In this document: positions 1-64,000 of the stretch, piece by piece
Layout of the letters: every line of letters starts with the position of its first letter
How positions within the stretch are numbered: position 1 is the first letter of the stretch
Source: Devosia sp. 66-22
GTDB taxonomy: Bacteria > Pseudomonadota > Alphaproteobacteria > Rhizobiales > Devosiaceae
Reading direction: 5' to 3'
Assembly (NCBI GenBank): GCA_001899065.1
Contig: MKUZ01000031.1
Span: forward strand, 269,687-333,686
Length of the DNA stretch: 64,000 nt
Program-made: the position numbers and the translations under genes
The notes under the pieces: generated by a model
The model's database searches: none
Told to the model about the DNA's origin: nothing
The model's input: only the letters and a program-made list of their open reading frames with translations

Positions 1-252
1 ATGCTGGAAGCGGCCAAGGAATCATCGTCGCTCATCGACGGCATCGCCACCGCCAGCCGCGAACAGGCGCACGCCATCGACAAGGTCTCCGAAGCCGTCC
101 GCGCGATCGACGAAATGACCCAGCACAACGCCGCGCTTGTCGAAGAAACCAACGCCGCCATCGAGCAGACCGAAGCGCAGGCGAGCGAGCTCGACCGCGT
201 CGTCGACGTCTTCCACCTCGAAGACATGCCCTCTCCCCGCCGCGCCGCCTGA
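1..252 (+). CDS. methyl-accepting chemotaxis protein, C-terminal fragment
   Basis: The 83 residues are the tail of the cytoplasmic signalling helix hairpin of a chemotaxis receptor. The segment reads as a heptad-rich coiled coil with the family pattern EQA.AI..V..A...ID..TQ.NAALVEE, followed by a short variable tail ending in RRAA. The ligand-binding, membrane and HAMP parts lie left of the window, so the ATG at base 1 is probably internal. By family knowledge this region couples to CheA and CheW at the inner membrane. No pentapeptide CheR/CheB tether is visible at the C-terminus. Confidence 0.9.
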   Translation: MLEAAKESSSLIDGIATASREQAHAIDKVSEAVRAIDEMTQHNAALVEETNAAIEQTEAQASELDRVVDVFHLEDMPSPRRAA

Positions 253-277
253 CGCGGCTTGCGTCCAGCCTATTGAT

Positions 278-307
278 CGTCATCCCCGGGCCTGACCCGG
301 GGACCCA
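278..307. repeat. short palindromic intergenic repeat after the receptor gene
   Basis: The arms CCCCGGG and CCCGGGG are separated by a few bases, giving a strong hairpin in the spacer behind the chemotaxis gene. The CGTCATCCCCGGG start resembles the abundant small palindromes of alphaproteobacterial intergenic DNA. It could terminate or stabilise the upstream transcript, but there is no T-run. The rest of the 253-500 spacer shows no gene. Confidence 0.5.
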
Positions 308-500
308 ACACGCGTCGCACCCGGCTGGGTGGCCGGGTCTTCGCCCGGCCATGACGGGTGAAGGGCGGTTGATGGTGAGGGGCCCCGCTCTTGCGGGGAC
401 GGCAGGCGGTAGCTGGGATGGCATCTGCGGGTGAGATGCCATCGATGATGCGTTGCCGCCGGTACAAACTTGAGGGCCGTCAGGACGTCCTGGCGCGGGC

Positions 501-1187
501 TCAGTCGAGCGCAGCCGCCACCAGTGCCTTGGCGTGGAGCTCGGTCGTGTCGTAGGTCGGGATCGGGCTGACGCTGTCGTCGATCAGCATGCCGATTTCG
601 GTGCAGCCCAGGATCACCGCCTCGGCGCCGCGGGCTGCCAGCCGCGCGATAGCGTCGACATAGAGGCGTCGCGACTCCTCGCGCACGATGCCGCGACAGA
701 GCTCCTCATAAATGATGCCGTTGAGGTTGGTGATGCCGATGTCGGGCACCAGCACCTCGAGCCCACGCTCCTCAAGGCCATCGATATAGAAGCGCTGCTC
801 CATGGTGAAGCGCGTGCCGAGCAGGCCCACCGTCCCGATCCCGTCGGCGAGCAGTGCATCCGCGGTCGGGGCGGCGATGTGGATGAAGGGCACGGTCAGT
901 GCCGCGACGATCTGTGGCGCGCAGATATGCATGGTGTTCGTCGCGAGCCCGATCACGCCGCAGCCCTGGGCTTCGAGCGAAGCGGCGATCTGCGCCAGTT
1001 GCGCACCGGCGCCATCCCAGTCGCCGGCACGCTGCATCGCCTCGATGGGTGCGAAATCCACCGAGTGGACGATCACCGGCGCCGAATGGAGGCCACCGCG
1101 CAGCCGCGCGGTCTCGCGATTTAGAATGGCGTAATAGTGAGCCGTCGACTCCCAGCTCATGCCACCGATGAGGCCGATCGTCTTCAC
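501..1187 (-). CDS. aspartate/glutamate racemase family protein (YgeA-like)
   Basis: A 228-residue cytosolic racemase of the Asp/Glu/hydantoin family, closest in pattern to E. coli YgeA, a broad amino-acid racemase. It opens with KTIGLIGGMSWEST. The first catalytic segment reads LATNTMH, with Ala where YgeA has Cys, and the second keeps Cys in GCTEIG. The YgeA subgroup is known for an atypical Thr/Cys pair and both residues are present, so activity is plausible. The GTG start at 1187 is chosen because it overlaps the rppH stop as GTGA and begins exactly at the family N-terminus. It is the last gene of the deacetylase-rppH-racemase run. The substrate is not known from sequence. Confidence 0.85.
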   Translation of the reverse strand: MKTIGLIGGMSWESTAHYYAILNRETARLRGGLHSAPVIVHSVDFAPIEAMQRAGDWDGAGAQLAQIAASLEAQGCGVIGLATNTMHICAPQIVAALTVPFIHIAAPTADALLADGIGTVGLLGTRFTMEQRFYIDGLEERGLEVLVPDIGITNLNGIIYEELCRGIVREESRRLYVDAIARLAARGAEAVILGCTEIGMLIDDSVSPIPTYDTTELHAKALVAAALD

Positions 1188-1717
1188 GCGCGCCGGAGCT
1201 GCGACGGCAGCTCGCGGAATGCCCTGACCACTTCGAGATAGGCCTGTTTCTTGAACGGCACGATCAGGTCGGGCAGCCGGTCGAGCTCCTCCCAGCGCCA
1301 CATGTCGAACTCGGCCGGCATGCTGCCGTTACCCGGCTCGAGCACGTCGATCTCGCTTTCGGTGCCGGTGAAGCGATAGGCGAACCAGCGCTGTCGCTGA
1401 CCGCGATACTTGCCCTTGAGCGCAATGCCGATCATGTCGTCGGGCAGATCGTAGTAAATCCAGCCGGGGGCTTCGGCGACCAGTTCGATTGAGCGGATCG
1501 AGGTTTCCTCGAACAGTTCGCGCACCGCCGCATCGTGGGGATTCTCGCCCTTGTCGATGCCGCCCTGCGGCATCTGCCAGGGCGCGCCGCGCTCGGAAGA
1601 GTCCTCCGGGTCGTCCTCGGGCTTGCGACGCCCGATGAACACCTGTCCCCTGGCGTTGAACACAGCGGTGCCCACGCAGTCGCGATAGGGCATTTTTTCG
1701 CGATCGATCTTGCTCAT
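1184..1717 (-). CDS. rppH: RNA pyrophosphohydrolase (Nudix)
   Basis: A 177-residue Nudix hydrolase that removes pyrophosphate from the 5' end of primary transcripts and starts their decay by RNase E. The Nudix box GGIDKGE...RELFEETS is intact, and the typical N-terminus MPYRDCVGTAVFN and the WQMPQGG stretch are present. The ATG at 1717 overlaps the stop of the deacetylase gene as ATGA. The racemase follows with a GTGA overlap, so the three are probably translated from one mRNA. Ap4A hydrolase activity is an alternative name for the same family. Confidence 0.93.
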   Translation of the reverse strand: MSKIDREKMPYRDCVGTAVFNARGQVFIGRRKPEDDPEDSSERGAPWQMPQGGIDKGENPHDAAVRELFEETSIRSIELVAEAPGWIYYDLPDDMIGIALKGKYRGQRQRWFAYRFTGTESEIDVLEPGNGSMPAEFDMWRWEELDRLPDLIVPFKKQAYLEVVRAFRELPSQLRRA

Positions 1718-2880
1718 GCACCGGCCTTCATCAGCGCGCTCACGGGGACGATGGCAAAGCCGCGGCTCTCCACCGCGCCTGCCCATTCGGCGAGAGTCTG
1801 CACCGAAACGGGCAGGGCCGAGATGACGCCGATCGCCTGTCCGGCATCGGTGGCGCGCGCTTCGAGCGCGGCGAGCTGCGCGAGGATCGAGGCGCGCGTG
1901 GGGTTCTGGTCGAGCATCATGTCGGCGCGCCCGAACTCGACATTGTTGGCGGCGGCGAGCTGAGGCGCCACCGAGCGGTTTGAGCTGCCGTCGTCGAGAT
2001 AGCCGAGCCCGCGGGCGCCGAGTTCTTCCATGATCGGCGCGAAGTCCGCCGTCGAAGCGGTGAAGCGGGCGCCCATATGGTTGATCACGCCGACATAGCC
2101 GCCGAAGCTCGCCATGACGTTGAACAGCTTGTCGAGATTGTCGCGCGGTGCCTGGCCGGTCAGCAGCGTGTCGGGGCCGGGATCGCTGTCGGGATAGTCG
2201 AAGGGCTCGAGCGGGATTTCGAGCACGATCTCATGGCCGCCCGAGCGCGCCGACGCAACCGTGCGGTTGAGCGACTTGCCGTAGGGGGCGAAAGCCAGCG
2301 TGATCGCTTCGGGCAGCGTGTCGATGGCGTTGGCAGTCCCCGTCTCGTTGAGCCCGAGGCCGGTGACGACGACGGCGATGAGGCGCTTGCCGCCAGCCGT
2401 CGCGGGTGTCAGCGAGGGACGTGCATACGCCTCGAACGGCGTTTCACCCGTTGCCGCGACGCGCGGGATGGCGCCCCGCTCGGTTTCCTCGAGCAGATCG
2501 GGGAGCAGGCCGTCGGCATTGGCGGTTTCAGGGCCGATCCCGGTGGGGTCGCCATCGGGCACGTCGTCGCCCACGATCGTGACGCCGAGATTCTCAACCG
2601 GCATCTCGGGGCCGGCGGTGATCGTCACTTCATTCGGCGCGACGACCTCGGCGATCGCGTTGGAGCTGCCCGAATTGAGCGAGATTTCGGTCACCGGCCG
2701 GCCGCCCATCGGGTCGTTGACCAGCAGCACGCGGGCGCCGATGCCCACCACGATCAGGGCGGCCACGCCGAAGGCGATGCGCGCCAGCGGCAACGCGGTC
2801 GGCTTGAGGTTGAGGTTCAGCCCGCGCGATACCGGCTTGGCTGCCTTGCGGCCCAGCGGAGCGCTCAGATCGTCGGCCAT
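1714..2880 (-). CDS. divergent polysaccharide deacetylase family protein
   Basis: A 388-residue protein with a cytoplasmic start, one membrane segment near residues 30-55 (ALPLARIAFGVAALIVVGIG) and a periplasmic C-terminal domain from about residue 160. That domain matches the divergent polysaccharide deacetylase family, with RLIAVVVTGLG, SGGHEIVLEIPLEP, GVINHMGARF and YLDDGSSNRS. Family members usually sit next to CtpA and EnvC genes, as here, which suggests a role in envelope or septal peptidoglycan turnover. Its exact reaction is unknown. It lies 68 bases downstream of the S41 protease gene. Confidence 0.88.
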   Translation of the reverse strand: MADDLSAPLGRKAAKPVSRGLNLNLKPTALPLARIAFGVAALIVVGIGARVLLVNDPMGGRPVTEISLNSGSSNAIAEVVAPNEVTITAGPEMPVENLGVTIVGDDVPDGDPTGIGPETANADGLLPDLLEETERGAIPRVAATGETPFEAYARPSLTPATAGGKRLIAVVVTGLGLNETGTANAIDTLPEAITLAFAPYGKSLNRTVASARSGGHEIVLEIPLEPFDYPDSDPGPDTLLTGQAPRDNLDKLFNVMASFGGYVGVINHMGARFTASTADFAPIMEELGARGLGYLDDGSSNRSVAPQLAAANNVEFGRADMMLDQNPTRASILAQLAALEARATDAGQAIGVISALPVSVQTLAEWAGAVESRGFAIVPVSALMKAGA

Positions 2881-2948
2881 CGCTCAGTTCGCCCCCGGGC
2901 GAATCAAGCGCCCTTCGTTGCTGCCCGAGCGATAGCACATTTGCCGGC

Positions 2949-4385
2949 TCAGCCCGTTGCCCGGGGCGGGAAGGCGTCGTTGGTCTCGGTGCCCAGGATC
3001 AGCTTGATCGCGTACTGGAGCTGGGTGTCCTCGTCCTTGTTGGCCGGCACATAGACCGACGAGCCGGTGGTCGCCTGCTCCTCGGTGCCGCCGCCGATCT
3101 GGCCGGAGAGGCCGGCCTCGCCGAGGATTTCGTCGCGGCCCGCGAATTCGGCCGGCACGTTCTCCTTGACGGTGATGTCGGGCGTGATGCCGGCCGCCTG
3201 GATCGAGCGATTGGAGGGGGTGTAGTAGCGCGCCGTGGTGAGGCGGATGCCGCCATCGGGGCCCAAATTGATGATCGACTGCACGCTGCCCTTGCCGAAC
3301 GAACGGGTGCCGATGAGCGTGGCGCGCTTGTGGTCCTGCAGCGCGCCGGCGACGATCTCGGCCGCCGAGGCCGAGCCGCCATTGATCAGCACGATCAGCG
3401 GTACCGCGGCGAGCTTGGCGTCCAGGTCGTCGGGCCGCGCATCGTAGCGCGTCGCCTCTTCCTCGTTGCGGCCGCGGGTCAGCACCACCGCGCCCTGCTT
3501 GAGGAACGCGTCGCTCACATAGACCGCCTGGTCGACGAGGCCGCCCGGATTGTTGCGCAGGTCGAGGATGATGCCCTTGGGTGCGGTGCCCTTGCGCTCC
3601 TCGTAGATGTCGCGGATCGCCTTCTGGATGCCGGGGAAGGCCTGCTCGGTGAAGCGGGCGAGGCGCAGCACCGCCACGTCGCCCTCCATGGTGTAGCGCA
3701 CCACGCGCTGCGCGATGACGTCGCGGGTCAGGTCGAAATAGAGCGGCTCGGCGGCGCCTTCGCGGATCACCGTGATCTTGATCTTGGTGCCCACCTTGCC
3801 CTTCATCATGCCGACGGCTTCGTCGAGGCTGATGCCCTGCACCGACTTGCCATTGATCTCGACGATGAAGTCGTTGGCGAGCACGCCCGCGCGCTGCGCC
3901 GGGGTGTCGTCGATGGGCGAGACGACCTTGATCACGCCGTCTTCCATCGTGACCTCGATGCCCAGGCCGCCGAATTCGCCGGAGGTGTCCTGCTGCACGT
4001 CCTCGAACATCTTGGGATCGAGATAGCCCGAATGCGGATCGAGCGAGGTCAGCATGCCGTTGATGGCGGCGCGCAGCAGCGTCTGCTCATCGGGGGCGTC
4101 GACATATTCGCGGCGAATGCGGTCGAACACCTCGCCGAAGAAGGTGAGGTCCTGGAAGATCTCCGCGTCGGTACGCGGCGTCGGCTTGGGCTCGGGCGCC
4201 GGCGGTGCGTCGGGGGCGGGATCGGGGACCGGCTCCTCGCTCGACGGTGCGCTTGAGGGACCGTCGGCCGGCGCTTCGATCGATGGTTCGCTCGAGGGCG
4301 CGCTGTCCTGCGCGAGTGCGGAGGGCACGGCGGGCGTCAGCAGCAGGAGCGCGGCAAGAACGGCGCGCGAAGGGGTCAGACGCAT
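2949..4385 (-). CDS. ctpA: S41 family carboxy-terminal processing peptidase
   Basis: A 478-residue exported serine protease. A signal peptide covers residues 1-25 and is followed by a low-complexity Ser/Pro/Glu linker of about 45 residues. A PDZ domain (GLGIEVTMEDGVIKVVSP...RAGVLANDFIVEING) precedes the catalytic domain, which has the nucleophile in GGSASAAEIVAGALQD and the general-base Lys in FGKGSVQ. CtpA enzymes trim periplasmic proteins after their C-termini. The LytM-factor gene lies 6 bases upstream, and a CtpA working beside an EnvC-like protein points to control of peptidoglycan hydrolases. The symbol is by family. Confidence 0.92.
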   Translation of the reverse strand: MRLTPSRAVLAALLLLTPAVPSALAQDSAPSSEPSIEAPADGPSSAPSSEEPVPDPAPDAPPAPEPKPTPRTDAEIFQDLTFFGEVFDRIRREYVDAPDEQTLLRAAINGMLTSLDPHSGYLDPKMFEDVQQDTSGEFGGLGIEVTMEDGVIKVVSPIDDTPAQRAGVLANDFIVEINGKSVQGISLDEAVGMMKGKVGTKIKITVIREGAAEPLYFDLTRDVIAQRVVRYTMEGDVAVLRLARFTEQAFPGIQKAIRDIYEERKGTAPKGIILDLRNNPGGLVDQAVYVSDAFLKQGAVVLTRGRNEEEATRYDARPDDLDAKLAAVPLIVLINGGSASAAEIVAGALQDHKRATLIGTRSFGKGSVQSIINLGPDGGIRLTTARYYTPSNRSIQAAGITPDITVKENVPAEFAGRDEILGEAGLSGQIGGGTEEQATTGSSVYVPANKDEDTQLQYAIKLILGTETNDAFPPRATG

Positions 4386-4391
4386 CAGGGT

Positions 4392-5747
4392 CTATCCACT
4401 CTGGGTAGTGTTTGTGGGGGAAGCCCACCATCCGGTCGGATCGATGGGCGAATTGCTGTTTCGCATCTCAATATAAAGGGTCGGGTTTGAAGCACCAGCG
4501 CTGGTCGCCACCGTCCGCCCAATTGTCCGTGATCCCATCGCCCCGAGCCGCTCGCCCATGCGGACGAATTGGCCGACCTTGGCCTCGACGGCTTCGAGAC
4601 CTGCGAGAAGGATCGTGTGATCCTGGCCCACATCAAGAATGACGATTTGGCCGTAATTGAGGTACGCGCCGGCATAGAGCACGGTACCGTCCGCCGGGGC
4701 GATCACGGGCGCCTGCGCGCGCGTCACGACCGACAGCCCCCGCGAGATGCCGCCGAAGCCGTCGCCGTCGCCATAATTGATGACGTTGACGCCCGAGACC
4801 GGGAAATTGAGGAAGCCGCGGGCCGAGGCGAAGGGCACCGCCGGCTCGGTCCGTTCGGGATTGGCGAGCGCCAGCAGCACCGTCTCGCGGTCGAGCGTGG
4901 GCGTGGTGCCGCCGGCATTGGCGCGCTCGGTGGCCGCGGCGGCGGTCGCCACGGCATCGGCGCGCTTCCCCAGATCGGCGATGAGCTGCTTGAGTTGGGC
5001 GGCCCTCTCGGCCATCAGTGCCGCTTCCTGCTCCTCGGCGGCGAGTGCGGTGGTGGCCGTCTCCTCGCTCGATTTGCGGGCGGCGATGAGCGTGGCGATG
5101 CGGAGCTGCTCTTCCTCGAGCACGTCGAAATTTGCGCGGAGGTTCTCCTCCTCGGCCTGGGCGGCGAGTTTGATCTCGTTGAGCGCGTTGAGGTCGGCCA
5201 TCACCGCGTCGGCCTTGGCCTGGAGCTGCGGCAGGATCGCCGAGATCAGGATGGCGCTGCGGGCCGAGCCCAGCGCATCGGAGGGATCGACGATCAGCGC
5301 CGGCGGCGGGCTGCGTGAAATCCGCTCGAGCGCAGCGAGAACGTTGGAGATGGATTTGTCGGCGCCGTCGAGGCGGCCGCGGGTCTCGAGTTCCTCAACG
5401 ATCAGCTCGCCGATCTTTTCCTGCACGGCGGCGACGTCCACCTCGGCGAGGCGCACGCGTTCGCCGGCGGCGATCAGCGCGGCGTTCTGCTTGTCGCGGT
5501 CGCCCTTCATCGCCTCGATCTCGGCCTTGAGCGCGGTGGCGCGCTCATTGCTCAGCGACAGCGACGCCTCGAGCTCGGCGAGCTGGGTCTGGCTGTCGGT
5601 GGCCGACTGGCGGATCCAGCCGGGCGCGCCGCTATCGGTCGTGGCCGAGGAAGCGGGGGCCGGTTCGGACTGAGCGAGGAGCGCCATGGGGGCGGCAACC
5701 GCCGCTGCCACCACGCCAACCGCCGCCCAGCGCGTCAGTCGCTTCAT
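4392..5747 (-). CDS. envC: murein hydrolase activator, EnvC/LytM family
   Basis: A 451-residue periplasmic protein. A signal peptide follows MKRLTRWAAV; two long coiled-coil stretches occupy roughly residues 50-270, and a C-terminal M23/LytM domain holds PVIAPADGTVLYAG, GQIVILD and PTLYIEMR. The LytM metal ligands are degenerate: the usual HxH-type region reads LYIEMR and the first His is absent. This matches EnvC proteins, which activate amidases rather than cut peptidoglycan. The ATG at 5747 is preferred over an upstream start because it begins the signal peptide and follows a G-rich element. Confidence 0.9.
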   Translation of the reverse strand: MKRLTRWAAVGVVAAAVAAPMALLAQSEPAPASSATTDSGAPGWIRQSATDSQTQLAELEASLSLSNERATALKAEIEAMKGDRDKQNAALIAAGERVRLAEVDVAAVQEKIGELIVEELETRGRLDGADKSISNVLAALERISRSPPPALIVDPSDALGSARSAILISAILPQLQAKADAVMADLNALNEIKLAAQAEEENLRANFDVLEEEQLRIATLIAARKSSEETATTALAAEEQEAALMAERAAQLKQLIADLGKRADAVATAAAATERANAGGTTPTLDRETVLLALANPERTEPAVPFASARGFLNFPVSGVNVINYGDGDGFGGISRGLSVVTRAQAPVIAPADGTVLYAGAYLNYGQIVILDVGQDHTILLAGLEAVEAKVGQFVRMGERLGAMGSRTIGRTVATSAGASNPTLYIEMRNSNSPIDPTGWWASPTNTTQSG

Positions 5748-5847
5748 TGCACCCCAAACCCTACGAATCAGCCGCAAAACCCTAGCAGCCCGCGGGTTAA
5801 CAGCCGCATGTGTTTGGTTTTTCGATGGCCGGATCTAGGGTGATTGG

Positions 5848-6147
5848 ATGCAGGGGCACGGCAGGTACGCAGTCTACATTCTCGCCAGCCGGAAGTACGG
5901 CGCGCTCTACATCGGCGTCACTGGTGACCTGTTGGGCCGAGTGGTCACCCACCGCGATGAGCTGATCGACGGATTCACCTCGCGCTACCACATCCACCAC
6001 CTTGTCTACGCCGAGTTCCACACCGACCCGAGCGCCGCGATCCAACGCGAAAAGCAGCTCAAGAAATGGCGGCGTGCCTGGAAGATCGAGCTGATCGAAC
6101 AGTTCAACCCAAAGTGGCGAGACCTGTTCGAGGATTTCACCGGGTAA
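5848..6147 (+). CDS. GIY-YIG nuclease superfamily protein
   Basis: A 99-residue stand-alone GIY-YIG domain. It begins YAVYILASRKYGALYIGVTGDL, with the paired tyrosines, conserved R and H (GRVVTHRDE) and the distal Glu in AIQREKQLKKW. It belongs to the small, abundant UPF0213/YhbQ-like group of uncertain cellular role. It stands alone on the plus strand, and the spacer behind it is filled with a palindromic repeat. Confidence 0.88.
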   Translation: MQGHGRYAVYILASRKYGALYIGVTGDLLGRVVTHRDELIDGFTSRYHIHHLVYAEFHTDPSAAIQREKQLKKWRRAWKIELIEQFNPKWRDLFEDFTG

Positions 6148-6150
6148 GGG

Positions 6151-6560
6151 GCGCTGCGAAAGCGGGGACCTCCGTTGGCTGGCCCATCGGCAGGCGTTTT
6201 CGCGTGTATGAAACAGAGGTTCCCGCTTTCGCGGGAATGACACCGTGGGTGGGGTGCTTCTGGCGGCGCGTTGCGGTCAGCACGGCGCGCACCGCGGAGC
6301 ATGGCAGTCAGCACAGCGCCAACCGCCCCCACAGACGTCATCCCCGCGAAAGCGGGGACCTCCGTTGCAGGCCCATCGGCAGGCGCTCTGGTGCAAGTGA
6401 AACAGAGGTTCCCGCTTTCGCGGGAATGACGCAGTGGGTGGGGTGCTTCTGGCGGCGCGTTGCGGTCAGCACCGCGCGCACCGCCGGCGGAGCATGGCAG
6501 TCAGCACAGCGCCAACCGCCCCCACAGACGTCATCCCCGCGAAAACGGGCCCCCCCCGTT
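6151..6560. repeat. tandem pair of intergenic repeats with embedded hairpins
   Basis: Two nearly identical units of about 190 bases run head to tail (first near 6156, second near 6346), and a third decayed start appears near 6531. Each unit begins with CGAAAGCGGGGACCTCCGTT, has the inverted counterpart AGGTTCCCGCTTTCGCGGGA about 50 bases later, and continues with GGTGGGGTGCTTCTGGCGGC. The two arms can pair into a long hairpin. No supported gene lies between 6148 and 6572. Confidence 0.85.
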
Positions 6561-6572
6561 TCTGTTACGACC

Positions 6573-7052
6573 TCACTCCCGGTGGTACGGGTGTCCGCTC
6601 AGGATCGTTGTGGTGCGGTACAATTGTTCGGCCAGCATGATGCGGACGAGCTGGTGGGGCCAGGTCATGGTCGAGAAGCCCAGGGTCATGTCGGCGGCCG
6701 ACACGAAGCCCGGGTCGAGGCCGTCGGCGCCGCCGATGACGAAGGTTACGGCCGGCTTGCCGTCGTCGCGCCAGCGGCCGAGCCGCTTGGCGAATTCCTC
6801 CGAGCCGGTCGACTTGCCGCGCTCATCGAGCGCCACGACGATGCCGCCGGGGAGCTGCGCAGTCAGCGTCCTGGCCTCCTCGGCCTTGCGCGCGGCGGCG
6901 CTGCCGGCGCGGGACTCGGTCAGTTCGGTGACGGAGAAACCGGTGAGGCCCAGGCTCTTGCCCGTGGCGACGGCCCGGTCGAGATAGCGCGCCACGAGCT
7001 CCCGTTCCGGCCCCTGCTTCATGCGGCCGACGGCGAGGATCAGGACGCGCAC
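6573..7052 (-). CDS. rlmH: 23S rRNA pseudouridine-1915 N3-methyltransferase
   Basis: A 159-residue SPOUT-fold enzyme that methylates pseudouridine 1915 in helix 69 of 23S rRNA on assembled 70S ribosomes, using S-adenosylmethionine. Recognition is clear from the start MRVLILAVGRMK, the cofactor loop FVIGGADGLD and the hallmark end LYRTTTILSGHPYHRE. The length is normal. It follows rsfS by 9 bases on the same strand, the usual arrangement of these two ribosome-associated genes. Confidence 0.95.
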   Translation of the reverse strand: MRVLILAVGRMKQGPERELVARYLDRAVATGKSLGLTGFSVTELTESRAGSAAARKAEEARTLTAQLPGGIVVALDERGKSTGSEEFAKRLGRWRDDGKPAVTFVIGGADGLDPGFVSAADMTLGFSTMTWPHQLVRIMLAEQLYRTTTILSGHPYHRE

Positions 7053-7061
7053 GGAGCGCGC

Positions 7062-7472
7062 TTAGCGGGCGTCGGCGGCGAAGTCCGCCTGCCACATCTT
7101 CTCGATGTTGTAGAACTCGCGCACTTCGGGGCGGAAGATGTGGACGATCACGTCGCCGCCATCCACCAGCACCCAGTCGGCATGCGGCAGGCCCTCGATC
7201 CGGGGCTTGCCGAAGCCGTTGTCGCGCAGCGCCTTTGTCACCTGGTCGGCGACGGCGGCGACGTGGCGGTTGGAGCGGCCCGAGGTCACCACCATGTGGT
7301 CGGCGAGCGAGGACTTTCCGGCAATATCGATGGCAACAGTCTGCTCGGCCTTGGCGTCTTCGAGGCTCTGCAGCACGACGTCGATCATTTTGGGTCCAGT
7401 GCTTGGGGTCGGTTGTGCCGCCGAGGCGGCCTTCTTCGGCGATGCTGCCATCAGCAATTGGCCTTCGCCCAT
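7062..7472 (-). CDS. rsfS: ribosome silencing factor
   Basis: A 136-residue protein that binds L14 (uL14) and blocks subunit joining during starvation. The core starts near MIDVVLQSLEDAKAEQTVAIDIAG and contains LADHMVVTSGRSNRHVAAVADQV and HADWVLVDGGDVIVHIF. About 28 residues rich in Ala, Pro and Ser precede the core, so a later start at the internal ATG is possible. It sits directly upstream of rlmH. The 166-base spacer to nadD shows no gene. Confidence 0.93.
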   Translation of the reverse strand: MGEGQLLMAASPKKAASAAQPTPSTGPKMIDVVLQSLEDAKAEQTVAIDIAGKSSLADHMVVTSGRSNRHVAAVADQVTKALRDNGFGKPRIEGLPHADWVLVDGGDVIVHIFRPEVREFYNIEKMWQADFAADAR

Positions 7473-7638
7473 GCAGGTGCATGAGTCATGCGGGTTTCAG
7501 CATTCCTTGCAGGTTGGGAGAGATGGTGTCGCGGCTAGCGATGGTCTTCAGTTCCCTATCGTGGCCTTTGGCCACAAGCATCATAATGGTGCTTCGTTCC
7601 CGATTGTGCAAGGCGAACGTCTACGGACGATGACGCCA

Positions 7639-8244
7639 TCAGCCCGCCCTGGCCCGGCGGATGGCGGTGGAGGACTGCGCCGACATGACGCCGCGCAGAT
7701 AGACCCAGGCGGGCGGACGGCTCTCGGCGAGAACGGCGGCCTTGTCCTCGGGCAGGCGGAACTCGGCGAGCGCCACCGCCGCGCGGGAGCGCGTCGCCCG
7801 GAACGTCGCGCCGGGGCGGGCATAGATCGCCATGGGCATGGTGCCGGCGATTTCCTCCCAGCGCTCCCAGCGGTCGAAATTGAGCAGGCTGTCGGCGCCC
7901 ATAATCCACACGAAGTGCACGCCGGGCTCGGCGGATACGAGGTGGTCCAGCGTCTCGTAGGTGTAGCGGAAGCTGTGACCGGCCTCGAAGGCGGTGACGT
8001 CGAGCTGCGGATGGTCCATCAGCTTCTCGGTCGCGGCAACGCGGTCGCCCAGCGGCGCCAGTTCCGAATGGTCCTTGAGCGGATTGCCGGGAGACACCAG
8101 GATCCACACGCGGTCGAGCGCCAGCCGCCTGAGGCACTGCAGGGCCACCAGCCGGTGACCCTCATGGGCGGGGTTGAAGCTGCCGCCGAACAGGCCGATC
8201 CGCATGCCGGGCTCGGCGGGTGGCCGCTTCAGGTAGTCCGGCAT
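7639..8244 (-). CDS. nadD: nicotinate-nucleotide adenylyltransferase
   Basis: A 201-residue enzyme that joins ATP and nicotinate mononucleotide in NAD synthesis. The nucleotidyltransferase motif GLFGGSFNPAHEGHR is intact, and WIMGADSLLNFDRW and WILVSPGNPLK match the family. The ATG at 8244 overlaps the proA stop as ATGA. The order proB-proA-nadD-rsfS-rlmH is common in Hyphomicrobiales. Confidence 0.94.
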   Translation of the reverse strand: MPDYLKRPPAEPGMRIGLFGGSFNPAHEGHRLVALQCLRRLALDRVWILVSPGNPLKDHSELAPLGDRVAATEKLMDHPQLDVTAFEAGHSFRYTYETLDHLVSAEPGVHFVWIMGADSLLNFDRWERWEEIAGTMPMAIYARPGATFRATRSRAAVALAEFRLPEDKAAVLAESRPPAWVYLRGVMSAQSSTAIRRARAG

Positions 8245-9518
8245 CAGGGGCGGGTCTGGCCGCTGCCGCGGACCTGGTATTTGAACGAGCAGAGCTGCTC
8301 GAGTCCCACCGGTCCGCGCGCATGGAATTTGCCCGTGGCGATGCCGATTTCGCCGCCGAAGCCGAATTCGCCGCCATCGGCGAACTGGGTCGAGGCGTTG
8401 TGGAGGAGGATGGCGCTGTCGATCTCAGTGAAGAAGCGCGCCACCGAAGCGGGGTCCTCCGAAATGATCGCTTCCGTGTGATGCGAGCCGTAATGCTCAA
8501 CGTGGGCAATGGCTTGCGCGATATCGTCAACAATCTTGACCGAAATGATGGCGTCTTCATATTCGGTGTGCCAGTCGTCTTCGATGGCCGGCTTGGCGTC
8601 GGGAAAGAGCCGAACAACCGTCTCATCGCCGCGGATTTCGCAACGGCGAGCGACCAGCGCGTCGAGGACCGGCTTGAGATGCGTGCCGACGACGTCCCTG
8701 TGCACCAGCAGGGTTTCGGTGGCGCCGCAGACGCCGGTCCGGCGCATCTTGGCGTTGACGGTCACGTTGATTGCCATCACCAGCGACGCCGATTTGTCGA
8801 TGAAGGTGTGGCAGAGTCCTTCGAGGTGAGCGAAGACCGGCACCTTGGCCTCGTCCTGGACGCGGCCGACGAGCGATTTGCCGCCGCGCGGGACAATCAC
8901 ATCGATCGTGCCGCCGAGGCCGGCCAGCATCTCGCCCACGGCGGCGCGGTCGGTGGTGGGGACGATCTGGATGGCGTCGAGCGGCAGGCCCGCCGCCTCG
9001 AGCCCCTGCACGAGGCAAGCGTGGATGGCGCGCGAGGTGCGGGCCGAGTCCGAGCCGCCGCGCAGGATCACCGCATTGCCCGATTTGAGCGTCAGCGCGC
9101 CGGCATCGGCGGTGACGTTGGGGCGGCTTTCGAAGATCACGCCGATGACCCCCAGCGGGGTGCGCACGCGCGAGATATCGAGGCCGTTGGGGCGCTGCCA
9201 ATTGGCCATTACGGTGCCGACCGGGTCGGGCAGGGCGGCGATGTCGCGCAGGCTCTGGGCGATGGCCTCGATGCGCTTATCCGTGAGCGTCAGCCGGTCC
9301 AGGAAGGCGCTCGAGATACCGCGTTCTTTTGCGGCAACGATGTCTTCGGCATTGGCGGCGAGCAGAGCCGGGCTTTCGGCAATGATGGCGTCGGCGGCGG
9401 CAGTCAGGGCCAGGTTCTTGGCGTCGGTCGTCGCATAGGCAAGGACGCGCGCCGCTTGGCGCGCGCGCTGGCCGATGGCAGCCATGATCGATTTGACGTC
9501 GCTGTCCATGGCGTTCAT
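8244..9518 (-). CDS. proA: glutamate-5-semialdehyde dehydrogenase
   Basis: A 424-residue enzyme that reduces gamma-glutamyl phosphate to glutamate semialdehyde with NADPH, the second step of proline synthesis. The catalytic Cys lies in [14 protein letters not shown], and [20 protein letters not shown] and [14 protein letters not shown] are typical. It overlaps proB by ATGA, which favours coupled translation of the two enzymes that pass a labile intermediate. Confidence 0.95.
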
Positions 9519-10654
9519 GCGGTCTTTGCCTCAAGGCCCATCAGCACCACCATGTTGTCACGGTGGACCAGTTCGGAGCGGGCGCCAAGCCCCAGCAGCT
9601 CGGCGGTGCGTTTGGAGTTCTTGCCCTTGACCAGGTCGGCCTCCTCGCGGTCGAGCCCGACGAGGCCGCGGGCGATCTCGCGTCCGTCCGGATCGAGGAT
9701 CGCCACGGCGTCGCCGCGTACGAACTCGCCCTTGACCCTGGTGACGCCGATCGGCAGCAGGCTGCGGCCGTCGAGCAGCGCCTTGGCGGCGCCGGCATCG
9801 ACATAGATCTGGCCGGCAAGGTCGAGCGTGCCCATGATCCAGCGCTTGCGCGCCTGGGCGCGCGAACCGGCGGCGGCGAACAGGGTGTGGAGGCCGCCCT
9901 CGGTCAGCGCCTTGAGCGGGTGCAGCGGCGTGCCCTTGGCGATGATCATCGCCGTGCCGGCTTGCGTCGCGATCTTGCCGGCCTCGATCTTGGTTGTCAT
10001 GCCGCCGCGGCTCAGATGGCTGGCCGCGCCCCCCGCCATATCCTCGATCTCGCCAGTGATCGCCGGCACGAAGGGAATGTGCCGGGCCTCGGGGTCGCGC
10101 GCCGGCGGGGCGGTGTAGAGGCCGTCTATGTCCGAAAGCAGGATCAGGCAGTCGGCCTCGATCATCGTCGCCACGCGGGCGCTCAGCCGGTCGTTGTCGC
10201 CGTAGCGGATTTCCTGCGTCGCGACCGAGTCGTTCTCGTTGATAATGGGGATGGCGCCCAGCCCGAGCAGCGTAGTGATGGTGGTGCGGGCGTTGAGGAA
10301 GTAGCGGCGTTCCTCGGTAATATTGGGTGTTATGAGTATCTGGCCGGTGACGATGCCGTGGCGCCCGAGGCTTGCCGCCCAGGCCTGACTCAGGGCGATC
10401 TGTCCGGCGCTCGCCGCGGCCTGCTGCTGTTCGAGCGTCAGGTTCACAGCGCTCAGTCCGAGCAGTCCGCGCCCCAGCGCAATCGCGCCGGAGGACACAA
10501 CCACCACCGACACGCCCTGCTTGTGCAGTGCTGCCAGATCCTCGGCCAGCGCCGCCAGCCATTCGGTGCGCACGCGTCCGGTCGCGCCGTCGACGATGGT
10601 CGCCGAGCCGATCTTGACGGTCAGCCGGCGGTAGGGGGCGAGGGCGTTGCTCAC
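9515..10654 (-). CDS. proB: glutamate 5-kinase
   Basis: A 379-residue kinase that phosphorylates glutamate in the first, proline-inhibited step of proline synthesis. The amino-acid kinase domain occupies about residues 1-260 ([67 protein letters not shown]), followed by a C-terminal PUA domain ([19 protein letters not shown]). The stop of obgE lies 4 bases inside its start, so obgE, proB, proA and nadD form one tightly packed run. Confidence 0.95.
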
Positions 10655-11694
10655 GGCGTCCAGCCGGGTTCAACGGCGCGCCGGGCGACTTCCGCGCGCT
10701 CGGCCTTCTCGGCGTCGAGCACGGAAATAACGCGGTATAGAACCTGCTGCACGCCCTGGCCGGTGGCGCCGGCGCAGGTCATCACCTCGGCCTTGCTGGC
10801 GCGCTTGAGTGTCTTCACCTTGTCCTTGACGTCGTCTTCGGTCAGCGCGTCGATCTTGTTGAGGACGACGATCTCGGGCTTTTCGGCCAGGGTTTCATCG
10901 TAGGCGGCGAGCTCGCCGCGGATGATCTTGTAGGCCTCCTTGACGTCGTCCTGTGTGCCGTCGATCAGGTGGATCAGGACGCCGGTGCGTTCGACATGGC
11001 CGAGGAAGCGGTCGCCGATGCCGGCGCCCTCATGCGCACCCTCGATCAGGCCGGGGATGTCGGCCAGCACGAAGTCGCGCTCGCCCACTTTGACCACGCC
11101 CAGATTGGGGTGAAGCGTGGTGAACGGGTAGTCGGCGATCTTGGGTTTGGCCGCCGATACCGCCGCGAGGAAGGTGGACTTGCCGGCATTGGGGAGCCCC
11201 ACAAGTCCGGCGTCGGCGATCAGCTTCAGGCGCAGCCAGATCCACTTTTCCGTGCCGTCCTGGCCGGGATTGGCGTGACGCGGGGCCTGGTTCGAGCTGG
11301 TCTTGAAATGGGCGTTGCCGAAGCCGCCATTGCCGCCATGCAACAGGGTCAGCGTTTGGCCGACTTCCGTCATGTCAGCGATCAGCGTTTCGTTGTCTTC
11401 CTCTAGGATTTGCGTTCCGACGGGGACCTTGAGGATGACGTCATTGCCCTTGCCGCCATGCCTGTCCTTGCCCATGCCGTGGTGGCCGGTCGAGGCCTTG
11501 AAGTGCTGCTGGTAGCGGTAGTCGATGAGGGTGTTAAGTCCATCCACGCATTGCACAATCACGTCGCCGCCGCGGCCGCCATTACCGCCGTTGGGACCGC
11601 CGAATTCGACGAATTTCTCGCGCAGGAAGCTGACCGAGCCGGCCCCGCCATCGCCGGAGCGGACAAAGACTTTCGCCTGATCGAGAAATTTCAT
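10651..11694 (-). CDS. obgE: GTPase ObgE/CgtA
   Basis: A 347-residue ribosome-associated GTPase for 50S maturation and stress control. The N-terminal glycine-rich Obg fold ([20 protein letters not shown]...[10 protein letters not shown]) is followed by the G domain with [25 protein letters not shown] and NKID. The ATG at 11694 is chosen because the Obg domain begins there; longer in-frame starts only extend into the acetyltransferase gene. It overlaps that gene's stop by ATGA and the proB start by 4 bases. Confidence 0.96.
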
Positions 11695-12251
11695 GTGGTT
11701 TCCCTCGCCGCCGCGCCGTGTCGCTGTTCGTCCCAGCGGGCGCGCGTCAATCGCGTCTCGATATGGCGCAGGTCCTCCTGACGCGCAAGGCAATGCCGCT
11801 TGGAGGTGCTGATCTCGGTAAAGCCCAGCTTCTTCTGCACGGCGAGCGAGGCTTTGTTGAAGGCGAAGACGCCGGAGTCGAGAGCAGCTACGCCGGTGGC
11901 GCCGAAGTACCAGTCGATCGCTGCCGCCGCGGCTTCGCTCATGAAGCCGCGGTTCCAGAACGGCTCGCCCAGCCAGTAGCCGATCACCACCCCCTGTTCG
12001 TCGGGGTGAAAGCCGCAATGGCCGATCAGCCCTTCGCCCGGGAGGTCGATGATGAAGCCGGTCTCGCCCGGCGGCTTGTCGGCGCGCCAGGTCCCCAGCC
12101 ACCACTCGGCATCGCTGAGCTTATAGGGGTAGGGGACGCGGCTCAGCTTCCCCGAAACGGCGAAGTTGTTGAGGAGCCGGGCAATCCGGAGGGCGTCGTC
12201 GGGCCGTGGCTGGCGCAGCAGCAGACGCTTCGTGTCGAGCCTCACATCCAT
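11691..12251 (-). CDS. GNAT family N-acetyltransferase
   Basis: A 186-residue acetyltransferase of the RimJ/RimL-like group, starting [16 protein letters not shown]. Acetyl-CoA binding is suggested by [21 protein letters not shown], and the C-terminal part carries [17 protein letters not shown]. The acceptor is unknown. It overlaps obgE by ATGA and the next acetyltransferase gene by 10 bases. The two proteins are similar and probably arose by tandem duplication. Confidence 0.9.
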
Positions 12252-12880
12252 CGCGGCCTCACAAGCTCGAGCGACACCGTGGGCCGGTCCGCGATCTGGC
12301 CGGCGTCGCGCCTGGTCTGCTTCACTCGCTTGAAGCCGACCTTTTCGAGGACGTTGAGCGAGCCCGCATTGTCCGCGAGCGCCCGTGCGGCGATCAGCTC
12401 GAAATGGTGCGTGCGGTGGGCAGCCTCGATCAGGGCGCGGGCAGCTTCGGTCATGTAGCCCTTGCCCCAGTGCGGTTCGCCCAGCCAGTAGCCAAGCTCG
12501 GGCGGCTTGCCCTCGAAGAAGGTGAAGCCGATGACGCCGATGAGCTTGTCGCCCAGTGTAATGGCATAGGGCCGCTCATCGGGACGCTGCGCGAAGATCT
12601 CGACGAAGCCGACTGCGTCGGCCCGGGTGTAGGGGCTGGGCAGCCGCACGAGCTTTTCGGCGATCGCTTTGTTGTCGGCGAGCCGCACGAGGTCGGGTAC
12701 ATCGCCGCGGATCGGCGCGCGCAGGACGAGCCGCTTGGTCGCGATCCGCCCGGGCAGGCTGTCGCGAATGCGGCGCATGGTGAGTCGGTGGGTGGCCTGG
12801 GCGAGCTCGCGGATCGCGCGATCCGTGCCACCCGGCCTGAACACAACTGTCTCTTCGATCTCCGTCTTGGCCTTCTTCAT
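12242..12880 (-). CDS. GNAT family N-acetyltransferase
   Basis: A 212-residue paralogue of the downstream acetyltransferase. About 40 extra N-terminal residues precede the domain start IATKRLVLRAPIRGDVPDL. The acetyl-CoA loop reads YWLGEPHWGKGYMTEAARALI, and the end ADNAGSLNVLEKVGFKRV is typical. The acceptor is unknown; protein N-termini or small molecules are both possible. It overlaps its upstream neighbour by ATGA, so it is probably in the obgE transcription unit. Confidence 0.9.
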   Translation of the reverse strand: MKKAKTEIEETVVFRPGGTDRAIRELAQATHRLTMRRIRDSLPGRIATKRLVLRAPIRGDVPDLVRLADNKAIAEKLVRLPSPYTRADAVGFVEIFAQRPDERPYAITLGDKLIGVIGFTFFEGKPPELGYWLGEPHWGKGYMTEAARALIEAAHRTHHFELIAARALADNAGSLNVLEKVGFKRVKQTRRDAGQIADRPTVSLELVRPRWM

Positions 12881-13524
12881 GATGCCAGTCTCTCGAGGTT
12901 ACCCACCTGAACGATCACTTCGCCATCCGAGATGGCGCGATACCGAGTTCGCCTGGCCCGCATATAGGACACCACTTTCTCGGCCGACGCCGCCTCGGGG
13001 TGGCGCGAGCGATAATGGGGCACGATGGCAAAGGGAGTGAGGCCGAGGCCGCTCCAGATCAGCGGTTCGTCATAGCTGTCTGGCAGCTCGAACGGGTCGT
13101 CCATCAGCTCCAGTCCACGCAGCGTCGGACCGGCCACGACGGCGCCCGCGGCATAGCCGCCATAGGCGACAGCGTCGGCGTCGAGCATGTCGCGGATGAC
13201 GGTGTCGAAGCCCGACTGCTTCATGGCGCGGCGGAGGACGAAGCTGTTGCCGCCCATCACCCAGACCAGATCGTAGCCGGTCAGGCGGCGGCGCAGGCTC
13301 GTGGCGTCGCCGAAATGGGCGCGCAGGTCGACCTCGTGCGGCTCCAGCCCGAGCGCCGTGAACTCGGCGATCGGGTCGTAAACCTCGGTGCGGTAGATGT
13401 CCCGCGCGGTGGCGGATGCGCCGTCATAGCCATTGGCGATGACCGCGATGCGGGGGCCGTTCAGAATGTCGAGCAGTGCTCCCGCCCGCTCGCCCAGCCG
13501 TTCCGACGATAGATAAAGCCTCAT
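12877..13524 (-). CDS. peptidase E-like (class I glutamine amidotransferase-like) protein, nucleophile replaced
   Basis: A 215-residue protein of the S51 peptidase E-like fold. Family features are LYLSSERLG, RIAVIANGYD, YDLVWVMGGNSFVLRRAM and YGGYAAGAVVAGP. In active S51 enzymes the nucleophilic Ser sits in a G-x-SAGA turn; here that position (residue 125, codon 13150-13152, GCC) is Ala. Proteolysis is therefore doubtful, and a binding or regulatory role is possible. It begins the acetyltransferase-obgE run. The spacer to rpmA holds a terminator. Confidence 0.8.
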   Translation of the reverse strand: MRLYLSSERLGERAGALLDILNGPRIAVIANGYDGASATARDIYRTEVYDPIAEFTALGLEPHEVDLRAHFGDATSLRRRLTGYDLVWVMGGNSFVLRRAMKQSGFDTVIRDMLDADAVAYGGYAAGAVVAGPTLRGLELMDDPFELPDSYDEPLIWSGLGLTPFAIVPHYRSRHPEAASAEKVVSYMRARRTRYRAISDGEVIVQVGNLERLAS

Positions 13525-13542
13525 TTCACTGCCCTCAAAGCG

Positions 13543-13572
13543 AAAAGGGGAACCGGATTCCGGCTCCCCTTG
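13543..13572 (-). terminator. rho-independent terminator behind rpmA
   Basis: Read on the minus strand, an 11-12 bp stem (AAGGGGAGCCGG with CCGGTTCCCCTT, three-base loop) is followed by TTTT at 13546-13543. It lies about 75 bases past the rpmA stop and just before the peptidase E-like gene, so it should end rplU-rpmA transcription. Confidence 0.85.
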
Positions 13573-13646
13573 GAACTTTGCCTGGCGGTGTGAGTGTCGC
13601 CTTGCCGGGGAGCTAGTCTCCGGCAGGGATTTTGTGTCCTACCGGG

Positions 13647-13916
13647 TTATTCTGCAGCGTCCATGGTCGGGAGTACCGACACGAGGGATCGCTGGTTAGC
13701 TCGGGTTTTGAAGCTGACGGTGCCGTCGATCGTCGCAAAAATGGTGTGATCGACACCGATGCCCACGCCCGAGCCGGGATGCCATTTGGTACCGCGTTGA
13801 CGAATGATGATGTTGCCGGCGACGACAGCTTCGCCACCGAACTTCTTGACGCCGAGACGACGACCGGCGGTATCGCGACCGTTGCGGGACGAGCCGCCTG
13901 CTTTCTTGTGTGCCAT
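13647..13916 (-). CDS. rpmA: 50S ribosomal protein L27
   Basis: An 89-residue large-subunit protein near the peptidyl-transferase centre. It starts [20 protein letters not shown] without any cleavable Firmicutes-type leader and contains [26 protein letters not shown]. It is 12 bases downstream of rplU, the universal pairing. Confidence 0.97.
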
Positions 13917-13928
13917 TCGTCTAGCTCC

Positions 13929-14549
13929 TTATTCCTTGTCAGCCTTCTTGGCCGCGGCCTTCTTCGCCGGGGCCTCCTTGGCTGCGGGCGCGTCGCCCTC
14001 AGTCTTCTTGGCAGCGGCCTTCTTGGCCGGCGCTTTCTTGGCGGGCTTGGCCGCCGCTTCGTCGTCGCCTGCAGCTTCCGCCGGGGCGGCCTTGGCGGCT
14101 GCCTTCCTGGCCGGAGCCTTCTTTGCCGCCAGCTTGGGCGCATCGGTCACGTCCGCGACCGGGGCCGCGCCGTTCAGCAGCGCCGCGTAGCGGGCCTTGG
14201 CCTTCTCGTCGACGGCCAGAGTGGTCTTGGCGCCGCCGATCAGGATCTCGCCGATCCGCACGGTCGCCAGTATCTGGCGATGGCCGTTGCGGCGGTCGAA
14301 GTGCTGGCGACGGTGCTTCTTCTGGATGATGACCGTGCGCTGCTTCTTGTTGTGGACCAGATGGCCGGCCACCGAAGCCCCCGCGACGAGCGGCGCGCCG
14401 ACGGTCACGTCGTCGCCATTACCCACCATCAGCACCTGATCGAAGGTCACCACATCGCCGGGCTCGCCCGCGAGCTTTTCGACCTTCACCACGTCATTGG
14501 CGGAAACCTTGTACTGCTTCCCGCCGGTCTTGATTACTGCAAACGTCAT
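13929..14549 (-). CDS. rplU: 50S ribosomal protein L21 with long Ala/Lys tail
   Basis: The first 105 residues are a complete L21 ([26 protein letters not shown], then [32 protein letters not shown]). The remaining 100 residues are low-complexity Ala/Lys/Pro repeats of the type [20 protein letters not shown], ending in KKADKE. Such basic tails on L21 are known in Hyphomicrobiales; they are probably disordered and bind rRNA. The gene begins the rplU-rpmA operon. Confidence 0.95.
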
Positions 14550-14659
14550 TTCCTATCCGGCGCATCGGCCGGTCCTTCTTGCTCGCGCTCTGCGGCGGGG
14601 CGTCTCGCCCGCTTCGTCGGCCTCGCGGCCAGCCTCGAACTGCGGAGTTCTCAGACAAA

Positions 14660-14690
14660 ATCAAAACACGCACCGGTCGCCCGGTACGTG
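14660..14690 (-). terminator. rho-independent terminator behind the gamma-glutamylcyclotransferase gene
   Basis: On the minus strand a 10 bp stem (CACGTACCGG with CCGGTGCGTG, one wobble pair, GCGA loop) is followed by a TTTTGATTTTG stretch. It lies about 75 bases after the stop at 14767 and upstream of rplU, so it separates the two units. A role as a ribosomal-protein leader structure is an alternative. Confidence 0.7.
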
Positions 14691-14766
14691 CAGTCGGCGC
14701 CTTATCCGCGCAATGGGCCCCGGAGTCAAGCTGGACGGGCTGCTTTATCGGCCGCCCACGGCGCCC

Positions 14767-15195
14767 CTAATGGGGCCGGATGGCGATGAGCTTGAGCCGC
14801 AGCTCGTCGGCGGTTGTCCGCTCGCTGGCCAGTACCTGCTGCTTGTGCTCGGCCTGCCAATGCTCCAGCGACCAGTCGGGCTGGTCGGCGGCCGATATGA
14901 CGAGGAGGTACGCGAAGGCTTCGTGCAGTTCCCCGTCGATCATCACGGGGACGATGCTGCGGCGATACTCCGCGCCCTCGAAGGCGTCGAGCAGCTCGAT
15001 CTCGAAGGGCGTGAGGTCAGTCAGGACAAGCCCATGGGCCGCCGCGCCCGGTCGCCGCAGCAGCGCCGGATAGATCCGGCCGGGATAGTGTACCACCGCA
15101 AAGCCGGGAGCCGCCGCCGCGAGACCACGGGCGCGGCGGCCGAGCACCGCGCCAAGCAGCTCCGGATCGCGCAGGGTGCCATAGACGAAAAGCAT
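14767..15195 (-). CDS. gamma-glutamylcyclotransferase family protein
   Basis: A 142-residue AIG2-like cyclotransferase-fold protein. It starts MLFVYGTLRDPEL, the typical YGSL-like loop that binds the gamma-glutamyl group, and has the conserved Glu region LLDAFEGAEYRR. The reaction in the family is release of 5-oxoproline from gamma-glutamyl compounds; the substrate here is not known. It is a single gene on the minus strand between tRNA-Ser and rplU. Confidence 0.88.
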   Translation of the reverse strand: MLFVYGTLRDPELLGAVLGRRARGLAAAAPGFAVVHYPGRIYPALLRRPGAAAHGLVLTDLTPFEIELLDAFEGAEYRRSIVPVMIDGELHEAFAYLLVISAADQPDWSLEHWQAEHKQQVLASERTTADELRLKLIAIRPH

Positions 15196-15286
15196 GGGCG
15201 CAAGGCCTGTTGCAGGTGACCTTCTGCTATGTCATAAGCCCGCCCGTGTCGACCGCGCCGCCCGCAAGGCGGTGTTTTCATCTCGC

Positions 15287-15376
15287 GGAGAGGTGGCAGA
15301 GTGGTCGAATGCACCGCACTCGAAATGCGGCGTGGGGGCAACTCCACCGGGGGTTCGAATCCCTCCCTCTCCGCCA
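15287..15376 (+). tRNA. tRNA-Ser (anticodon CGA)
   Basis: A 90-base cloverleaf. The acceptor stem is GGAGAGG with CCTCTCC, followed by discriminator G and an encoded CCA. The anticodon stem CCGCA/TGCGG encloses loop CTCGAAA, with anticodon CGA at 15321-15323. The long variable arm (GTGGGGGCAACTCCAC) is typical of serine tRNAs, and the T-loop reads GGTTCGAATCC. It marks the border between conserved DNA and the patchwork island, so it is a candidate integration site. Confidence 0.97.
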
Positions 15377-15568
15377 CTTCCGCCATCGCAGATATGCCGA
15401 AAATGCTGCTAACCCGCCGTAGCAGCGCGGGTATTGCTTAGCGCTTGCAGGGCATTGGCGGATGGTCAGCGAGCCACTTTCCGCCGGTAGCAGCATAAGT
15501 GCCGGAAGTCCGCGGGACACACGCCACAACGTACCGTCTGTCCGATCGTCTGTCGGCCGCGTGCCCAG

Positions 15569-16984
15569 GCCACCCTCTTTTGGGGCACGCTGTTCGGCAT
15601 CAACTTCGCCATGGGCGTCGCAACGGGGATTGTGATGGAGTTCCAGTTCGGCATGAACTGGAGCTACTACAGCCATTATGTCGGTGATGTATTCGGCGCG
15701 CCGCTGGCGATCGAGGGGCTCATGGCCTTCTTCCTCGAAGCAACGTTCATCGGTCTGTTCTTCTTCGGCTGGGATCGGCTGAAGCCCGTCGCCCACCTAG
15801 CAGTTACTTGGCTCATGGCTTTAGGCGCGAACTTCTCCGCGCTATGGATTCTCATCGCGAATGGCTGGATGCAGAACCCCGTGGGCGCCGTCTTCAATAC
15901 AGACACGATGCGCATGGAGGTCGTTGACTTCATGGCCGTCATCTTCAACCCGGTGGCACAGGCGAAGTTCGTTCACACAGTCAGCGCTGGCTACGTCACG
16001 GGCTCTGTCTTCGTGCTTGCCATCAGTGCTCTTTATCTGTTGAGCGGAAAGCATGTCGACCTCGCCAAGCGCTCAATGGTGGTCGCGGCGAGCTTCGGGC
16101 TCGCTTCGGCGCTCTCAGTGGTGGTTCTCGGCGATGAGTCGGGCTATGTCGCCACAGAGCACCAGAAGATGAAGATCGCCGCCATGGAGGCGATGTACGA
16201 GACGGAACCTGCCCCAGCGGCGCTCACCCTGTTTGCAATACCTGGCGCCGACGGGCGACCCGCCTTCCAGGTCCAGTTGCCCTTTGTCCTCGGCCTCATT
16301 ACGACGCGCTCGATCGACCGCGACCTGCCGGGTATCACAGAGCTGACCGAGCGCGCCGCCTTGCGCATCGCCAGCGGCATCACGGCCTATGAGGCGCTCG
16401 AGGCTATCAAGGCAGACCGCACGGATACCGCCGCGAGAACTATCTTTGACGAGCACAAGGCTGACCTGGGCTATGCTCTTCTGCTCAAGAAATACCGTTC
16501 GGACGTTGAGAACGCGACCGGCGAGGAGATCACGCTGGCCGCACTGGACACTGTTCCGGATGTCTGGCCGCTGTTCTGGAGCTTCCGCCTCATGGTCGGT
16601 ATCGGCTTCCTGTTCATCGCAGTATTCGCCCTCTGGTTCTGGAAGGCATCGCGACACACGCTCGACAGCAGCCCGCTGTTGTTGCGCACCGCTGTTGCGA
16701 TGCTTCCTCTGCCCTGGCTCGCCGCGGAGGCGGGATGGCTCATCGCCGAATACGGCCGGCAACCTTGGGCCGTCGAGGGCGTGTTACCAACGTTCTACGC
16801 GGCGTCGGGACTGAGCGTTCTTGACCTCGTGATCTCGCTCACATTCTTCATCGCCCTCTACTCGGCGCTGATCGTTGTGATGGTTTTCCTCATGGTGCGC
16901 GTCGTTAGAAAGGGCCCAGCTGACCGCAGCGTGCTCGACGATCTCACTAACCCCGCCAACGCAAGACTGGAGCCGGCAGAATGA
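15569..16984 (+). pseudogene. cydA: cytochrome bd-type quinol oxidase subunit I, 5'-truncated
   Basis: The reading frame matches subunit I of a bd-type oxidase (CIO-like) from ATLFWGTLFGINFAMGVATG onward, including the haem-region residues in MEFQFGMNWSYYSHYVGD and FFLEATFIGLFFFGWDRL, with normal length to the C-terminus. About 50-60 N-terminal residues are missing. That part normally holds the first membrane helix and the conserved N-terminal His haem ligand. Similarity starts abruptly at about 15569, and the bases before it continue in no related frame. A start at the ATG 15611 would give 457 residues but no first helix. The gene is probably dead. It overlaps cydB by ATGA. Confidence 0.85.
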
Positions 16985-17445
16985 GCGGCCTGCCACTGGA
17001 CTACGAAACCCTTCGCCTAATCTGGTGGGCACTGCTGGGCATCCTGCTGATCGGCTTTGCCATCATGGGCGGCATGGATCTGGGTATTGGAACGCTGCTG
17101 CCCTTCGTGGCTCGCACCGATGAGGAGCGCCGGGTGCTGCTCAACCTTTCCGGCCCCACCTGGGAAGGCAATCAGGTCTGGCTCGTGCTGGGCGGCGGCG
17201 CGATCTTCGCGGCCTGGCCGGCGATTTACGCGGCGAGCTTTTCGGGCTTCTACCTCGCCATGATCGCCATCCTGCTGGCGCTCATCCTGCGCCCGGTAGG
17301 CTTCAAGTTCCGCGGCAAGGTCGACGATCCGCGCTGGCGCAACGTGTGGGACTGGGGGCTCTTCGTTGGCGGCTTCGTGCCCTCGCTGGTGTTTGGCGTC
17401 GCCGTGGGCAATCTCTTCCTCGGCGTGCCGTTCCGGCTCGACGAC
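16981..17445 (+). pseudogene. cydB: cytochrome bd-type quinol oxidase subunit II, 3'-truncated
   Basis: The first 155 residues are a good subunit II ([66 protein letters not shown]). Similarity stops at VPFRLDD, about base 17445. After that the frame runs antisense through a thioredoxin gene and produces meaningless sequence up to 17799. More than half of the normal subunit (about 340-380 residues) is gone, so with the truncated cydA no working oxidase can be made. Confidence 0.88.
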
Positions 17446-17769
17446 ATCATTGAGCGCGCTTGCCAGTTGTTGCTCGTTGTCCGAATTGAGCTTGAGGAAC
17501 CGCAGCTTTGGCTCCATGGCCTGAGCAACACTCTCGTACTCTGGCGCCATGTAGCGACAAGGCCCGCACCAGGGCGCCCAGACGTCGACCACCACGGGCA
17601 ACGTCCCCTTATGCACCTGCCGCTGCAGCGTCTCCCCACTGACGTCTGCTGGCCTGCCATCAAACAGCCTGGCGCCGCAGCTGCCGCACTTGCCGTTGAT
17701 GGCGTCCACGCGATCGGTCAACCGGTTCACTACCCCGCAGGCCAGGCAGACCACACGATTTTCGCTCAC
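17446..17769 (-). pseudogene. trxC: thioredoxin 2 (TrxC), 3'-truncated
   Basis: The frame starts at GTG 17769, overlapping the repressor stop by GTGA. It shows the TrxC zinc-finger N-terminus ([12 protein letters not shown]...[11 protein letters not shown]) and the active site VWAPWCGPC. The match ends at [14 protein letters not shown], where the last 35-40 residues, including the cis-Pro loop, should follow. There the DNA switches to cydB in the opposite direction. The joint at about 17443-17452 looks like a deletion that fused two convergent genes. Confidence 0.85.
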
Positions 17770-18092
17770 GCTTTTGCCCTCCGGGTCGCGCCTTTCTGAG
17801 GCGCACAATAGATGCCGTGCAGCGTTGTCAGGATACGAGCCACATCGCCGGATGCCAGGCGGTAGAGGATCATCTGGCCTTCCCGCCGCGTCGCCACCAG
17901 CTTGAGTGCCCTGAGCTTGCTGAGGTGCTGGCTGAGCGGGCTTTGCGCCAGCCCGACCAGTTCGCTGAGTTGATTGACGCTCAGTTCCTCCGCCAGCAAC
18001 CGGCAGAGGATCAGGAGGCGCTTGGGGTTCGACATCGCCGCCAGCAGTTCTGCGGCTTCGTCGGCGCGAGGTTCAAGTTCTGTGATATCCAT
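17766..18092 (-). CDS. ArsR-family repressor, SqrR/BigR-like (persulfide sensor)
   Basis: A winged-helix ArsR repressor of 108 residues from the ATG at 18092 (111 from 18101). The HTH is [26 protein letters not shown]. Two cysteines, in RLLILCRLL and HGIYCAP, match the positions of the Cys pair that forms a polysulfide bridge in SqrR and BigR. The divergent sulfide-oxidation genes support that role. It is followed by truncated trxC with a GTGA overlap. The ATG at 18101 lies inside the -10 element described at 18095-18128, so 18092 is preferred. Confidence 0.87.
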
Positions 18093-18094
18093 AC

Positions 18095-18128
18095 TTGACA
18101 TATTAGAACATTCGAATATTTATGTCAA
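18095..18128. promoter_or_regulatory. divergent promoter/operator of the sulfide genes
   Basis: Perfect 8-base arms TTGACATA (18095-18102) and TATGTCAA (18121-18128) enclose an AT-rich centre containing ATTCGAAT. On the minus strand this reads TTGACA, 17 bases, TAATAT, a near-consensus promoter for the repressor. On the plus strand TTGACA at 18095 pairs with a weaker -10 near 18117. Such an overlapping element suits control by the repressor itself. Confidence 0.75.
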
Positions 18129-18159
18129 CGAATAGACGGCAGCGCTTATGGAGGTGTCC

Positions 18160-18375
18160 ATGCCGAACGTTGGAAACATTGATCGCATCATTCGCGCCAT
18201 CCTTGGCATCGTCCTCGTCATCGTCCCCTTCGTGGCAGGCTGGCCTACGCTCGGCGTCGTCGCCGGCGTCGTCGCGGGTGCTGTCCTGCTGGGAACTGCA
18301 GCGTTCAGCTTCTGTCCAATCTATGCGGTGCTCGGCCTCTCCAGCAAGCGGCGTCATTCGGCGGGGGGGCGCTGA
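18160..18375 (+). CDS. DUF2892 (YgaP membrane-domain-like) protein
   Basis: A 71-residue protein with two membrane helices (IIRAILGIVLVIVPFVAGW and VVAGVVAGAVLLGTAAFSF) and a Cys after the second, in FSFCPIYAVLG. This matches the DUF2892 domain found alone or fused to rhodaneses. The ATG at 18160 is chosen because GGAGGT at 18150-18155 is an ideal ribosome site for it and overlaps the alternative ATG at 18148. It is the first gene of the sulfide operon; one base separates its stop from the dioxygenase start. Confidence 0.88.
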   Translation: MPNVGNIDRIIRAILGIVLVIVPFVAGWPTLGVVAGVVAGAVLLGTAAFSFCPIYAVLGLSSKRRHSAGGR

Positions 18376-18376
18376 G

Positions 18377-19276
18377 ATGACCGCTTCAGGACTACCGTTC
18401 GACGTCGATCTAGACCTTGTTCCGGAGGTCGTCCCGTTCTTCGATCCCGAGACCAACACCATCAGCTACGTCGTCCACGACCCGAAGTCGGACGCCTGCG
18501 CGGTGTTCGATTCCGTAATGGATTTCGACTACGCCTCCGGGCACATCAGCTTCACTCACGCCGACGCCATAATTGCCCACATCCGGGCGAAGGGCTGGCG
18601 CGTCGAGTGGCTGATCGAGACCCATGCGCATGCCGATCACCTCTCGGCGGCGCCGTATGTCCAGCGCCACCTCGGGGGCAAGCTGGGCATTGGCGAGAAC
18701 ATCACGGTCGTCCAGAACGTCTTTGGCAAGGTGTTCAACGAGGGCACCGAGTTCCGGCGCGACGGCAGCCAGTTCGACCGGCTGTTCCGCGATGGCGACA
18801 GCTATTCGATCGGCGCCATGACGGTTCACGCCATGTCCACTCCCGGCCATACCCCGGCCTGCATGACTCATGTGGTCGGTAACGCCGCCTTTGTCGGCGA
18901 TACCCTGTTCATGCCGGATGCCGGGTCGGCCCGCGCCGACTTTCCGGGTGGCGACGCGGCCGTCCTCTACCGCTCGATGAAGCGCATCCTCGCGCTTCCC
19001 GATCCGGTCCGCCTGTTCATGTGCCACGACTATGGCCCGAACGGCCGCGACATTCGCTGGGAGACCACCGTCGGCGACGAACGCGCGCACAATATTCACG
19101 TGCGCGAGGGGATTACCGAGGCCGAGTTCGTCGGCATGCGGCAGGCCCGCGACAAGACGCTGGCGATGCCCCGCCTGATCATCCCCTCCCTCCAGGTCAA
19201 CATCCGCGGCGGCGAACTGCCGCCCAAGGACCAGGACGGGCGAACCTTCCTCAAGGTTCCTGTCAACACTCTCTGA
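18377..19276 (+). CDS. blh: MBL-fold persulfide dioxygenase (Blh/ETHE1-like)
   Basis: A 299-residue metallo-beta-lactamase-fold protein. The metal motif reads THAHADHL, with further ligands in STPGHTPACM, FVGDTLFMPDAGSARADFPGG and MCHDYGPNGRD. The DAGSARADFPGG segment is characteristic of ETHE1/persulfide dioxygenases, which oxidise glutathione persulfide to sulfite. An earlier start exists in frame but would run through the DUF2892 gene; the ATG at 18377 follows a G-run and the DUF2892 stop. In Agrobacterium and Xylella the equivalent Blh gene is under BigR control. Confidence 0.9.
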   Translation: MTASGLPFDVDLDLVPEVVPFFDPETNTISYVVHDPKSDACAVFDSVMDFDYASGHISFTHADAIIAHIRAKGWRVEWLIETHAHADHLSAAPYVQRHLGGKLGIGENITVVQNVFGKVFNEGTEFRRDGSQFDRLFRDGDSYSIGAMTVHAMSTPGHTPACMTHVVGNAAFVGDTLFMPDAGSARADFPGGDAAVLYRSMKRILALPDPVRLFMCHDYGPNGRDIRWETTVGDERAHNIHVREGITEAEFVGMRQARDKTLAMPRLIIPSLQVNIRGGELPPKDQDGRTFLKVPVNTL

Positions 19277-19303
19277 CTCGTCTCTAGAAAGGACCTACCA
19301 GCC

Positions 19304-19672
19304 ATGTGGCCATTTTCCTCCAGCGCGAATGCCGGCCTCAGCTTCCGCAAGATCGACCCCAACTTCGCCATCGCCGGGCAGATCCTGCCGGCCGACGTGA
19401 AGAAGGTCGCCGAAGCGGGCTTCAAGACCATCGTCTGCGCCCGTCCCGACGGTGAAGAGCCAGGGCAGCCGACTTTTGCCGCAATTTCGACGGCCGCCAA
19501 GGATGCCGGCCTCGAAGCCGTGTACATTCCCGTCTCGGGCAGCATCGGCGAAGGTCAGATCATTCGCATCGAGGATATCGTGAAGCGGCTCCCCAGCCCG
19601 ATGTTCGGCTACTGCCGCTCGGGCGCCCGCGCCGGCTCGCTCTTCAACGCTGCCAAGGCCGCGATGCGCTGA
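19304..19672 (+). CDS. DUF442/TIGR01244 family sulfur transferase-like phosphatase fold
   Basis: A 122-residue protein of the family fused to MBL domains in some Blh proteins. Typical segments are FAIAGQILPADVKKVAEAGFKTIVCARPDGEE and the P-loop FGYCRSGARAGSLF with its reactive Cys. It probably carries or transfers sulfane sulfur between SQR and the dioxygenase. It starts 27 bases after the dioxygenase gene, with AAAGGA upstream. Confidence 0.88.
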   Translation: MWPFSSSANAGLSFRKIDPNFAIAGQILPADVKKVAEAGFKTIVCARPDGEEPGQPTFAAISTAAKDAGLEAVYIPVSGSIGEGQIIRIEDIVKRLPSPMFGYCRSGARAGSLFNAAKAAMR

Positions 19673-19712
19673 AGCTATCGGCGGATGGCACTGGCCGTCC
19701 GCCTCCCCCATC

Positions 19713-20498
19713 ATGATCGCCCTGTCCCCCATCCAGTATCTGCTCGGCGCGCTCTCGGGCAGCGCCGTCGGCCTCAGTCTCGGGCTCTTCGGGGGCGGCG
19801 GCTCGATCCTCGCCGTGCCACTTCTGGTCTATCTCGTCGGCCTCTCCGACCCGCATGTCGCCATCGGCACCAGTGCGGTAGCTGTCGCCGCGAACGCCTT
19901 GAGCAATCTCGTCGTCCACGCCCGGCGCGGCAACGTCGCCTGGCGCTGCGCCCTCATCTATTCGGCCGCCGGCGTAGTCGGCGCGGCGCTCGGCTCGATC
20001 GTGGGCAAGGCGCTCGATGGCCAGCACCTGCTGCTCCTCTTCTCACTTCTGATGTTTGCGATCGCCGCACTGATGTTTCTCAGCCGGAACCGCCAGGAAA
20101 AGGCCGCGGTCGCCTGCACGCTCGAGAACGCTCCCAAGACGCTGGCCTTCGGCGCCGGTACCGGCGCCGTCGCGGGCTTTTTCGGCATCGGCGGCGGCTT
20201 CCTGATCGTACCGGGCCTTGTCGCCGCCACGGGCATGTCGCTGCTGAACGCCGTCGGTTCGTCGCTCGTGGCGGTGAGCGCGTTCGGCCTCACCACCGCA
20301 GTGAGCTACGGCGCGTCGGGCCTCGTGGATTGGCCGCTTGCCGCGGTCTTCGTTGCCTGTGGCGCGGTGGGCGGAAGTCTCGGAGCGCTTGCGGCAGGTC
20401 AACTCGCCCGCCGCCGGGGCGCGCTAAATACAGCCTTCACGGCACTGATCGTGATCGTGGCGACATACATGTCGATACGAGCGATCGGCGCCTTCTGA
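19713..20498 (+). CDS. TauE/SafE-family sulfite/organosulfur exporter
   Basis: A 261-residue integral membrane protein with about eight helices. It has the internal duplication typical of the family: LGLFGGGGSILAVPLLVYLVG in the first half and AGFFGIGGGFLIVPGLVAATG in the second, each followed by an A(I/V)G(T/S)S-like signature. In this operon it is the natural exit for sulfite or thiosulfate produced by persulfide oxidation. It lies between the DUF442 and SQR genes on the same strand. Confidence 0.9.
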   Translation: MIALSPIQYLLGALSGSAVGLSLGLFGGGGSILAVPLLVYLVGLSDPHVAIGTSAVAVAANALSNLVVHARRGNVAWRCALIYSAAGVVGAALGSIVGKALDGQHLLLLFSLLMFAIAALMFLSRNRQEKAAVACTLENAPKTLAFGAGTGAVAGFFGIGGGFLIVPGLVAATGMSLLNAVGSSLVAVSAFGLTTAVSYGASGLVDWPLAAVFVACGAVGGSLGALAAGQLARRRGALNTAFTALIVIVATYMSIRAIGAF

Positions 20499-20516
20499 CT
20501 CCTGGGAGGGAACAAC

Positions 20517-21833
20517 ATGGCACACGTCGTCGTCCTCGGTGCGGGACTGGGTGGCACCATAATGGCGTACGAACTTCGCGACCTGCTCGGTCGCGAGCAC
20601 CGCATTTCTGTGGTCAACAAGGGCACGAAATACGCCTTCGTCCCGTCCAATCCATGGGTGGCCGTAGGCTGGCGCGACCGTGACGCAGTGAGTGTCGATC
20701 TCGAGCCGGTGTTCCGCCGCCGCCAGATCGATCTCCATCCCCAGGGGGCAAGGCGCGTCGATCCAAAGGGCAAGTCAATCGAGCTGATGGACGGCACCGT
20801 CGTTGCCTACGACTACCTCGTCATCGCCACCGGCCCCGACCTGGCGTTCGACGAAATTCCCGGCTTTGGCCCCGAGGCCGAAACCAACTCGGTCTGCTTC
20901 ATCGATCACGCGCTCGATGCCCGGACGGCCTTCGACCGGCTGGTCGCAAACCCGGGCCCCGTTGTCATCGGGGCGGTGCAGGGGGCGTCGTGCTTCGGCC
21001 CGGCCTATGAGTTCGCCTTTATCCTCGACAAGGCGCTGCGCGATGCCCGCGTGCGCGACCGGGTGCCCATGACCTTCGTCACCCCCGAGCCCTATATCGG
21101 CCACCTCGGCCTCGATGGCGTCGGCGACACCAAGGGCCTGCTCGAGAGCCAGCTGCGCAATCGGCACATCAAGTGGATCACCAACGCCCGCGTGGACAAG
21201 TTCGAGTCCGGACACCTGTTCGCCAGCGAAATCGCCGAGGACGGCAGCGTCGCACGGGCGCATGATCTACCGTTCGCCTATGCCATGATGCTGCCCGCCT
21301 TCCGCGGCGTCGAAGCGGTGCGTGGCATCGAGGGCCTCACCAACCCGCGCGGGTTCATCCTGGCCGACAAATACCAACGCAATCCGGCATTCCCCGAGGT
21401 GTTCTCGGTGGGCGTGTGCGTTGCCATCCCGCCGCTCGGCAAGACGCCGGTGCCGGTCGGAGTGCCCAAGACCGGCTTCATGATCGAGTCGATGGTCACC
21501 GCCACGGCGCAGAACATCGCCAGCCTCATCGCGGGCAGGCAGCCGACGGCGGTGCCGACATGGAATGCCGTATGCCTCGCGGATTTCGGTGACGGCGGCA
21601 TTGCCTTTGTGGCCCAGCCCCAGATTCCACCTCGCAACGTGAACTGGTCGTCCGAGGGCAAGTGGGTACACGCCGCCAAGATCGGCTTCGAAAAGTACTT
21701 CCTGCACAAGATCGAGTCAGGCCGGTCAGAGCCCTTCTACGAAAAGCTCGCCCTGCAGGTGCTGGGCATCGAAAAGCTCAAGGCGGTTTCCTTAGAGGAC
21801 ACTAGTCAGATATTGGGTCAGAAGGTCCGCTAA
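20517..21833 (+). CDS. sqr: sulfide:quinone oxidoreductase-like flavoprotein
   Basis: A 438-residue FAD/NAD(P)-binding oxidoreductase. The N-terminal dinucleotide motif is VVLGAGLGGTIMAYELR, the second FAD motif is YDYLVIATGPDL, and redox cysteines lie in QGASCFGPAYEF and VGVCVAIPPLG. The KTGFMIESM segment and the amphipathic C-terminus (WVHAAKIGFEKYFLHKI) fit membrane-associated SQR, which passes sulfide electrons to quinone and forms sulfane sulfur. A GGGAGGG ribosome site precedes the ATG. It is the last gene of the operon. The SQR subtype cannot be fixed by eye. Confidence 0.87.
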   Translation: MAHVVVLGAGLGGTIMAYELRDLLGREHRISVVNKGTKYAFVPSNPWVAVGWRDRDAVSVDLEPVFRRRQIDLHPQGARRVDPKGKSIELMDGTVVAYDYLVIATGPDLAFDEIPGFGPEAETNSVCFIDHALDARTAFDRLVANPGPVVIGAVQGASCFGPAYEFAFILDKALRDARVRDRVPMTFVTPEPYIGHLGLDGVGDTKGLLESQLRNRHIKWITNARVDKFESGHLFASEIAEDGSVARAHDLPFAYAMMLPAFRGVEAVRGIEGLTNPRGFILADKYQRNPAFPEVFSVGVCVAIPPLGKTPVPVGVPKTGFMIESMVTATAQNIASLIAGRQPTAVPTWNAVCLADFGDGGIAFVAQPQIPPRNVNWSSEGKWVHAAKIGFEKYFLHKIESGRSEPFYEKLALQVLGIEKLKAVSLEDTSQILGQKVR

Positions 21834-21877
21834 CGGCCAGAAGCGACCGCCTTCAAAATTTCTGGTCTCCGGTTTGT

Positions 21878-21934
21878 CCCGCGATAGGTGTGGGCCCCGG
21901 CGGGGCCGCGATAGCCCCCACTATCGCGGGACGG
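21878..21934. repeat. 57-base cruciform-type palindrome
   Basis: Perfect 12-base arms GTCCCGCGATAG (21878-21889) and CTATCGCGGGAC (21923-21934) enclose a second GC-rich hairpin, GGGCCCC to GGGGCC. It lies 45 bases after the sqr stop and has no T-run. It may protect the 3' end of the sulfide operon mRNA, or it may be the footprint of a small palindromic element at the edge of the rearranged zone. Confidence 0.7.
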
Positions 21935-21978
21935 GCGGAATGGGTCGTATAGGGTCATAAGACCATATAGCTGCTGAC

Positions 21979-22012
21979 AGGGTCGGCTCCACCCGCAGTT
22001 AGGCAGCAGCTA
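21979..22012 (+). repeat. R1 dispersed repeat, short copy
   Basis: GGGTCGGCTCCACCCGCAGT followed by AGGCAGCAGCT matches the central part of the R1 family seen at 25.2, 27.8 and 31.1 kb. It is the leftmost copy and lies just before the mgtA fragment. Confidence 0.7.
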
Positions 22013-22041
22013 CAGACTTTTCTGCCTCTACCTCTCCTCAC

Positions 22042-22250
22042 AGGCGCCGCCAGACAGGGTGACAGTTACAATCGCTGGCAGGAGCTCTGGCGTGATGCCC
22101 ACGGCCAGCGCCGCCGCGAACAACAGGGACTCAAGCACCGGGCGCCCGAGCAAGACATTGGCGACGAGAACAATCGTCACAAGCACCAGCATCACCTGGG
22201 GCATCAGGAGACCGAACCGTCGGATGCCGCGCGCGAAGCTCGTCTCGGGT
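22042..22250 (-). pseudogene. mgtA: magnesium-translocating P-type ATPase (MgtA) fragment
   Basis: About 68 residues on the minus strand match only the M3-M4 region of MgtA-type ATPases: TSFARGIRRFGLLM, VMLVLVTIVLVANVLLGRPVLES, and AVGITPELLPAIVTVTLS. The phosphorylation domain expected next is absent, and the frame ends at once with CEER-stop. At the other end the sequence turns into the RTX gene. It is a small scrap left by rearrangement. Confidence 0.85.
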
Positions 22251-22289
22251 TTCCACGGCGGAACCGGGGGACTCGCCGGCACCGCGGGC

Positions 22290-23660
22290 ATGGGTGGTGA
22301 CTTTTCTGGCACCTTCGTAACCGGGACCTATCCGGGGTATGGGACGATCTTTGTTGCGGAGGGAGAGGATGGAACCCCCGGCCTGGTCGGTACGATGGGC
22401 GCGTCGTATCGCCCAGGGCTGACGGGAACCACCAATACCGGCATCCTGTTCGGAGACGGCAGCTCGGGTAGCGTGAAGCAGGGTGCGACACTGGTCTATG
22501 CGCATGGCCTCGACCTGGTGGCGAACGAGGCCACGGGCGAAACCGAAATCCGCTTCAACATCATCCGGATGGGCAATACCGCGGGTGACATCGATGTGAC
22601 CTGGGTGGTACAGGGCGCCACGAGCGGCAGTAGCGCAACGGGCGCCGATTTCACCGGCGGCAAGCTGCCCGGCGGTAAGGTGCGGCTGGAGGCCAAGGTC
22701 ACGGGCGAGACCTTTCATACTGGCGCGGTTGAGACAGTGTCCTTTACCGTCGCAAGCGACAGGATCGCCGAGGCGACCGAGGGCTTTCGCATCGTTCTGA
22801 CCGGGACCACGGGCGGCGTCGGCACTGTGCAACTCGGCACCTCGGTGCTGGCGGGCAGCATCGGGGACGGGGTGAGCATCGATGATGGAGTCAGCGGTCC
22901 GACCGCGGGGCCGGACCGGCTGATCGGCACCAATGCCGCGGATCGGATCGACGCGCTGGCCGGGAACGACATTATCTTCGGGCGCGGCGGCAAGGACACG
23001 CTGAGCGGGGGCAGCGGCAGAGACACGATCCAGGGTGGCAGCGGCAAGGACAGCCTGGATGGCGGCAGCAGCAAAGACACTGTGGACTATGCCGACAAGA
23101 CCAAGGCGGTCGTCGTCGCCCTCGATGGCTCCCACAAGGCGACGGTCAAGATCGGCGGCAAGGCCGAGGACACGATCCGGAACTTCGAGAACGTTATCGG
23201 CGGCTCCAAGGGCGACAAGCTCACCGGCGACGGCAAGGCCAATGTGCTCGACGGCGGCAAGGGGAACGACACGCTGAGCGGCGGCAAGGGCAACGACACC
23301 CTGATCGGCGGCACGAGCAAGGACAAGCTGACCGGCGGATCCGGTAAGGATCAGTTCGTGTTCGATGCCAAGCTGTCCAAGTCCAACGTCGATAGCATCG
23401 CCGACTTCAAGCACGATACCGACGTCATCGCGCTAGACGACGCGATCTTCGCCGTAATCGGCACCAAGCTCGACAAGTCCGAGTTCTATGCCAAGGCCGG
23501 CGCCACCAAGGCGCACGATGGCACCGATCACATCATCTACAACAAGTCGACGGGCAAGCTCTACTACGACGAGGATGGCAAGGGCGGTCATGCTGCAGTG
23601 CTCTTTGCGACGCTGAGCCACAAGCCAACGCTGGACCATGGGGATTTTGCCATCGCCTAG
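22290..23660 (+). CDS. RTX-type calcium-binding protein, probably 5'-truncated
   Basis: A 456-residue frame from the ATG at 22290. Residues 60-190 look like a Calx-beta-type segment (TGETEIRFNIIRMGNTAGDIDVTW, ATEGFRIVLTG). Residues 205-380 hold two clusters of glycine/aspartate nonapeptides (GGSGRDTIQ, GGKGNDTLS), and the C-terminus (IADFKHDTDVIALDD...FAIA) is the usual type I secretion end. The frame stays open another 77 codons upstream, but those are antisense to the mgtA scrap. The true N-terminus is thus probably lost, and the ATG at 22290 is only the first plausible one. No HlyB/HlyD genes are nearby. Confidence 0.8.
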   Translation: MGGDFSGTFVTGTYPGYGTIFVAEGEDGTPGLVGTMGASYRPGLTGTTNTGILFGDGSSGSVKQGATLVYAHGLDLVANEATGETEIRFNIIRMGNTAGDIDVTWVVQGATSGSSATGADFTGGKLPGGKVRLEAKVTGETFHTGAVETVSFTVASDRIAEATEGFRIVLTGTTGGVGTVQLGTSVLAGSIGDGVSIDDGVSGPTAGPDRLIGTNAADRIDALAGNDIIFGRGGKDTLSGGSGRDTIQGGSGKDSLDGGSSKDTVDYADKTKAVVVALDGSHKATVKIGGKAEDTIRNFENVIGGSKGDKLTGDGKANVLDGGKGNDTLSGGKGNDTLIGGTSKDKLTGGSGKDQFVFDAKLSKSNVDSIADFKHDTDVIALDDAIFAVIGTKLDKSEFYAKAGATKAHDGTDHIIYNKSTGKLYYDEDGKGGHAAVLFATLSHKPTLDHGDFAIA

Positions 23661-24320
23661 GCGCGGCCGCCAGTGGCCCATCGATTTGAAAGGTCGTCAC
23701 GCCGTCCATGGTCGAAGGAGGCCGTGAACCAGTGAGGCCGTGCGCGACGTCGTCGCCCGGATGGGTTCCGGCTGCCAACACTATCGGAGAAGCGATGGTC
23801 AGAATGGCCGCCACAAGGAGCCTGATAAGAGTCACTGTTCCCCATGCTGGTGCTCTGGTGGACTGTTTCAAAAGAAACATCCTGTCCAGGCGGGCCGCGT
23901 CGCCTTGGCTACGTCTACATGCGGGGCGGGTGCATAAACCGTTACCCTCTACCTGGGTCAGCGACGTCCTGGCATGAGGCGCTGCGTGCCGCAGACGCAA
24001 AGTTGCCTCCGGAGAGTTTGTGACTTGAGGGACTGAACGCCGGCAGCGAACCAGTATGCGCCCGGCCCGCTGCCGGCGCCTCCGGACTGACGAGCGGAGA
24101 ACGACGTCTTGGCGCGACCGGCAGGGGTGGTCCATAGTCAAGCTCGACTATCGCCCCGTGAGCTCAATCCGGCCCAGAATGCTGGCACTCGAAGTATGAC
24201 TAGAACAGAGTTCATATACACCTGTCACCCAGGCCAACTGCCGGTTGCTCTCTTGTCCGGACACTTCAACACGCGGGTCCTCCGCCGGAGAGAGATCATG
24301 AGCCGAAGCGTTCCTCTAGC
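23661..24320. other. no confident gene; possible scrap of an exported protein on the minus strand
   Basis: Between the RTX gene and the next fragments I see no supported gene. On the minus strand a frame from ATG 23880 begins with a signal-peptide-like stretch (LIRLLVAAILTIASPIVLAAG) but runs into the RTX gene without a recognisable domain, so it may be another truncated remnant. The right end carries the R1 copy at 24231-24305. Confidence 0.4.
24231..24305 (+). repeat. R1 dispersed repeat, left half
   Basis: This copy contains CCAACTGCCGGTTGCTCTCT, then ACTTCAACACGCGGGTCCTC and CGCCGGAGAGAGATCATGAG, and breaks off where the GGTCGGCTCC core should follow. The same order occurs at 27.76 and 32.93 kb. 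Confidence 0.75.
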
Positions 24321-24343
24321 GCACGAGCCGCGACACGACATCG

Positions 24344-24834
24344 AAGCTGACTGCAGTCGTCGCCACGTGGGGCGATGTCGAGCTTGAGGAGGTCTATGCA
24401 AGCCCCGCGCTGCAGGGCATCGACCGTCCTGGCGCCTATTTCGACCTGATCGGCGATCCCGCGGCCTCTTTGGCGAAGTTTCTGCCGGTGTATCGGGTCA
24501 AGGGTGGAGCGGGCTACATCTATGCCGCAAACTTCGATTCATCAGGGATCGGCGACCGGTACTACGTCGCGGTGAACGCGAGGGAATTGGCGCCGTCGTC
24601 CTACAGGGCGAGCTTGCGTGCCTTGTTGGAGAAGGATCAGACGCTCGATCCGACCGACTATAGTCTCTGGCCCGAGGTTGCGATGGCGACAAGGACCCTG
24701 AGCCTTGCAACATCCAGTAGCGTTGCAAATCAGCAGTTCGACGCAGTCGTCGACCGGTATTCCTCCAGCAAATTGCGGTCTCACGTCTGGGCCAGCCTGC
24801 CTAGCGGTGCAATCGATCGCTTGAAGCAGGGCAG
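24344..24834 (+). pseudogene. fragment of an unrecognised protein
   Basis: About 163 codons stay open in one frame with normal-looking amino-acid use (TWGDVELEEVYASPALQGID, GAYFDLIGDP, GAGYIYAANFDSSGIGDRYY). I do not recognise the family. There is no start codon with a ribosome site. The left end adjoins 22 bases (24321-24342) that are the reverse complement of the 75-residue gene at 25598, and the right end changes frame into a terminase 3' fragment. Both ends are therefore broken. Confidence 0.55.
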
Positions 24835-25092
24835 TTACTCCTCATTGAGCGAAAGGACGGTGTCGAGCAGCGTCACTGGGAGCGCAAGAAGGGTATGCTG
24901 AACGAGGCCCTCGACTGCCGCGTCTACGCCTATGCGGCGCTCCACGGGCTCTACCAAGTCCGGCAGCTGAACCTGGAGACGCAGGCAGCAAGTCTGTTCG
25001 AAAACGCCGCTAAGCTCGCCCAGACGCAGAGTGGGAACGCAGAACTCACAGTGCAGCCGCGTCGCCGGACCATTCGGCAGTCCCTGTACTGA
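24835..25092 (+). pseudogene. 3' fragment of a second terminase large-subunit gene
   Basis: From 24835 the frame reads LLIERKDGVEQRHWERKKG, then MLNEALDCRVYAYAALHGLY to RRRTIRQSLY-stop. This is a close match to the last 85 residues of the intact terminase ending at 30929. Homology continues about 100 bases beyond the stop (GGCGAGGCCCGGC..., TCGTTCTAATCC), so a whole 3' segment was duplicated or is left from another copy. Confidence 0.9.
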
Positions 25093-25214
25093 TGCCGAGC
25101 GCACCTCTGACAGTTTCTGGCGAGGCCCGGCACACCGCGCTCCTGTAGGACCCGGCGGGGGCGACCATAGAGAGTCGTTCTAATCCTGAGGAGAGACTTA
25201 CCTTGGTCGGCTGC

Positions 25215-25417
25215 CGGCTGTTGCCTCACCCGCACTTCTAATGCGTTGGGTCCTGTGCGGTGGCAGACAACGAGGGTCGGCTCCACCCGCAAGATGGAAG
25301 CAGCTTGACACGTGCGCATGGGTTCGCACGCGAGTGCCGGGCGAGGCTAATGAGTCAGCTTGGCCAGGTTGCAGCATCTGCCGGCCTGCGAACTGGGTGC
25401 GAACAGTGTTCGCACCC
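25215..25417 (+). repeat. R1 dispersed repeat, long copy with TGCGAAC boxes
   Basis: About 200 bases align with the region upstream of the intact terminase (27.77-27.97 kb). They run from ACTTCTAATGCGTTGGGTCC through GAGGGTCGGCTCCACCCGCA and GACACGTGCGCATGGGTTCG to the palindrome GTGCGAACAGTGTTCGCAC at 25397-25415. The half-site TGCGAAC occurs at 25387 and 25398 and inverted at 25322 and 25408. Confidence 0.88.
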
Positions 25418-25432
25418 TTTGGGGAGGGGATC

Positions 25433-25478
25433 GCCGTGCTGAATGCGGGCATTGACGTGCAGTCGATATGGGCGCCAC
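25433..25478 (+). pseudogene. internal scrap of a terminase gene
   Basis: GCGGGCATTGACGTGCAGTC followed by GATATGGGCGCCAC matches bases 30151-30180 of the intact terminase (residues around AGVDVQSMGA) with few changes and a small insertion. It directly follows the R1 long copy. An R1-plus-terminase unit thus once stood here and lost most of its body. Confidence 0.75.
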
Positions 25479-25597
25479 ACGAAATGGTCACCTTATTCTC
25501 ATCCACGTGCGGCAGCGGAGCCCACTCTGTACTGGTTCGGCTCGACTTCCGGGTCTGCGCAAGCGTGTGTCCGTCACCTCGAACAAAGGAGACGAGC

Positions 25598-25825
25598 ATG
25601 CCCATGATCAAAGTGAGCGACCACACGCTGCAGCTGATCCGCGAACAGGCGCGGGAGGGCTTCAGCTTCGTGTGTACGGCGACCCGCCGGGCTGACGGGC
25701 TGTGGAATGTTCCGGTCGATGACGCGGTTGCCATGAAGATCGCGATCGAGCGATTGCCGACCGAAACGGACGAGGATGTCGTGTCGCGGCTCGTGCGGGC
25801 GGCGATCGGGAGGCGACCTAACTGA
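25598..25825 (+). CDS. small conserved protein, 75 residues (paralogue of 33534-33761)
   Basis: The 75-residue product begins MPMIKVSDHTLQLIREQARE, contains LWNVPVDDAVAMKI and ends VVSRLVRAAIGRRPN. It is clearly homologous along its whole length to the product at 33534-33761. A GGAGA ribosome site lies 7 bases before the ATG, and the 40 bases upstream (AAGCGTGTGTCCGTCACC) are conserved between the two loci. I do not recognise the family. It is soluble, mixed alpha/beta, with no membrane segment. Conservation of both coding sequence and leader argues that it is real. Confidence 0.8.
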   Translation: MPMIKVSDHTLQLIREQAREGFSFVCTATRRADGLWNVPVDDAVAMKIAIERLPTETDEDVVSRLVRAAIGRRPN

Positions 25826-25909
25826 CGATACGACTGGGCGCTGGCAGGCCGGCCTCCGGTGCCAGGTGAAGCAAATATGAGCGCCATCCGGGCCAGTAGC
25901 TGGCGAATA

Positions 25910-26036
25910 GCCGACTATGCATCGAATGTGCGGAGTTCCGGGCCTTTGCGCGATATCAGATGTATAGCTGCTACTATGCATAGACATCGCGGAGTTCCGG
26001 GCCTTTGCGAGCGGCTCAAAACTGACCACTATGCAT
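25910..26036 (+). repeat. iteron-like array A
   Basis: ACTATGCAT occurs at 25914, 25973 and 26028 (spacing 59 then 55). TGCGGAGTTCCGGGCCTTTG follows the first copy, and CGCGGAGTTCCGGGCCTTTG the second. The middle box is part of the perfect palindrome CTATGCATAG. Array B at 26.9-27.06 kb is the same structure in inverted orientation. Confidence 0.85.
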
Positions 26037-26937
26037 CACGGCCCCTATTGCCGCCGCCAGATTGATGGCCGCCATCAGGGGCATGCTTGATCTGCCGGCC
26101 TACCCGATGGTGCATAGTCCCCTTTTCCTCTGTCGCTGCTGGCTGATCGCCGGCTGGAGCCGACCCTCATAGCCTTACAGCCGGGAAGGACCCGTCGGCC
26201 TCATCGTCCTCGGAGTGACGAGGGTGTGGTTGCCAGACACCTCGTCTTCGAGCCTGGGCGGGCTAGGTCATGGTTGTCCCACCACAGATGCTTCCGTAAT
26301 CGGGGCGGGCAACAGAGGCGATGAGGAACACATCTGGTGCTGCGGTGTCGGGCGTATGCACAAGGGCGTGCTTAGAACCCTCGCACAGACCGAGCACTAC
26401 ATGCTCACAGTCCTTAAGCGCATCATCGTTCAAAGACAAGAACATAGTTCGACTCAGAGTTCTCATCAGCGTTGTGACCATCACACTCGACGACAAGGAA
26501 CCTGGCAACCATCCCCCCCGGCGACTAGTCTCCAGCTAGTGGAGAAACGGGCGGGGTATCATACGGCTACCCCGCCGGCAGTCCGATCATTTGGCGTGTA
26601 CTGCGGCACATTCGAGGTTCGCCAGGTGCCCCTCACCCTGAAAGGACGCGGAACCATCAATATCGTGAAAGCCACGGAACGTGGGGCTGTGCTGGGGAGG
26701 ACCCTGAAAGTCGTGCCTTTCAGGGTGCGAGGCGAGGACTTCGCTCTTTTGTCTCGAAGTCATCGGGACATAGCGCCGATTGCGCAACCAAGCGGCCTGA
26801 AAACCGGGGCCGTTTCAGGCCTCTGCCAGTGCACGATGCCCGATAACGTCGACCCATCCGAGACATATCCGCACTTGTGCAACCAAACAGGGTGAAAGCC
26901 GGCCGGGGGCCGAGTTCACCGGCAGTCGCGGGCTCGA
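26037..26937. other. 900-base interior between two inverted arrays, no supported gene
   Basis: Several frames are open by chance, the longest on the plus strand from 26215 to 26895, but their products are rich in His, Cys, Ser and Thr with no domain-like pattern. A minus-strand R1 remnant lies at 26151-26202. The segment may be the body of a non-autonomous element bounded by arrays A and B. Confidence 0.45.
26151..26202 (-). repeat. R1 dispersed repeat, inverted copy
   Basis: Read on the minus strand it contains GGGTCCT and, after a diverged gap, TATGAGGGTCGGCTCCAGCC, matching the R1 core at 27825-27845. It is the only copy found in this orientation. Confidence 0.65.
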
Positions 26938-27061
26938 CGTATGATGGGGCGCTTTCGAGCACCCGCAGAGGCCCGGAAACTGGGAAACTCGACGTATGAT
27001 CGGGATCATACGCCACAATCCGGCCAAAGCCCCGGAACTCCGCACATCGGGCGTATGATCG
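26936..27061 (-). repeat. iteron-like array B (inverted relative to array A)
   Basis: CGTATGAT occurs at 26938, 26993 and 27052, that is, spacings of 59 then 55 when read on the minus strand, identical to array A. On the minus strand the 39 bases from 27062 align without gaps to 25912-25950 of array A. They share ATGTGCGGAGTTCCGGG, and most differences in the box are transitions. An extra inverted ATCATACG at 27005 makes a hairpin with the box at 26993. Confidence 0.85.
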
Positions 27062-27230
27062 GGTCTGCGCGGACCGAACGACAAAAAGCGCGGATCGACG
27101 ACCTCACAGTCGGCGGCCACGGGGGCAGGGGCGGCCCCCCGGGGCCGGTGGACTGTCGCGCGGGGGGGTGATGCGACCCAGAGCCAGTAGCCGCCCGTGT
27201 GGCCTCACTGCCGCCGGAGCAGCCAGGCCT

Positions 27231-27596
27231 CTACTCCTGGTTCGAGAGTCGTCGCAGGGATCGCCGGAATCGTCCCAGCCACCGTTGGGTGCTGCCATCG
27301 AGGACATTGTCATCCGCGCCGATCCACCACCAGATCGCTTCGTACTGAATGACAAGCTCATCGAGGTCGCTCGGCTGCTCTCGAGAGATGGCATCGGCGA
27401 TCTTGAGAGCATCCTCGATTGCCTCCGACCACGCGCCGTGCCGAGTCGCCGCAAGGGCCGGCTCGACCTCATCGCCTAAGGTCTGGTATCTGCGCCAAGC
27501 GCGTCCGGCCCGCGCCCGGTGGCGCTTGAGTTCCAGACCCAGGCGCAGCAAGGCGCTGCCCTTGTGTGTCGGTCGGCTCAACTCTCCACTCGCCAT
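27231..27596 (-). CDS. hypothetical protein, 121 residues (paralogue of 34870-35223)
   Basis: From the ATG at 27596, with GGAG 8 bases upstream, the product is a charged helical protein: LELKRHRARAGRAWRRYQTL, then DELVIQYEAIWWWIGADDNV, then [17 protein letters not shown]. Its C-terminal half aligns with the product at 34870-35223 (KFDAILWLIGVNESLLDSGD, RRLRRFGRDLSTL). The family is unknown to me. A longer frame to 27875 reads antisense through the R1 repeat and is not used. The two loci share no obvious upstream sequence. Confidence 0.7.
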   Translation of the reverse strand: MASGELSRPTHKGSALLRLGLELKRHRARAGRAWRRYQTLGDEVEPALAATRHGAWSEAIEDALKIADAISREQPSDLDELVIQYEAIWWWIGADDNVLDGSTQRWLGRFRRSLRRLSNQE

Positions 27597-27756
27597 TTGT
27601 CGCTCCGACGCAGTTTCGGTGCGATACACAAGGACGAGTTGCTCCTCACAGTCTAGCTCGTCTCGACAGTGCAGGGAACAAGTTGGACGGATCGGGCGGC
27701 GAGGCAGGAGGCCATCGAAAGCACGAGCTAGAACAATACTCGTCTCAGTCGATCGC

Positions 27757-27972
27757 TTAGCCGAAGTGCCGGTGGCCGTTCCATCCGACACTTCAATCCG
27801 TTGGGTCCTCCGCCGGCGAGAGATTATGAGGGTCGGCTCCAGCCGCAAGACGGAAGCAGCTGGACACGTGCACATGGGTTCGCATCATACTGCCGGACGC
27901 CAATAGTGAGTCAGTTTGGCCAGGTTGCGGCTATTGCCGCGCTGCGAACTGGGTGCGAACAGTGTTCGCACC
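27757..27972 (+). repeat. R1 dispersed repeat, long copy upstream of the terminase
   Basis: The fullest copy runs GCCGAAGTGCCGGTGGCCGT, ACTTCAATCCGTTGGGTCCT, CGCCGGCGAGAGATTATGAG, GGTCGGCTCCAGCCGCAAGA, GACACGTGCACATGGGTTCG, TGAGTCAGTTTGGCCAGGTT, and ends in the TGCGAAC palindrome. The 27597-28082 spacer holds no gene other than this element. Confidence 0.88.
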
Positions 27973-27993
27973 TTTTGGGGGGAAGGTGCGAAC
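27878..27993. promoter_or_regulatory. cluster of TGCGAAC boxes before the terminase gene
   Basis: TGCGAAC occurs directly at 27943, 27954 and 27987 and inverted at 27878 and 27964. The 27954/27964 pair forms the palindrome GTGCGAACAGTGTTCGCAC. The cluster ends 90 bases before the terminase start, where a DNA-binding small-terminase segment is encoded. It may be a packaging (cosB/pac-like) site or an operator; the sequence alone cannot decide. Confidence 0.6.
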
Positions 27994-28082
27994 GCCGACT
28001 AGGGGCTTTACCGAGCAAATGCACCACCGGTTAAGGGCGAGCCGGTACTTTTGGGGGTGGATCGGACAGAACGGAGGGCGGC

Positions 28083-30929
28083 ATGGGTGCAGATGTGACG
28101 GGCGTTAGCCGCCGCGCCTACGCCAAGTCGCGCGGCATCTCCGAGGCCGTGGTCCGCAAGTACCTCTCCCAGGGCAAGCTCAGCGACGCTCTTCTGCCAG
28201 ATGGGACATTGGATGTCGAAAAAGCCGATCAGCTCCTCGCCGCCTCCATCACACGAGATCGTGCGCAGCCGGTCGAGTTGAGGACGGCAAAAGCTCGACA
28301 TCTGCGGGCAAAAGTCCGCCGCGTTGGCGATGCAGTGCGGGACCTTGAGAGAAGTCTGGTCCACGCCGACCGTGTTGGGCCGATTGCCAGTGTGGTGGGC
28401 ATCATCGTCGCCAACGCTCTGCGTCCGATCGCCGAGCGCATGGCGCCGATCATAGCCGGGATGAACGGGAAGGATGCGCACCTGGCGCTTCGCAACGCCG
28501 TGTCTGACGCGCTGGAGATCATCTCGTCCACGATAGTGGCCGGCGTGGATGGTGCAAAGGGGGGCGAAGAGAGAGAACTAGAGCTCGATGAGCTGAGCGA
28601 GCCTCAGCTCCTTGCAGTGCAGGCCAATCTGCAGGCCGACAAGCTTGAACTCGAGCGCGCCCTGGCGAAGGGGATCCTCTGTCAGGTTGCCGATGTGGTT
28701 GAGGCGCATGAGGAGCAGATGGTCGTCTCCAAAACTCTCGTGTTGGCAATGCCCGGCCGGGTGGCGCCGCACGCGGAGAGCGAGACCGCCGAGCAGCTAA
28801 AGGTACGGATCACCGAGGAGATCAAAGACGCCCTTGCGGCCGGTCCGCCTGTGGAGGTGCGTGATGAGAACCAACTCGCTGGCCCCTTTGCGGAGCTGGC
28901 CGGCCAAGAGGTTTTGCGGCGAGCGCTCATCGAGAGCAGCCGGGCCATCAACCGGCCGCCGCCACGCATGTCCGTCCCTGACTGGGCCGACGCCTACCGC
29001 TCCCTCTCGACGTCGGCTGGCGCTGTAGGCGGTCCATGGCAGACGCACCGCGTGGAGGTCGCGCGCGGGCCCATGATGGCTGTGACCGAGCCGGACGTCG
29101 AGACGATTACCATCATGTGCTGCACCCAGACGATGAAGACCTCGGTTCTGGAGAATACGCTCGGATACTTCGCTCATCTCGACCCGGCACCTATGCTGGT
29201 TCTGCAGCCCAAGGACGAGATGGCCGACGCCTTCTCAAAGGAGCGTATCGCCCCGATGATCGCGAGCAGCCCCGCGCTGCGCGCCATCATGGGAGACCGT
29301 CGTACGCGGACTGGCGCCGACACGTTGCGCTTCAAGAAGTTCCCGGGTGGGTTTTTGGCGATGGCTTCGGCGGGCTCACCGTCCAACCTCGCCATGCGCG
29401 CCATTCGCATCGTGCTCCTCGACGAAATCGACAAGTACGAGACGAGCAAGGAAGGCGATCCGGTCGCGCTGGCCGAGGAGCGCACCGCGACCTTCACGAC
29501 CAATCGGCTCAGCATCCGCGCCTGCTCCCCGACCTGGGAGGAGACCAGCCGCATCTACAAGTCCTACATGGAAGGCGACCAGCGTAAGCCCTTCGTTAAT
29601 TGCCCACACTGCGGGCACGCGCAGGTCCTCGACTTCTTCGCCCACGTGGGCTGGAACAAGAACGAGGATGGCAGTCACCGGCCGGAGACCGGGCACATCC
29701 ACTGCGAAGCCTGCGGTGCCGAGTGGTCAGAGGCTGAGCGTCTCAAGATCGTCTCGACCAAGCACGCGATCCAGCACCGCCAGACCAAAGTCTTTCACTG
29801 CTGCGGCTCCCGCCAGGATCCGCTGATCGAGCGTCGGTGGGAGTGGGACGACGAGCACCAGGTCGGATACGCCATCTGCAAGGAGTGCGGTCGCCGGGGG
29901 GTTCCGAACCGGCACGCGAGTTTTTGGGCATCCAAGCTCTACTCGCCGTTCATCAGCGTGGCTGGGCTGGTGGAGAAGTGGCTGAGTGCCCAAGGCGATC
30001 AGGACACTAAGCAGACCTTCTACAACACGCAGCTGGGGGTCCCGTTCAAGGCGGAGACACACCGGGCCATCGATGCGCACTCCCTCGCGGCGCGGGCGGA
30101 GCCTTACGATGGCACCAAGGAGCTTCCCGAGGGCGTTGTGGTGCTGACGGCGGGCGTTGACGTGCAATCGATGGGCGCCACGGGGCAGGGGCGCCTCGAG
30201 GTTGAGGTCGTCGGATGGGGTCTAGGGGAAGAATCGTGGTCCATCGCAATCGCGGCGTTCGAGGGTGACCCGGCTTCGCCTCAGGTCTGGAGCCAGCTCG
30301 ATCAGCTCCTCATGGCACCTTACAAGCACCCGCTCGGCTTCAACCTCTACCTCGCTGGAGCGTGCATCGACTCGGGCGGCCACAACGCCCAGGACGTCTA
30401 CCGCTTCGTGAGGGAGCGCAGCGGAGGCAATATCTGGGCCATCAAAGGCACCAATGCCGACCGGGGCGTGAACTGGTCACCCATCTGGCCGGACGCGACC
30501 CAGGAGCGTCCTAAGCAACGCTACCGCACCGGGTACCGTCCGACCATTGTCGGCGTCAACGCGGCCAAGTGGGCGGTGCACCAGCAACTGCTCGTCGATG
30601 AGCCCGGCCCGGGCTACTGTCACTTCCCCACTGGCAGGCCTGATAACTGGTACCATCAGCTGACCAGCGAGGAGCTGCTGATTGAGCGAAAGGACGGCGT
30701 CGAGCAGCGCCGCTGGAAGCTCAGGAAGAGCATGCTGAACGAGGCCCTCGACTGCCGCGTCTACGCATATGCGGCCCTCAACGGGCTCTACCAAGTTCAC
30801 CAGCTCAACTTGGAAAAGCAGGCAGCAAGTCTGTTCCGAAATGCGGCTGAGCTCGCCCGGCAGCAGTATGGGACGGCAGAAGTCAGAGTTGAGCCGCGTC
30901 GCCGGACCATTAGACATTCCCTAGACTAG
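28083..30929 (+). CDS. terminase: duplicated small-subunit-like segments fused to a GpA-type large subunit
   Basis: A 948-residue protein, about 300 longer than ordinary GpA terminases. Residues 10-50 form a Nu1-like HTH (RRAYAKSRGISEAVVRKYLS...GTLDVEKADQLL). Residues 60-165 and 185-265 are two helical segments that both resemble the region after the HTH in small terminase subunits (LRAKVRRVGDAVRDLERSLV and LELERALAKGILCQVADVV). The GpA part starts near 300 (MSVPDWADAYRSLS), with a P-loop-like CTQTMKTS lacking the usual Gly, Walker B IVLLDEIDKYE, Cys pairs CPHCG, CEACG and CKECG, and nuclease residues in TAGVDVQSMG and CIDSGGHNAQDVYRF. No other phage gene flanks it. The ATG has AGGGCGGC just upstream. 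Confidence 0.88.
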   Translation: MGADVTGVSRRAYAKSRGISEAVVRKYLSQGKLSDALLPDGTLDVEKADQLLAASITRDRAQPVELRTAKARHLRAKVRRVGDAVRDLERSLVHADRVGPIASVVGIIVANALRPIAERMAPIIAGMNGKDAHLALRNAVSDALEIISSTIVAGVDGAKGGEERELELDELSEPQLLAVQANLQADKLELERALAKGILCQVADVVEAHEEQMVVSKTLVLAMPGRVAPHAESETAEQLKVRITEEIKDALAAGPPVEVRDENQLAGPFAELAGQEVLRRALIESSRAINRPPPRMSVPDWADAYRSLSTSAGAVGGPWQTHRVEVARGPMMAVTEPDVETITIMCCTQTMKTSVLENTLGYFAHLDPAPMLVLQPKDEMADAFSKERIAPMIASSPALRAIMGDRRTRTGADTLRFKKFPGGFLAMASAGSPSNLAMRAIRIVLLDEIDKYETSKEGDPVALAEERTATFTTNRLSIRACSPTWEETSRIYKSYMEGDQRKPFVNCPHCGHAQVLDFFAHVGWNKNEDGSHRPETGHIHCEACGAEWSEAERLKIVSTKHAIQHRQTKVFHCCGSRQDPLIERRWEWDDEHQVGYAICKECGRRGVPNRHASFWASKLYSPFISVAGLVEKWLSAQGDQDTKQTFYNTQLGVPFKAETHRAIDAHSLAARAEPYDGTKELPEGVVVLTAGVDVQSMGATGQGRLEVEVVGWGLGEESWSIAIAAFEGDPASPQVWSQLDQLLMAPYKHPLGFNLYLAGACIDSGGHNAQDVYRFVRERSGGNIWAIKGTNADRGVNWSPIWPDATQERPKQRYRTGYRPTIVGVNAAKWAVHQQLLVDEPGPGYCHFPTGRPDNWYHQLTSEELLIERKDGVEQRRWKLRKSMLNEALDCRVYAYAALNGLYQVHQLNLEKQAASLFRNAAELARQQYGTAEVRVEPRRRTIRHSLD

Positions 30930-31547
30930 CCCGATGCCGCGTGCGCCCCGACGGGTGCTGGCGGGCCAGACGCGGTGGTGGCACATGGGCGTCACGTGAG
31001 AGAGAAGACGCTAGGCAATCGTTCTAATCCGGCTAGAATGGAACTTAGTCGACTTCCGGCGAGTACCATTTCAAATGGGCCGGGCCTTCCGCGGGTGGAG
31101 ATAGAGGGTGGCTCCAGCGGCAGGTAGGCAGCACCTAATGGAGAAAACCTGCTTGCTTCTTTCGGTCCTAGCGGCCGGCATCGGAGGGGGTACCCGAAGA
31201 GTTTACCAAACAGGCAGTGGTGCGTAAAAGGACCATTGATAGGCAGCTGCCGACTCATCAACGCCCCTTCTCTCCGAGACTTCCGGACGTTGCGCCGGCT
31301 TGCGCAAGTAGTGCTCGCGAACATTGGGGCAAACCCCAGCTTTGGATTTGGCGAAGTCGAGGAGAATTCTGCCATGGGGGAAGAAACGGCGGCACCGTAC
31401 GGAACGCCTCAGCCGTCGGGCCTAAAATGGGGCTCGGCAGCGGCGCGACCATAGGCGCGCGAAGTTAGCGTTCTTGACCGGGTCAACCGGCTGCGTCGGC
31501 TGTGCGCCGTAGGTGGGCACTCAAGGTGCCCGTAGAACCGCCACGAC
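30930..31547. other. intergenic region behind the terminase, no supported gene
   Basis: The first 130 bases resemble the DNA behind the truncated terminase copy (TGCTGGCGGGCC..., TCGTTCTAATCC at 31021), so they belong to the duplicated unit. Short overlapping frames at 31217-31468 have no domain or ribosome site. The modA gene ends at 31548 on the other strand. Confidence 0.5.
31088..31136 (+). repeat. R1 dispersed repeat, core copy
   Basis: GCGGGTGGAGATAGAGGGTG followed by GCTCCAGCGGCAGGTAGGCA keeps the R1 core. The AGGCAGCA end agrees with the copy at 21979 rather than with the GGAAGCAGC form of the long copies. Confidence 0.65.
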
Positions 31548-32291
31548 CTACTCGAACTCGTAGCCGTACTTGGCGATTATCGCCTTACCCTCGTCGCTCT
31601 GAAGGAACTCGAGAAAGGCCATGGCCGCAGGGTTAGCTTCGCCGGTCTTCAGGAGAACGGCGTCTTGAAGGATCGGGGAGTAGTTGTCGCGTGGCACACG
31701 CCATAGCTGAAGCGCCGGCTTATCGATAACCTGACTCAAGGCGACGAACCCGAGCTCTGCGCTGCCACTGTCGACAAAATGAAGCGCCTGGGAGATGTTC
31801 TCGCCGACCACTTGTTTCGGTGCAATGACATCCGTCAGCCCCAGCTTCTCAATGGTCTCCACTGCCGCGGCTCCATAGGGGGCGGTCTTGGGGTCCGCGA
31901 TCGCAATGTGCTGGAAGTCACCACCCGCTAGCACCGCAGCACCGTCGGTCAGGTCGATAGAGGGGCTGTAGAGAACTACTTTGCCGACTGCGTAGGTGAA
32001 GACGGAACCTTTAACGCCAAGACCGTCGGTAACCGCTTGTGTGGGACGCTTGCTGTCGGCTGCGAGGAAAACCTCAAACGGAGCAGCCTGACTAATCTGA
32101 TTGTATAGGGCTCCAGTCGCACCAAAACTAAACACTACGTCGTCGCCAGTCCTTGCCTTGAAGGCGGCGCCGAGTTCTTCCGCCGGTTTGACAAAGTTGG
32201 CAGCGACCGCTGCGCTGACCGTTGCTGCATGGACTGATGACGAAGCCAGAAGCGCAATAACGAAGCCGCCTAGAAGGGCCGAGAGGCGCAT
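31548..32291 (-). CDS. modA: molybdate ABC transporter substrate-binding protein
   Basis: A 247-residue periplasmic protein with a signal peptide ending near SSSVHA|ATVSAAVAANF. The oxyanion-binding segments are FSFGATGALYNQISQAAPFEVFLAADS and FVDSGSAELGFVALSQV. ModA delivers molybdate or tungstate to ModBC. Here modB and modC are missing: the DNA downstream is intergenic, so the protein has no local permease. It follows the modE-like gene on the same strand and has a palindrome right before its start. Confidence 0.92.
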   Translation of the reverse strand: MRLSALLGGFVIALLASSSVHAATVSAAVAANFVKPAEELGAAFKARTGDDVVFSFGATGALYNQISQAAPFEVFLAADSKRPTQAVTDGLGVKGSVFTYAVGKVVLYSPSIDLTDGAAVLAGGDFQHIAIADPKTAPYGAAAVETIEKLGLTDVIAPKQVVGENISQALHFVDSGSAELGFVALSQVIDKPALQLWRVPRDNYSPILQDAVLLKTGEANPAAMAFLEFLQSDEGKAIIAKYGYEFE

Positions 32292-32302
32292 ATCATGGCT
32301 CG

Positions 32303-32322
32303 ATATGTTTGGTTGAACATAT
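32303..32322. promoter_or_regulatory. ModE-like operator before modA
   Basis: ATATGTT (32303-32309) and AACATAT (32316-32322) are perfect inverted arms with a six-base spacer, 11 bases before the modA start. Size and AT-rich arms fit ModE boxes, and a ModE-type gene is adjacent. Confidence 0.65.
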
Positions 32323-32362
32323 TAAGGCTGCCATAACGCCCACTGGCGGGCAAGGCGCTTTT

Positions 32363-32722
32363 TCATCGGTTTAAGGCAGCCCTTACAGTGGCAACGTTTT
32401 CTTTGATGGCCGCAGCCGCCTTTTCCTGCATCGAACGGTAGCTGGCCAAGACCATCTGCCCATGGTTGGTCAGCACGGCGCCGCCTTTGGTTTTGCCGCC
32501 ACGTGACGAGGAAACCAGAGCGGAACCGAAGCCCGTATTGAGCGCTCGGACGATCTCCCAGGCCCGCTTGTAGCTCATCCCCATTTTCTGACTCGCGGCC
32601 GCAATTGAACCAGTGGAGGCTATCAGTTCAAGTAGATCAGCGCGGCCTGGGCCGAGGTAGAATTGATCGTCAAAGATGACCCGAAGGCTGATATGGAATT
32701 TGTTATCGTCGGTCGGGCTCAT
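32363..32722 (-). CDS. modE: ModE-type winged-helix regulator (DNA-binding domain only)
   Basis: A 119-residue protein matching the N-terminal LysR-like winged helix of ModE: LGPGRADLLELIASTGSIAAASQKMGMSYKRAWEIV, then TKGGAVLTNHGQMVLASYRSMQ. The C-terminal MOP molybdate-binding domains of full ModE are absent, as in many alphaproteobacterial short forms, so sensing must differ or another ligand is used. The ATG at 32722 is preferred over the GTG four codons earlier. Confidence 0.85.
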   Translation of the reverse strand: MSPTDDNKFHISLRVIFDDQFYLGPGRADLLELIASTGSIAAASQKMGMSYKRAWEIVRALNTGFGSALVSSSRGGKTKGGAVLTNHGQMVLASYRSMQEKAAAAIKENVATVRAALNR

Positions 32723-32734
32723 GCTGCACCCCAC

Positions 32735-33533
32735 TAGTGTTGGGGGATAAGGCCATGAACGTTAGCGCTAGGACAAGTCAAAGGTTCGGACTGTGAAGTT
32801 TGATGGGTGCAACGATGGCGGCCGTGCGGTCGAGGATAGACCATCAGCGTATCCAAACGGACAAGTCAGAGACTCAATGAGTCGGCCGTTGTAATAACGT
32901 TCCATTGATGTCAGCGGAATTTACTTGGCCAGACTGCCGGTAGCCATTCTGCCGGATACTTCAATGCTCTGGGTCCTCTGGCGGCGGGAGATAAATGATG
33001 GTCGGCTCCCGCCGCGCATAGGCACCCCGTGGGGGGATCTACCTCTGCCTCTTGGCGGAGTGGGCGACAGGCAAGCTAAGCCGCCGCACGTCGACTGATT
33101 AGGGGCGCGGCGGTAGAGGCCTTGGAGTAGAGGAGGAAAAACTGGAAGCCGCAAAGGCCGAGCATTGGGGGAGTCTGTGACTGCCCCGAGAGGGAACATG
33201 CGAAGTGAGCAGAAATCATCGATGCTTGCGCGGCTTAAGTCGACCGCGGGTGGCTTTGGAGTAAGGGGCATCTTTGCCCTACTCGTCATCTAGAACGACG
33301 TGTTGCGTCAGCTTTTTCTGTCGGATTGGCCGAAGCTTCGCGGCAGTTGCGTTGGGACGCGGCGTCATCGTCATCGGACTTAGCGGCCATCGGCGGTGCC
33401 ACCTTAGATGATAAACTAAACAGTCACCGCAATGCCATCTGAGGCAGCCGAACGGTCACTCCGGCTGCTTTCATCTCGACTTATCGGCCGCAGCAAGCGG
33501 TGTGTCCGTCACCTTAAACTTGAGGAGACGACC
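32735..33533. other. 800-base region without a supported gene
   Basis: Apart from the R1 copy at 32930-33025, neither strand carries a frame with a ribosome site and plausible composition. The right end is the conserved leader of the 75-residue gene (GTGTGTCCGTCACCTTAAAC). Confidence 0.5.
32930..33025 (+). repeat. R1 dispersed repeat, rightmost copy
   Basis: It reads TTGGCCAGACTGCCGGTAGC, ACTTCAATGCTCTGGGTCCT, GGCGGCGGGAGATAAATGAT and GGTCGGCTCCCGCCGCGCAT, in the same order as the copy at 27757. It lacks the TGCGAAC-containing right part. Confidence 0.8.
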
Positions 33534-33761
33534 ATGCCGAAGATCAAAGTGAGTGGCCATACGCTACAACTCATCCAGGAGCAGACGCAGGTAGGCTTCA
33601 ACTTCGCCTATACGGCGACCCTACGGGGCGACGGATTTTGGGATGTCCCCGTGGACGACGAAATCGCGATGAAGATCGCAGCAGCCCGACTGCCCGCTGA
33701 GACGGACGATGATGTGGTATCGCGGCTGGTGAGGGCGGCGATCGCCAAAAGGCCTGACTGA
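33534..33761 (+). CDS. small conserved protein, 75 residues (paralogue of 25598-25825)
   Basis: The product (start MPKIKVSGHTLQLIQEQTQV, end VVSRLVRAAIAKRPD) has the same length as its paralogue and is identical at roughly seven of ten positions by eye, with the conserved core WDVPVDDEIAMKIAAARLP. The ribosome site GAGGAG and the GTGTGTCCGTCACC leader are also shared. Its role is unknown. The receiver-domain gene follows 220 bases later on the same strand. Confidence 0.82.
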   Translation: MPKIKVSGHTLQLIQEQTQVGFNFAYTATLRGDGFWDVPVDDEIAMKIAAARLPAETDDDVVSRLVRAAIAKRPD

Positions 33762-33982
33762 CCGAAGCCTGCGGCGCTCGACCGTCTGGCACGCGATGCA
33801 ATGCACATCCCTCGCGTATTGGCGTACCGGCGAATGCGGTGTACTATCCCAGTCAGAACCCGAGAGGCGGCCGACATCAGCTCGCGGCCAGTGATCCTGT
33901 TCTCGGGGTGCGCTCCTTCATAATCGTAAGGAAAACCGTGTCGCCAGTTGGCGATGCGAACCTATCGATGCGGGGGGTCCCG

Positions 33983-34330
33983 ATGACCGATCGAAAGATG
34001 CTTATCGTCGAGGACGAAGCGATCGTCGCGCTTGACCTTGAGCTCCACTTCGAACTGGCGGGCTTTGTCCCGACGGTGGCAACAAGTGTTCAACAGGCGC
34101 TGGCAACGTTGGCGTCCATGCCAGTCGACTTCGCGCTTCTCGACTATCACGTGGGTGGCGAGGATACCGCGCCGGTTGCAGTGGCTCTCAAAGAACTCAG
34201 GATTCCCTTCGCGGTGTGTTCCGGCTCGCAGATCGCAGACCTTGGAGAGGCCTTCGCGGGCGTTGAAAATATTGGCAAGCCGTTCAGCTCAGAAGCTCTC
34301 GACGAAACGGTCAAGCGTTTGCTGAGTTGA
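33983..34330 (+). CDS. single-domain response regulator (receiver domain)
   Basis: A 115-residue CheY-like receiver. It starts DRKMLIVEDEAIVALDLELHF with the acidic pair ED, the phospho-acceptor Asp lies in FALLDYHVGGED, and the conserved Lys in ENIGKPFSSEAL. There is no output domain. A longer start at 33839 adds unrelated residues, and the GGGGGGT run before 33983 supports the chosen ATG. Such lone receivers with an LLDYHV core are common in Hyphomicrobiales, often as phosphate sinks. No kinase is nearby. Confidence 0.88.
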   Translation: MTDRKMLIVEDEAIVALDLELHFELAGFVPTVATSVQQALATLASMPVDFALLDYHVGGEDTAPVAVALKELRIPFAVCSGSQIADLGEAFAGVENIGKPFSSEALDETVKRLLS

Positions 34331-34355
34331 GAGCCATCGTGGCGATAGCGGAGGC

Positions 34356-34523
34356 ATGATGACAACCGTTCGAGCGGCCGGTATCGCGGCCATTGTTGTG
34401 ATCGCTTTGATAGGAGTGCGGAAGCTCGACGCCAGCTGGCTCGACATATCGATTGTGGCTGTAATGGCGGCTGCCGCAATCGTCGTCTGTTTGCGACTGA
34501 CGAGCACCGGGAGCAACAGGTGA
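34356..34523 (+). CDS. small membrane protein, 55 residues
   Basis: From MMTTVRAAG the frame encodes two hydrophobic helices (IAAIVVIALIGV and ISIVAVMAAAAIVVCLRL) separated by RKLDASWLD. A GGAGG element lies only two bases before the ATG, so initiation may be weak. It starts 25 bases after the receiver gene on the same strand. The family is unknown; it is supported mainly by composition. Confidence 0.5.
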   Translation: MMTTVRAAGIAAIVVIALIGVRKLDASWLDISIVAVMAAAAIVVCLRLTSTGSNR

Positions 34524-34606
34524 TGCTAGCGCACGAGCCTTTCAGGGAGCCACGGCATGGTGCAACTGCGGCTCACCGTAGTCGCGTCCGAACATCGGAG
34601 CTGACG

Positions 34607-34756
34607 ATGGAACAAGTTTTGTATCGGATACTCGAAGTCGTCCTGGGTGTCGGCCTCGGCGCTGCTCTCCTCGGCGCCATTGGACCACGTTCTTTGGATG
34701 GCGATGACGTTCAGCCCACTCCAGCATGCGCGACCACCCGAGACCGCCTCCTTTGA
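34607..34756 (+). CDS. small membrane protein, 49 residues
   Basis: MEQVLYRILEVVLGVGLGAA begins a single membrane helix (VVLGVGLGAALLGAIG) followed by a polar tail. GGAG lies 6 bases before the ATG, a better ribosome site than any upstream start. It lies in a run of small plus-strand genes. The family is unknown. Confidence 0.5.
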   Translation: MEQVLYRILEVVLGVGLGAALLGAIGPRSLDGDDVQPTPACATTRDRLL

Positions 34757-34869
34757 GGCCGTCTCGCCTAACAAGCTGACCTGTAGCGGCCCTGCGCGGA
34801 CGATTGAGCCTTGAGCTAGACTTCCTCCGCAACTCACCCCGTTGTCGGTCTTGTACTCGGAGACGTCGC

Positions 34870-35223
34870 ATGAGGCGAGACAGCGAGATAGATACTAGCG
34901 CCCTTGCACGGGAACTATCTCGCCTGCGTCGTCGCGCGGCCCGTCAGAAGCGCAATGTCAGCTCGAACCTAGAAAAGTGGCAAGATTGGTCCGCAACCAT
35001 GGATGAGATTGCCACCCTTACCCTGCGCTTCGTTGCCCGTCCCGCTGATGACCTCGGGGGCTTGGCCGCCAAGTTCGACGCCATACTCTGGCTGATCGGG
35101 GTCAACGAGAGCCTTCTCGACAGCGGTGACCTGCGACGCTTACGCCGGTTCGGTCGAGACCTTTCCACCCTTGCGGGGGACCAGTCACAAGCATCGTCGG
35201 GCAAGGCATACCGCACTCGTTAG
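34870..35223 (+). CDS. hypothetical protein, 117 residues (paralogue of 27231-27596)
   Basis: A basic helical protein: ALARELSRLRRRAARQKRNV, then MDEIATLTLRFVARPADDLG, then KFDAILWLIGVNESLLDSGD and LRRLRRFGRDLSTLAG. The ATG at 34870 follows GGAGA by 7 bases; a longer frame from 34804 has no such site. Similarity to the minus-strand product at 27231-27596 is confined to the C-terminal 70 residues. The function is unknown. Confidence 0.72.
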   Translation: MRRDSEIDTSALARELSRLRRRAARQKRNVSSNLEKWQDWSATMDEIATLTLRFVARPADDLGGLAAKFDAILWLIGVNESLLDSGDLRRLRRFGRDLSTLAGDQSQASSGKAYRTR

Positions 35224-35364
35224 CCTAGAAACTCGCGGCCATAACAAAGCTGTTGGACTGTCCGTGCGTAGCAAGCATGTGTTGCGTTCACCGCCCGGGC
35301 CACTCCGGGCCCTTGTCGGTAACGCCGGGCAATCCCGCTCTGGCCGTTTGACAAGGAGTTCACC

Positions 35365-35664
35365 ATGGCCAAGACGCCGACTAAATCCACCGTACCGCGC
35401 ATCGTCCGCGGAAAGGCCGCCAAGACCCGCAAAGCCGCCCCAACGCCGGCAAAGCAGACCAGCAAGCAGGACCAGGTCCTCGCTCTCCTCCGCCGCCAGA
35501 ACGGTGCCTCGATCGACGAGATCGTCGCGGCCACCGATTGGCAGCCTCACAGTGTTCGTGGGTTCCTCAGCGGCGCGGTCAAGAAGCGGCTCGGGATCGA
35601 CGTCGTTAGCGAGAAGGGCGAAGACGGTGTCCGCCGCTATCATGTCGCGGCACTGAAGTCGTGA
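35365..35664 (+). CDS. DUF3489 domain-containing protein
   Basis: A 99-residue protein with a Lys/Ala/Thr-rich N-terminal third and a DUF3489 winged-helix-like domain: SKQDQVLALLRRQNGASIDEIVAATDWQPHSVRGFLSGAVKKRLGI. The pattern resembles small DNA-binding domains common in alphaproteobacterial accessory DNA, often next to recombinase genes, though none is visible here. AAGGAG precedes the ATG. Confidence 0.88.
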   Translation: MAKTPTKSTVPRIVRGKAAKTRKAAPTPAKQTSKQDQVLALLRRQNGASIDEIVAATDWQPHSVRGFLSGAVKKRLGIDVVSEKGEDGVRRYHVAALKS

Positions 35665-35801
35665 GCGCGCTTGTGATCTTCAGGTGGCGTCCAAGAGGCC
35701 GCCACTTCTCTATCTCCAAGCGCATCTGGGCTTCGACATAGTCCAACGTTGAAAGCATCGGTAGGTGTTTCTTGTGCCCGTGAAGTTTGCAACGCTCTAA
35801 A

Positions 35802-35837
35802 ACCCGCGGGAGATGTCCCGCGGGTGCTCTTTCTTTA
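35802..35837 (+). terminator. rho-independent terminator
   Basis: ACCCGCGGGA and TCCCGCGGGT form a perfect 10 bp stem with a GATG loop, followed by GCTCTTTCTTT. It lies 140 bases behind the DUF3489 gene on the plus strand. The rest of the 35665-36046 spacer shows no gene. Confidence 0.85.
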
Positions 35838-36046
35838 CGTTGCGGTCGAGGTTTGTGGCGACTAGCGGCGACTTCCACGTCGCTCTGAGACAATAGGCTG
35901 TCTCCGGAAGTTCGGAGTTCTAGTCCTCTGCAGGAGCCTCTTCACACGATGGTAGTTTGGAGCCGTGTCGCACTATCTAGGCGACAGAACGGAACCCACA
36001 TCGGGTGAGCCCCTCTGATGTCTTAGCTGCTGTGATGCCGGGGACC

Positions 36047-37099
36047 TCAATGCTCGTGCCTGTGGTGGAGGTCGGGGTAGTGCGGATGCTTATGCCCCAG
36101 TGGTTCGTGACGGTGCCAGTGTGAATGAGGCTCGGCCACCGGGCCATCATGCGTGTGCTGATGATGTTCGTCGTGGACATGCGCATGCTCGTGCTCCAGC
36201 GGCTCATGCACATGCTCATGTTCGTGCCGTTCCTGAAGATGGAGCCAGAGACCAACGGCCATGAGGACGCCGGCAGCACCGAGTTGCCAAGTAATCTGAT
36301 CGCGGAAGATTGCGATGCCGAGCAGCGCGCCGATGAAGGGCGCAAGGGAGAAGTAAGCTCCGGTACGAGCCGTCCCGAGATGGCGCAGGGCGAGCATGAA
36401 CATCACGAGGCTCGCGCCCACGCCCATCAAGCCTACGGCGGCGCTCGCCAGCGCGGGCAGCACCGGAGGCAGGGCTGCGCCGAGGATCAGCGCGAGCACC
36501 AGATTGGTCGTGCCCGCCACCAGCCCCTTGATCATTGCGATCTGCACGGGATCGGCCGAGGAAAGTTTTCGCGTGAGGTTGTTGTCGATGCCCCAGCTGA
36601 GGCAGGCCGCCGCGATGAGAAGGCTGCCGCTATCAAGTTCCAACCCGCGCCCTGTCCACGAGAGGACGATCGCGCCGATGAGGATAGACAGGGCGCCGAG
36701 AAGCAGCTTGCGATCGACGTTCTCGCGGAAAACGAGCCATGCAATCATCATCGTCGCGAGGCCCTCGAGGTTGAGCATCAGCGAGCCCGACGACGCTGTG
36801 GTGAGGGACAACCCGAGCATCAGAAGCAGTGGGCCAAGCATGCCGCCAAAGAGGATCACGGCCCCAAGCCAGGGCAGATCGGCGCGCCGCAGCGGAGCCT
36901 CAGGATTCTCAAGGCCAAAGAACCGCCGTGCGATATGGACGGCTGCCAGTCCAACGCCAGCTCCGAGATAGAGGATGCCCGCCAGAGCCCACGGATCGAC
37001 GGTTCCCAGCAGGACTTTGGACAACGGGGCGGACGCGCCAAATAGCACGGCGGAGCCAAGGGCGAGGGGAACGCCGGGCCAAAGATGTGAGCGAGTCAT
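36047..37099 (-). CDS. EamA/DMT-family transporter with histidine-rich tail
   Basis: A 350-residue inner-membrane protein. Ten hydrophobic segments in two EamA repeats cover residues 1-285 (WPGVPLALGSAVLFGASAPLSK; PLLLMLGLSLTTASSGSLMLNLE; ALRHLGTARTGAYFSLAPFIGALLG). The last 60 residues carry about 25 His, with Glu and Asp (HEHEHVHEPLEHEHAHVHDE), and should bind divalent metal in the cytoplasm. This His-tailed subgroup occurs in rhizobia; its substrate is unknown, and metal-linked export is an inference. The ATG at 37099 fits the family start better than the TTG at 37129. Confidence 0.88.
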   Translation of the reverse strand: MTRSHLWPGVPLALGSAVLFGASAPLSKVLLGTVDPWALAGILYLGAGVGLAAVHIARRFFGLENPEAPLRRADLPWLGAVILFGGMLGPLLLMLGLSLTTASSGSLMLNLEGLATMMIAWLVFRENVDRKLLLGALSILIGAIVLSWTGRGLELDSGSLLIAAACLSWGIDNNLTRKLSSADPVQIAMIKGLVAGTTNLVLALILGAALPPVLPALASAAVGLMGVGASLVMFMLALRHLGTARTGAYFSLAPFIGALLGIAIFRDQITWQLGAAGVLMAVGLWLHLQERHEHEHVHEPLEHEHAHVHDEHHQHTHDGPVAEPHSHWHRHEPLGHKHPHYPDLHHRHEH

Positions 37100-37147
37100 G
37101 GCGCCACGTGGGTTGTGAACTGGGTCCAATTCATGGAGCGGTAAATG

Positions 37148-38119
37148 CTAGATCGTTGCGTGCTGATCGGCTTGCGACAAATGGCAGGCGGCCAAGCCAC
37201 CGTGCGTCGCGGGATTGAGCACAGGCTCTTCGTTTCGGCAACGCTCAAAGACGAGAGGGCACCGCGTGTTGAAGCGGCAGCCCGCGGGTGGGTTGCTGGG
37301 GCTGGGCGGATCGCCGGCGAGGATTACGCGCTCGCGCGTGGTCTCGATACGCGGGTCCGGCGAAGGCACGGCGCTCAGCAGGGCCTGCGAATACGGATGG
37401 GCTGCATCATCGAACACACGTTCCGTCGCGCCGCTTTCGACAATACGGCCGAGATACATCACTGACACGGACGAGCAGATTTCACGCACTACCGCCAAGT
37501 CGTGGGCGATCATGACGATGGTGAGGCCGAGCTTGGCCTGCAGGTCAGCAAACAGAGCAACGATCTGTGCCCGGATCGATACGTCGAGCGCGCTCAACGG
37601 CTCGTCGCAAATGAGAATCGAGGGATCGAGCGCGAGGGCGCGGGCAATCCCGACCCGCTGGCGCTGTCCGCCCGACAATGACCTCGGCAGGCGTCCTAGC
37701 GCCGTCCTGGGCAGCCCAACGAGATCGAGCAAGGCCTCTACACGTTTGCGCCGATCAGGCACGCCATGGATGATCAGCGGCTCTTCGAGTGACTGCTCGA
37801 TGGTCTGCCGGCGGCTCAGCGAACCCAGGGGGTCCTGGAACACGAACTGCATCTTGCGCGCGAGACCCTTGCGGTCCGCACGACGCCAGTTCGACAGCGA
37901 CCGGCCGGCAATCGAAATCTCGCCTTCGGTAGCGCTCTGCAGCCCGACGATGGTGCGGGCGAGCGTGGTCTTGCCGCAGCCGGACTCGCCGACAATGCCG
38001 TGAAAGGTCCCAGCCGGGATCGCAAGGTCCACCCCGTCGACAGCTTTCACGAAGCGGCCGGGGGCGATCCTGAAGTGGACTTTGACGCCCGAAGTCTGGA
38101 TGGCAGGAAAATCAGGCAT
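37148..38119 (-). CDS. oligopeptide-type ABC transporter ATP-binding protein (OppF/DppF-like)
   Basis: A 323-residue ATPase. Walker A is GESGCGKTT, the signature LSGGQRQRVGIARALALDP, Walker B LICDEPLSALD, and the C-terminal Opp extension ends in CRFNTRCPLVFERC...LAACHL. It overlaps the partner ATPase gene by 8 bases. It is the last gene of a five-gene Opp/Dpp-type operon that faces away from hutD across a shared promoter region, so histidine, urocanate or His-containing peptides are likely cargo. Confidence 0.92.
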   Translation of the reverse strand: MPDFPAIQTSGVKVHFRIAPGRFVKAVDGVDLAIPAGTFHGIVGESGCGKTTLARTIVGLQSATEGEISIAGRSLSNWRRADRKGLARKMQFVFQDPLGSLSRRQTIEQSLEEPLIIHGVPDRRKRVEALLDLVGLPRTALGRLPRSLSGGQRQRVGIARALALDPSILICDEPLSALDVSIRAQIVALFADLQAKLGLTIVMIAHDLAVVREICSSVSVMYLGRIVESGATERVFDDAAHPYSQALLSAVPSPDPRIETTRERVILAGDPPSPSNPPAGCRFNTRCPLVFERCRNEEPVLNPATHGGLAACHLSQADQHATI

Positions 38120-39128
38120 CGGCCATCTCGCGAAGCGCGCGCAACTGCGGGGGGCAGGCGACGCGCTGCACGACCGCGCGACCACGCACCTGATCGAGGG
38201 GCGGCCTATGCGTGCGACAACGCGGCTCTACCTTCGGGCACCGTTCGGCGAAGCGGCATCCGGGGACGAGCATCGACTGATCCGGAGGCACACCGGGGAT
38301 GCCTTGCCGAGGCTCGCCGATCGACTTGCGCAGGTCGGGCACGGAGTCGAGGAGGCCGATCGTGTAGGGGTGGATCGGCGCGGTCAACACCTCGAATGCC
38401 GGGCCTTCCTCGGCGATGCGGCCGGCATAAAGGACGATGACGCGGTCCGCGACTCTAGATACGACGCCGATGTCGTGCGTGATGAGGAGGACGGCGATGC
38501 CGTCCTCGCGCTGCAGCTGACGGATCAGTTCAAGAATTTGCGCTTGCACAGTCGCATCCAGCGCCGTTGTGGGCTCGTCGGCGATCAGCACCTTTGGTTT
38601 GCCGGCGAGAGCGAGCGCGATCATCACGCGCTGCAGCATGCCGCCGGACATTTCGTGGGGATAGCGGAAGTAGCGATCGTCCGGGTCGGGGATACCAGTG
38701 CGCTTGAGCAGATCGAGCGCGGCCTGACGCGCCTCTCGGCCAGTCGCGCCGGTTAGCCGCCTTGCCTGTGCGGCAAGCTGCGGGCCGACCCGCTTCATGG
38801 GATTGAGCGCGCTAATAGGGTCCTGAAAGACGACGCCGAAACTCCGGCCACGAAGTTCCGACAGACGGCGCGGACCGAGAGTCAGCAGGTCTTGACCTCC
38901 GCTCTGGGCCCTGCCGCGGATATCGACCGTGACGCCCTCAGGGAGCAGCCCGAGCGGACCGAGCGTCATAACGGTCTTGCCCGAACCGCTCTCGCCGACG
39001 ATGGCGACGGTTTCGCCCGGATGGATCGCGAACGACACGCCATCGACGGCCCGCACCGAGACATTGCCGGCGTAGAGGTCGATCACCAGATCGCCAACCT
39101 CGTAGATGGGTCCCGACGCGGTGCTCAC
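38112..39128 (-). CDS. oligopeptide-type ABC transporter ATP-binding protein (OppD/DppD-like)
   Basis: A 338-residue ATPase with Walker A GESGSGKT, signature [19 protein letters not shown], Walker [12 protein letters not shown], and the OppD C-terminal Cys cluster [15 protein letters not shown]. The GTG start overlaps the permease stop by GTGA. It works as a pair with the OppF-like subunit on the cytoplasmic face. Confidence 0.92.
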
Positions 39129-40024
39129 GGTCGTGCCTCGACCTGGGCGCGCGCAGCTTCTTCCTTGGCGCGGTCACGCCGGCGGCGGCTGAGCGTAAGG
39201 CCGCGAGCCGGACGTGGAACCTTGCTGAGCGCGAAAGCCTCCCCGAGAAGATTGAAGCTCACCACGACGAGGGTCAGCGCCAGCCCCGGCAAGATCACCA
39301 GCGCGGGGTTGTCTTCGAGATAGCCCATCCCGTCGACCAGCATCTGGCCCCATTCCGGGGTCGGCGGCTCTACACCAAGACCGAGGAAGCTCAGAGTCGC
39401 GATAGCCAGCACGAGAGCGCCCGCATCGGCGCTGGCGTAAACGACGACCAGGGCGAGAACGCTGGGAAGGATGTGCCGGCTGAAAATGTGCAAGTGGTTC
39501 GCACCCATGATGCGCGCGGCCTCGATGTATGGCTGGCGCAGTTCCGCGACCACCACAGCGCGGCTCATGCGCGCGTAGTTTGCCCACCAGGCGAGGGTGA
39601 GCGCCACGATCATCGACCAGTAGCCCGGCCCCATGATGCCGATAAGCGCCAGCGCGATCACGAGGCTGGGCAGTGCGAGAAAGATATCGATCGCGCTAAT
39701 CATCACGACTTCGAAGCGGCCCCCGATATAGCCCGCAAGTGAGCCGACGACTACGCCCAGGATCAGCGCCGCCAGCAGCACAATGGACATTGCCGTCAGC
39801 GATACCCGCGCACCTCCAATGATGCGGCTCAAGAGGTCGCGGCCGAGATAATCGGTGCCCAACCAATGCGCCCAGGACGGACCCTGCAGTATCGACATGT
39901 AGTCTTGTGCGGCTGGATCGTAGGGTGTGAGCCACGGTGCGAGAACGGCGACGGCTACAAATAGCAGCACCGGTGCGACGATGTGCCAAGGCCACGTCCG
40001 CAGCGATTTCAGCAGCTCGGTCAT
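39125..40024 (-). CDS. oligopeptide-type ABC transporter permease (OppC/DppC-like)
   Basis: A 299-residue membrane subunit. After the start MTELLKSLRTWPWHIVAPVL it shows GTDYLGRDLLSRIIGGARVSL, typical of DppC, and the coupling-helix region YIEAARIMGANHLHIFSRHILP. The ATG at 40024 overlaps the OppB-like stop by ATGA; a longer frame to 40435 is antisense-like and discarded. The C-terminal tail is unusually long and basic-acidic (LSRRRRDRAKEEAARAQVEA). Confidence 0.92.
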   Translation of the reverse strand: MTELLKSLRTWPWHIVAPVLLFVAVAVLAPWLTPYDPAAQDYMSILQGPSWAHWLGTDYLGRDLLSRIIGGARVSLTAMSIVLLAALILGVVVGSLAGYIGGRFEVVMISAIDIFLALPSLVIALALIGIMGPGYWSMIVALTLAWWANYARMSRAVVVAELRQPYIEAARIMGANHLHIFSRHILPSVLALVVVYASADAGALVLAIATLSFLGLGVEPPTPEWGQMLVDGMGYLEDNPALVILPGLALTLVVVSFNLLGEAFALSKVPRPARGLTLSRRRRDRAKEEAARAQVEARP

Positions 40025-40962
40025 GCGCCCGCGGCTTTGCGGATGCGTGGGTCGATCAACATGCAGACAATGTCTACCACGAGGTTCGTGACCACGAAGA
40101 ACACCACAAACAGCAGGAGGATCGCCTGCATCGAGATGAAATCGCGGAAGCGAATGACTTCGATGAAGAAGGCGCCAATGCCACGAAGCGCAAACACCGT
40201 CTCGACAACCATCGACGCCACCATCATCAGGGCAAATTGTGCGCCGAACGTGGTGAGGAACGGGACCGCTATGGTCGGCAACGCTTCCTGCAGAATAACG
40301 CCACTTCGGGTCAGGCCCTTGGCAAAGCCCGTCGTCGCATAGGGACGCGACATCGCGTCCTGGAGGTTGACGCGTACGACACGGCTCAAGATGCTCGCAG
40401 GCAAGACCGATGAGGTCGCCCAGGGCAATATCCATGAGAGCGGTCCGCTGCCGCCGAAAGAGGGAAGCCAGTTCAGCGTTACCGCGAAGGTGATCACCAG
40501 CACTGCGGCGACAAAGAAGTTCGGGGTAGACGCACCCACCAGCGAGATTGTCCTCAGGACATTGTCAACGGGTCCGCCATTGCTGATCGCTCCGGCGATC
40601 CCGAGGCCGAGCGACAGCGCAAACGCAATCAGACCGCCGCCAAATAGAAGCAAGGCGGTCACAGGCACCCGTTCGGCGAACTCTACCGACAGCGGTTTGC
40701 CGCTGCGTAGCGAAATGCCAAAATCCCCTCGCACGGCATCACCCAGCCAGCGCAGGTAGCGTACCGGGAGCGGATCGTTGAGACCCAAATCCGCGGCGAT
40801 CCTGGCGATCAGCTCGGCCGATGCATTCGGACCGGCCATGCGTTCAGCGATGAGGGCGGCGACATTGCCGGGCGCCGCCGCGACAAGTGCAAATGTGAGC
40901 ACCGAGGCGGCGATAACGAGCAGCGCCGCAATCGCCGCTCGTTTCAGCACCAGGATCGACAT
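40021..40962 (-). CDS. oligopeptide-type ABC transporter permease (OppB/DppB-like)
   Basis: A 313-residue membrane subunit starting MSILVLKRAAIAALLVIAAS. It carries the family regions LGLNDPLPVRYLRWLGDAVRGDFGISL and the coupling helix MSRPYATTGFAKGLTRS. It is 16 bases downstream of the substrate-binding protein gene and overlaps the second permease by ATGA. Confidence 0.92.
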   Translation of the reverse strand: MSILVLKRAAIAALLVIAASVLTFALVAAAPGNVAALIAERMAGPNASAELIARIAADLGLNDPLPVRYLRWLGDAVRGDFGISLRSGKPLSVEFAERVPVTALLLFGGGLIAFALSLGLGIAGAISNGGPVDNVLRTISLVGASTPNFFVAAVLVITFAVTLNWLPSFGGSGPLSWILPWATSSVLPASILSRVVRVNLQDAMSRPYATTGFAKGLTRSGVILQEALPTIAVPFLTTFGAQFALMMVASMVVETVFALRGIGAFFIEVIRFRDFISMQAILLLFVVFFVVTNLVVDIVCMLIDPRIRKAAGA

Positions 40963-40978
40963 CGCCGTCCAGTCCGCC

Positions 40979-42550
40979 TTAGCCGTTGAGCTCGATGCCC
41001 TCGAATGGCATATCGTAGTCCGTGGGCGGAAGCACGAAGGTCTTCACGTTGCTGCCGTATGCCCACAGGCGCTGCGCCGCAACCAGCGGGCATAGTGCCC
41101 GGTTGGCGTCGAGCCAGTCAAAGATCGCCTGCATCGCCGCTTCCCGCTCTGGACCGTCGGGCGCCGCGAGCGCAGCCATCACTATGGGATCGAGTTCGGG
41201 GCTGGCGTAGATTTTGCCGTCGGGCCCACTGTCCACGTTGGAAAGGAACATGTTGCCGAGCGTGCCATGCGGATCGTAGGGCGCGCCATAGGTCGTGAAG
41301 AAAGTGAGATCGTAGTCGAAGGCCGGACGGCGCTCATGCATTGTTGCGTTGTCGACAGACGAGATTTCGGCCTTGATGCCTGTCTCCGCGAGCATTGCCT
41401 GGATCATCTCCGCAATGCGGCGGGAGCCAGGCAAGGACTCTTCCGACACAAGGAAGCTAAGCGTCAGTGGAGCGCCGTTCTTGGTCCAGCTGCCGCCAGC
41501 TTCCTCCCATCCCCCTGCGGTGAGCGCGGCCTTGGCGGCGGCGACATCGCGGGTTGGGACGGGGAGTGGCTTACCAGACAGCGGAATTGTGGGCGGAAAG
41601 AGGTTGGCGATAGGGTCGGCGAACCCTTCAAAGAGCACCTTTGCCATCGCCGCTCGATCGATGCTGGCGTAGACCGCCTCACGAACAGCCTTGTCGGCAA
41701 CCACTGCATCGGCGCGCGGCGAGAAACCGAGCAACATCGTGGTTGTGCCGGTGTCGGCGAAGATCTTGGCGCCACCCTCACTTTCAAGCGCACGTGCGCG
41801 GCGCGGCGAGAGCGGGGATACCCAGTCACCGCCGATGATGTCGAGGTCGCCGGCCCGCAGGCCGTTGGCGCGTGCCAGCTCATCGGGCACGACCAGGAGC
41901 TCGATGCGCTCGAAGGGTGGCTTGGCGCCCCAATAGGCGTCATTGCGGACGAGCACCGTGTGGCTGTTGTCGTTTTCGGTGATCACCCACGGGCCGGTGC
42001 CGACTGGCGCGGACTGGTTGCCGTCGGCGTCCACTGCCTTGGGGGAGAGGAAGCGCACCGGGCGGACGATTGTGAACTCGAGCAGAGCCGCGGGCACGGC
42101 CTGCTTGAGCTTGATCGTCAGGCCCGTCGCCCCGTCGGTCGAGATCGACTCCATGGCGTCCGACACGCCGATCCACGAGAAATCGGACTTACCCATCCAG
42201 CGCTCGAGGTTCCACTTGGCAGCTTCCGCATTGAACGGCGTCCCGTCGCTGAAAGTCACGCCTTCGCGGAGCTTGAACCTCAGGGTCAGGCCGTCGTCGG
42301 AAACGTTCCAGCTCTCGGCCAGAGCCGGCTCGAGCTTGCCGCCCGCGCCGTAACGGATGAGAGGGTCGAACACAAGCGTATAGGTATTGAGACCGGAAAT
42401 GTTCTGCAGCAGGTCAATGTTTCCTGCTTCGACCAGAATTGCGATCTTGAGAGTGAGATGCCCGGCACCCAACACCTGGAACGGAATCCCAGCAGCGGCC
42501 AGGGCGCTCGCCGTCGCGAGCATGAAACTACGTCGGCTAAATTCGGTCAT
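40979..42550 (-). CDS. ABC transporter substrate-binding protein (family 5), Tat-type signal
   Basis: A 523-residue periplasmic binding protein of the Opp/Dpp/Nik class. The start MTEFSRRSFMLATASALAAA has a twin-arginine pattern. Typical segments are TYTLVFDPLIRY, AESWNVSDDGLTLRFKLREGVTFSDGTPFNAEAAKWNLERW and APVGTGPWVITE. GGGGAG lies 8 bases before the ATG at 42550. The promoter region is shared with hutD and contains a HutC-like palindrome, which supports a role in uptake of histidine-related substrates. Oligopeptide or nickel uptake cannot be excluded. Confidence 0.9.
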   Translation of the reverse strand: MTEFSRRSFMLATASALAAAGIPFQVLGAGHLTLKIAILVEAGNIDLLQNISGLNTYTLVFDPLIRYGAGGKLEPALAESWNVSDDGLTLRFKLREGVTFSDGTPFNAEAAKWNLERWMGKSDFSWIGVSDAMESISTDGATGLTIKLKQAVPAALLEFTIVRPVRFLSPKAVDADGNQSAPVGTGPWVITENDNSHTVLVRNDAYWGAKPPFERIELLVVPDELARANGLRAGDLDIIGGDWVSPLSPRRARALESEGGAKIFADTGTTTMLLGFSPRADAVVADKAVREAVYASIDRAAMAKVLFEGFADPIANLFPPTIPLSGKPLPVPTRDVAAAKAALTAGGWEEAGGSWTKNGAPLTLSFLVSEESLPGSRRIAEMIQAMLAETGIKAEISSVDNATMHERRPAFDYDLTFFTTYGAPYDPHGTLGNMFLSNVDSGPDGKIYASPELDPIVMAALAAPDGPEREAAMQAIFDWLDANRALCPLVAAQRLWAYGSNVKTFVLPPTDYDMPFEGIELNG

Positions 42551-42602
42551 TGTGTACTCCCCGGGAGACGGAACCTGGGGGGAGGTTAACATCGCGACAC
42601 TA

Positions 42603-42617
42603 TTTGTCTAGACGAAA
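42603..42617. promoter_or_regulatory. HutC-like operator 1 (ABC transporter/hutD promoter)
   Basis: TTTGTCTAGACGAAA is a near-perfect palindrome around GTCTAGAC. It lies in the divergent spacer, 53 bases before the transporter operon and 59 before hutD. Its core equals that of the boxes at 43247 and 50694. Confidence 0.65.
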
Positions 42618-42675
42618 TGCTGCGTTTCGAGTCCTGTGTAGAGGATCCCCGACTTTGGGTGGATATGAGGGTGGC

Positions 42676-43242
42676 ATGTTCAACCTTGTTCGCTTCGAGT
42701 CGCTTAGGCCGCGACCCTGGAGGAACGGTGGCGGCGTAACGCGGGAGGTTCTGAGTCTCCCTCATAACGCCCCGATGGAGTCGTTCGCGCTCAGGTTCAG
42801 CATTGCGGACATTATCCGGCCCGGACCCTTCTCGCCATTCCCCGGTGTAGATCGGACTCTGGTGGTTATCGATGGTGAGGCAGTGAACATCGCGATCGGC
42901 TGCGAGCCACCAAAACGTCTCGGGCGGCTGGAGCCATTGAGCTTTCGCGGTGAAGACGAGGCATGGGCCGAACCGGTCTCGGGGGACACTCGCGATTTCA
43001 ACGTGATGAGCCGGCGAGGCGCCTTTAGCCACGAGGTCACCATGGTGACACCGCACGAGCCCCTTGCATCAAACGGTGCGGAGGTCTGGGCATTTCTCGC
43101 CCTTGTCCAGACTGAGCTCGCGATCGCGGCCGACAAAATCGAACTCGAGCGTCTCGATCTCATCTGGGGAGAGACCATGGACATCGCCCTGGTAACCTCT
43201 CGGGCCGGCCTACTCATTCGAGCCTACCCGCAACTCACTTGA
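42676..43242 (+). CDS. hutD: HutD family protein
   Basis: A 188-residue cupin-fold HutD protein: FESLRPRPWRNGGGVTREV, FSIADIIRPGPFSPFPGVDRTLVVIDG, and DFNVMSRRGAFSHEV. HutD is conserved in hut loci and is thought to limit hut expression or bind a pathway intermediate such as formylglutamate. Its exact role is unsettled. The ATG at 42676 follows GAGGGTGGC. The hutI gene begins 46 bases after its stop, with an operator in between. Confidence 0.9.
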   Translation: MFNLVRFESLRPRPWRNGGGVTREVLSLPHNAPMESFALRFSIADIIRPGPFSPFPGVDRTLVVIDGEAVNIAIGCEPPKRLGRLEPLSFRGEDEAWAEPVSGDTRDFNVMSRRGAFSHEVTMVTPHEPLASNGAEVWAFLALVQTELAIAADKIELERLDLIWGETMDIALVTSRAGLLIRAYPQLT

Positions 43243-43246
43243 CATA

Positions 43247-43260
43247 TATGTCTAGACATA
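43247..43260. promoter_or_regulatory. HutC-like operator 2 (hutI promoter)
   Basis: TATGTCTAGACATA is a perfect 14-base palindrome, 28 bases before hutI. A TTGACA lies just to its left at 43239. Repressor binding here would control hutIHGUC. Confidence 0.75.
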
Positions 43261-43288
43261 ATTGACTGCTAGCCTGCGCGAGGATCGC

Positions 43289-44494
43289 ATGGGTCTGACG
43301 GTTCTTGAAAATTGCCGGGTCGCCACGATGGCCTTTGGAAAGCCCGCCTACGGTCTGATCGATGACGCCACGATCATGCTAGCCGACGATCGAATACAGT
43401 GGGTTGGTCACCGCACCGACCTGCCGCAGCCTCCCGCAACCACAGCACGAATCGATCTGGGGGGAGGCCTTGTTACGCCCGCGCTGATTGATTGCCATAC
43501 TCACCTCGTGTTCGGCGGCGATCGGGCAGACGAGTTTGAACGCAGGCTTCACGGCGCGACGTATGCAGAGATTGCCCGGACTGGCGGCGGCATCATGTCG
43601 AGCGTTCGGGCGACGCGGGCCTCCAGCGAGGATGAACTGGTTGCTGCTGCGTTGCCGCGACTCGACACTCTGATCGGAGAGGGGCTTGCTACATTGGAAA
43701 TCAAGTCCGGGTACGGACTGACGATCGAGCACGAACTCAAGATGCTGCGGGCCGCCCGCCGGCTCGCCACCCTTAGGCCGGTTCGCGTGACGACAACCTA
43801 TCTCGCTGCGCACGCCGTGCCGGCGGAGTTTGCCGGCAACGCTGACGGCTTTATCGATGAGATCGTCATTCCCGGCTTAATTGCTGCCCACAGCGCCAAC
43901 TTAGTCAATGCGGTCGACGGCTTCTGCGAGCGGATAGCATTCACGCCGGCACAAATGGGGCGGGTGTTCGACGCTGCTGCCGCGCTCGGGTTGCCAGTGA
44001 AGCTCCATGCCGAGCAACTCAGCAACTCGAATGGCGCGACGCTGGTGGCTTCACGCGGCGGCCTGTCAGCCGATCACCTCGAATATCTTGATGATAAAGG
44101 CGTTACTGCGATGGCCGCCGCGAGAACGATTGGGGTTCTCCTCCCCGGCGCATTCTATGCTCTGAGAGAGACTCGCGTCCCCCCTATCGAACGCCTGCGC
44201 GAGGCCGGTGTGCCACTGGCCGTGGCGACGGACTGCAATCCGGGCACCTCACCGCTTACATCCCTCCTTCTTGCAATGAACATGGCCTCAGTCTTGTTCC
44301 GGCTAACTCCGGAAGAAGTTCTGGCAGGCGCGACCCGGAATGCCGCCAAAGCCCTTGGCTATGACGACCGGGGGGTCATCCAACCAGGCAAGCTCGCGGA
44401 CCTTGCCGTCTGGAACATCGCTCACCCTGCCGAGCTTTCCTATCGGATCGGCTTCAATCCACTTCGGCAGCGCATCTTCGGGGGTACGTTGTGA
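43289..44494 (+). CDS. hutI: imidazolonepropionase
   Basis: A 401-residue amidohydrolase that opens imidazolone propionate to N-formimidoyl-glutamate. Metal and substrate residues are visible in [49 protein letters not shown] and [10 protein letters not shown]. The ATG at 43289 matches the family start; the TTG at 43262 is unlikely. It overlaps hutH by GTGA. Confidence 0.95.
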
Positions 44495-46032
44495 ATCACA
44501 TCTTGAAGCCGGGGGAGGCGACACTCGCCGAACTGCGGCAAGCCATCACGGCCGATCATCCATTCGAACTCGATGCGGCAACGCGGCCAGCGGTTGAAGC
44601 CGCGGCACGGCGTGTTGCCGACGTATCGGCCGGCGTGATTCCGGTCTACGGAATCAACACGGGCTTCGGAAAATTGGCGAGCATCCGCATCGCTGAAAAT
44701 GACGTCGGACAACTGCAGCGCAACTTGATACTCTCGCATTGCTGCGGCGTCGGCGACCCGCTGCCCTCGAACGCGGTCCGCCTGATCATGGTGCTCAAGC
44801 TCCTGTCGCTGGGGCGGGGAGCATCCGGTGTCCGCTGGGACGTGATCGCTCAGATTGAGGCCATGCTGGCTCGCGGTGTCCTCCCGGTCATCCCAAGCCA
44901 GGGCTCGGTGGGAGCGTCAGGCGATCTCGCACCTCTTGCCCACATGACGGCGGTGATGATCGGTGAGGGCGAGGCGCTTTACTCTGGGCGGCGGATGACG
45001 GGCGGGTCGGCGCTCGCGGCTGCTGGATTGGGGCCGCTTGTCCTCCAGGCCAAGGAGGGCCTGGCGCTCATCAACGGCACTCAGGTGTCGACCGCTCTGG
45101 CGCTGATCAACCTGTTCTCGGCATTCGACAACGCTCTCGGCGCTCTGGTGACTGGTGCCCTGACGACCGAAGCGGCGATGGGGTCGATTGCCCCCTTCCA
45201 CCCCGAGATTCATGCCCTGCGGGGATTGAAGGGGCAGATCAGGACGGCGGCGATGTTGCGGAGTCTGCTTGAGGAGTCAGAGATCGGTCGTAGCCACTTG
45301 GTCGGAGACGAGCGCGTGCAGGATCCGTACTCGATCCGTTGCCAGCCGCAGGTTATGGGAGCGTGTTTCGACCTGCTTTGGCAGGTCGCTGCGACGCTGC
45401 GTATCGAAGCCAATGCTGTAACGGACAACCCGCTCGTTCTGTCCGACGGATCGATTGTTTCTGGCGGCAATTTTCACGCCGAGCCTGTTGCGTTTGCTGC
45501 TGACCAGATGGCTCTGGCCATCGCCGAGATCGGATCGCTCTCCCAGCGTCGCATCGCACTACTCGTCGATCCGGCGTTGAGCTACGGCCTTCCTGCGTTC
45601 CTTTCCCCCCGCCCGGGTCTTCATTCCGGCATGATGATTGCGGAGGTGACGTCCGCCGCGCTGATGAGCGAGAACAAGCAGCTCGCCCATCCCGCCAGCG
45701 TCGATTCTACTCCGACGTCTGCGAACCAGGAAGACCATGTGTCGATGGCCTGCCACGCGGCCAACCGGCTGTTCCGGATGAACGCGAACCTCTCGCAAAT
45801 CATTGGCATCGAACTATTAACGGGCGCGCAGGGAGTGGAACTACGTTCTCCGCTGCGTCCTAGTGAGTCATTGCAAACCGCTGTCGCCGCCTTGCGCGCC
45901 AACATCCCGCCGCTAGACAGCGACCGCTACATGGCCGGCGACCTAGCCACAGCAGCTCAACTGATCGCCAGCGGCGCCATCGTGCGGGCCGTCGAGGCCA
46001 TCGGCCTCCCGCAGCTCGAGGACGCGCAATGA
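44491..46032 (+). CDS. hutH: histidine ammonia-lyase
   Basis: A 513-residue enzyme that converts histidine to urocanate and ammonia, the first step. The Ala-Ser-Gly triad at residues 142-144 ([14 protein letters not shown]) forms the MIO cofactor. [26 protein letters not shown] and [19 protein letters not shown]-like C-terminal residues agree with the family. The GTG start overlaps hutI by GTGA and the stop overlaps hutG by ATGA. Confidence 0.96.
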
Positions 46033-46838
46033 ACGCCATCGTTCACGAGGGCTCGTCCCCAATAATCCTAGGCTTCCCGCATGTCGGAACCGAGGTGCCG
46101 GACGACATTGCGGCGTGTCTGAGCGAAGAAGGCAAGAACCTGCGCGATACAGACTGGCACCTCGATCGGCTCTATTCTGGAGTTCCGGTCTCCGTCACCA
46201 CGGTCAAGGCGCGACACCACCGCTACGTCATCGATGTCAACCGCGATCCGGCTCGTGTCAGCCTGTACCCCGGCCAAAACACTACCGATCTGGTTCCGCT
46301 CAACACCTTCGACAACGTACCGATCTGGCTGCCGGGCAAGGCGCCCGACGAGGCCGAGATTGCGCGACGGCTGGACCTCTACCACGAGCCCTACCACAGG
46401 GCCTTCGCCGAGCAAATCGAGCGTGTGCTCAGTCGTCACGGTGTTGCCATTGTGTTCGACTGCCACTCGATCCGTTCAGTGATCCCGCATTTGTTTGAGG
46501 GCAGGTTACCCGACCTCAATGTGGGCGACAACGAGGGGCGGACATGTGGCCCCCAGACGCGCGCGGCGCTGATGGGTCCGGCGCAAGAAGCGGCGGGCTA
46601 CACACACGTCCTCAACGGCCGCTTCAAGGGAGGCTGGACCCCACGTCATTATGGCAAGTCGGGGAGCAAGGTGGAGGCTATCCAGCTCGAGCTCGCTCAG
46701 CACAATTATCTGGCCTCAGAGGATTTGCCTTTTGCGTTTGACGACGTCCGCGCCGCGCGCCTGCGTCCGCATCTTGCCGCTATGATCACCGGTCTCGAGC
46801 GCGTCGCGCTTGGGCATCTCAAGGACAACAGTCGATGA
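46029..46838 (+). CDS. hutG: N-formylglutamate deformylase
   Basis: A 269-residue zinc amidohydrolase-like protein that releases formate from N-formylglutamate, the last step of the five-enzyme route. Recognition comes from [48 protein letters not shown] and the metal-region [17 protein letters not shown]. Its presence with hutF shows that formimidoylglutamate is first deiminated rather than cleaved directly. Confidence 0.95.
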
Positions 46839-48502
46839 GCCCTTCCCTCAGCAACGCCCGCACCATCCGTGCTCCTCGCGGCAATCAGATCAGTGCCAAG
46901 TCGTGGATGACCGAGGCACCGCTTCGCATGCTAATGAACAACCTCGATCCCGAGGTTGCCGAGCGTCCGGATGACCTTGTCGTCTATGGCGGCATCGGAA
47001 AGGCGGCCCGCAACTGGACGGCATTCGACCAGATTGTCGAGAGCATCCGTGGGCTCGAAGCTGATCAGACCTTGCTCATTCAGTCAGGCAAGCCGGTGGG
47101 CGTGTTCCGAACGCATGCTGACGCCCCTCGCGTGCTGCTCGCCAACTCCAACCTCGTGCCCCATTGGGCGACGTGGGAGCACTTCAACGAACTCGACCGC
47201 AAGGGTCTTGCGATGTACGGCCAGATGACGGCCGGATCTTGGATATACATCGGCACGCAGGGGATCGTGCAGGGCACCTACGAGACATTCGTCGAGGCTG
47301 GCCGCCAGCATTTCGGCGGGAGCCTCAAGGGAAGATGGATTTTGACAGCCGGACTGGGCGGCATGGGCGGGGCCCAGCCTCTTGCGGCGGTCATGGCCGG
47401 CGCCTCGTGCCTCGCGATAGAATGCGATCCCACCCGTATCGAGTTCCGCCTCCGCACGCGCTACCTCGACGAGAAAGCGGTCAGCCTCGATGAGGCGCTC
47501 GAGAAGATTACGCGATGGACGTCGTCAGGCGAGGCGAAGTCCGTTGGACTGCTCGGCAACGCCGCCGAGATCCTCCCCGAAATGGTTCGCCGCGGCATTC
47601 GTCCCGACTTCGTCACCGACCAAACGTCGGCGCACGACCCGATCAATGGCTATCTGCCCAAGGGCTGGACGATGGAACAATGGGTGGATACCCGGCAGCG
47701 CGATCCTAAGGCGGTCGAGCTCGCATCCCGTCCGTCAATGCGGCAACATGTCGAGGCGATGGTCGCGTTCAGCGACATGGGCATCCCCACGATCGACTAC
47801 GGCAACAACATTCGGCAGGTTGCTAAAGACGCGGGCTTTGAACGCGCTTTCGACTTTCCCGGATTTGTGCCGGCCTACATTCGACCGCTGTTCTGCCGCG
47901 GCGTCGGCCCTTTCCGGTGGGTCGCCCTGTCTGGCGATCCCGAGGACATCTATCGCACCGACCGGAAGGTCAAAGAGCTGCTGCCCGACCATGCGCACCT
48001 TCACAACTGGCTCGACATGGCTCGCGAGCGTATCAGCTTCCAGGGGCTGCCGGCTCGCATCTGCTGGGTCGGGCTGGGGGAGCGTCATCGCCTGGGGCTC
48101 GCGTTCAACGAAATGGTCCGCATTGGGGAGCTGTCTGCACCGATAGTGATTGGTCGCGACCACCTCGACTCGGGGTCCGTGGCATCCCCAAACCGCGAGA
48201 CCGAGGCGATGCAGGACGGTTCCGACGCAGTCTCCGACTGGCCACTGCTCAACGCTTTGCTCAACACCGCGTCGGGAGCCACTTGGGTGTCGCTTCATCA
48301 CGGCGGTGGTGTCGGAATGGGTTACTCTCAGCATGCCGGCATGGTGATCTGCTGTGACGGTAGCGCCGACGCTGATCGCCGCCTTTCGCGGGTGCTCTGG
48401 AACGACCCGGCGACCGGCGTCATGCGTCACGCCGACGCCGGCTATGAGATCGCTCGCAACTTTGCGCGGGAAAAGGGCCTGGACCTTCCAGGAATCCTCT
48501 AA
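46835..48502 (+). CDS. hutU: urocanate hydratase
   Basis: A 555-residue NAD-dependent enzyme that hydrates urocanate to imidazolone propionate. It starts [16 protein letters not shown], with the NAD-binding loop [19 protein letters not shown] and conserved [29 protein letters not shown] and the catalytic-region [13 protein letters not shown]. The length is normal. It overlaps hutG by ATGA. Confidence 0.96.
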
Positions 48503-48526
48503 GGGCTGAGTCTGGAGTGCGATACC

Positions 48527-49327
48527 GTGGTGGCACGCAATTCGAGTAGAGCTGTGAATAAGCGCCTAGCCGCCGTCCCACGACCGATCGAACTTCACCA
48601 GCGCATTCGGGCTGACATCGAGGGCAAGATCTTGTCCGGCGAATGGCAGCCGGGACACCGGTTGCCAAACGAGCACGAGTTAATGGCGCAGTACAGCTGC
48701 GCGAGAATGACCGTAAACAAGGTCATGTCGGGGCTCGTGACTGCAGGCCTGATTGAACGGCGGCGGCGCGCCGGCACCTTTGTCTCCCGGCAACAAACCG
48801 ACTCGGCGATCCTCCAGATCCCTAACATGCGAGAGGAGGTCACGAGCCGCGGCGCGCGCTATCGCTACCGGCTGCTGGCGCGGACGGTCCGAACGCACGT
48901 TGAGCTCGAAGCCGAGACGTTCGAGTTCTTCCAGGGCGGTCCGGTGCTTGAACTTGAGTGTCTGCACTACGCCGACGACCGGCCATTTTCCTACGAGCGG
49001 CGTCTGATCAGCTTGGCAGCGGTGCATCACGCCGAGGAGGCAGACTTCAGCCACTTCCCACCGGGGACCTGGCTGATGGAGCATGTGCCGTGGTCGGAGG
49101 CGAGTCACCGCATCGGGGCGCTCAATGCTGACGCAGAAATTGCGCGCGTCCTGCAGGTCGCCGTAGGGGAGGCCTGCTTATTGGTCGAGCGCAGAACCTG
49201 GCGGCTGCGCGAGGGAATCACTCAGGTGAGCCAGTTCTTTCCTGGTGACCTCTACACGCTGGGGGCCCGTTTTGCTCCTGACGGGCAGATCCGCACCCGC
49301 ACCAACGCCCTCAAGAACCTACACTAG
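48527..49327 (+). CDS. hutC: histidine utilisation repressor, GntR/HutC family
   Basis: A 266-residue repressor. The N-terminal GntR winged helix (IRADIEGKILSGEWQPGHRLPNEHELMAQYSCARMTVNKVMSGL) is followed by a UTRA ligand domain (VLELECLHYADDRPFSYERRLI...). In other bacteria urocanate is the inducer. The GTG start follows GGAG by about 10 bases and lies 24 bases after hutU. As the last gene of hutIHGUC it would be autoregulated through operator 2. Confidence 0.94.
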   Translation: MVARNSSRAVNKRLAAVPRPIELHQRIRADIEGKILSGEWQPGHRLPNEHELMAQYSCARMTVNKVMSGLVTAGLIERRRRAGTFVSRQQTDSAILQIPNMREEVTSRGARYRYRLLARTVRTHVELEAETFEFFQGGPVLELECLHYADDRPFSYERRLISLAAVHHAEEADFSHFPPGTWLMEHVPWSEASHRIGALNADAEIARVLQVAVGEACLLVERRTWRLREGITQVSQFFPGDLYTLGARFAPDGQIRTRTNALKNLH

Positions 49328-49329
49328 CG

Positions 49330-50673
49330 CTAGGCGGCCAGCAGTGGCGTCACCCTCTCTCGGTATCGCCTCATGATGTCGCCACGGCGCGTGTGCCGTC
49401 CTTCCCGAACGACCTCTCGCCCAGCAACGTACACAGCGTCGATTGCGCCGGCGCTTCGGCCGAATATCCATGCATCCAGAAGCTGATCGTTGATTCGCCC
49501 GATCAGCGAGGGATGGCCCAGATCGAGCGAGACGAGATCGGCGGGATTGCCGATTTCAATCCCAGCGCGAGTCCCGGTTGCCTGCGCGCCTCCCGCTAGG
49601 CCAGCGCCGAATAGCCGTCGGCCAGTGGACATGTCGGCACCGGCGAGTGCATTCCGAGAACGCTGCTGCAGTCGAACCGAGTACTCGAGTTGCTTGACCT
49701 CATCAGTGACGCCGATGGCGACGTTCGAATCGGTCCCAAAGCCGATGGCTCCCTCAGCATCAAGCCAGGAGACGGCGTTGAAAACTCCGTCCCCGAGATT
49801 GGCTTCGGTCACCGGGCACAGGCCAGCGACGGCGCCTGATCTGGCCAGTCCGCCGATCTCGTCGGGCGTCATATGTGTTGCGTGGATAGGGCACCATCGC
49901 TCGTTGACGTTGGCATGGTGAAGGAGCCACTCCACGGGACGCTGGCCGCTCCATGCGACACAGTCCTCGACCTCGCGCACCTGCTCGGCGATGTGCATAT
50001 GGATCGGTCGCGACCCCGCAAGCTCGATGGCGGCGCGCAAGCCGACCTCATCTACGGCACGCAGGCTGTGGGGGGCGATCCCAAGGTTGGCGGTGGGCAA
50101 ACTCGCCACATGCCTTTGGCTCGCCTCTACGAGGTGCACAAAGGCGTCTGGCGTGTTAACGAACCGCCGCTGCGCCGGAGTGGGCGGTGCACCGCCAAAG
50201 CCGGAATAGGTGTAAAGCACCGGGAGTAACGTGAGCCCGAGCCCCGTGGCTCTCGCCGCCTCGACGATCTGCGCACCCATTTCCGCGCGGTCGGCATAGG
50301 CCGATCCATCCTCGGCGTGATGCAGGTAGTGGAACTCGGCAACCCGGGTGTAGCCGCTTTCGAGCATCTCGACGTAGGCTAGCTCCGCAATCATGCGGCA
50401 GTCGTCCGGAGTCATCCGGTCGACGAAGCGATACATGGTGTCACGCCAGGTCCAGAAACTGTCGGCGCGGCTCGTGCGATACTCCGTCAGTCCCGAGATT
50501 GCACGCTGGAAGGCGTGGCTGTGAAGATTGACCATTCCGGGCAGGAGGGCGAGGCCGTCCGGCACGTCAGCGACACCTGTCTCGATCGCCACGACGAGGC
50601 CGTTCTCGATCTGGAGCGCCACGTCAACCGCCCAACCCGACGCCAACAGTGCTCTCTCGGCTTTTAGCTGCAT
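49330..50673 (-). CDS. hutF: formimidoylglutamate deiminase
   Basis: A 447-residue amidohydrolase that turns N-formimidoylglutamate into N-formylglutamate and ammonia. Metal residues are visible in LLPGMVNLHSHAFQRAISGL, AEFHYLHHAEDG, HMHIAEQVREVEDC and GTDSNVAIG. The ATG at 50673 is chosen because longer starts would place the operator at 50694-50707 inside the gene. It converges with hutC, with two bases between the stops, so both sides of the locus are tightly packed. Confidence 0.94.
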   Translation of the reverse strand: MQLKAERALLASGWAVDVALQIENGLVVAIETGVADVPDGLALLPGMVNLHSHAFQRAISGLTEYRTSRADSFWTWRDTMYRFVDRMTPDDCRMIAELAYVEMLESGYTRVAEFHYLHHAEDGSAYADRAEMGAQIVEAARATGLGLTLLPVLYTYSGFGGAPPTPAQRRFVNTPDAFVHLVEASQRHVASLPTANLGIAPHSLRAVDEVGLRAAIELAGSRPIHMHIAEQVREVEDCVAWSGQRPVEWLLHHANVNERWCPIHATHMTPDEIGGLARSGAVAGLCPVTEANLGDGVFNAVSWLDAEGAIGFGTDSNVAIGVTDEVKQLEYSVRLQQRSRNALAGADMSTGRRLFGAGLAGGAQATGTRAGIEIGNPADLVSLDLGHPSLIGRINDQLLDAWIFGRSAGAIDAVYVAGREVVREGRHTRRGDIMRRYRERVTPLLAA

Positions 50674-50693
50674 TGACCGACTCCAATCCCCAA

Positions 50694-50707
50694 TATGTCT
50701 ATACATA
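50694..50707. promoter_or_regulatory. HutC-like operator 3 (hutF promoter)
   Basis: TATGTCTATACATA differs from operator 2 by one base. It lies in the 47-base spacer between the penicillin-binding protein gene and hutF, 21 bases before the hutF start. Confidence 0.72.
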
Positions 50708-50720
50708 TTTTCGCGCGGGC

Positions 50721-52547
50721 TCAACGCGTGTCACCGAACAGGCGGCGCAAGCGCTCCTCCTGATCCACTGGCAATTCAGCCGAGACCGGCGTGATCAGAC
50801 CTTCGTCGAGCTGTGGGTTGGAATCGGGCGCGATGCCCAGCATGGGGGCGACGCGAGCAATGATGCGGCCACTGACTTCCCCGGCGTTCCAGCCGGCCGT
50901 GTTGCCCGACTGGGCGTTCTCGGGCTCGGCTTCGTCGAGGAGGACGACCATGACGTATTGAGGACTTTCGAGCGGAAATGCGGAGGCAAAGACATTGAGG
51001 TTCTTGCCTGTCCCATAGCGGCCTTCGACGACCTTCTCGGCGGTCCCGGTCTTGCCGCCGGCCCGATACCCAGCCGCGAGCTTGTTCATGCGGGAGGCGG
51101 AGCCCTCCAGTGCATTGAGGCGCATCAAGAAGCGAATCTTCTCGCTGGTACGCCGGGAGATCACCCGTTGCGCGTTAGCCAGCGCAGTTTCTTTGTCGCG
51201 AGGATAGAACGTCGGATCGACCAGTAGCCCCCCGTTTACGAACGCAGCCATGGCCCTCGCAAGATGCATCGGCGAGATACTGAAACCGTGTCCGAACGAC
51301 GCCGTGGCCGCCACAACTTCCGACAGTTGAGAGGGCACTTTGGGCGGTGTCCGCTCGGGCAATTCCGTCTCGATGGGCCTGTCGAAGCCGATAGTCGACA
51401 TGAAGGCTCGGAGATTGTCCTTGCCTAGCGTCTGCATGATTTGGATCGTGCCGACGTTTGAGGAGTATCGGTAGATCTCGGGCACCGTTAGAATTCGGTT
51501 CTGCCCTTTGAAGTCCGTAATGGAGAAGCGGCCAAACCGGACCGGAAAGCGCGAATCGTAGCGATCACGCAAGGAGACGGCTCCGCTGTCGAGCGCCGCA
51601 GCGAACGTCACTGTCTTGATCACGGACCCGAGTTCGAAATTTCCGGCGGTAATGCGATTGAAGCGGCCCTCGGCTACAGCCGTTGAAGGCACGTTGGGAT
51701 CGAAGTCCGGCAACGAAGCCAGGGCGATGACTTCGCCACTTCTGGCGTCAAGGATCACCCCGGCCGACGCGATCGACTTATACCGTGTCATGCCGTCGAC
51801 CAGCTCCGTGTACATGGCATGCTGTACCCGGACGTCCAGAGAGAGCTGTACCGGCGTGAGTTCCTGGTCTCGCGCGATGCCGAGTTCCTGTAGTAGCGCT
51901 ACGCCGTCGCCGTCGATGTTTCGCTCAATACCGGCGATGCCTTTACTGTCGATGTCGACGGTCCCAAGCACATGAGAGGCCTCGCGACTCGGGTAGAATC
52001 GCTTGCTCTCGCTGAGAAAATCGATGCCGGGAATTCCGAGGCGCATGATGCGGTCGCGCGCGTCAGGTGATATTTCGCGTTTGATCCACACGAACCCGGC
52101 TTCGCCCGTGAGCCGCTGCACGAGCCATTCTCGGTCGAGATCCTCGAGGACGGTCAGAATGGCGTCGGTAGCTTGTTCGGGATCGACGATGCGCCTCGGC
52201 TCAGCAAATAGCGAGGGAACACGCAAATCGAGGGCCATCTCCAGCCCGTTCCTGTCAACGATAGGCGGCCGTGATGCCTCGATCTCGCTGACCTCGCGTC
52301 CATCGATGACCACCCGACGCTCGACTAGGCCGAGCTGGGCGAGCCTCACGCCAATGATTGCGAAGAGAAGCCCGAGCACGAACGCCGCGATCAAGATTCG
52401 GGAACCGGTTGACGCGAGAAACCGGCGCCGCGAACCCTCTATGAGGGGCCGAACGGGCAACGCAGCGTGCTTGCCTAGACAAGAAGCAGGGACGGCTACG
52501 GGGTCGGACGACCCGCGAATGACTTGCAGAAACATTAGAATTTCCAT
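50721..52547 (-). CDS. peptidoglycan transpeptidase, FtsI/PBP3-type
   Basis: A 608-residue class B penicillin-binding protein. A cytoplasmic head of about 45 residues and one membrane helix (ILIAAFVLGLLFAIIGVRLAQL) precede the dimerisation domain. The transpeptidase motifs are GSVIK (SxxK), YSSN (SxN) and KTGT, all intact. The product lacks the long proline tail of many housekeeping FtsI proteins and sits outside a dcw cluster, so it is probably an accessory division transpeptidase. The ATG at 52547 gives a normal topology; the upstream extension to 52745 has no support. Confidence 0.88.
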   Translation of the reverse strand: MEILMFLQVIRGSSDPVAVPASCLGKHAALPVRPLIEGSRRRFLASTGSRILIAAFVLGLLFAIIGVRLAQLGLVERRVVIDGREVSEIEASRPPIVDRNGLEMALDLRVPSLFAEPRRIVDPEQATDAILTVLEDLDREWLVQRLTGEAGFVWIKREISPDARDRIMRLGIPGIDFLSESKRFYPSREASHVLGTVDIDSKGIAGIERNIDGDGVALLQELGIARDQELTPVQLSLDVRVQHAMYTELVDGMTRYKSIASAGVILDARSGEVIALASLPDFDPNVPSTAVAEGRFNRITAGNFELGSVIKTVTFAAALDSGAVSLRDRYDSRFPVRFGRFSITDFKGQNRILTVPEIYRYSSNVGTIQIMQTLGKDNLRAFMSTIGFDRPIETELPERTPPKVPSQLSEVVAATASFGHGFSISPMHLARAMAAFVNGGLLVDPTFYPRDKETALANAQRVISRRTSEKIRFLMRLNALEGSASRMNKLAAGYRAGGKTGTAEKVVEGRYGTGKNLNVFASAFPLESPQYVMVVLLDEAEPENAQSGNTAGWNAGEVSGRIIARVAPMLGIAPDSNPQLDEGLITPVSAELPVDQEERLRRLFGDTR

Positions 52548-52612
52548 GACGGCTTTGCACGGCCCAAACGGGCGGCGGAAGGCGCGAGACGGTCGGTGGT
52601 AATCGTGCCGCG

Positions 52613-52951
52613 CTAAAGCGTGGTCGAGACTGGGGGCCGATAGCGACTTTCGGGCACGCGTCCGACGGTCGCGGGGACCAAAGGTAGGTGGAAGTCGCGC
52701 TCGAGGAACGCCGTGAAATCGTGAGCCGCCTCTACCAGTGAGCAAGCGTGCGAATGGTCCTCGTGCAGCTGTTGATGCGCTGGACGGTCGTGCGCGAGGC
52801 CGGTCGCCGCGACCTCGGTGCCTTCCTCAATGCACGCGATCTGGGCGTGAACAGACGGCACCTCGTGCGCTGTCCACGCTCCTCCCACCAGCGCGGCCAA
52901 CGATAGTGCGAGAAGCAATCGGCGAATAATTGTCCACCCACCCGAGGTCAT
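52613..52951 (-). CDS. hypothetical exported His-rich protein
   Basis: A 112-residue protein. It has a membrane or signal segment (IIRRLLLALSLAALVGGAW) and a His/Cys-containing periplasmic part (LAHDRPAHQQLHEDHSHAC). The ATG at 52951 starts just before the hydrophobic segment. Position next to a metal-sensing repressor and metal ATPase suggests a metal-binding role, but I do not recognise the family. Confidence 0.6.
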   Translation of the reverse strand: MTSGGWTIIRRLLLALSLAALVGGAWTAHEVPSVHAQIACIEEGTEVAATGLAHDRPAHQQLHEDHSHACSLVEAAHDFTAFLERDFHLPLVPATVGRVPESRYRPPVSTTL

Positions 52952-53039
52952 GATCTGACTCTTGGGGCTTGGCCTTAAAGCGAGGTTAAAGAAGCGGGGT
53001 ATTCCGTGTCGGAAAGCTAGACACGCCATCGAGCGCAAC

Positions 53040-53056
53040 ATAGGGTGCTCCCCTAT
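53040..53056. promoter_or_regulatory. operator-like inverted repeat before the RcnR-like gene
   Basis: ATAGGG and CCCTAT are inverted arms with five bases between, 14 bases before the start at 53071. G-tract inverted repeats of this kind are bound by RcnR/CsoR-family proteins, so autoregulation of the repressor-ATPase operon is likely. Confidence 0.6.
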
Positions 53057-53070
53057 ATTATGGGATTCCG

Positions 53071-53346
53071 ATGACCCACACCATCAAAGAGAAGGCCAAA
53101 CTGCTCGCGCGAGTGCGTCGCATCCAAGGTCAGATGCTGGCGGTCGAACGCGCGCTCGAAGAGGAAATCGGCTGCGCAGATGTGCTGCAGTTGGTGGCAT
53201 CCGTTCGCGGCGCCGTCGCGGGGCTCACTGCCGAGCTAATCGAAGACCACGTGCGGCTTCACCTGCTCGATGACGATGCGAGCCGCAAAGAGCGTGCCGC
53301 CGCCGGTCAGGAACTGATCGATGTCGTCCGAACTTACATGCGCTGA
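53071..53346 (+). CDS. metal-sensing repressor, RcnR/FrmR-CsoR family
   Basis: A 91-residue all-helical repressor. It starts MTHTIKEKAKLLARVRRIQGQ with His at position 3. Cys lies in EEIGCADVLQLV and His residues in IEDHVRLHLL, the positions of the Ni/Co ligands in RcnR. FrmR-type formaldehyde sensors share much of this pattern, but the ATPase gene 9 bases downstream favours metal sensing. Confidence 0.88.
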   Translation: MTHTIKEKAKLLARVRRIQGQMLAVERALEEEIGCADVLQLVASVRGAVAGLTAELIEDHVRLHLLDDDASRKERAAAGQELIDVVRTYMR

Positions 53347-53355
53347 GTACAAGAC

Positions 53356-55245
53356 ATGACCATAGAAGCCAAAGCGGGTTCCTCTGTGCATTCAGCCACC
53401 GGGATCAGGGATCTAATGACTCGCGAACGCTGGATCGAGGTCGCGCGAATTGCCATCACCGGGTTCGCAGCTTTACTCTATTGGCAGAACCTCATTCCGC
53501 TTTGGGTTCTCTGGGGGGCGGTCGCAATTGGTCTCTATCCGCTGGTGAAGACCGGCATCATCGACCTGTTCACCGAGCGCAAGATTGGGACCGAAATCTT
53601 CGTCACGGTCGCAACCCTGGTGGCCGTGTTCGGGGGCGAAACGGTAGCCGGCGCCGTACTGATGGTCATCATCCTGATCGCCGAGTTCATAGCGGAGCTG
53701 AACACCGATCGGGCGCGCGCTTCCATCAAATCGCTGATCGGTTCGGTGCCGCAGTCGGCCTCTGTCCGCTCCACTCAGGGTGAGCGCAAGGTGGCATTGT
53801 CCGAGCTCAAAATTGGCGACGTGGTGTTGGTGAAAACGGGCGAGCGCATCCCCGTTGACGGCGCCGTGGTCGGCGGGCAGGCCTCGGTGAACCAGGCGCC
53901 GATCACGGGCGAGAGCATCCCGGTCGATCGATCTGAGGGTGAACAGGTCTTTGCAGGTACGATCGTCGAGTCGGGGGCACTCGATGTGAGGACCGACAAG
54001 GTCGGCGGTGACACTATCTTTTCGCGTATCATTGCACTGGTCGAGAACGCCGAGGCCGAACGCGCGCCGGTACAAAAGCTCGCAGACCGAGTTGCCGGGA
54101 TCCTCATCCCCGTCGTCTTCGTGTTTCTTGCGATCGTATACTTTGTGACGCGCGACGTCTCGACCATCGTCACGCTTCTCATTTTCACCTCGCCGGCCGA
54201 GCTAGGCCTTGCAACGCCGCTGGTAATGATCGCCGCAGTGGCTCGCGGTGCGCGCTCGGGCGTGCTCATAAAAGGTGGTCTTTATCTCGAGCTGTTGGCC
54301 AAGGTCGACGCCATAGTCTTCGACAAGACAGGAACACTGACCGCCAACAAACCGGAAGTGGTCGAAGTGCAGTCTCTCGACGCTGCCTATTCCAATACGG
54401 ACCTCCTCAAATACGCGGCAGCGGCAGACCGTCGTTCGGCCCATCCGCTCGCCAAGGCCGTCGTCGAGGCTGCCGCCCGAGACAAGCTCGACGTGCCAGA
54501 GCCGCAGAGCTACGACCAGTTGCAGGGCCGCGGTGTAAAGGCGACTGTGAATGGCAAGGCTGTCCTTGTCGGCAACCCGGCCCTCCTCAACGAAGCCGGG
54601 GTCGTGTTCGACAAGAAGATCGACGGCAGCGGGCGCACCCCCGTTCACGTCGGGATAGACGGCAAGCTTGCGGGTGTCATATTCATCGCCGACACTCTCC
54701 GCCCCGGTGCCAAGGAGGCTCTTGCGGCATTGCGCGAGAGTGGCGTGAAGAAGCTAATCATGCTTACGGGCGACAACGAATCGACCGCCAAGGCGATCGC
54801 TTCGAGCGTTGGCCTCGACGAAGTGCGCGCCGACCTGATGCCTGAAGACAAGGTCGCGGTTATCGCCGACCTGCAGAACCAGGGCCTGCGGGTAGCGATG
54901 GTCGGCGACGGTGTCAATGATGCGCCCGCCCTCGCTCGAGCGGATGTCGGCATAGCCATGGGTGGCGGCGGTACTCAAGCCGCGCTCGAAGCGGCCGACA
55001 TCGCACTGATGACGGATGACCTGAATAAGATCGTGGCGGCACGCAACATCGCCAAGCGCGCCTACCGAACCGTACAGGAGAACCTGTGGGTCGGAGTCGG
55101 CGTAGTGCATGTCCTGGGCATCACGGCGGCGCTGATGAACTGGATCGGGCCGATCGAGGCGGCCTTCATCCACCTCGGTCCGGACGTACTCGTGTTTCTC
55201 AATTCCGTGAAGCTGCTCCGGGTGAAGATCCCGGGCACTCGGTGA
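53356..55245 (+). CDS. P1B-type heavy-metal ATPase with SPA motif
   Basis: A 629-residue P-type ATPase without an N-terminal HMA domain. The actuator loop reads TGESIPVDRSEG, the phosphorylation site VFDKTGTLTANKPEV, the hinge MVGDGVNDAPALARADVGIAMGGG, and the nucleotide-binding RSAHPLAKAV. The metal-binding membrane helix, which usually carries CPC or SPC, reads TSPAELGLATP, with Ala where the second Cys belongs. Co2+, Ni2+ or another soft-to-borderline metal is possible, and specificity cannot be assigned. The paired RcnR-like gene points to Ni/Co. Confidence 0.88.
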   Translation: MTIEAKAGSSVHSATGIRDLMTRERWIEVARIAITGFAALLYWQNLIPLWVLWGAVAIGLYPLVKTGIIDLFTERKIGTEIFVTVATLVAVFGGETVAGAVLMVIILIAEFIAELNTDRARASIKSLIGSVPQSASVRSTQGERKVALSELKIGDVVLVKTGERIPVDGAVVGGQASVNQAPITGESIPVDRSEGEQVFAGTIVESGALDVRTDKVGGDTIFSRIIALVENAEAERAPVQKLADRVAGILIPVVFVFLAIVYFVTRDVSTIVTLLIFTSPAELGLATPLVMIAAVARGARSGVLIKGGLYLELLAKVDAIVFDKTGTLTANKPEVVEVQSLDAAYSNTDLLKYAAAADRRSAHPLAKAVVEAAARDKLDVPEPQSYDQLQGRGVKATVNGKAVLVGNPALLNEAGVVFDKKIDGSGRTPVHVGIDGKLAGVIFIADTLRPGAKEALAALRESGVKKLIMLTGDNESTAKAIASSVGLDEVRADLMPEDKVAVIADLQNQGLRVAMVGDGVNDAPALARADVGIAMGGGGTQAALEAADIALMTDDLNKIVAARNIAKRAYRTVQENLWVGVGVVHVLGITAALMNWIGPIEAAFIHLGPDVLVFLNSVKLLRVKIPGTR

Positions 55246-55260
55246 GGCGGGAGGTGGCAT

Positions 55261-55878
55261 TCAAGCAACTGGGTGCCGCGAGCCTATCGCCCCCCCGGCC
55301 AATGATCGGAACGCGTTGTCAATCTCATGAGCCGGTTCTTTGGCACCGCGGTTGAGCCACCAGGTGACAACCGCAAGGTAGGCGCCCACCATGAATTGCA
55401 CGGTCGTTTCATCGGAAGGCTCGGTCCGTCTCAGCTGCCGCCTGAGGATGTCACAAAGCGTTTCGCGGATCGTGTCGAGCACGATCGTGCCCGCGCTCGA
55501 GCGCATCATCGCCCTGTAAAGCGATTTCTGTTGCCCAAGGTGCAACGTCAGGAACGAGCTGAAGGCAAAGGGGTCGTCGGACTTGCTGCCGTCCGCGCCG
55601 TGGATAAGCATGCCCCTGAGGTAACCGATGCCGCTTCTTAGCAAGTCGTCCTTGTCGGTGAAGTGCGCGTAGAACGTCGACCGACCGACATTGGCAGCAT
55701 CGGTGATCTCGGCCACGCTTATCTCGTCATAGTTCTTCGTAAGCGTCAGCTCGATCAGAGCGTGGTGTAGAGCTTGCCGGGTTCGCTGAGTGCGGCGATC
55801 CATGCCCGGATGAAGCTGTCGGTCAGCCTCGGCTACTTTTTCACGGTCAATTTGCGCGAAGTGTTCCGAAACAGACAT
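55261..55878 (-). CDS. TetR/AcrR family repressor
   Basis: A 205-residue regulator. The N-terminal HTH is TRQALHHALIELTLTKNYDEISVAEITDAANVGRSTFYAHFTDKDDLL, and the C-terminal domain (LYRAMMRSSAGTIVLDTIRETL) matches the TetR_C group with an MVGAYLAVVTWWL helix. It is divergent from the MacB-like ABC exporter across a 76-base spacer and probably represses it. Its ligand is unknown. Confidence 0.92.
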   Translation of the reverse strand: MSVSEHFAQIDREKVAEADRQLHPGMDRRTQRTRQALHHALIELTLTKNYDEISVAEITDAANVGRSTFYAHFTDKDDLLRSGIGYLRGMLIHGADGSKSDDPFAFSSFLTLHLGQQKSLYRAMMRSSAGTIVLDTIRETLCDILRRQLRRTEPSDETTVQFMVGAYLAVVTWWLNRGAKEPAHEIDNAFRSLAGGAIGSRHPVA

Positions 55879-55954
55879 TCAGCGTGACTCCGTCGCTTGC
55901 CTTACGAGACATTTGTTCAATATCAAACGAGCGTCTTGAAGCAAGGAGATTGCG

Positions 55955-56668
55955 TTGAATATGGGTAATGAGTCTATTGTGGTCCGTGGTGTCAGCAAGG
56001 TCTTCGAAACCCCCGCAGGCTCATTTCGGGCTCTCACCAACGTCTCCATCGAACTCAAGGCAAGCGAGTTCGTGGCCATCGTCGGCAAATCTGGTAGCGG
56101 CAAGTCCACCCTTATTAACCTTCTGACCGGTATAGACCGCCCCACAATCGGCGAAATCAGCGTCGCGGGCGAAACCGTCACCGGAAAGACAGAAGCAGAG
56201 CTGGCCCGCTGGCGTGGTCGCAACGTCGGAATCGTGTTCCAGTTCTTCCAGCTGCTGCCGACGTTGACCATCGCCGAAAACATCATGCTGCCGATGGACC
56301 TGTGCGGCACCTATTCAAGCGGTCGCCGCGAGCGGGCCATCGAGTTATTGTCTCGTGTCGGCATTTCCGAACAGGCCGACAAATTCCCTGCCGCCCTTTC
56401 GGGCGGGCAGCAGCAGCGCGCAGCTATCGCCCGCGCGCTTGCCAACGACCCGCCGCTGCTCGTCGCCGATGAACCGACGGGCAACCTCGACAGCAAGACG
56501 TCGAGCGAGGTGATGGATCTGTTTCGCTCGCTTGCCGGCCGTGGGATAACCGTTGTCATAGTCACCCATGAGCGCGACATCGCCAAGATCGCCGACCGCA
56601 CGATCAAGCTGAGGGACGGCCATGTCGAAAGCGACACCCTCGCAAAGCACCCCGAACCTGCGGAGTAG
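55955..56668 (+). CDS. ABC transporter ATP-binding protein, MacB/LolD type
   Basis: A 237-residue ATPase with Walker [11 protein letters not shown]-loop [12 protein letters not shown], signature [19 protein letters not shown] and Walker [18 protein letters not shown] start at 55955 is chosen because AAGGAG lies 6 bases before it; the ATG at 55961 is 12 bases away and would shorten the protein by two residues. The permease gene follows at once. Confidence 0.92.
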
Positions 56669-56672
56669 AGTC

Positions 56673-59042
56673 GTGCGTTGGATCAAGCTTTTCCGCGATC
56701 TCCAAGCCGACGCGGGACGCAACCTCATCATGCTTGCCGCAATCGGCGCTGCGTTGTTTGGCGTGATGGTGATGCTCGGCGCTTATGCGGTCGTGACCCG
56801 TGAGGTGCGCGTCAACTATCTCGGAACCAACCCTGCGTCGGCCAGCATCGACGTCGACGTCACGCCGACGGTGCTGGAGCTGGCGCGGTCGTTTCCGGGT
56901 ATAGCGGAGGCCGAGCCCCGCTCGGTTCTCGAAGCCCGGGTCCAGGTCAACGGGGCCTGGATGCGCATGCTGGTCTTCGTCGTCGACGACTTCGCGACGA
57001 TGCGCCTGAACACGTTCACTCCGGTCTCCGGAACGTGGCCGCCGGCCAGGGGCACGATGCTCATCGAGCGGATGGCCCGCGATGTGATCGGCGCCAAGGA
57101 AGGGGCCCTTGTCACCGTCAAACTCGGCGGTAATCCGCAGGTCCCAATCCCGGTTTCCGGCTTCGTGCATGACACTACCCTTGCGCCGGCCTGGCAGGAG
57201 CAGTCGGGCTATGGCTACATGACAATGGAGACCTTTGCGCTTCTTGGTGCTCCGCCTGTGTTCGAAGAGTTGCGCATCCTCGTAGAGGGCAGTCCCAGCC
57301 AGGCCGAAGTTGACGCCAAGGCTATGGAGCTTGCGCGCGCACTTGAAGCGAACGGCGCGAAGGTCCACGAGATCAAGGCGCCGCCGCTGGGCCAGCACCC
57401 CCACCAGCGGCAGATCTCTGTGAGCCTCGCGATGTTCCTGACGCTCGCTATCCTCTCGTTGGCGCTCGCAGCCATCCTCGTCGCCGCAGTGCTTGCCGCC
57501 AGCCTTGCCCGGCAGTCGCGGGAGATCGGGATCATGAAAGCGGTCGGTGCGCGCAGCACGCAAATCGGCACAATGTACCTCGCCGCGCTGGCGTTGCTCG
57601 GTGCCGCCGCTGGCCTGGTGAGCATCCCGCTAGCGGTACCGGCTGCTGTACGCCTCTCGACGCTGATGGGCGACACGATGAACTTCACCATCACGGACGG
57701 TTCGATCCCGCTTTGGGTCTACGCCCTCGTGGCAAGCGCATCCGTACTGATGCCAACCGTGGCCGGCATGCCTTCGATCGTTCGGGCAAGCCGGACCACC
57801 GTCAGCAAAGCGTTGTCCGCATCCCATGAGGTCGCCAGCCCTAGAGCCGCCCCGTTAATTGGGGTGCTCACCGCGCTCGCCGGACGCAGCGTGATCATGC
57901 GTCTTGCCATCCGCAATACGTTACGGCGCCGTGGACGCATGATACTGTGCGTCGTCCTGCTAGCGACGGGCGGTGCGCTATTTGTTGGTGCCCTAAGCGT
58001 TCGTGAGGGCTGGCGTGCTGTTGCCGCGACGGCTCTCACCGACCGCCACTACGATACTGAGGTACAACTCTCAGAGCCGGTCGCCGAGGGACGGCTGATG
58101 GCAGCAGTCCAGGCCTCCGGCGCCGTCCAGCAGGTCGAGCTTTGGGGAGTCGTGCCGGCGGTTATCGCCAACAGCTCAGACGGTCTGGACGTCATGCGTA
58201 CCTATCCGGACCGCGGTCATGGCAGCTTCCGTCTCTTCGGCGCCCCCTATGATGTCTCACTCGTCACCTACCCGGTCGTTGAGGGTCGCTGGCTGGACCC
58301 TGCCGACACCGACAAAGTCGTGCTCACGCTACAGAGTCACGCCGGCGGAGGGCGCAAGGTGGGCGACTCGGTGACGCTGCTCATCGACGGACAGGCGCAT
58401 GAGCTCACTGTCATTGGGATTGTGCGCGAAATCGGGGGCGGCGGCGGCTACGTCAATCGGGCGGAACTCGACCGACTCACGGGCGGCAGGGCCGGCCAGA
58501 TGATGCGGGTCAAATTCGATCCGCAGCGGCAGGGCGCGCTCGCCAAATTTGAGGCGTCACTGTCCGATGCAGGCATCGGCGTCGAGCGGGCCTTTGGGAT
58601 CGAAACCCTTTACCAAGCACTCGTGGGACACGTCGAGGTTCCGGTGACCATGTTGGTAGCGGCAGCGGTGCTGCTTGCCACCATCGGCGGACTCGGTCTC
58701 GCTTCGATGATGACCATCGCCGTTGTCGAACGAACCCGGGAAATCGGGGTCATGAAATCCATCGGAGCAGTACCCTTCGTTATCGTCCGCATGATCGTCG
58801 CTGAAGGTTTGTTCACAGCCGGTCTCAGCTGGATCGTGTCCATCGCAGCCGCCTTACCGATCATCTACGGCATTGGTCAACTCGGCGCATCGATGTTTGG
58901 CATACCGCTGCCATTCATCGTCTCGCTCCCCGCACTGACGATCTGGCTCGGCATCGTGGTCACCGTTTCGATCGTCGCAAGCGCGACACCCGCTTGGCGC
59001 GCTTCGCGGCTCATCGTCCGCGAGGCCCTTGCCCACACATGA
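56673..59042 (+). CDS. FtsX-like ABC permease (MacB-type, two FtsX domains)
   Basis: A 789-residue membrane protein. An N-terminal helix (NLIMLAAIGAALFGVMVMLGAYAV) and a periplasmic domain precede a first FtsX block (LAMFLTLAILSLALAAILVAAV...SREIGIMKAVGARSTQIG). A second unit repeats this, ending ERTREIGVMKSIGAVPFVIVRMI. The GTG at 56673 follows CGGAG by 7 bases and does not overlap the ATPase gene; an ATG at 56622 would overlap by 47 bases. Such pairs export lipoproteins, peptides or drugs, and the cargo is not evident. The last bases overlap a small gene by ATGA. Confidence 0.9.
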   Translation: MRWIKLFRDLQADAGRNLIMLAAIGAALFGVMVMLGAYAVVTREVRVNYLGTNPASASIDVDVTPTVLELARSFPGIAEAEPRSVLEARVQVNGAWMRMLVFVVDDFATMRLNTFTPVSGTWPPARGTMLIERMARDVIGAKEGALVTVKLGGNPQVPIPVSGFVHDTTLAPAWQEQSGYGYMTMETFALLGAPPVFEELRILVEGSPSQAEVDAKAMELARALEANGAKVHEIKAPPLGQHPHQRQISVSLAMFLTLAILSLALAAILVAAVLAASLARQSREIGIMKAVGARSTQIGTMYLAALALLGAAAGLVSIPLAVPAAVRLSTLMGDTMNFTITDGSIPLWVYALVASASVLMPTVAGMPSIVRASRTTVSKALSASHEVASPRAAPLIGVLTALAGRSVIMRLAIRNTLRRRGRMILCVVLLATGGALFVGALSVREGWRAVAATALTDRHYDTEVQLSEPVAEGRLMAAVQASGAVQQVELWGVVPAVIANSSDGLDVMRTYPDRGHGSFRLFGAPYDVSLVTYPVVEGRWLDPADTDKVVLTLQSHAGGGRKVGDSVTLLIDGQAHELTVIGIVREIGGGGGYVNRAELDRLTGGRAGQMMRVKFDPQRQGALAKFEASLSDAGIGVERAFGIETLYQALVGHVEVPVTMLVAAAVLLATIGGLGLASMMTIAVVERTREIGVMKSIGAVPFVIVRMIVAEGLFTAGLSWIVSIAAALPIIYGIGQLGASMFGIPLPFIVSLPALTIWLGIVVTVSIVASATPAWRASRLIVREALAHT

Positions 59043-59188
59043 CCCTGGAGCATCTCTTGAGCAGACCCCTTCGAATTACGCTCATCGTCGTCAGCATCCT
59101 CGCCGCCAGCGCGGCTCTGGGTTACGCGGCACACTCGATGAATGTAGTCGGCTTGCTTCTGTCGATGCATACGCCGCCGCAGCACTGA
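59039..59188 (+). CDS. small membrane protein, 49 residues
   Basis: MTLEHLLSRPLRITLIVVSI leads into one hydrophobic helix (ITLIVVSILAASAALGYAA) and a short tail ending in HTPPQH. The ATG overlaps the permease stop by ATGA, so it is probably translated by coupling and may be a small partner of the exporter. The family is unknown. Confidence 0.6.
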   Translation: MTLEHLLSRPLRITLIVVSILAASAALGYAAHSMNVVGLLLSMHTPPQH

Positions 59189-59196
59189 GCCGTGGT

Positions 59197-60087
59197 CTAT
59201 TTCCAGCGTGGCCCGGCGGCCTGACGCCGTCCGCGAAAAATGGCGATCGCTGCCATCGAGAGAACAAGCAATCCCGCTCCGGCTAGAACCGGAATACGCC
59301 ACGGATTGGCTTCGACGGGGTCTTCGACCGGGACTGTCCCGGTGCTCACCAGGATTGGCTGCTCTGCTTCGGCCAGATCCATGAAGGCGTCGAGAGCCGC
59401 GACGGCCGTCGACGCCTCGGCGATCGGGCTGGACGAAGGACCCCCACAATTGATCAGAATCGCCCCTTGGACGCCGCGCAGTGCGGCCTGCAGACGCGCA
59501 GGCAGCTTGGTGATATCGGCCGGTAGGGCGGATAGTTCCGCAGCCACGCCGTCCGGCATCGGCTCGGGACGCTGGAGTTCTACTCCGCAGCCCGGCGGAG
59601 CGCCGACGAGATCTATGGTGTCGCGACTGGCGAACTGGATGGCCAGATAATACTGCGGATCGCTGATGTCGAGCTCGAGCGTATTGCTCATTGCTACGGG
59701 TATGGCAAAATCGACGTCGAAACTCAGGGTCACTCTGTTGTCGACATAGTCCAGCGCCGCGCGGCGGCCGTTGACGAAGGGAACGCTCTTTGCGCCCAGG
59801 CCAGCGGAACTATAGTAGCCGTACTCGGCGAGGCCTGCCACGTTCTCATCGGCGAGGGACTGCAACTCGTTCCGCGTTACCTTGCCATCAAGGTCCGCGT
59901 CGAGCCCTTGAATGGCGAAGGAGGAATAGCCTTCGTCGAACGTCCAGATGTTATGGAGCGTAACGGCGCGGCCCTCCTTGTCGAAGAATAGTTGGGCCGT
60001 GGCGTCGACGAAGATATGAGGGTGGGCCAGCGCTGGACTGGTAAGCAACATACCGCTTATCAAGACTGCAATGTGCGTTCTGCTCAA
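59197..60087 (-). CDS. DUF1007 family periplasmic protein
   Basis: A 296-residue protein of the DUF1007 family that accompanies NicO transporters. A signal peptide (IAVLISGMLLTSPALA|HPHIFVDATAQLFF) exposes the His-x-His N-terminus, a likely metal site. The domain runs to about residue 200, and a C-terminal membrane helix (IPVLAGAGLLVLSMAAIAIF) anchors it. No ATG fits, so the TTG at 60087, with GGGAG 9 bases upstream, is chosen; the TTG at 60105 overlapping the NicO stop is the alternative. Confidence 0.85.
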   Translation of the reverse strand: MSRTHIAVLISGMLLTSPALAHPHIFVDATAQLFFDKEGRAVTLHNIWTFDEGYSSFAIQGLDADLDGKVTRNELQSLADENVAGLAEYGYYSSAGLGAKSVPFVNGRRAALDYVDNRVTLSFDVDFAIPVAMSNTLELDISDPQYYLAIQFASRDTIDLVGAPPGCGVELQRPEPMPDGVAAELSALPADITKLPARLQAALRGVQGAILINCGGPSSSPIAEASTAVAALDAFMDLAEAEQPILVSTGTVPVEDPVEANPWRIPVLAGAGLLVLSMAAIAIFRGRRQAAGPRWK

Positions 60088-60101
60088 TGAGCTCTGCTCC
60101 C

Positions 60102-60812
60102 TCAACCCGTAAGCTGCAGCACGGCAAGGAGAAGCAGCATGATCCCGGCAAGTGCGTCGACAGATCGGACGACGACCGATACGGCTACCCCTTTTGTCTC
60201 GATCATTGCGACGATAAGTTGACGGGCCCATACGCTCGCTATCGCCACGCCCGCCAAGACAAGTCCGACACCGCAAAGCATCGAGAATGCGAACGTAAGG
60301 CCCGCCTCCGGAACTCCGCGCGACAAAGCGTAGAACATCAGGAACAGAGTCAGCGGGCATGGAATAAGACCGGCTGCGACGCCCGCGAGGACCCCTTCCC
60401 CATGGGCATGCGACCGGCCGAAAAGCGCGCGTGCGATCAGCCAAAGGCCGATGACGACCAGCAGAATGCGGCTGATGAACTCGAGCGCCGGAGCTTGCCC
60501 CGCTCCGGCAATCGTCCGCGTTACCAAAGTATTGGCCACTACGGCGAGTAGGACCGCCGTCCCGATATGCGTGATCGTAAGGGCGGCGGCCGTGGCGACG
60601 ACCTTGGTGCGGGAAAGATCCGAACCGACGGCATAGATCGCCAGGATCGATTTGCCGTGGCCGGGGGTCAATGCATGCGCGCTGCCAAAGACGATGCCGA
60701 TCGGGACAAGCGCGAGCAGGGCCAGCCAGTCCCCAGTCTGTGCGAAGCCATCGATGCCGCCGGAAAACGAGGAGCGAATAGACGTCTGGAGTTGGACGAG
60801 GAACTCAAGCAT
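60102..60812 (-). CDS. nickel/cobalt transporter, NicO family
   Basis: A 236-residue membrane protein with about six helices. The metal motif region reads GSAHALTPGHGKSILAIYAVG, the second conserved part LPCPLTLFLMFYALSRGV-like (GLIPCPLTLF), and a short His pair lies in GRSHAHGEG. Upstream codons to 61001 lie inside the repressor gene and are not used. It forms a unit with the repressor and the DUF1007 gene. Confidence 0.9.
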   Translation of the reverse strand: MLEFLVQLQTSIRSSFSGGIDGFAQTGDWLALLALVPIGIVFGSAHALTPGHGKSILAIYAVGSDLSRTKVVATAAALTITHIGTAVLLAVVANTLVTRTIAGAGQAPALEFISRILLVVIGLWLIARALFGRSHAHGEGVLAGVAAGLIPCPLTLFLMFYALSRGVPEAGLTFAFSMLCGVGLVLAGVAIASVWARQLIVAMIETKGVAVSVVVRSVDALAGIMLLLLAVLQLTG

Positions 60813-60829
60813 TAAGGGCCGTGCGTCCG

Positions 60830-61096
60830 CTAGAGGAACTTCGATAGCGTCTTGAACTCTGCGAGGGCTTGCGACGTCGTCATTTCCCCATCGCTGACCC
60901 CGTCGCCAAGACAGTGCTCCATGTGGTCGTGGATCAATTCTCGCTTGGCATTGGCGATCGCGCTCTCGACCGCCTGCAACTGCTGCGCGAGTTCGGTGCA
61001 TGGCTTGCCATCTTCCAGCATGGCGATGACGTGCTGAAGATGCCCGCCGGCCCGCTTGAGGCGTTTTGATATTGAGGGATGACTGTGGTGCTTCAT
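60830..61096 (-). CDS. metal-sensing repressor, CsoR/DmeR family
   Basis: An 88-residue helical repressor: MKHHSHPSISKRLKRAGGHL, Cys in EDGKPCTELAQQLQAVESAI, and HDHMEHCL near the end. The N-terminal His cluster and the Cys/His set resemble DmeR/RcnR-type Ni/Co sensors. The ATG at 61096 is the family start. Inverted repeats in the divergent spacer towards rcnA are likely targets. Confidence 0.9.
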   Translation of the reverse strand: MKHHSHPSISKRLKRAGGHLQHVIAMLEDGKPCTELAQQLQAVESAIANAKRELIHDHMEHCLGDGVSDGEMTTSQALAEFKTLSKFL

Positions 61097-61107
61097 GCTG
61101 CCCTCGT

Positions 61108-61215
61108 ATCCTCCCCCGGAGGATTTTTCAAGGGTCACCGAAGGCGATTGGCGAGCGTCGCAATGGTGTGCCGCATCCTCTGCCGAGGAAGTTGACACCA
61201 TCCCCACGGGAGGAT
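61108..61215. promoter_or_regulatory. three operator-like inverted repeats between repressor and rcnA
   Basis: Repeat 1 is ATCCTCC-CCC-GGAGGAT at 61108-61124, a perfect 7-base inverted repeat. Repeat 2, ATCCTC-TGCC-GAGGAA, is at 61175-61190. Repeat 3, ATCCCCACGGGAGGAT, is at 61200-61215. The spacing suggests one control site for the repressor operon and two for rcnA. Confidence 0.65.
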
Positions 61216-61244
61216 ACCGCACGATCCACACTGAAAGGTCGCTC

Positions 61245-62411
61245 GTGACTGGCTTCGCCGAACTGATCGCCCAGAGTGCTACCAACGCCTGGTTCTTTAT
61301 GCCAAGCGCGATCCTGCTGGGGGCATTACATGGCCTGGAGCCGGGGCACTCCAAGACGATGATGGCGGCCTTCATCGTCGCAATCCGCGGAACTGTCTGG
61401 CAGGCCGTGCTTCTAGGTGTCGCCGCGACGATCTCCCACACGCTCATAGTTTGGGTGATCGCGCTTGGTGGCCTGTATTTTTACCAGGGTCTCGACGCAG
61501 AAACGGTAGAGCCCTATTTCCAGCTTCTGTCCGCCCTCATCATCATCGGACTCGCCCTGTGGATGATCCAGCGCGCCTATCAGGACCAGCAAGCTGCTAA
61601 GGCGTCGGCCGAACACGATCATCCTCATCGTGCCCACGGGCATGATCATGACCATGGTTACTCGCAAGCCCACGACGAATGGCAAGAGGTAAATACCGGC
61701 CATGGGGTCGTCCGCCTCGAAATTTTCGAGGTCGGCCAGCCACCGCGCTGGCGCTTCCGGACACTCTTTGGCGACAAGTGGAAAGCGGCCGAAGTCGCGG
61801 TGACAACCGAAAGACCGGATGGGTCCAGACAGACGTTCCAGTTCGTTGACCGTGGCGACTTCTACGAATCGGCCGACGAGATTCCGGAGCCCCATGAATT
61901 CGGGGTACGCCTCAGCCTCTCGCACGGTAGCCACAGCCACGACTACGATCTCACCTTTACCGAAGTCCACCGGCACGATTCGCACCACCAGGAGCAAGGG
62001 CTGGAAGTCGCGACCGAAGGTTACCAGGATTCGCACGAACTCGCGCACGCCAACGACATCCGCCGTCGCTTCGAAAGCCAGAACGTGACTACCTGGCAGA
62101 TCGTACTGTTTGGCATCACGGGCGGTTTACTGCCCTGTCCCGCAGCGATCACCGTTCTACTGATCTGCCTGCAGCTCAAGGAGCTGACTCTTGGCGCTGT
62201 ACTGGTCCTCTGCTTCTCAATCGGCCTGGCGATCACCCTCGTGGCGGTCGGAGCGGCTGCTGCGATTGCCTCTCGGCAGGCGACCAAGCGCTTGCCTTGG
62301 CTTTCCGCGCTTGCGGCACGTGCGCCCTACCTAAGTGGGGTGTTGATCATCCTGGTGGGCTTTTATGTAGGCTACACTGGCTATGTTGGTCTGACCGTTG
62401 GGCACACATAA
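61245..62411 (+). CDS. rcnA: nickel/cobalt efflux protein RcnA
   Basis: A 388-residue membrane protein. The first half (FFMPSAILLGALHGLEPGHSKTMMAAFIVAIRGT) and second half (ITGGLLPCPAAITVLLICLQLKELTLGA) carry the two RcnA signatures. Between them, residues 120-275 form a long cytosolic His-rich insert (DHPHRAHGHDHDHG; GSHSHDYDL; HRHDSHH), larger than in E. coli. The GTG at 61245, with AAAGG 7 bases before it, matches the family start; the frame open to 61095 runs across the operators. Confidence 0.92.
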   Translation: MTGFAELIAQSATNAWFFMPSAILLGALHGLEPGHSKTMMAAFIVAIRGTVWQAVLLGVAATISHTLIVWVIALGGLYFYQGLDAETVEPYFQLLSALIIIGLALWMIQRAYQDQQAAKASAEHDHPHRAHGHDHDHGYSQAHDEWQEVNTGHGVVRLEIFEVGQPPRWRFRTLFGDKWKAAEVAVTTERPDGSRQTFQFVDRGDFYESADEIPEPHEFGVRLSLSHGSHSHDYDLTFTEVHRHDSHHQEQGLEVATEGYQDSHELAHANDIRRRFESQNVTTWQIVLFGITGGLLPCPAAITVLLICLQLKELTLGAVLVLCFSIGLAITLVAVGAAAAIASRQATKRLPWLSALAARAPYLSGVLIILVGFYVGYTGYVGLTVGHT

Positions 62412-62628
62412 ACGACTGTTGGACGACGGTTCCCTCACTGAGCTGCAGGGACAGCTCTACAGAGTCGTTGATGTCGACGTCCAAGCTACACGCGACCACA
62501 ACGTGGCCGTAAGGATCGACTACGTCGTGAGTCGTCAACACGAGCGTGCAGTGGCTAGAGGCAAGGCTGCCCCGTCAACGCGGCGCGTCGTGCTCTCAGT
62601 CGAGAGGGCGGCGGAGTGGATGCACCGG

Positions 62629-63714
62629 CTAGAAAGCCTTCGCCTGGCCCCCCGCGATAGGCCTGGAAGCCCGGAACCGTCTTCCAATTTCGATGGCAAG
62701 CTTCTCGACGACGAACCATGACAACAGGGCGGCCGGCAGCGTAACCACCAGTGCAAGTACCGCATGTAGGATCGCACCTACATCCGATTGCGGCCAGTCG
62801 AGTTTGATCGTCATGACCTGTTGGATAGGCCAGGTAAGAATGTAGAGGCCATAGGAGATGTCGAACCGCTGCGTCGCGGCACTCAGGTAAGGCACCGTGA
62901 CGCCCCCGAAGGCCAGTGCGACGTAGCTGAAGCTCAAGATCCAGACGGGGGCGCCGTAGACGGTCAGTCCGAGTGGGAGGGCGATAGCTGCAAGAACCCA
63001 GGCCACCGCCGCGTTAATGGGGATCGCTTCGCGATATTGATGCGCGCAGACGCCAAGAAGGAAGCAGAACGCGAACCGCAGCAGCCAACCCACCGAGCCC
63101 TGGAAGACGCCAAGCATGTCGGTGACCGCAAGGCACACACCAACGGACATGCATAGGAAAAGCGTGCGGGATCGAGTCTTGAAGATTCCCAGCGCGACGG
63201 CGGCGCAAAGCAACGTGTAGGCGAGCAGCTCATACTTGATCGTCCAAAGCGGGACATTAGACTCGTTGGGATAGGTCGACCCAGCCCACGCGCCGTCGAT
63301 GTGGGCAGTCTCGAACTGCCAAAGGACGTCGAGCGGATACCAAATTGCGTGAGCGCCCAGATAGTAACTGGGATGGAACTGCGTTAGCGCCAGCGGGACA
63401 AGGACCCAGGCCGTGAACACCGATGAGACAATGAGAGCGGGGAAGATGCGAAGAACACGGGCCACCGCAAAGGGAAGGAGGCGCGCGTCTCGTTCTAGAC
63501 TTCCCATCAGCAGAAGTCCGGAGAGAAAGAAGAAGACGTTTACCGCGTTGCTGCCAAGCTCATACGGACCCCAACTCAGCGGGCGCGCCTCACCATTGCC
63601 AAATACGAGCATGTAAGAATGGCTGGCCACCACAAGGATGGCGGCCAGCAGGCGGACTTGGTTGAAACCGTTGGTGGGACGATCAAGCAAATCCTTCAAT
63701 GTGATTGTGCTCAT
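62629..63714 (-). CDS. acyltransferase 3 family membrane protein (OafA-like)
   Basis: A 361-residue protein with about ten membrane helices. The N-terminal motif NQVRLLAAILVVASHSYML contains the conserved R and catalytic-type His; NVFFFLSGLLLMGSLERD and ILRIFPALIVS follow the family. It would transfer acetyl or other acyl groups onto a surface glycan. The neighbour on the right is unrelated. The 217-base spacer to rcnA contains no gene that I can support. Confidence 0.9.
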   Translation of the reverse strand: MSTITLKDLLDRPTNGFNQVRLLAAILVVASHSYMLVFGNGEARPLSWGPYELGSNAVNVFFFLSGLLLMGSLERDARLLPFAVARVLRIFPALIVSSVFTAWVLVPLALTQFHPSYYLGAHAIWYPLDVLWQFETAHIDGAWAGSTYPNESNVPLWTIKYELLAYTLLCAAVALGIFKTRSRTLFLCMSVGVCLAVTDMLGVFQGSVGWLLRFAFCFLLGVCAHQYREAIPINAAVAWVLAAIALPLGLTVYGAPVWILSFSYVALAFGGVTVPYLSAATQRFDISYGLYILTWPIQQVMTIKLDWPQSDVGAILHAVLALVVTLPAALLSWFVVEKLAIEIGRRFRASRPIAGGQAKAF

Positions 63715-63716
63715 GT

Positions 63717-64000
63717 TCAGACGAGCTTTTTCATCTCGGTGTAGTCGCCCCTGACGCGCAGAGTGACGACAACGTCGGCGCTCCCCCGGTTGCGGAAGAA
63801 CCAGCCATGCGTGCCATCGAAGGGAGGCAACAATGCGCCGTTTCCGACTGGAACCCCCCGCACCTGCTCATACTTGACTGATTGACCGTTGCCCTCGCCG
63901 TGGACGTCCACGTTGATGACGCCGCCATCAACTAGCCACTCGTACTCCGCGGCGGCGCCAGCCGCCATTACTAGCTTGTATTCCGTGCCCTGGCCGGGGG
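63717..64000 (-). CDS. transmembrane anchor-like protein, C-terminal part (runs off the window)
   Basis: The frame continues beyond base 64000 (PGQGTEYKLVMAAGAAAEYEW...), so the internal ATG at 63968 is not the true start. The visible part has the pattern YEWLVDGGVINVDVHGEGNG, PFDGTHGWFFRNRGSADVVVTLRVRGDY of small membrane-anchored proteins often found beside metal or cytochrome genes. Its function is not known to me. It is 2 bases upstream of the acyltransferase gene. Confidence 0.7.
   Translation of the reverse strand, partial: PGQGTEYKLVMAAGAAAEYEWLVDGGVINVDVHGEGNGQSVKYEQVRGVPVGNGALLPPFDGTHGWFFRNRGSADVVVTLRVRGDYTEMKKLV

What the first reader, a model, noticed from the sequence alone, without database searches (positions are those of the whole stretch)
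27757..30929. Orphan terminase with fused small-subunit segments and a dedicated upstream repeat
One 948-residue protein joins a Nu1-like HTH, two small-terminase-like helical segments and a complete GpA-type large subunit. No portal, capsid, tail, lysis or integrase gene is nearby. A R1 repeat and a cluster of TGCGAAC boxes lie directly upstream, and the same repeat-plus-terminase arrangement is seen as broken copies at 24.8-25.5 kb. This could be a mobile or phage-parasitic unit that carries its own packaging enzyme and recognition site. The arrangement is seen; the function is inference.
Basis: partly seen in the sequence, partly recalled or inferred. Interest (0 to 1): 0.75.

Follow-up and report, generated by a model that had tools for sequence, protein, structure and literature searches.

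The report
One-piece phage packaging enzyme without phage
Two intact copies (and pieces of others) of a phage DNA-packaging enzyme whose two usual subunits are joined into one protein sit apart from any phage in a Devosia-like bacterial chromosome, each behind a conserved DNA-box cluster and between repeats, which suggests a tiny packaging-type mobile unit rather than a leftover of a virus.

Summary
ORF 28083-30929 (948 aa) is a Nu1-type HTH, two helical segments that both align to the core of ordinary small terminases, and a GpA-type large subunit with its catalytic residues kept. A second intact copy (86% identical) lies elsewhere in the genome; a congener carries a third, cut by contig ends. 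Purifying selection is strong (dN/dS 0.17; 0.07 in codons 280-600). All three are preceded by the same 105-bp repeat plus a TGCGAAC-box cluster (34 of 35 box positions invariant, 114 of 186 outside) and followed by the repeat again; window-C27 homology ends at the repeats. Deletion derivatives with one shared junction occur at two loci. No capsid, tail or portal family was found nearby, and the lambda-type portal family is absent from the genome. None of 759 matching phage records matched over 80% of the protein; the 58 other strong Nu1-like hits in 385 Alphaproteobacteria lie in short frames. Relatives of the N-terminal half stand alone in capsid-less, primase-bearing elements. Best reading: a multi-copy, repeat-bounded packaging cassette depending on a helper phage. 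Mobility and function are inferred: no empty site was found and nothing was tested at the bench.

The parts
27757..27861 (+). 5' direct repeat (DR) of the unit
   Evidence: repeat-model hit 92.5 bits; window-C27 and window-G003 similarity begins here (27787 and 27752)
27862..28082 (+). R1 box region: five TGCGAAC boxes at 27878(-), 27943(+), 27954(+), 27964(-), 27987(+); includes 17-bp palindrome TGCGAACAGTGTTCGCA at 27954-27970
28083..30929 (+). TerS-TerS-TerL fusion protein, 948 aa
28083..28256 (+). Nu1-type HTH (residues 1-58)
   Evidence: phrog_57; HTH profile hits N-termini of ordinary TerS; the only confidently modelled part, pLDDT about 67-86 by ten-residue block over residues 1-50
28260..28562 (+). 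TerS core A (residues 60-160)
   Evidence: aligns to cores of ordinary TerS
28575..28868 (+). TerS core B (residues 165-262)
   Evidence: aligns to the same cores of ordinary TerS
29025..29750 (+). GpA ATPase domain (residues 315-556)
   Evidence: PF05876 E 3.1e-70; D447 and the four Cys kept
29913..30782 (+). GpA nuclease domain (residues 611-900)
   Evidence: PF20454 E 5.6e-83; D693, D763, D890 kept
31068..31136 (+). 3' direct repeat (partial, degenerate)
   Evidence: repeat model 25.6 bits, positions 34-106; window-C27 similarity ends at 31151
24838..25127 (+). relic of a further copy: terminase C-terminal end
   Evidence: 81% identical to 30675-30967
25203..25305 (+). DR of the mini copy
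   Evidence: repeat model 75.3 bits
25306..25493 (+). mini copy: R1 boxes joined at about 25424 to a terL piece (= 30129 onward)
   Evidence: same junction, to within the alignment, as C27:1587
24231..24302 (+). partial solo DR
32925..33026 (+). solo DR
26136..26197 (-). half DR inside a second repeat family (26135-26515)
21979..22011 (+). short DR fragment

Best explanation
A compact, multi-copy unit of about 3.4 kb: direct repeat - TerS-binding box cluster - one-piece terminase - direct repeat. SHOWN: architecture, kept active-site residues, purifying selection, conserved boxes, repeats on both sides of all three copies, tandem and deletion derivatives, no capsid family found nearby. INFERRED mechanism: the N-terminal HTH binds the TGCGAAC boxes (a cosB-like site that may also act as its own operator); the two TerS cores take the place of a TerS multimer; the tethered TerL cuts nearby DNA and docks on the portal of an invading lambda-portal phage, so that the unit and its neighbouring DNA are packaged and spread by a helper phage. 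Head-to-tail arrays and solo repeats would arise by recombination between the repeats.
For: Second intact copy in the same genome (C27:2040-4880, 86% aa) and a third in a congener, cut by contig ends (C26 residues 1-231, C51 residues 899-948). dN/dS 0.174 over 947 codons, 0.068 in codons 280-600. R1 upstream of all three copies. DR on both sides of all three. Window-C27 homology spans 27787-31151, i.e. DR to DR. Same junction (about 27980 to 30129) in mini copies at two loci. 27 of 28 conserved TerL columns kept, nuclease Asp triad included. Two-core TerS relatives (33% and 32% identical) sit beside a DNA polymerase/primase-like gene and a sigma factor, one of them also with an integrase; 50 ORFs of these two elements gave TerS, primase, sigma, integrase and methyltransferase families and no structural one (22 of 22 families shown). 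Orphan status: PF05136 portal 0 in own genome, control rings in 3 of 14. A helper kind exists in the family: G052 prophage with lambda portal, separate Nu1 TerS and a 41% identical TerL. Lambda precedent, from passages of PMC9026076: TerS binds repeated R sites, R2 in opposite orientation.
Against: No transposase or integrase inside the unit; no empty site found. The 5' context is partly shared between window and G003 (Y-type gene, 70% DNA), so these two may be inherited rather than moved. The DR core also occurs in another repeat family and in G008, where no fusion was found, so the DR is not specific to the terminase. No lambda-portal helper in this genome; its two portals are of the other family, PF04860, and at least the C18 one has its own TerS and TerL. 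A 3.4-kb unit would need to be packaged as a concatemer or with flanking DNA. The boxes could be only an operator.
Confidence: 0.42

Rival explanations
1. Domesticated terminase: the host (or a resident island) keeps the enzyme for a chromosomal job such as cutting or clearing invading phage DNA, or for gene transfer; the boxes are an autoregulatory operator and the repeats are bystanders.
For: Strong purifying selection; orphan status; palindromic operator-like boxes next to an HTH gene; no integrase in the unit.
Against: Patchy: fusion-type hits in own genome and G003 only, among 19 genus genomes; two diverged copies plus broken ones fit a mobile unit better than a fixed host function; no PADLOC match.
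Confidence: 0.22
2. Repeat-driven array: the terminase is passenger cargo in DR-bounded arrays that expand by recombination between repeats, together with small gene families (X and Y); no packaging function is used.
For: DRs also lie beside X/Y genes; head-to-tail mini and full copies sharing one DR; DR core present without the fusion in G008.
Against: A passenger should not keep codons 280-600 at dN/dS 0.07 or its box cluster at 34 of 35 positions.
Confidence: 0.18
3. Remnant of a lambda-like prophage in which terS and terL fused while the rest was deleted.
For: GpA/Nu1 ancestry is clear; broken copies exist nearby; an integrase lies about 10 kb upstream of the G003 copy and another about 40 kb from the C27 copy.
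Against: Two intact fused copies of 948 and 947 aa under purifying selection; no structural phage family found near any of three copies (25 of 54 Pfam and 25 of 26 PHROG families shown for the other two loci); relatives of the N-terminal half are themselves in elements without structural families.
Confidence: 0.1
4. Terminase-driven mobile element that moves inside the cell: the enzyme cuts at its own box/repeat site and the freed unit re-inserts by repair, without any capsid.
For: DR-to-DR unit at loci with different 3' flanks; the same internal deletion at two loci; no other mobility enzyme in the unit.
Against: Terminases are not known to join DNA (recalled, not tested); no empty site seen; target-site duplication not tested.
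Confidence: 0.08

Closest known systems
Lambda-type terminase (gpNu1-gpA) with cosB
   Same: GpA ATPase and nuclease domains, Nu1-type HTH, cluster of repeated sites in both orientations just upstream of the terminase gene (passages of PMC9026076)
   Different: one polypeptide with two TerS cores; no lambda portal in the genome and no capsid family found nearby; multi-copy chromosomal unit
Phage-inducible chromosomal islands that redirect packaging with their own TerS or Rpp (passages of PMC10690885, and PMC9026076)
   Same: capsid-less element carrying a packaging-specificity protein and a putative own site
   Different: carries the motor too; no integrase or replication gene in the unit
Capsid-forming PICIs (passages of PMC10690885)
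   Same: encode both terminase subunits
   Different: they also encode capsid, portal and protease; none found here
Stand-alone two-core TerS in primase-bearing elements of G003 and G008
   Same: HTH plus two TerS cores, 33% and 32% identical to residues 1-286
   Different: not fused to TerL; larger elements with sigma-factor and primase-like genes; an integrase was identified in the G003 one

Membership tests
Lambda-type (GpA/Nu1) terminase | GpA ATPase and GpA nuclease domains with catalytic residues | tested here: met
Lambda-type (GpA/Nu1) terminase | Nu1-type small subunit | tested here: met
   phrog_57 E 3.5e-15; Pfam Phage_Nu1 not reached
Lambda-type (GpA/Nu1) terminase | small and large subunit as separate proteins | tested here: not met
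   one 948-aa frame, and 947 aa in the second copy
Lambda-type (GpA/Nu1) terminase | cos site recognised by the small subunit | tested here: inconclusive
   conserved box cluster upstream; no binding test, no cosN identified
Lambda-type (GpA/Nu1) terminase | lambda-family portal partner | tested here: not met
   PF05136: 0 in own genome; control rings in 3 of 14
Phage satellite of the PICI kind | integrase and replication genes | tested here: not met
   none in 27757-31136; none so described among the 25 PHROG families of 44 flanking window ORFs
Phage satellite of the PICI kind | mobilised by a helper phage | not testable with these tools
   needs infection or induction
Capsid-forming PICI | capsid, portal and protease genes | tested here: not met
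   none among families shown
Prophage remnant | other phage structural genes, or relaxed selection | tested here: not met
   integrases at about 10 and 40 kb from the G003 and C27 copies
Insertion sequence or transposon | transposase and terminal inverted repeats (target duplication not tested) | tested here: not met
   only direct repeats at the ends; no further gene in the unit
Gene transfer agent | terminase inside a GTA head cluster | tested here: not met
   no head family shown beside any copy; the HK97-type head genes lie on contigs C17 and C18

The most novel reading that the evidence does not exclude
A new class of minimal mobile element in which a single-chain terminase is the only mobility enzyme: it recognises its own box cluster, cuts repeat-bounded units out of head-to-tail arrays and either feeds them into any passing lambda-portal phage or lets them re-insert directly.
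Probability: 0.2. Interest if true: 0.9.

Novelty: new variant of a known kind. Interest (0 to 1): 0.62.

Why it matters
Terminases are built of a separate recognition ring (TerS) and motor (TerL), and how the two couple is hard to study. A natural single-chain version with a mapped candidate site would be a direct handle on that question. If the unit is packaged by helper phages it would be among the smallest hitchhikers known (my judgement, not searched), carrying only the motor and its address; if not, it would be a terminase with a job outside virus assembly.

Tried and rejected
Fold search: two AlphaFold jobs (window residues 1-306 with one relative; the whole protein alone) gave mean pLDDT 45 and 37, so no fold library was searched. 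PDB sequence search found nothing useful (best E 0.77, a de novo design).

Direct internal duplication of the two TerS segments: not detectable; only their shared match to ordinary TerS supports it. The 20 ordinary TerS used there came from hits of the same profiles, and the E-values are for 20 sequences, so they flatter the match.

RNA element: the DR folds no better than shuffles (z 0.38 on + and -1.34 on - for 27756-27861), and the box region folds well (z -3.6), which I put down to the inverted boxes. Rfam over 23800-36000 gave one match below its gathering score, outside the unit.

Integron-like cassette array: considered because of GTTGGGT in the DR (motif recalled); rejected on inspection because sequence on both sides of it is conserved; no integron integrase was searched for.

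Empty site: of 8 other genus genomes with the neighbouring gene 20517-21833, stretches of 5 were fetched (6 stretches); they gave changed order or contig ends, no clean empty site.

Wider homologues: viral contigs with the protein and with two alignments and with two exact DNA patterns, plasmids and phages by blastn with the 327-bp R1 region, phages by tblastn with residues 1-281: none. Plasmids by tblastn: 219 records, none covering 80%. Genome contigs: one, a Devosia nanyangense MAG.

Defence system: no PADLOC match.

ORF picks: the 44 window and 39 other-locus ORFs were greedy longest-ORF picks (44 of 46 and 39 of 42 listed; left out were the terminase itself, window:40367-40756, L060:4109-4447 and L060:12751-13620; window:19685-20680 was replaced by 19713-20495). 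Such picks can miss real genes, as they missed the C17 portal, so 17 further window ORFs were scanned; the other two loci got no second pass. The 28 ORFs of L058 listed were not scanned.

Papers: 'orphan terminase' 0; fused-subunit searches 0; one search listed one paper, two, none seen beyond the listing. Searches listed 7 and 8; of these I saw passages of PMC10690885, PMC9026076 and PMC9611059, and also of PMC11389934; no paper was read whole. That the fusion is not in print rests only on these searches of an open-licence library.
Full report
WHAT IS THERE. ORF 28083-30929 (+) encodes 948 aa. PHROGs place residues 280-925 in the large terminase family phrog_15 (E 2.6e-207) and residues 5-167 in the small terminase family phrog_57; Pfam gives GpA_ATPase 315-556 and GpA_nuclease 611-900. 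A direct profile comparison of A with B is not significant.

THE ENZYME LOOKS ALIVE. Of 28 columns conserved in at least 90% of 25 TerL relatives, 27 are kept, including D447 of Walker B, Cys 507/510/541/544 and the nuclease Asp 693/763/890; the one change is S to C at 481 (motif names recalled). The second intact copy (C27:2040-4880, 947 aa) differs by 228 synonymous and 158 non-synonymous changes, dN/dS 0.174; by stretch 0.276, 0.297, 0.370 in the TerS part, 0.068 in codons 280-600, 0.131 in 600-900 and 0.453 in the last 47. The N-terminal 231 codons of the G003 copy give 0.24 and 0.20 against the two.

WHERE ELSE. Own genome: two intact copies and one relic. Among 19 genus genomes, 6 have any match; only own and G003 have fusion-type matches (84% identity over residues 1-231 running to the contig end, and 70% over residues 899-948 at another contig start). 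That these are two ends of one copy is inferred. G003 C26 has the contig length (33,783) of JACRAF010000042.1, a Devosia nanyangense MAG returned by the genome-contig scan, so the host genus is Devosia by inference. Family: 27 of 136 genomes match; outside own and G003 no listed match covers both halves. Order: 13 of 397 genomes match the N-terminal profile; only the own genome in a 964-aa frame, the others in 183-382 aa. Class: phrog_57 in 385 genomes, 115 with a match; of the 60 matches listed at E 2.2e-11 or better, 58 are in frames of 157-359 aa and the other two are the own genome's. Three weaker listed matches (E about 1e-4) lie in frames of 881 aa (G871) and 703 aa (G615, twice) and were not examined; at most 8 candidates per genome were scored. 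Phages: 759 records match, none over 80% of the protein; the 30 shown start at residue 207-292, and residues 1-281 alone match nothing at 0.01. A fusion with an unrelated TerS would not be seen this way.

THE SITE. R1 is present upstream of all three copies and, as further or broken copies, at three more places. The five TGCGAAC boxes keep order, orientation and near-constant spacing (65, 11, 10, 22-23 bp) in window and G003; C27 has one imperfect box. Box columns are invariant at 34 of 35 positions in three full copies versus 114 of 186 outside (p 6.9e-6); with all six copies 26 of 28 versus 51 of 90. The palindrome TGCGAACAGTGTTCGCA is in 6 of 6 R1 copies and nowhere else in the 20 stretches scanned, window included. 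In lambda, TerS binds repeated R sites of cosB with R2 inverted (passages of PMC9026076); this is a likeness, not proof.

THE UNIT. A 107-position model of the repeat (built from 12 copies of the window's genome and G003, so their hits are partly built in; 150 candidates scored per genome) finds 13 copies in the own genome, 10 in G003, 5 partial copies in G008 and one marginal copy each in four others, of 19. Each terminase copy has the repeat on both sides in the same orientation; the window's 3' one is partial. Window-C27 similarity covers 27787-31151 at 84.7%, that is, repeat to repeat. 3' neighbours differ at the three places: a solute-binding protein and a LysR-type HTH gene in the window (modA/modE by recall), other ORFs at C27 (L015:5342-6481 and 6674-7525), X/Y genes in G003. 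On the 5' side window and G003 share a Y-type gene (70%), C27 does not. Mini copies at 25203-25493 and C27:1367-1675 join R1 to terL at the same point, while the extra R1 of G003 runs on to the equivalent of 28033 and is not such a mini. Tandem neighbours share one repeat. This fits a unit that multiplies by its repeats; whether it moved as a unit is not settled, since no empty site was found.

SURROUNDINGS. None of the 25 PHROG families of 44 window ORFs (8-56 kb) carries a structural description, nor did 17 further ORFs of 21.8-36 kb add one. For 39 ORFs near the other copies, the 25 of 26 PHROG and 25 of 54 Pfam families shown include an integrase but nothing structural; by similarity that integrase is L060:1544-2854, about 10 kb upstream of the G003 copy, and another lies at L063:16778-17971, about 40 kb from the C27 copy. 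The own genome has no lambda portal but two of the other portal family: C17 with portal, protease and capsid (its TerL was not identified), and C18 with portal, capsid and its own TerS and TerL. The TerL relative in G052 (41%) belongs to a prophage with separate Nu1 TerS, lambda portal, protease and baseplate genes, showing both the ordinary arrangement and a possible helper kind in this family.

RELATIVES OF THE N-TERMINAL HALF. G003:C25 and G008:C100 encode stand-alone two-core TerS proteins (33% and 32%) next to a gene matching phage DNA polymerase/primase families and a sigma factor, and in G003 an integrase. Fifty ORFs of the two elements gave no TerL or structural family (22 of 22 families shown at E 1e-4). 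These look satellite-like and suggest that the two-core TerS came from such elements.

VERDICT. Ancestry and architecture: solid. Own recognition site: likely. Repeat-bounded multi-copy unit: solid; mobile: probable. Helper-dependent packaging: the best single explanation at about 0.4, with a domesticated function and passive repeat-driven spread as serious rivals.

Noticed in passing
window 25541-25826 and 33475-33762; also L061, L065, L067, L068: Small gene family X (about 75 aa, ending DDDVVSRLVRAAI) recurs next to the direct repeats in two Devosia genomes; no Pfam, NCBIfam or PADLOC match for the copy at 33.5 kb.
   Followed up: partly
window 27234-27875 (-) and 34804-35220; also L060, L061, L066, L067, L068: Second small gene family Y recurs beside the repeats, in G003 directly upstream of X (Y-X pairs); function unknown.
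   Followed up: partly
window 26135-26515; L064:59-399, L066:9505-9897 and 12648-13032: A second repeat of about 380-500 bp shares the core of the direct repeat and is found in G008, where no fusion was found.
   Followed up: partly
window 25903-26009 and 26964-27070: Further inverted and tandem repeats around TATGCAT/CGTATGAT and CGGAGTTCCGGGCC, between the mini and full copies.
   Followed up: no
L057 about 5200-19800 (G003:C25) and L059 about 8600-18200 (G008:C100): Putative capsid-less elements with primase-like gene, two-core TerS and sigma factor (integrase in G003; a nucleotidyltransferase-like gene in G008 by eye).
   Followed up: partly
L132 (G000:C17) and L133 (G000:C18): Two head-gene clusters elsewhere in the genome, one possibly a gene transfer agent (by eye), one with its own terminase.
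   Followed up: partly
L060:1544-2854, L063:16778-17971, L065:5815-6585: Three related integrase genes (the last one short) lie on contigs that also carry the direct repeat.
   Followed up: no
window 22059-23660: RTX-repeat protein directly beside a fragment of the direct repeat at 21979.
   Followed up: no
residues 506-548 of the fusion (29598-29726): Zinc-ribbon of the TerL weakly matches the Lar restriction-alleviation family (Pfam E 0.0008, NCBIfam E 0.0044, both below cut-off), probably only the CxxC motifs.
   Followed up: no
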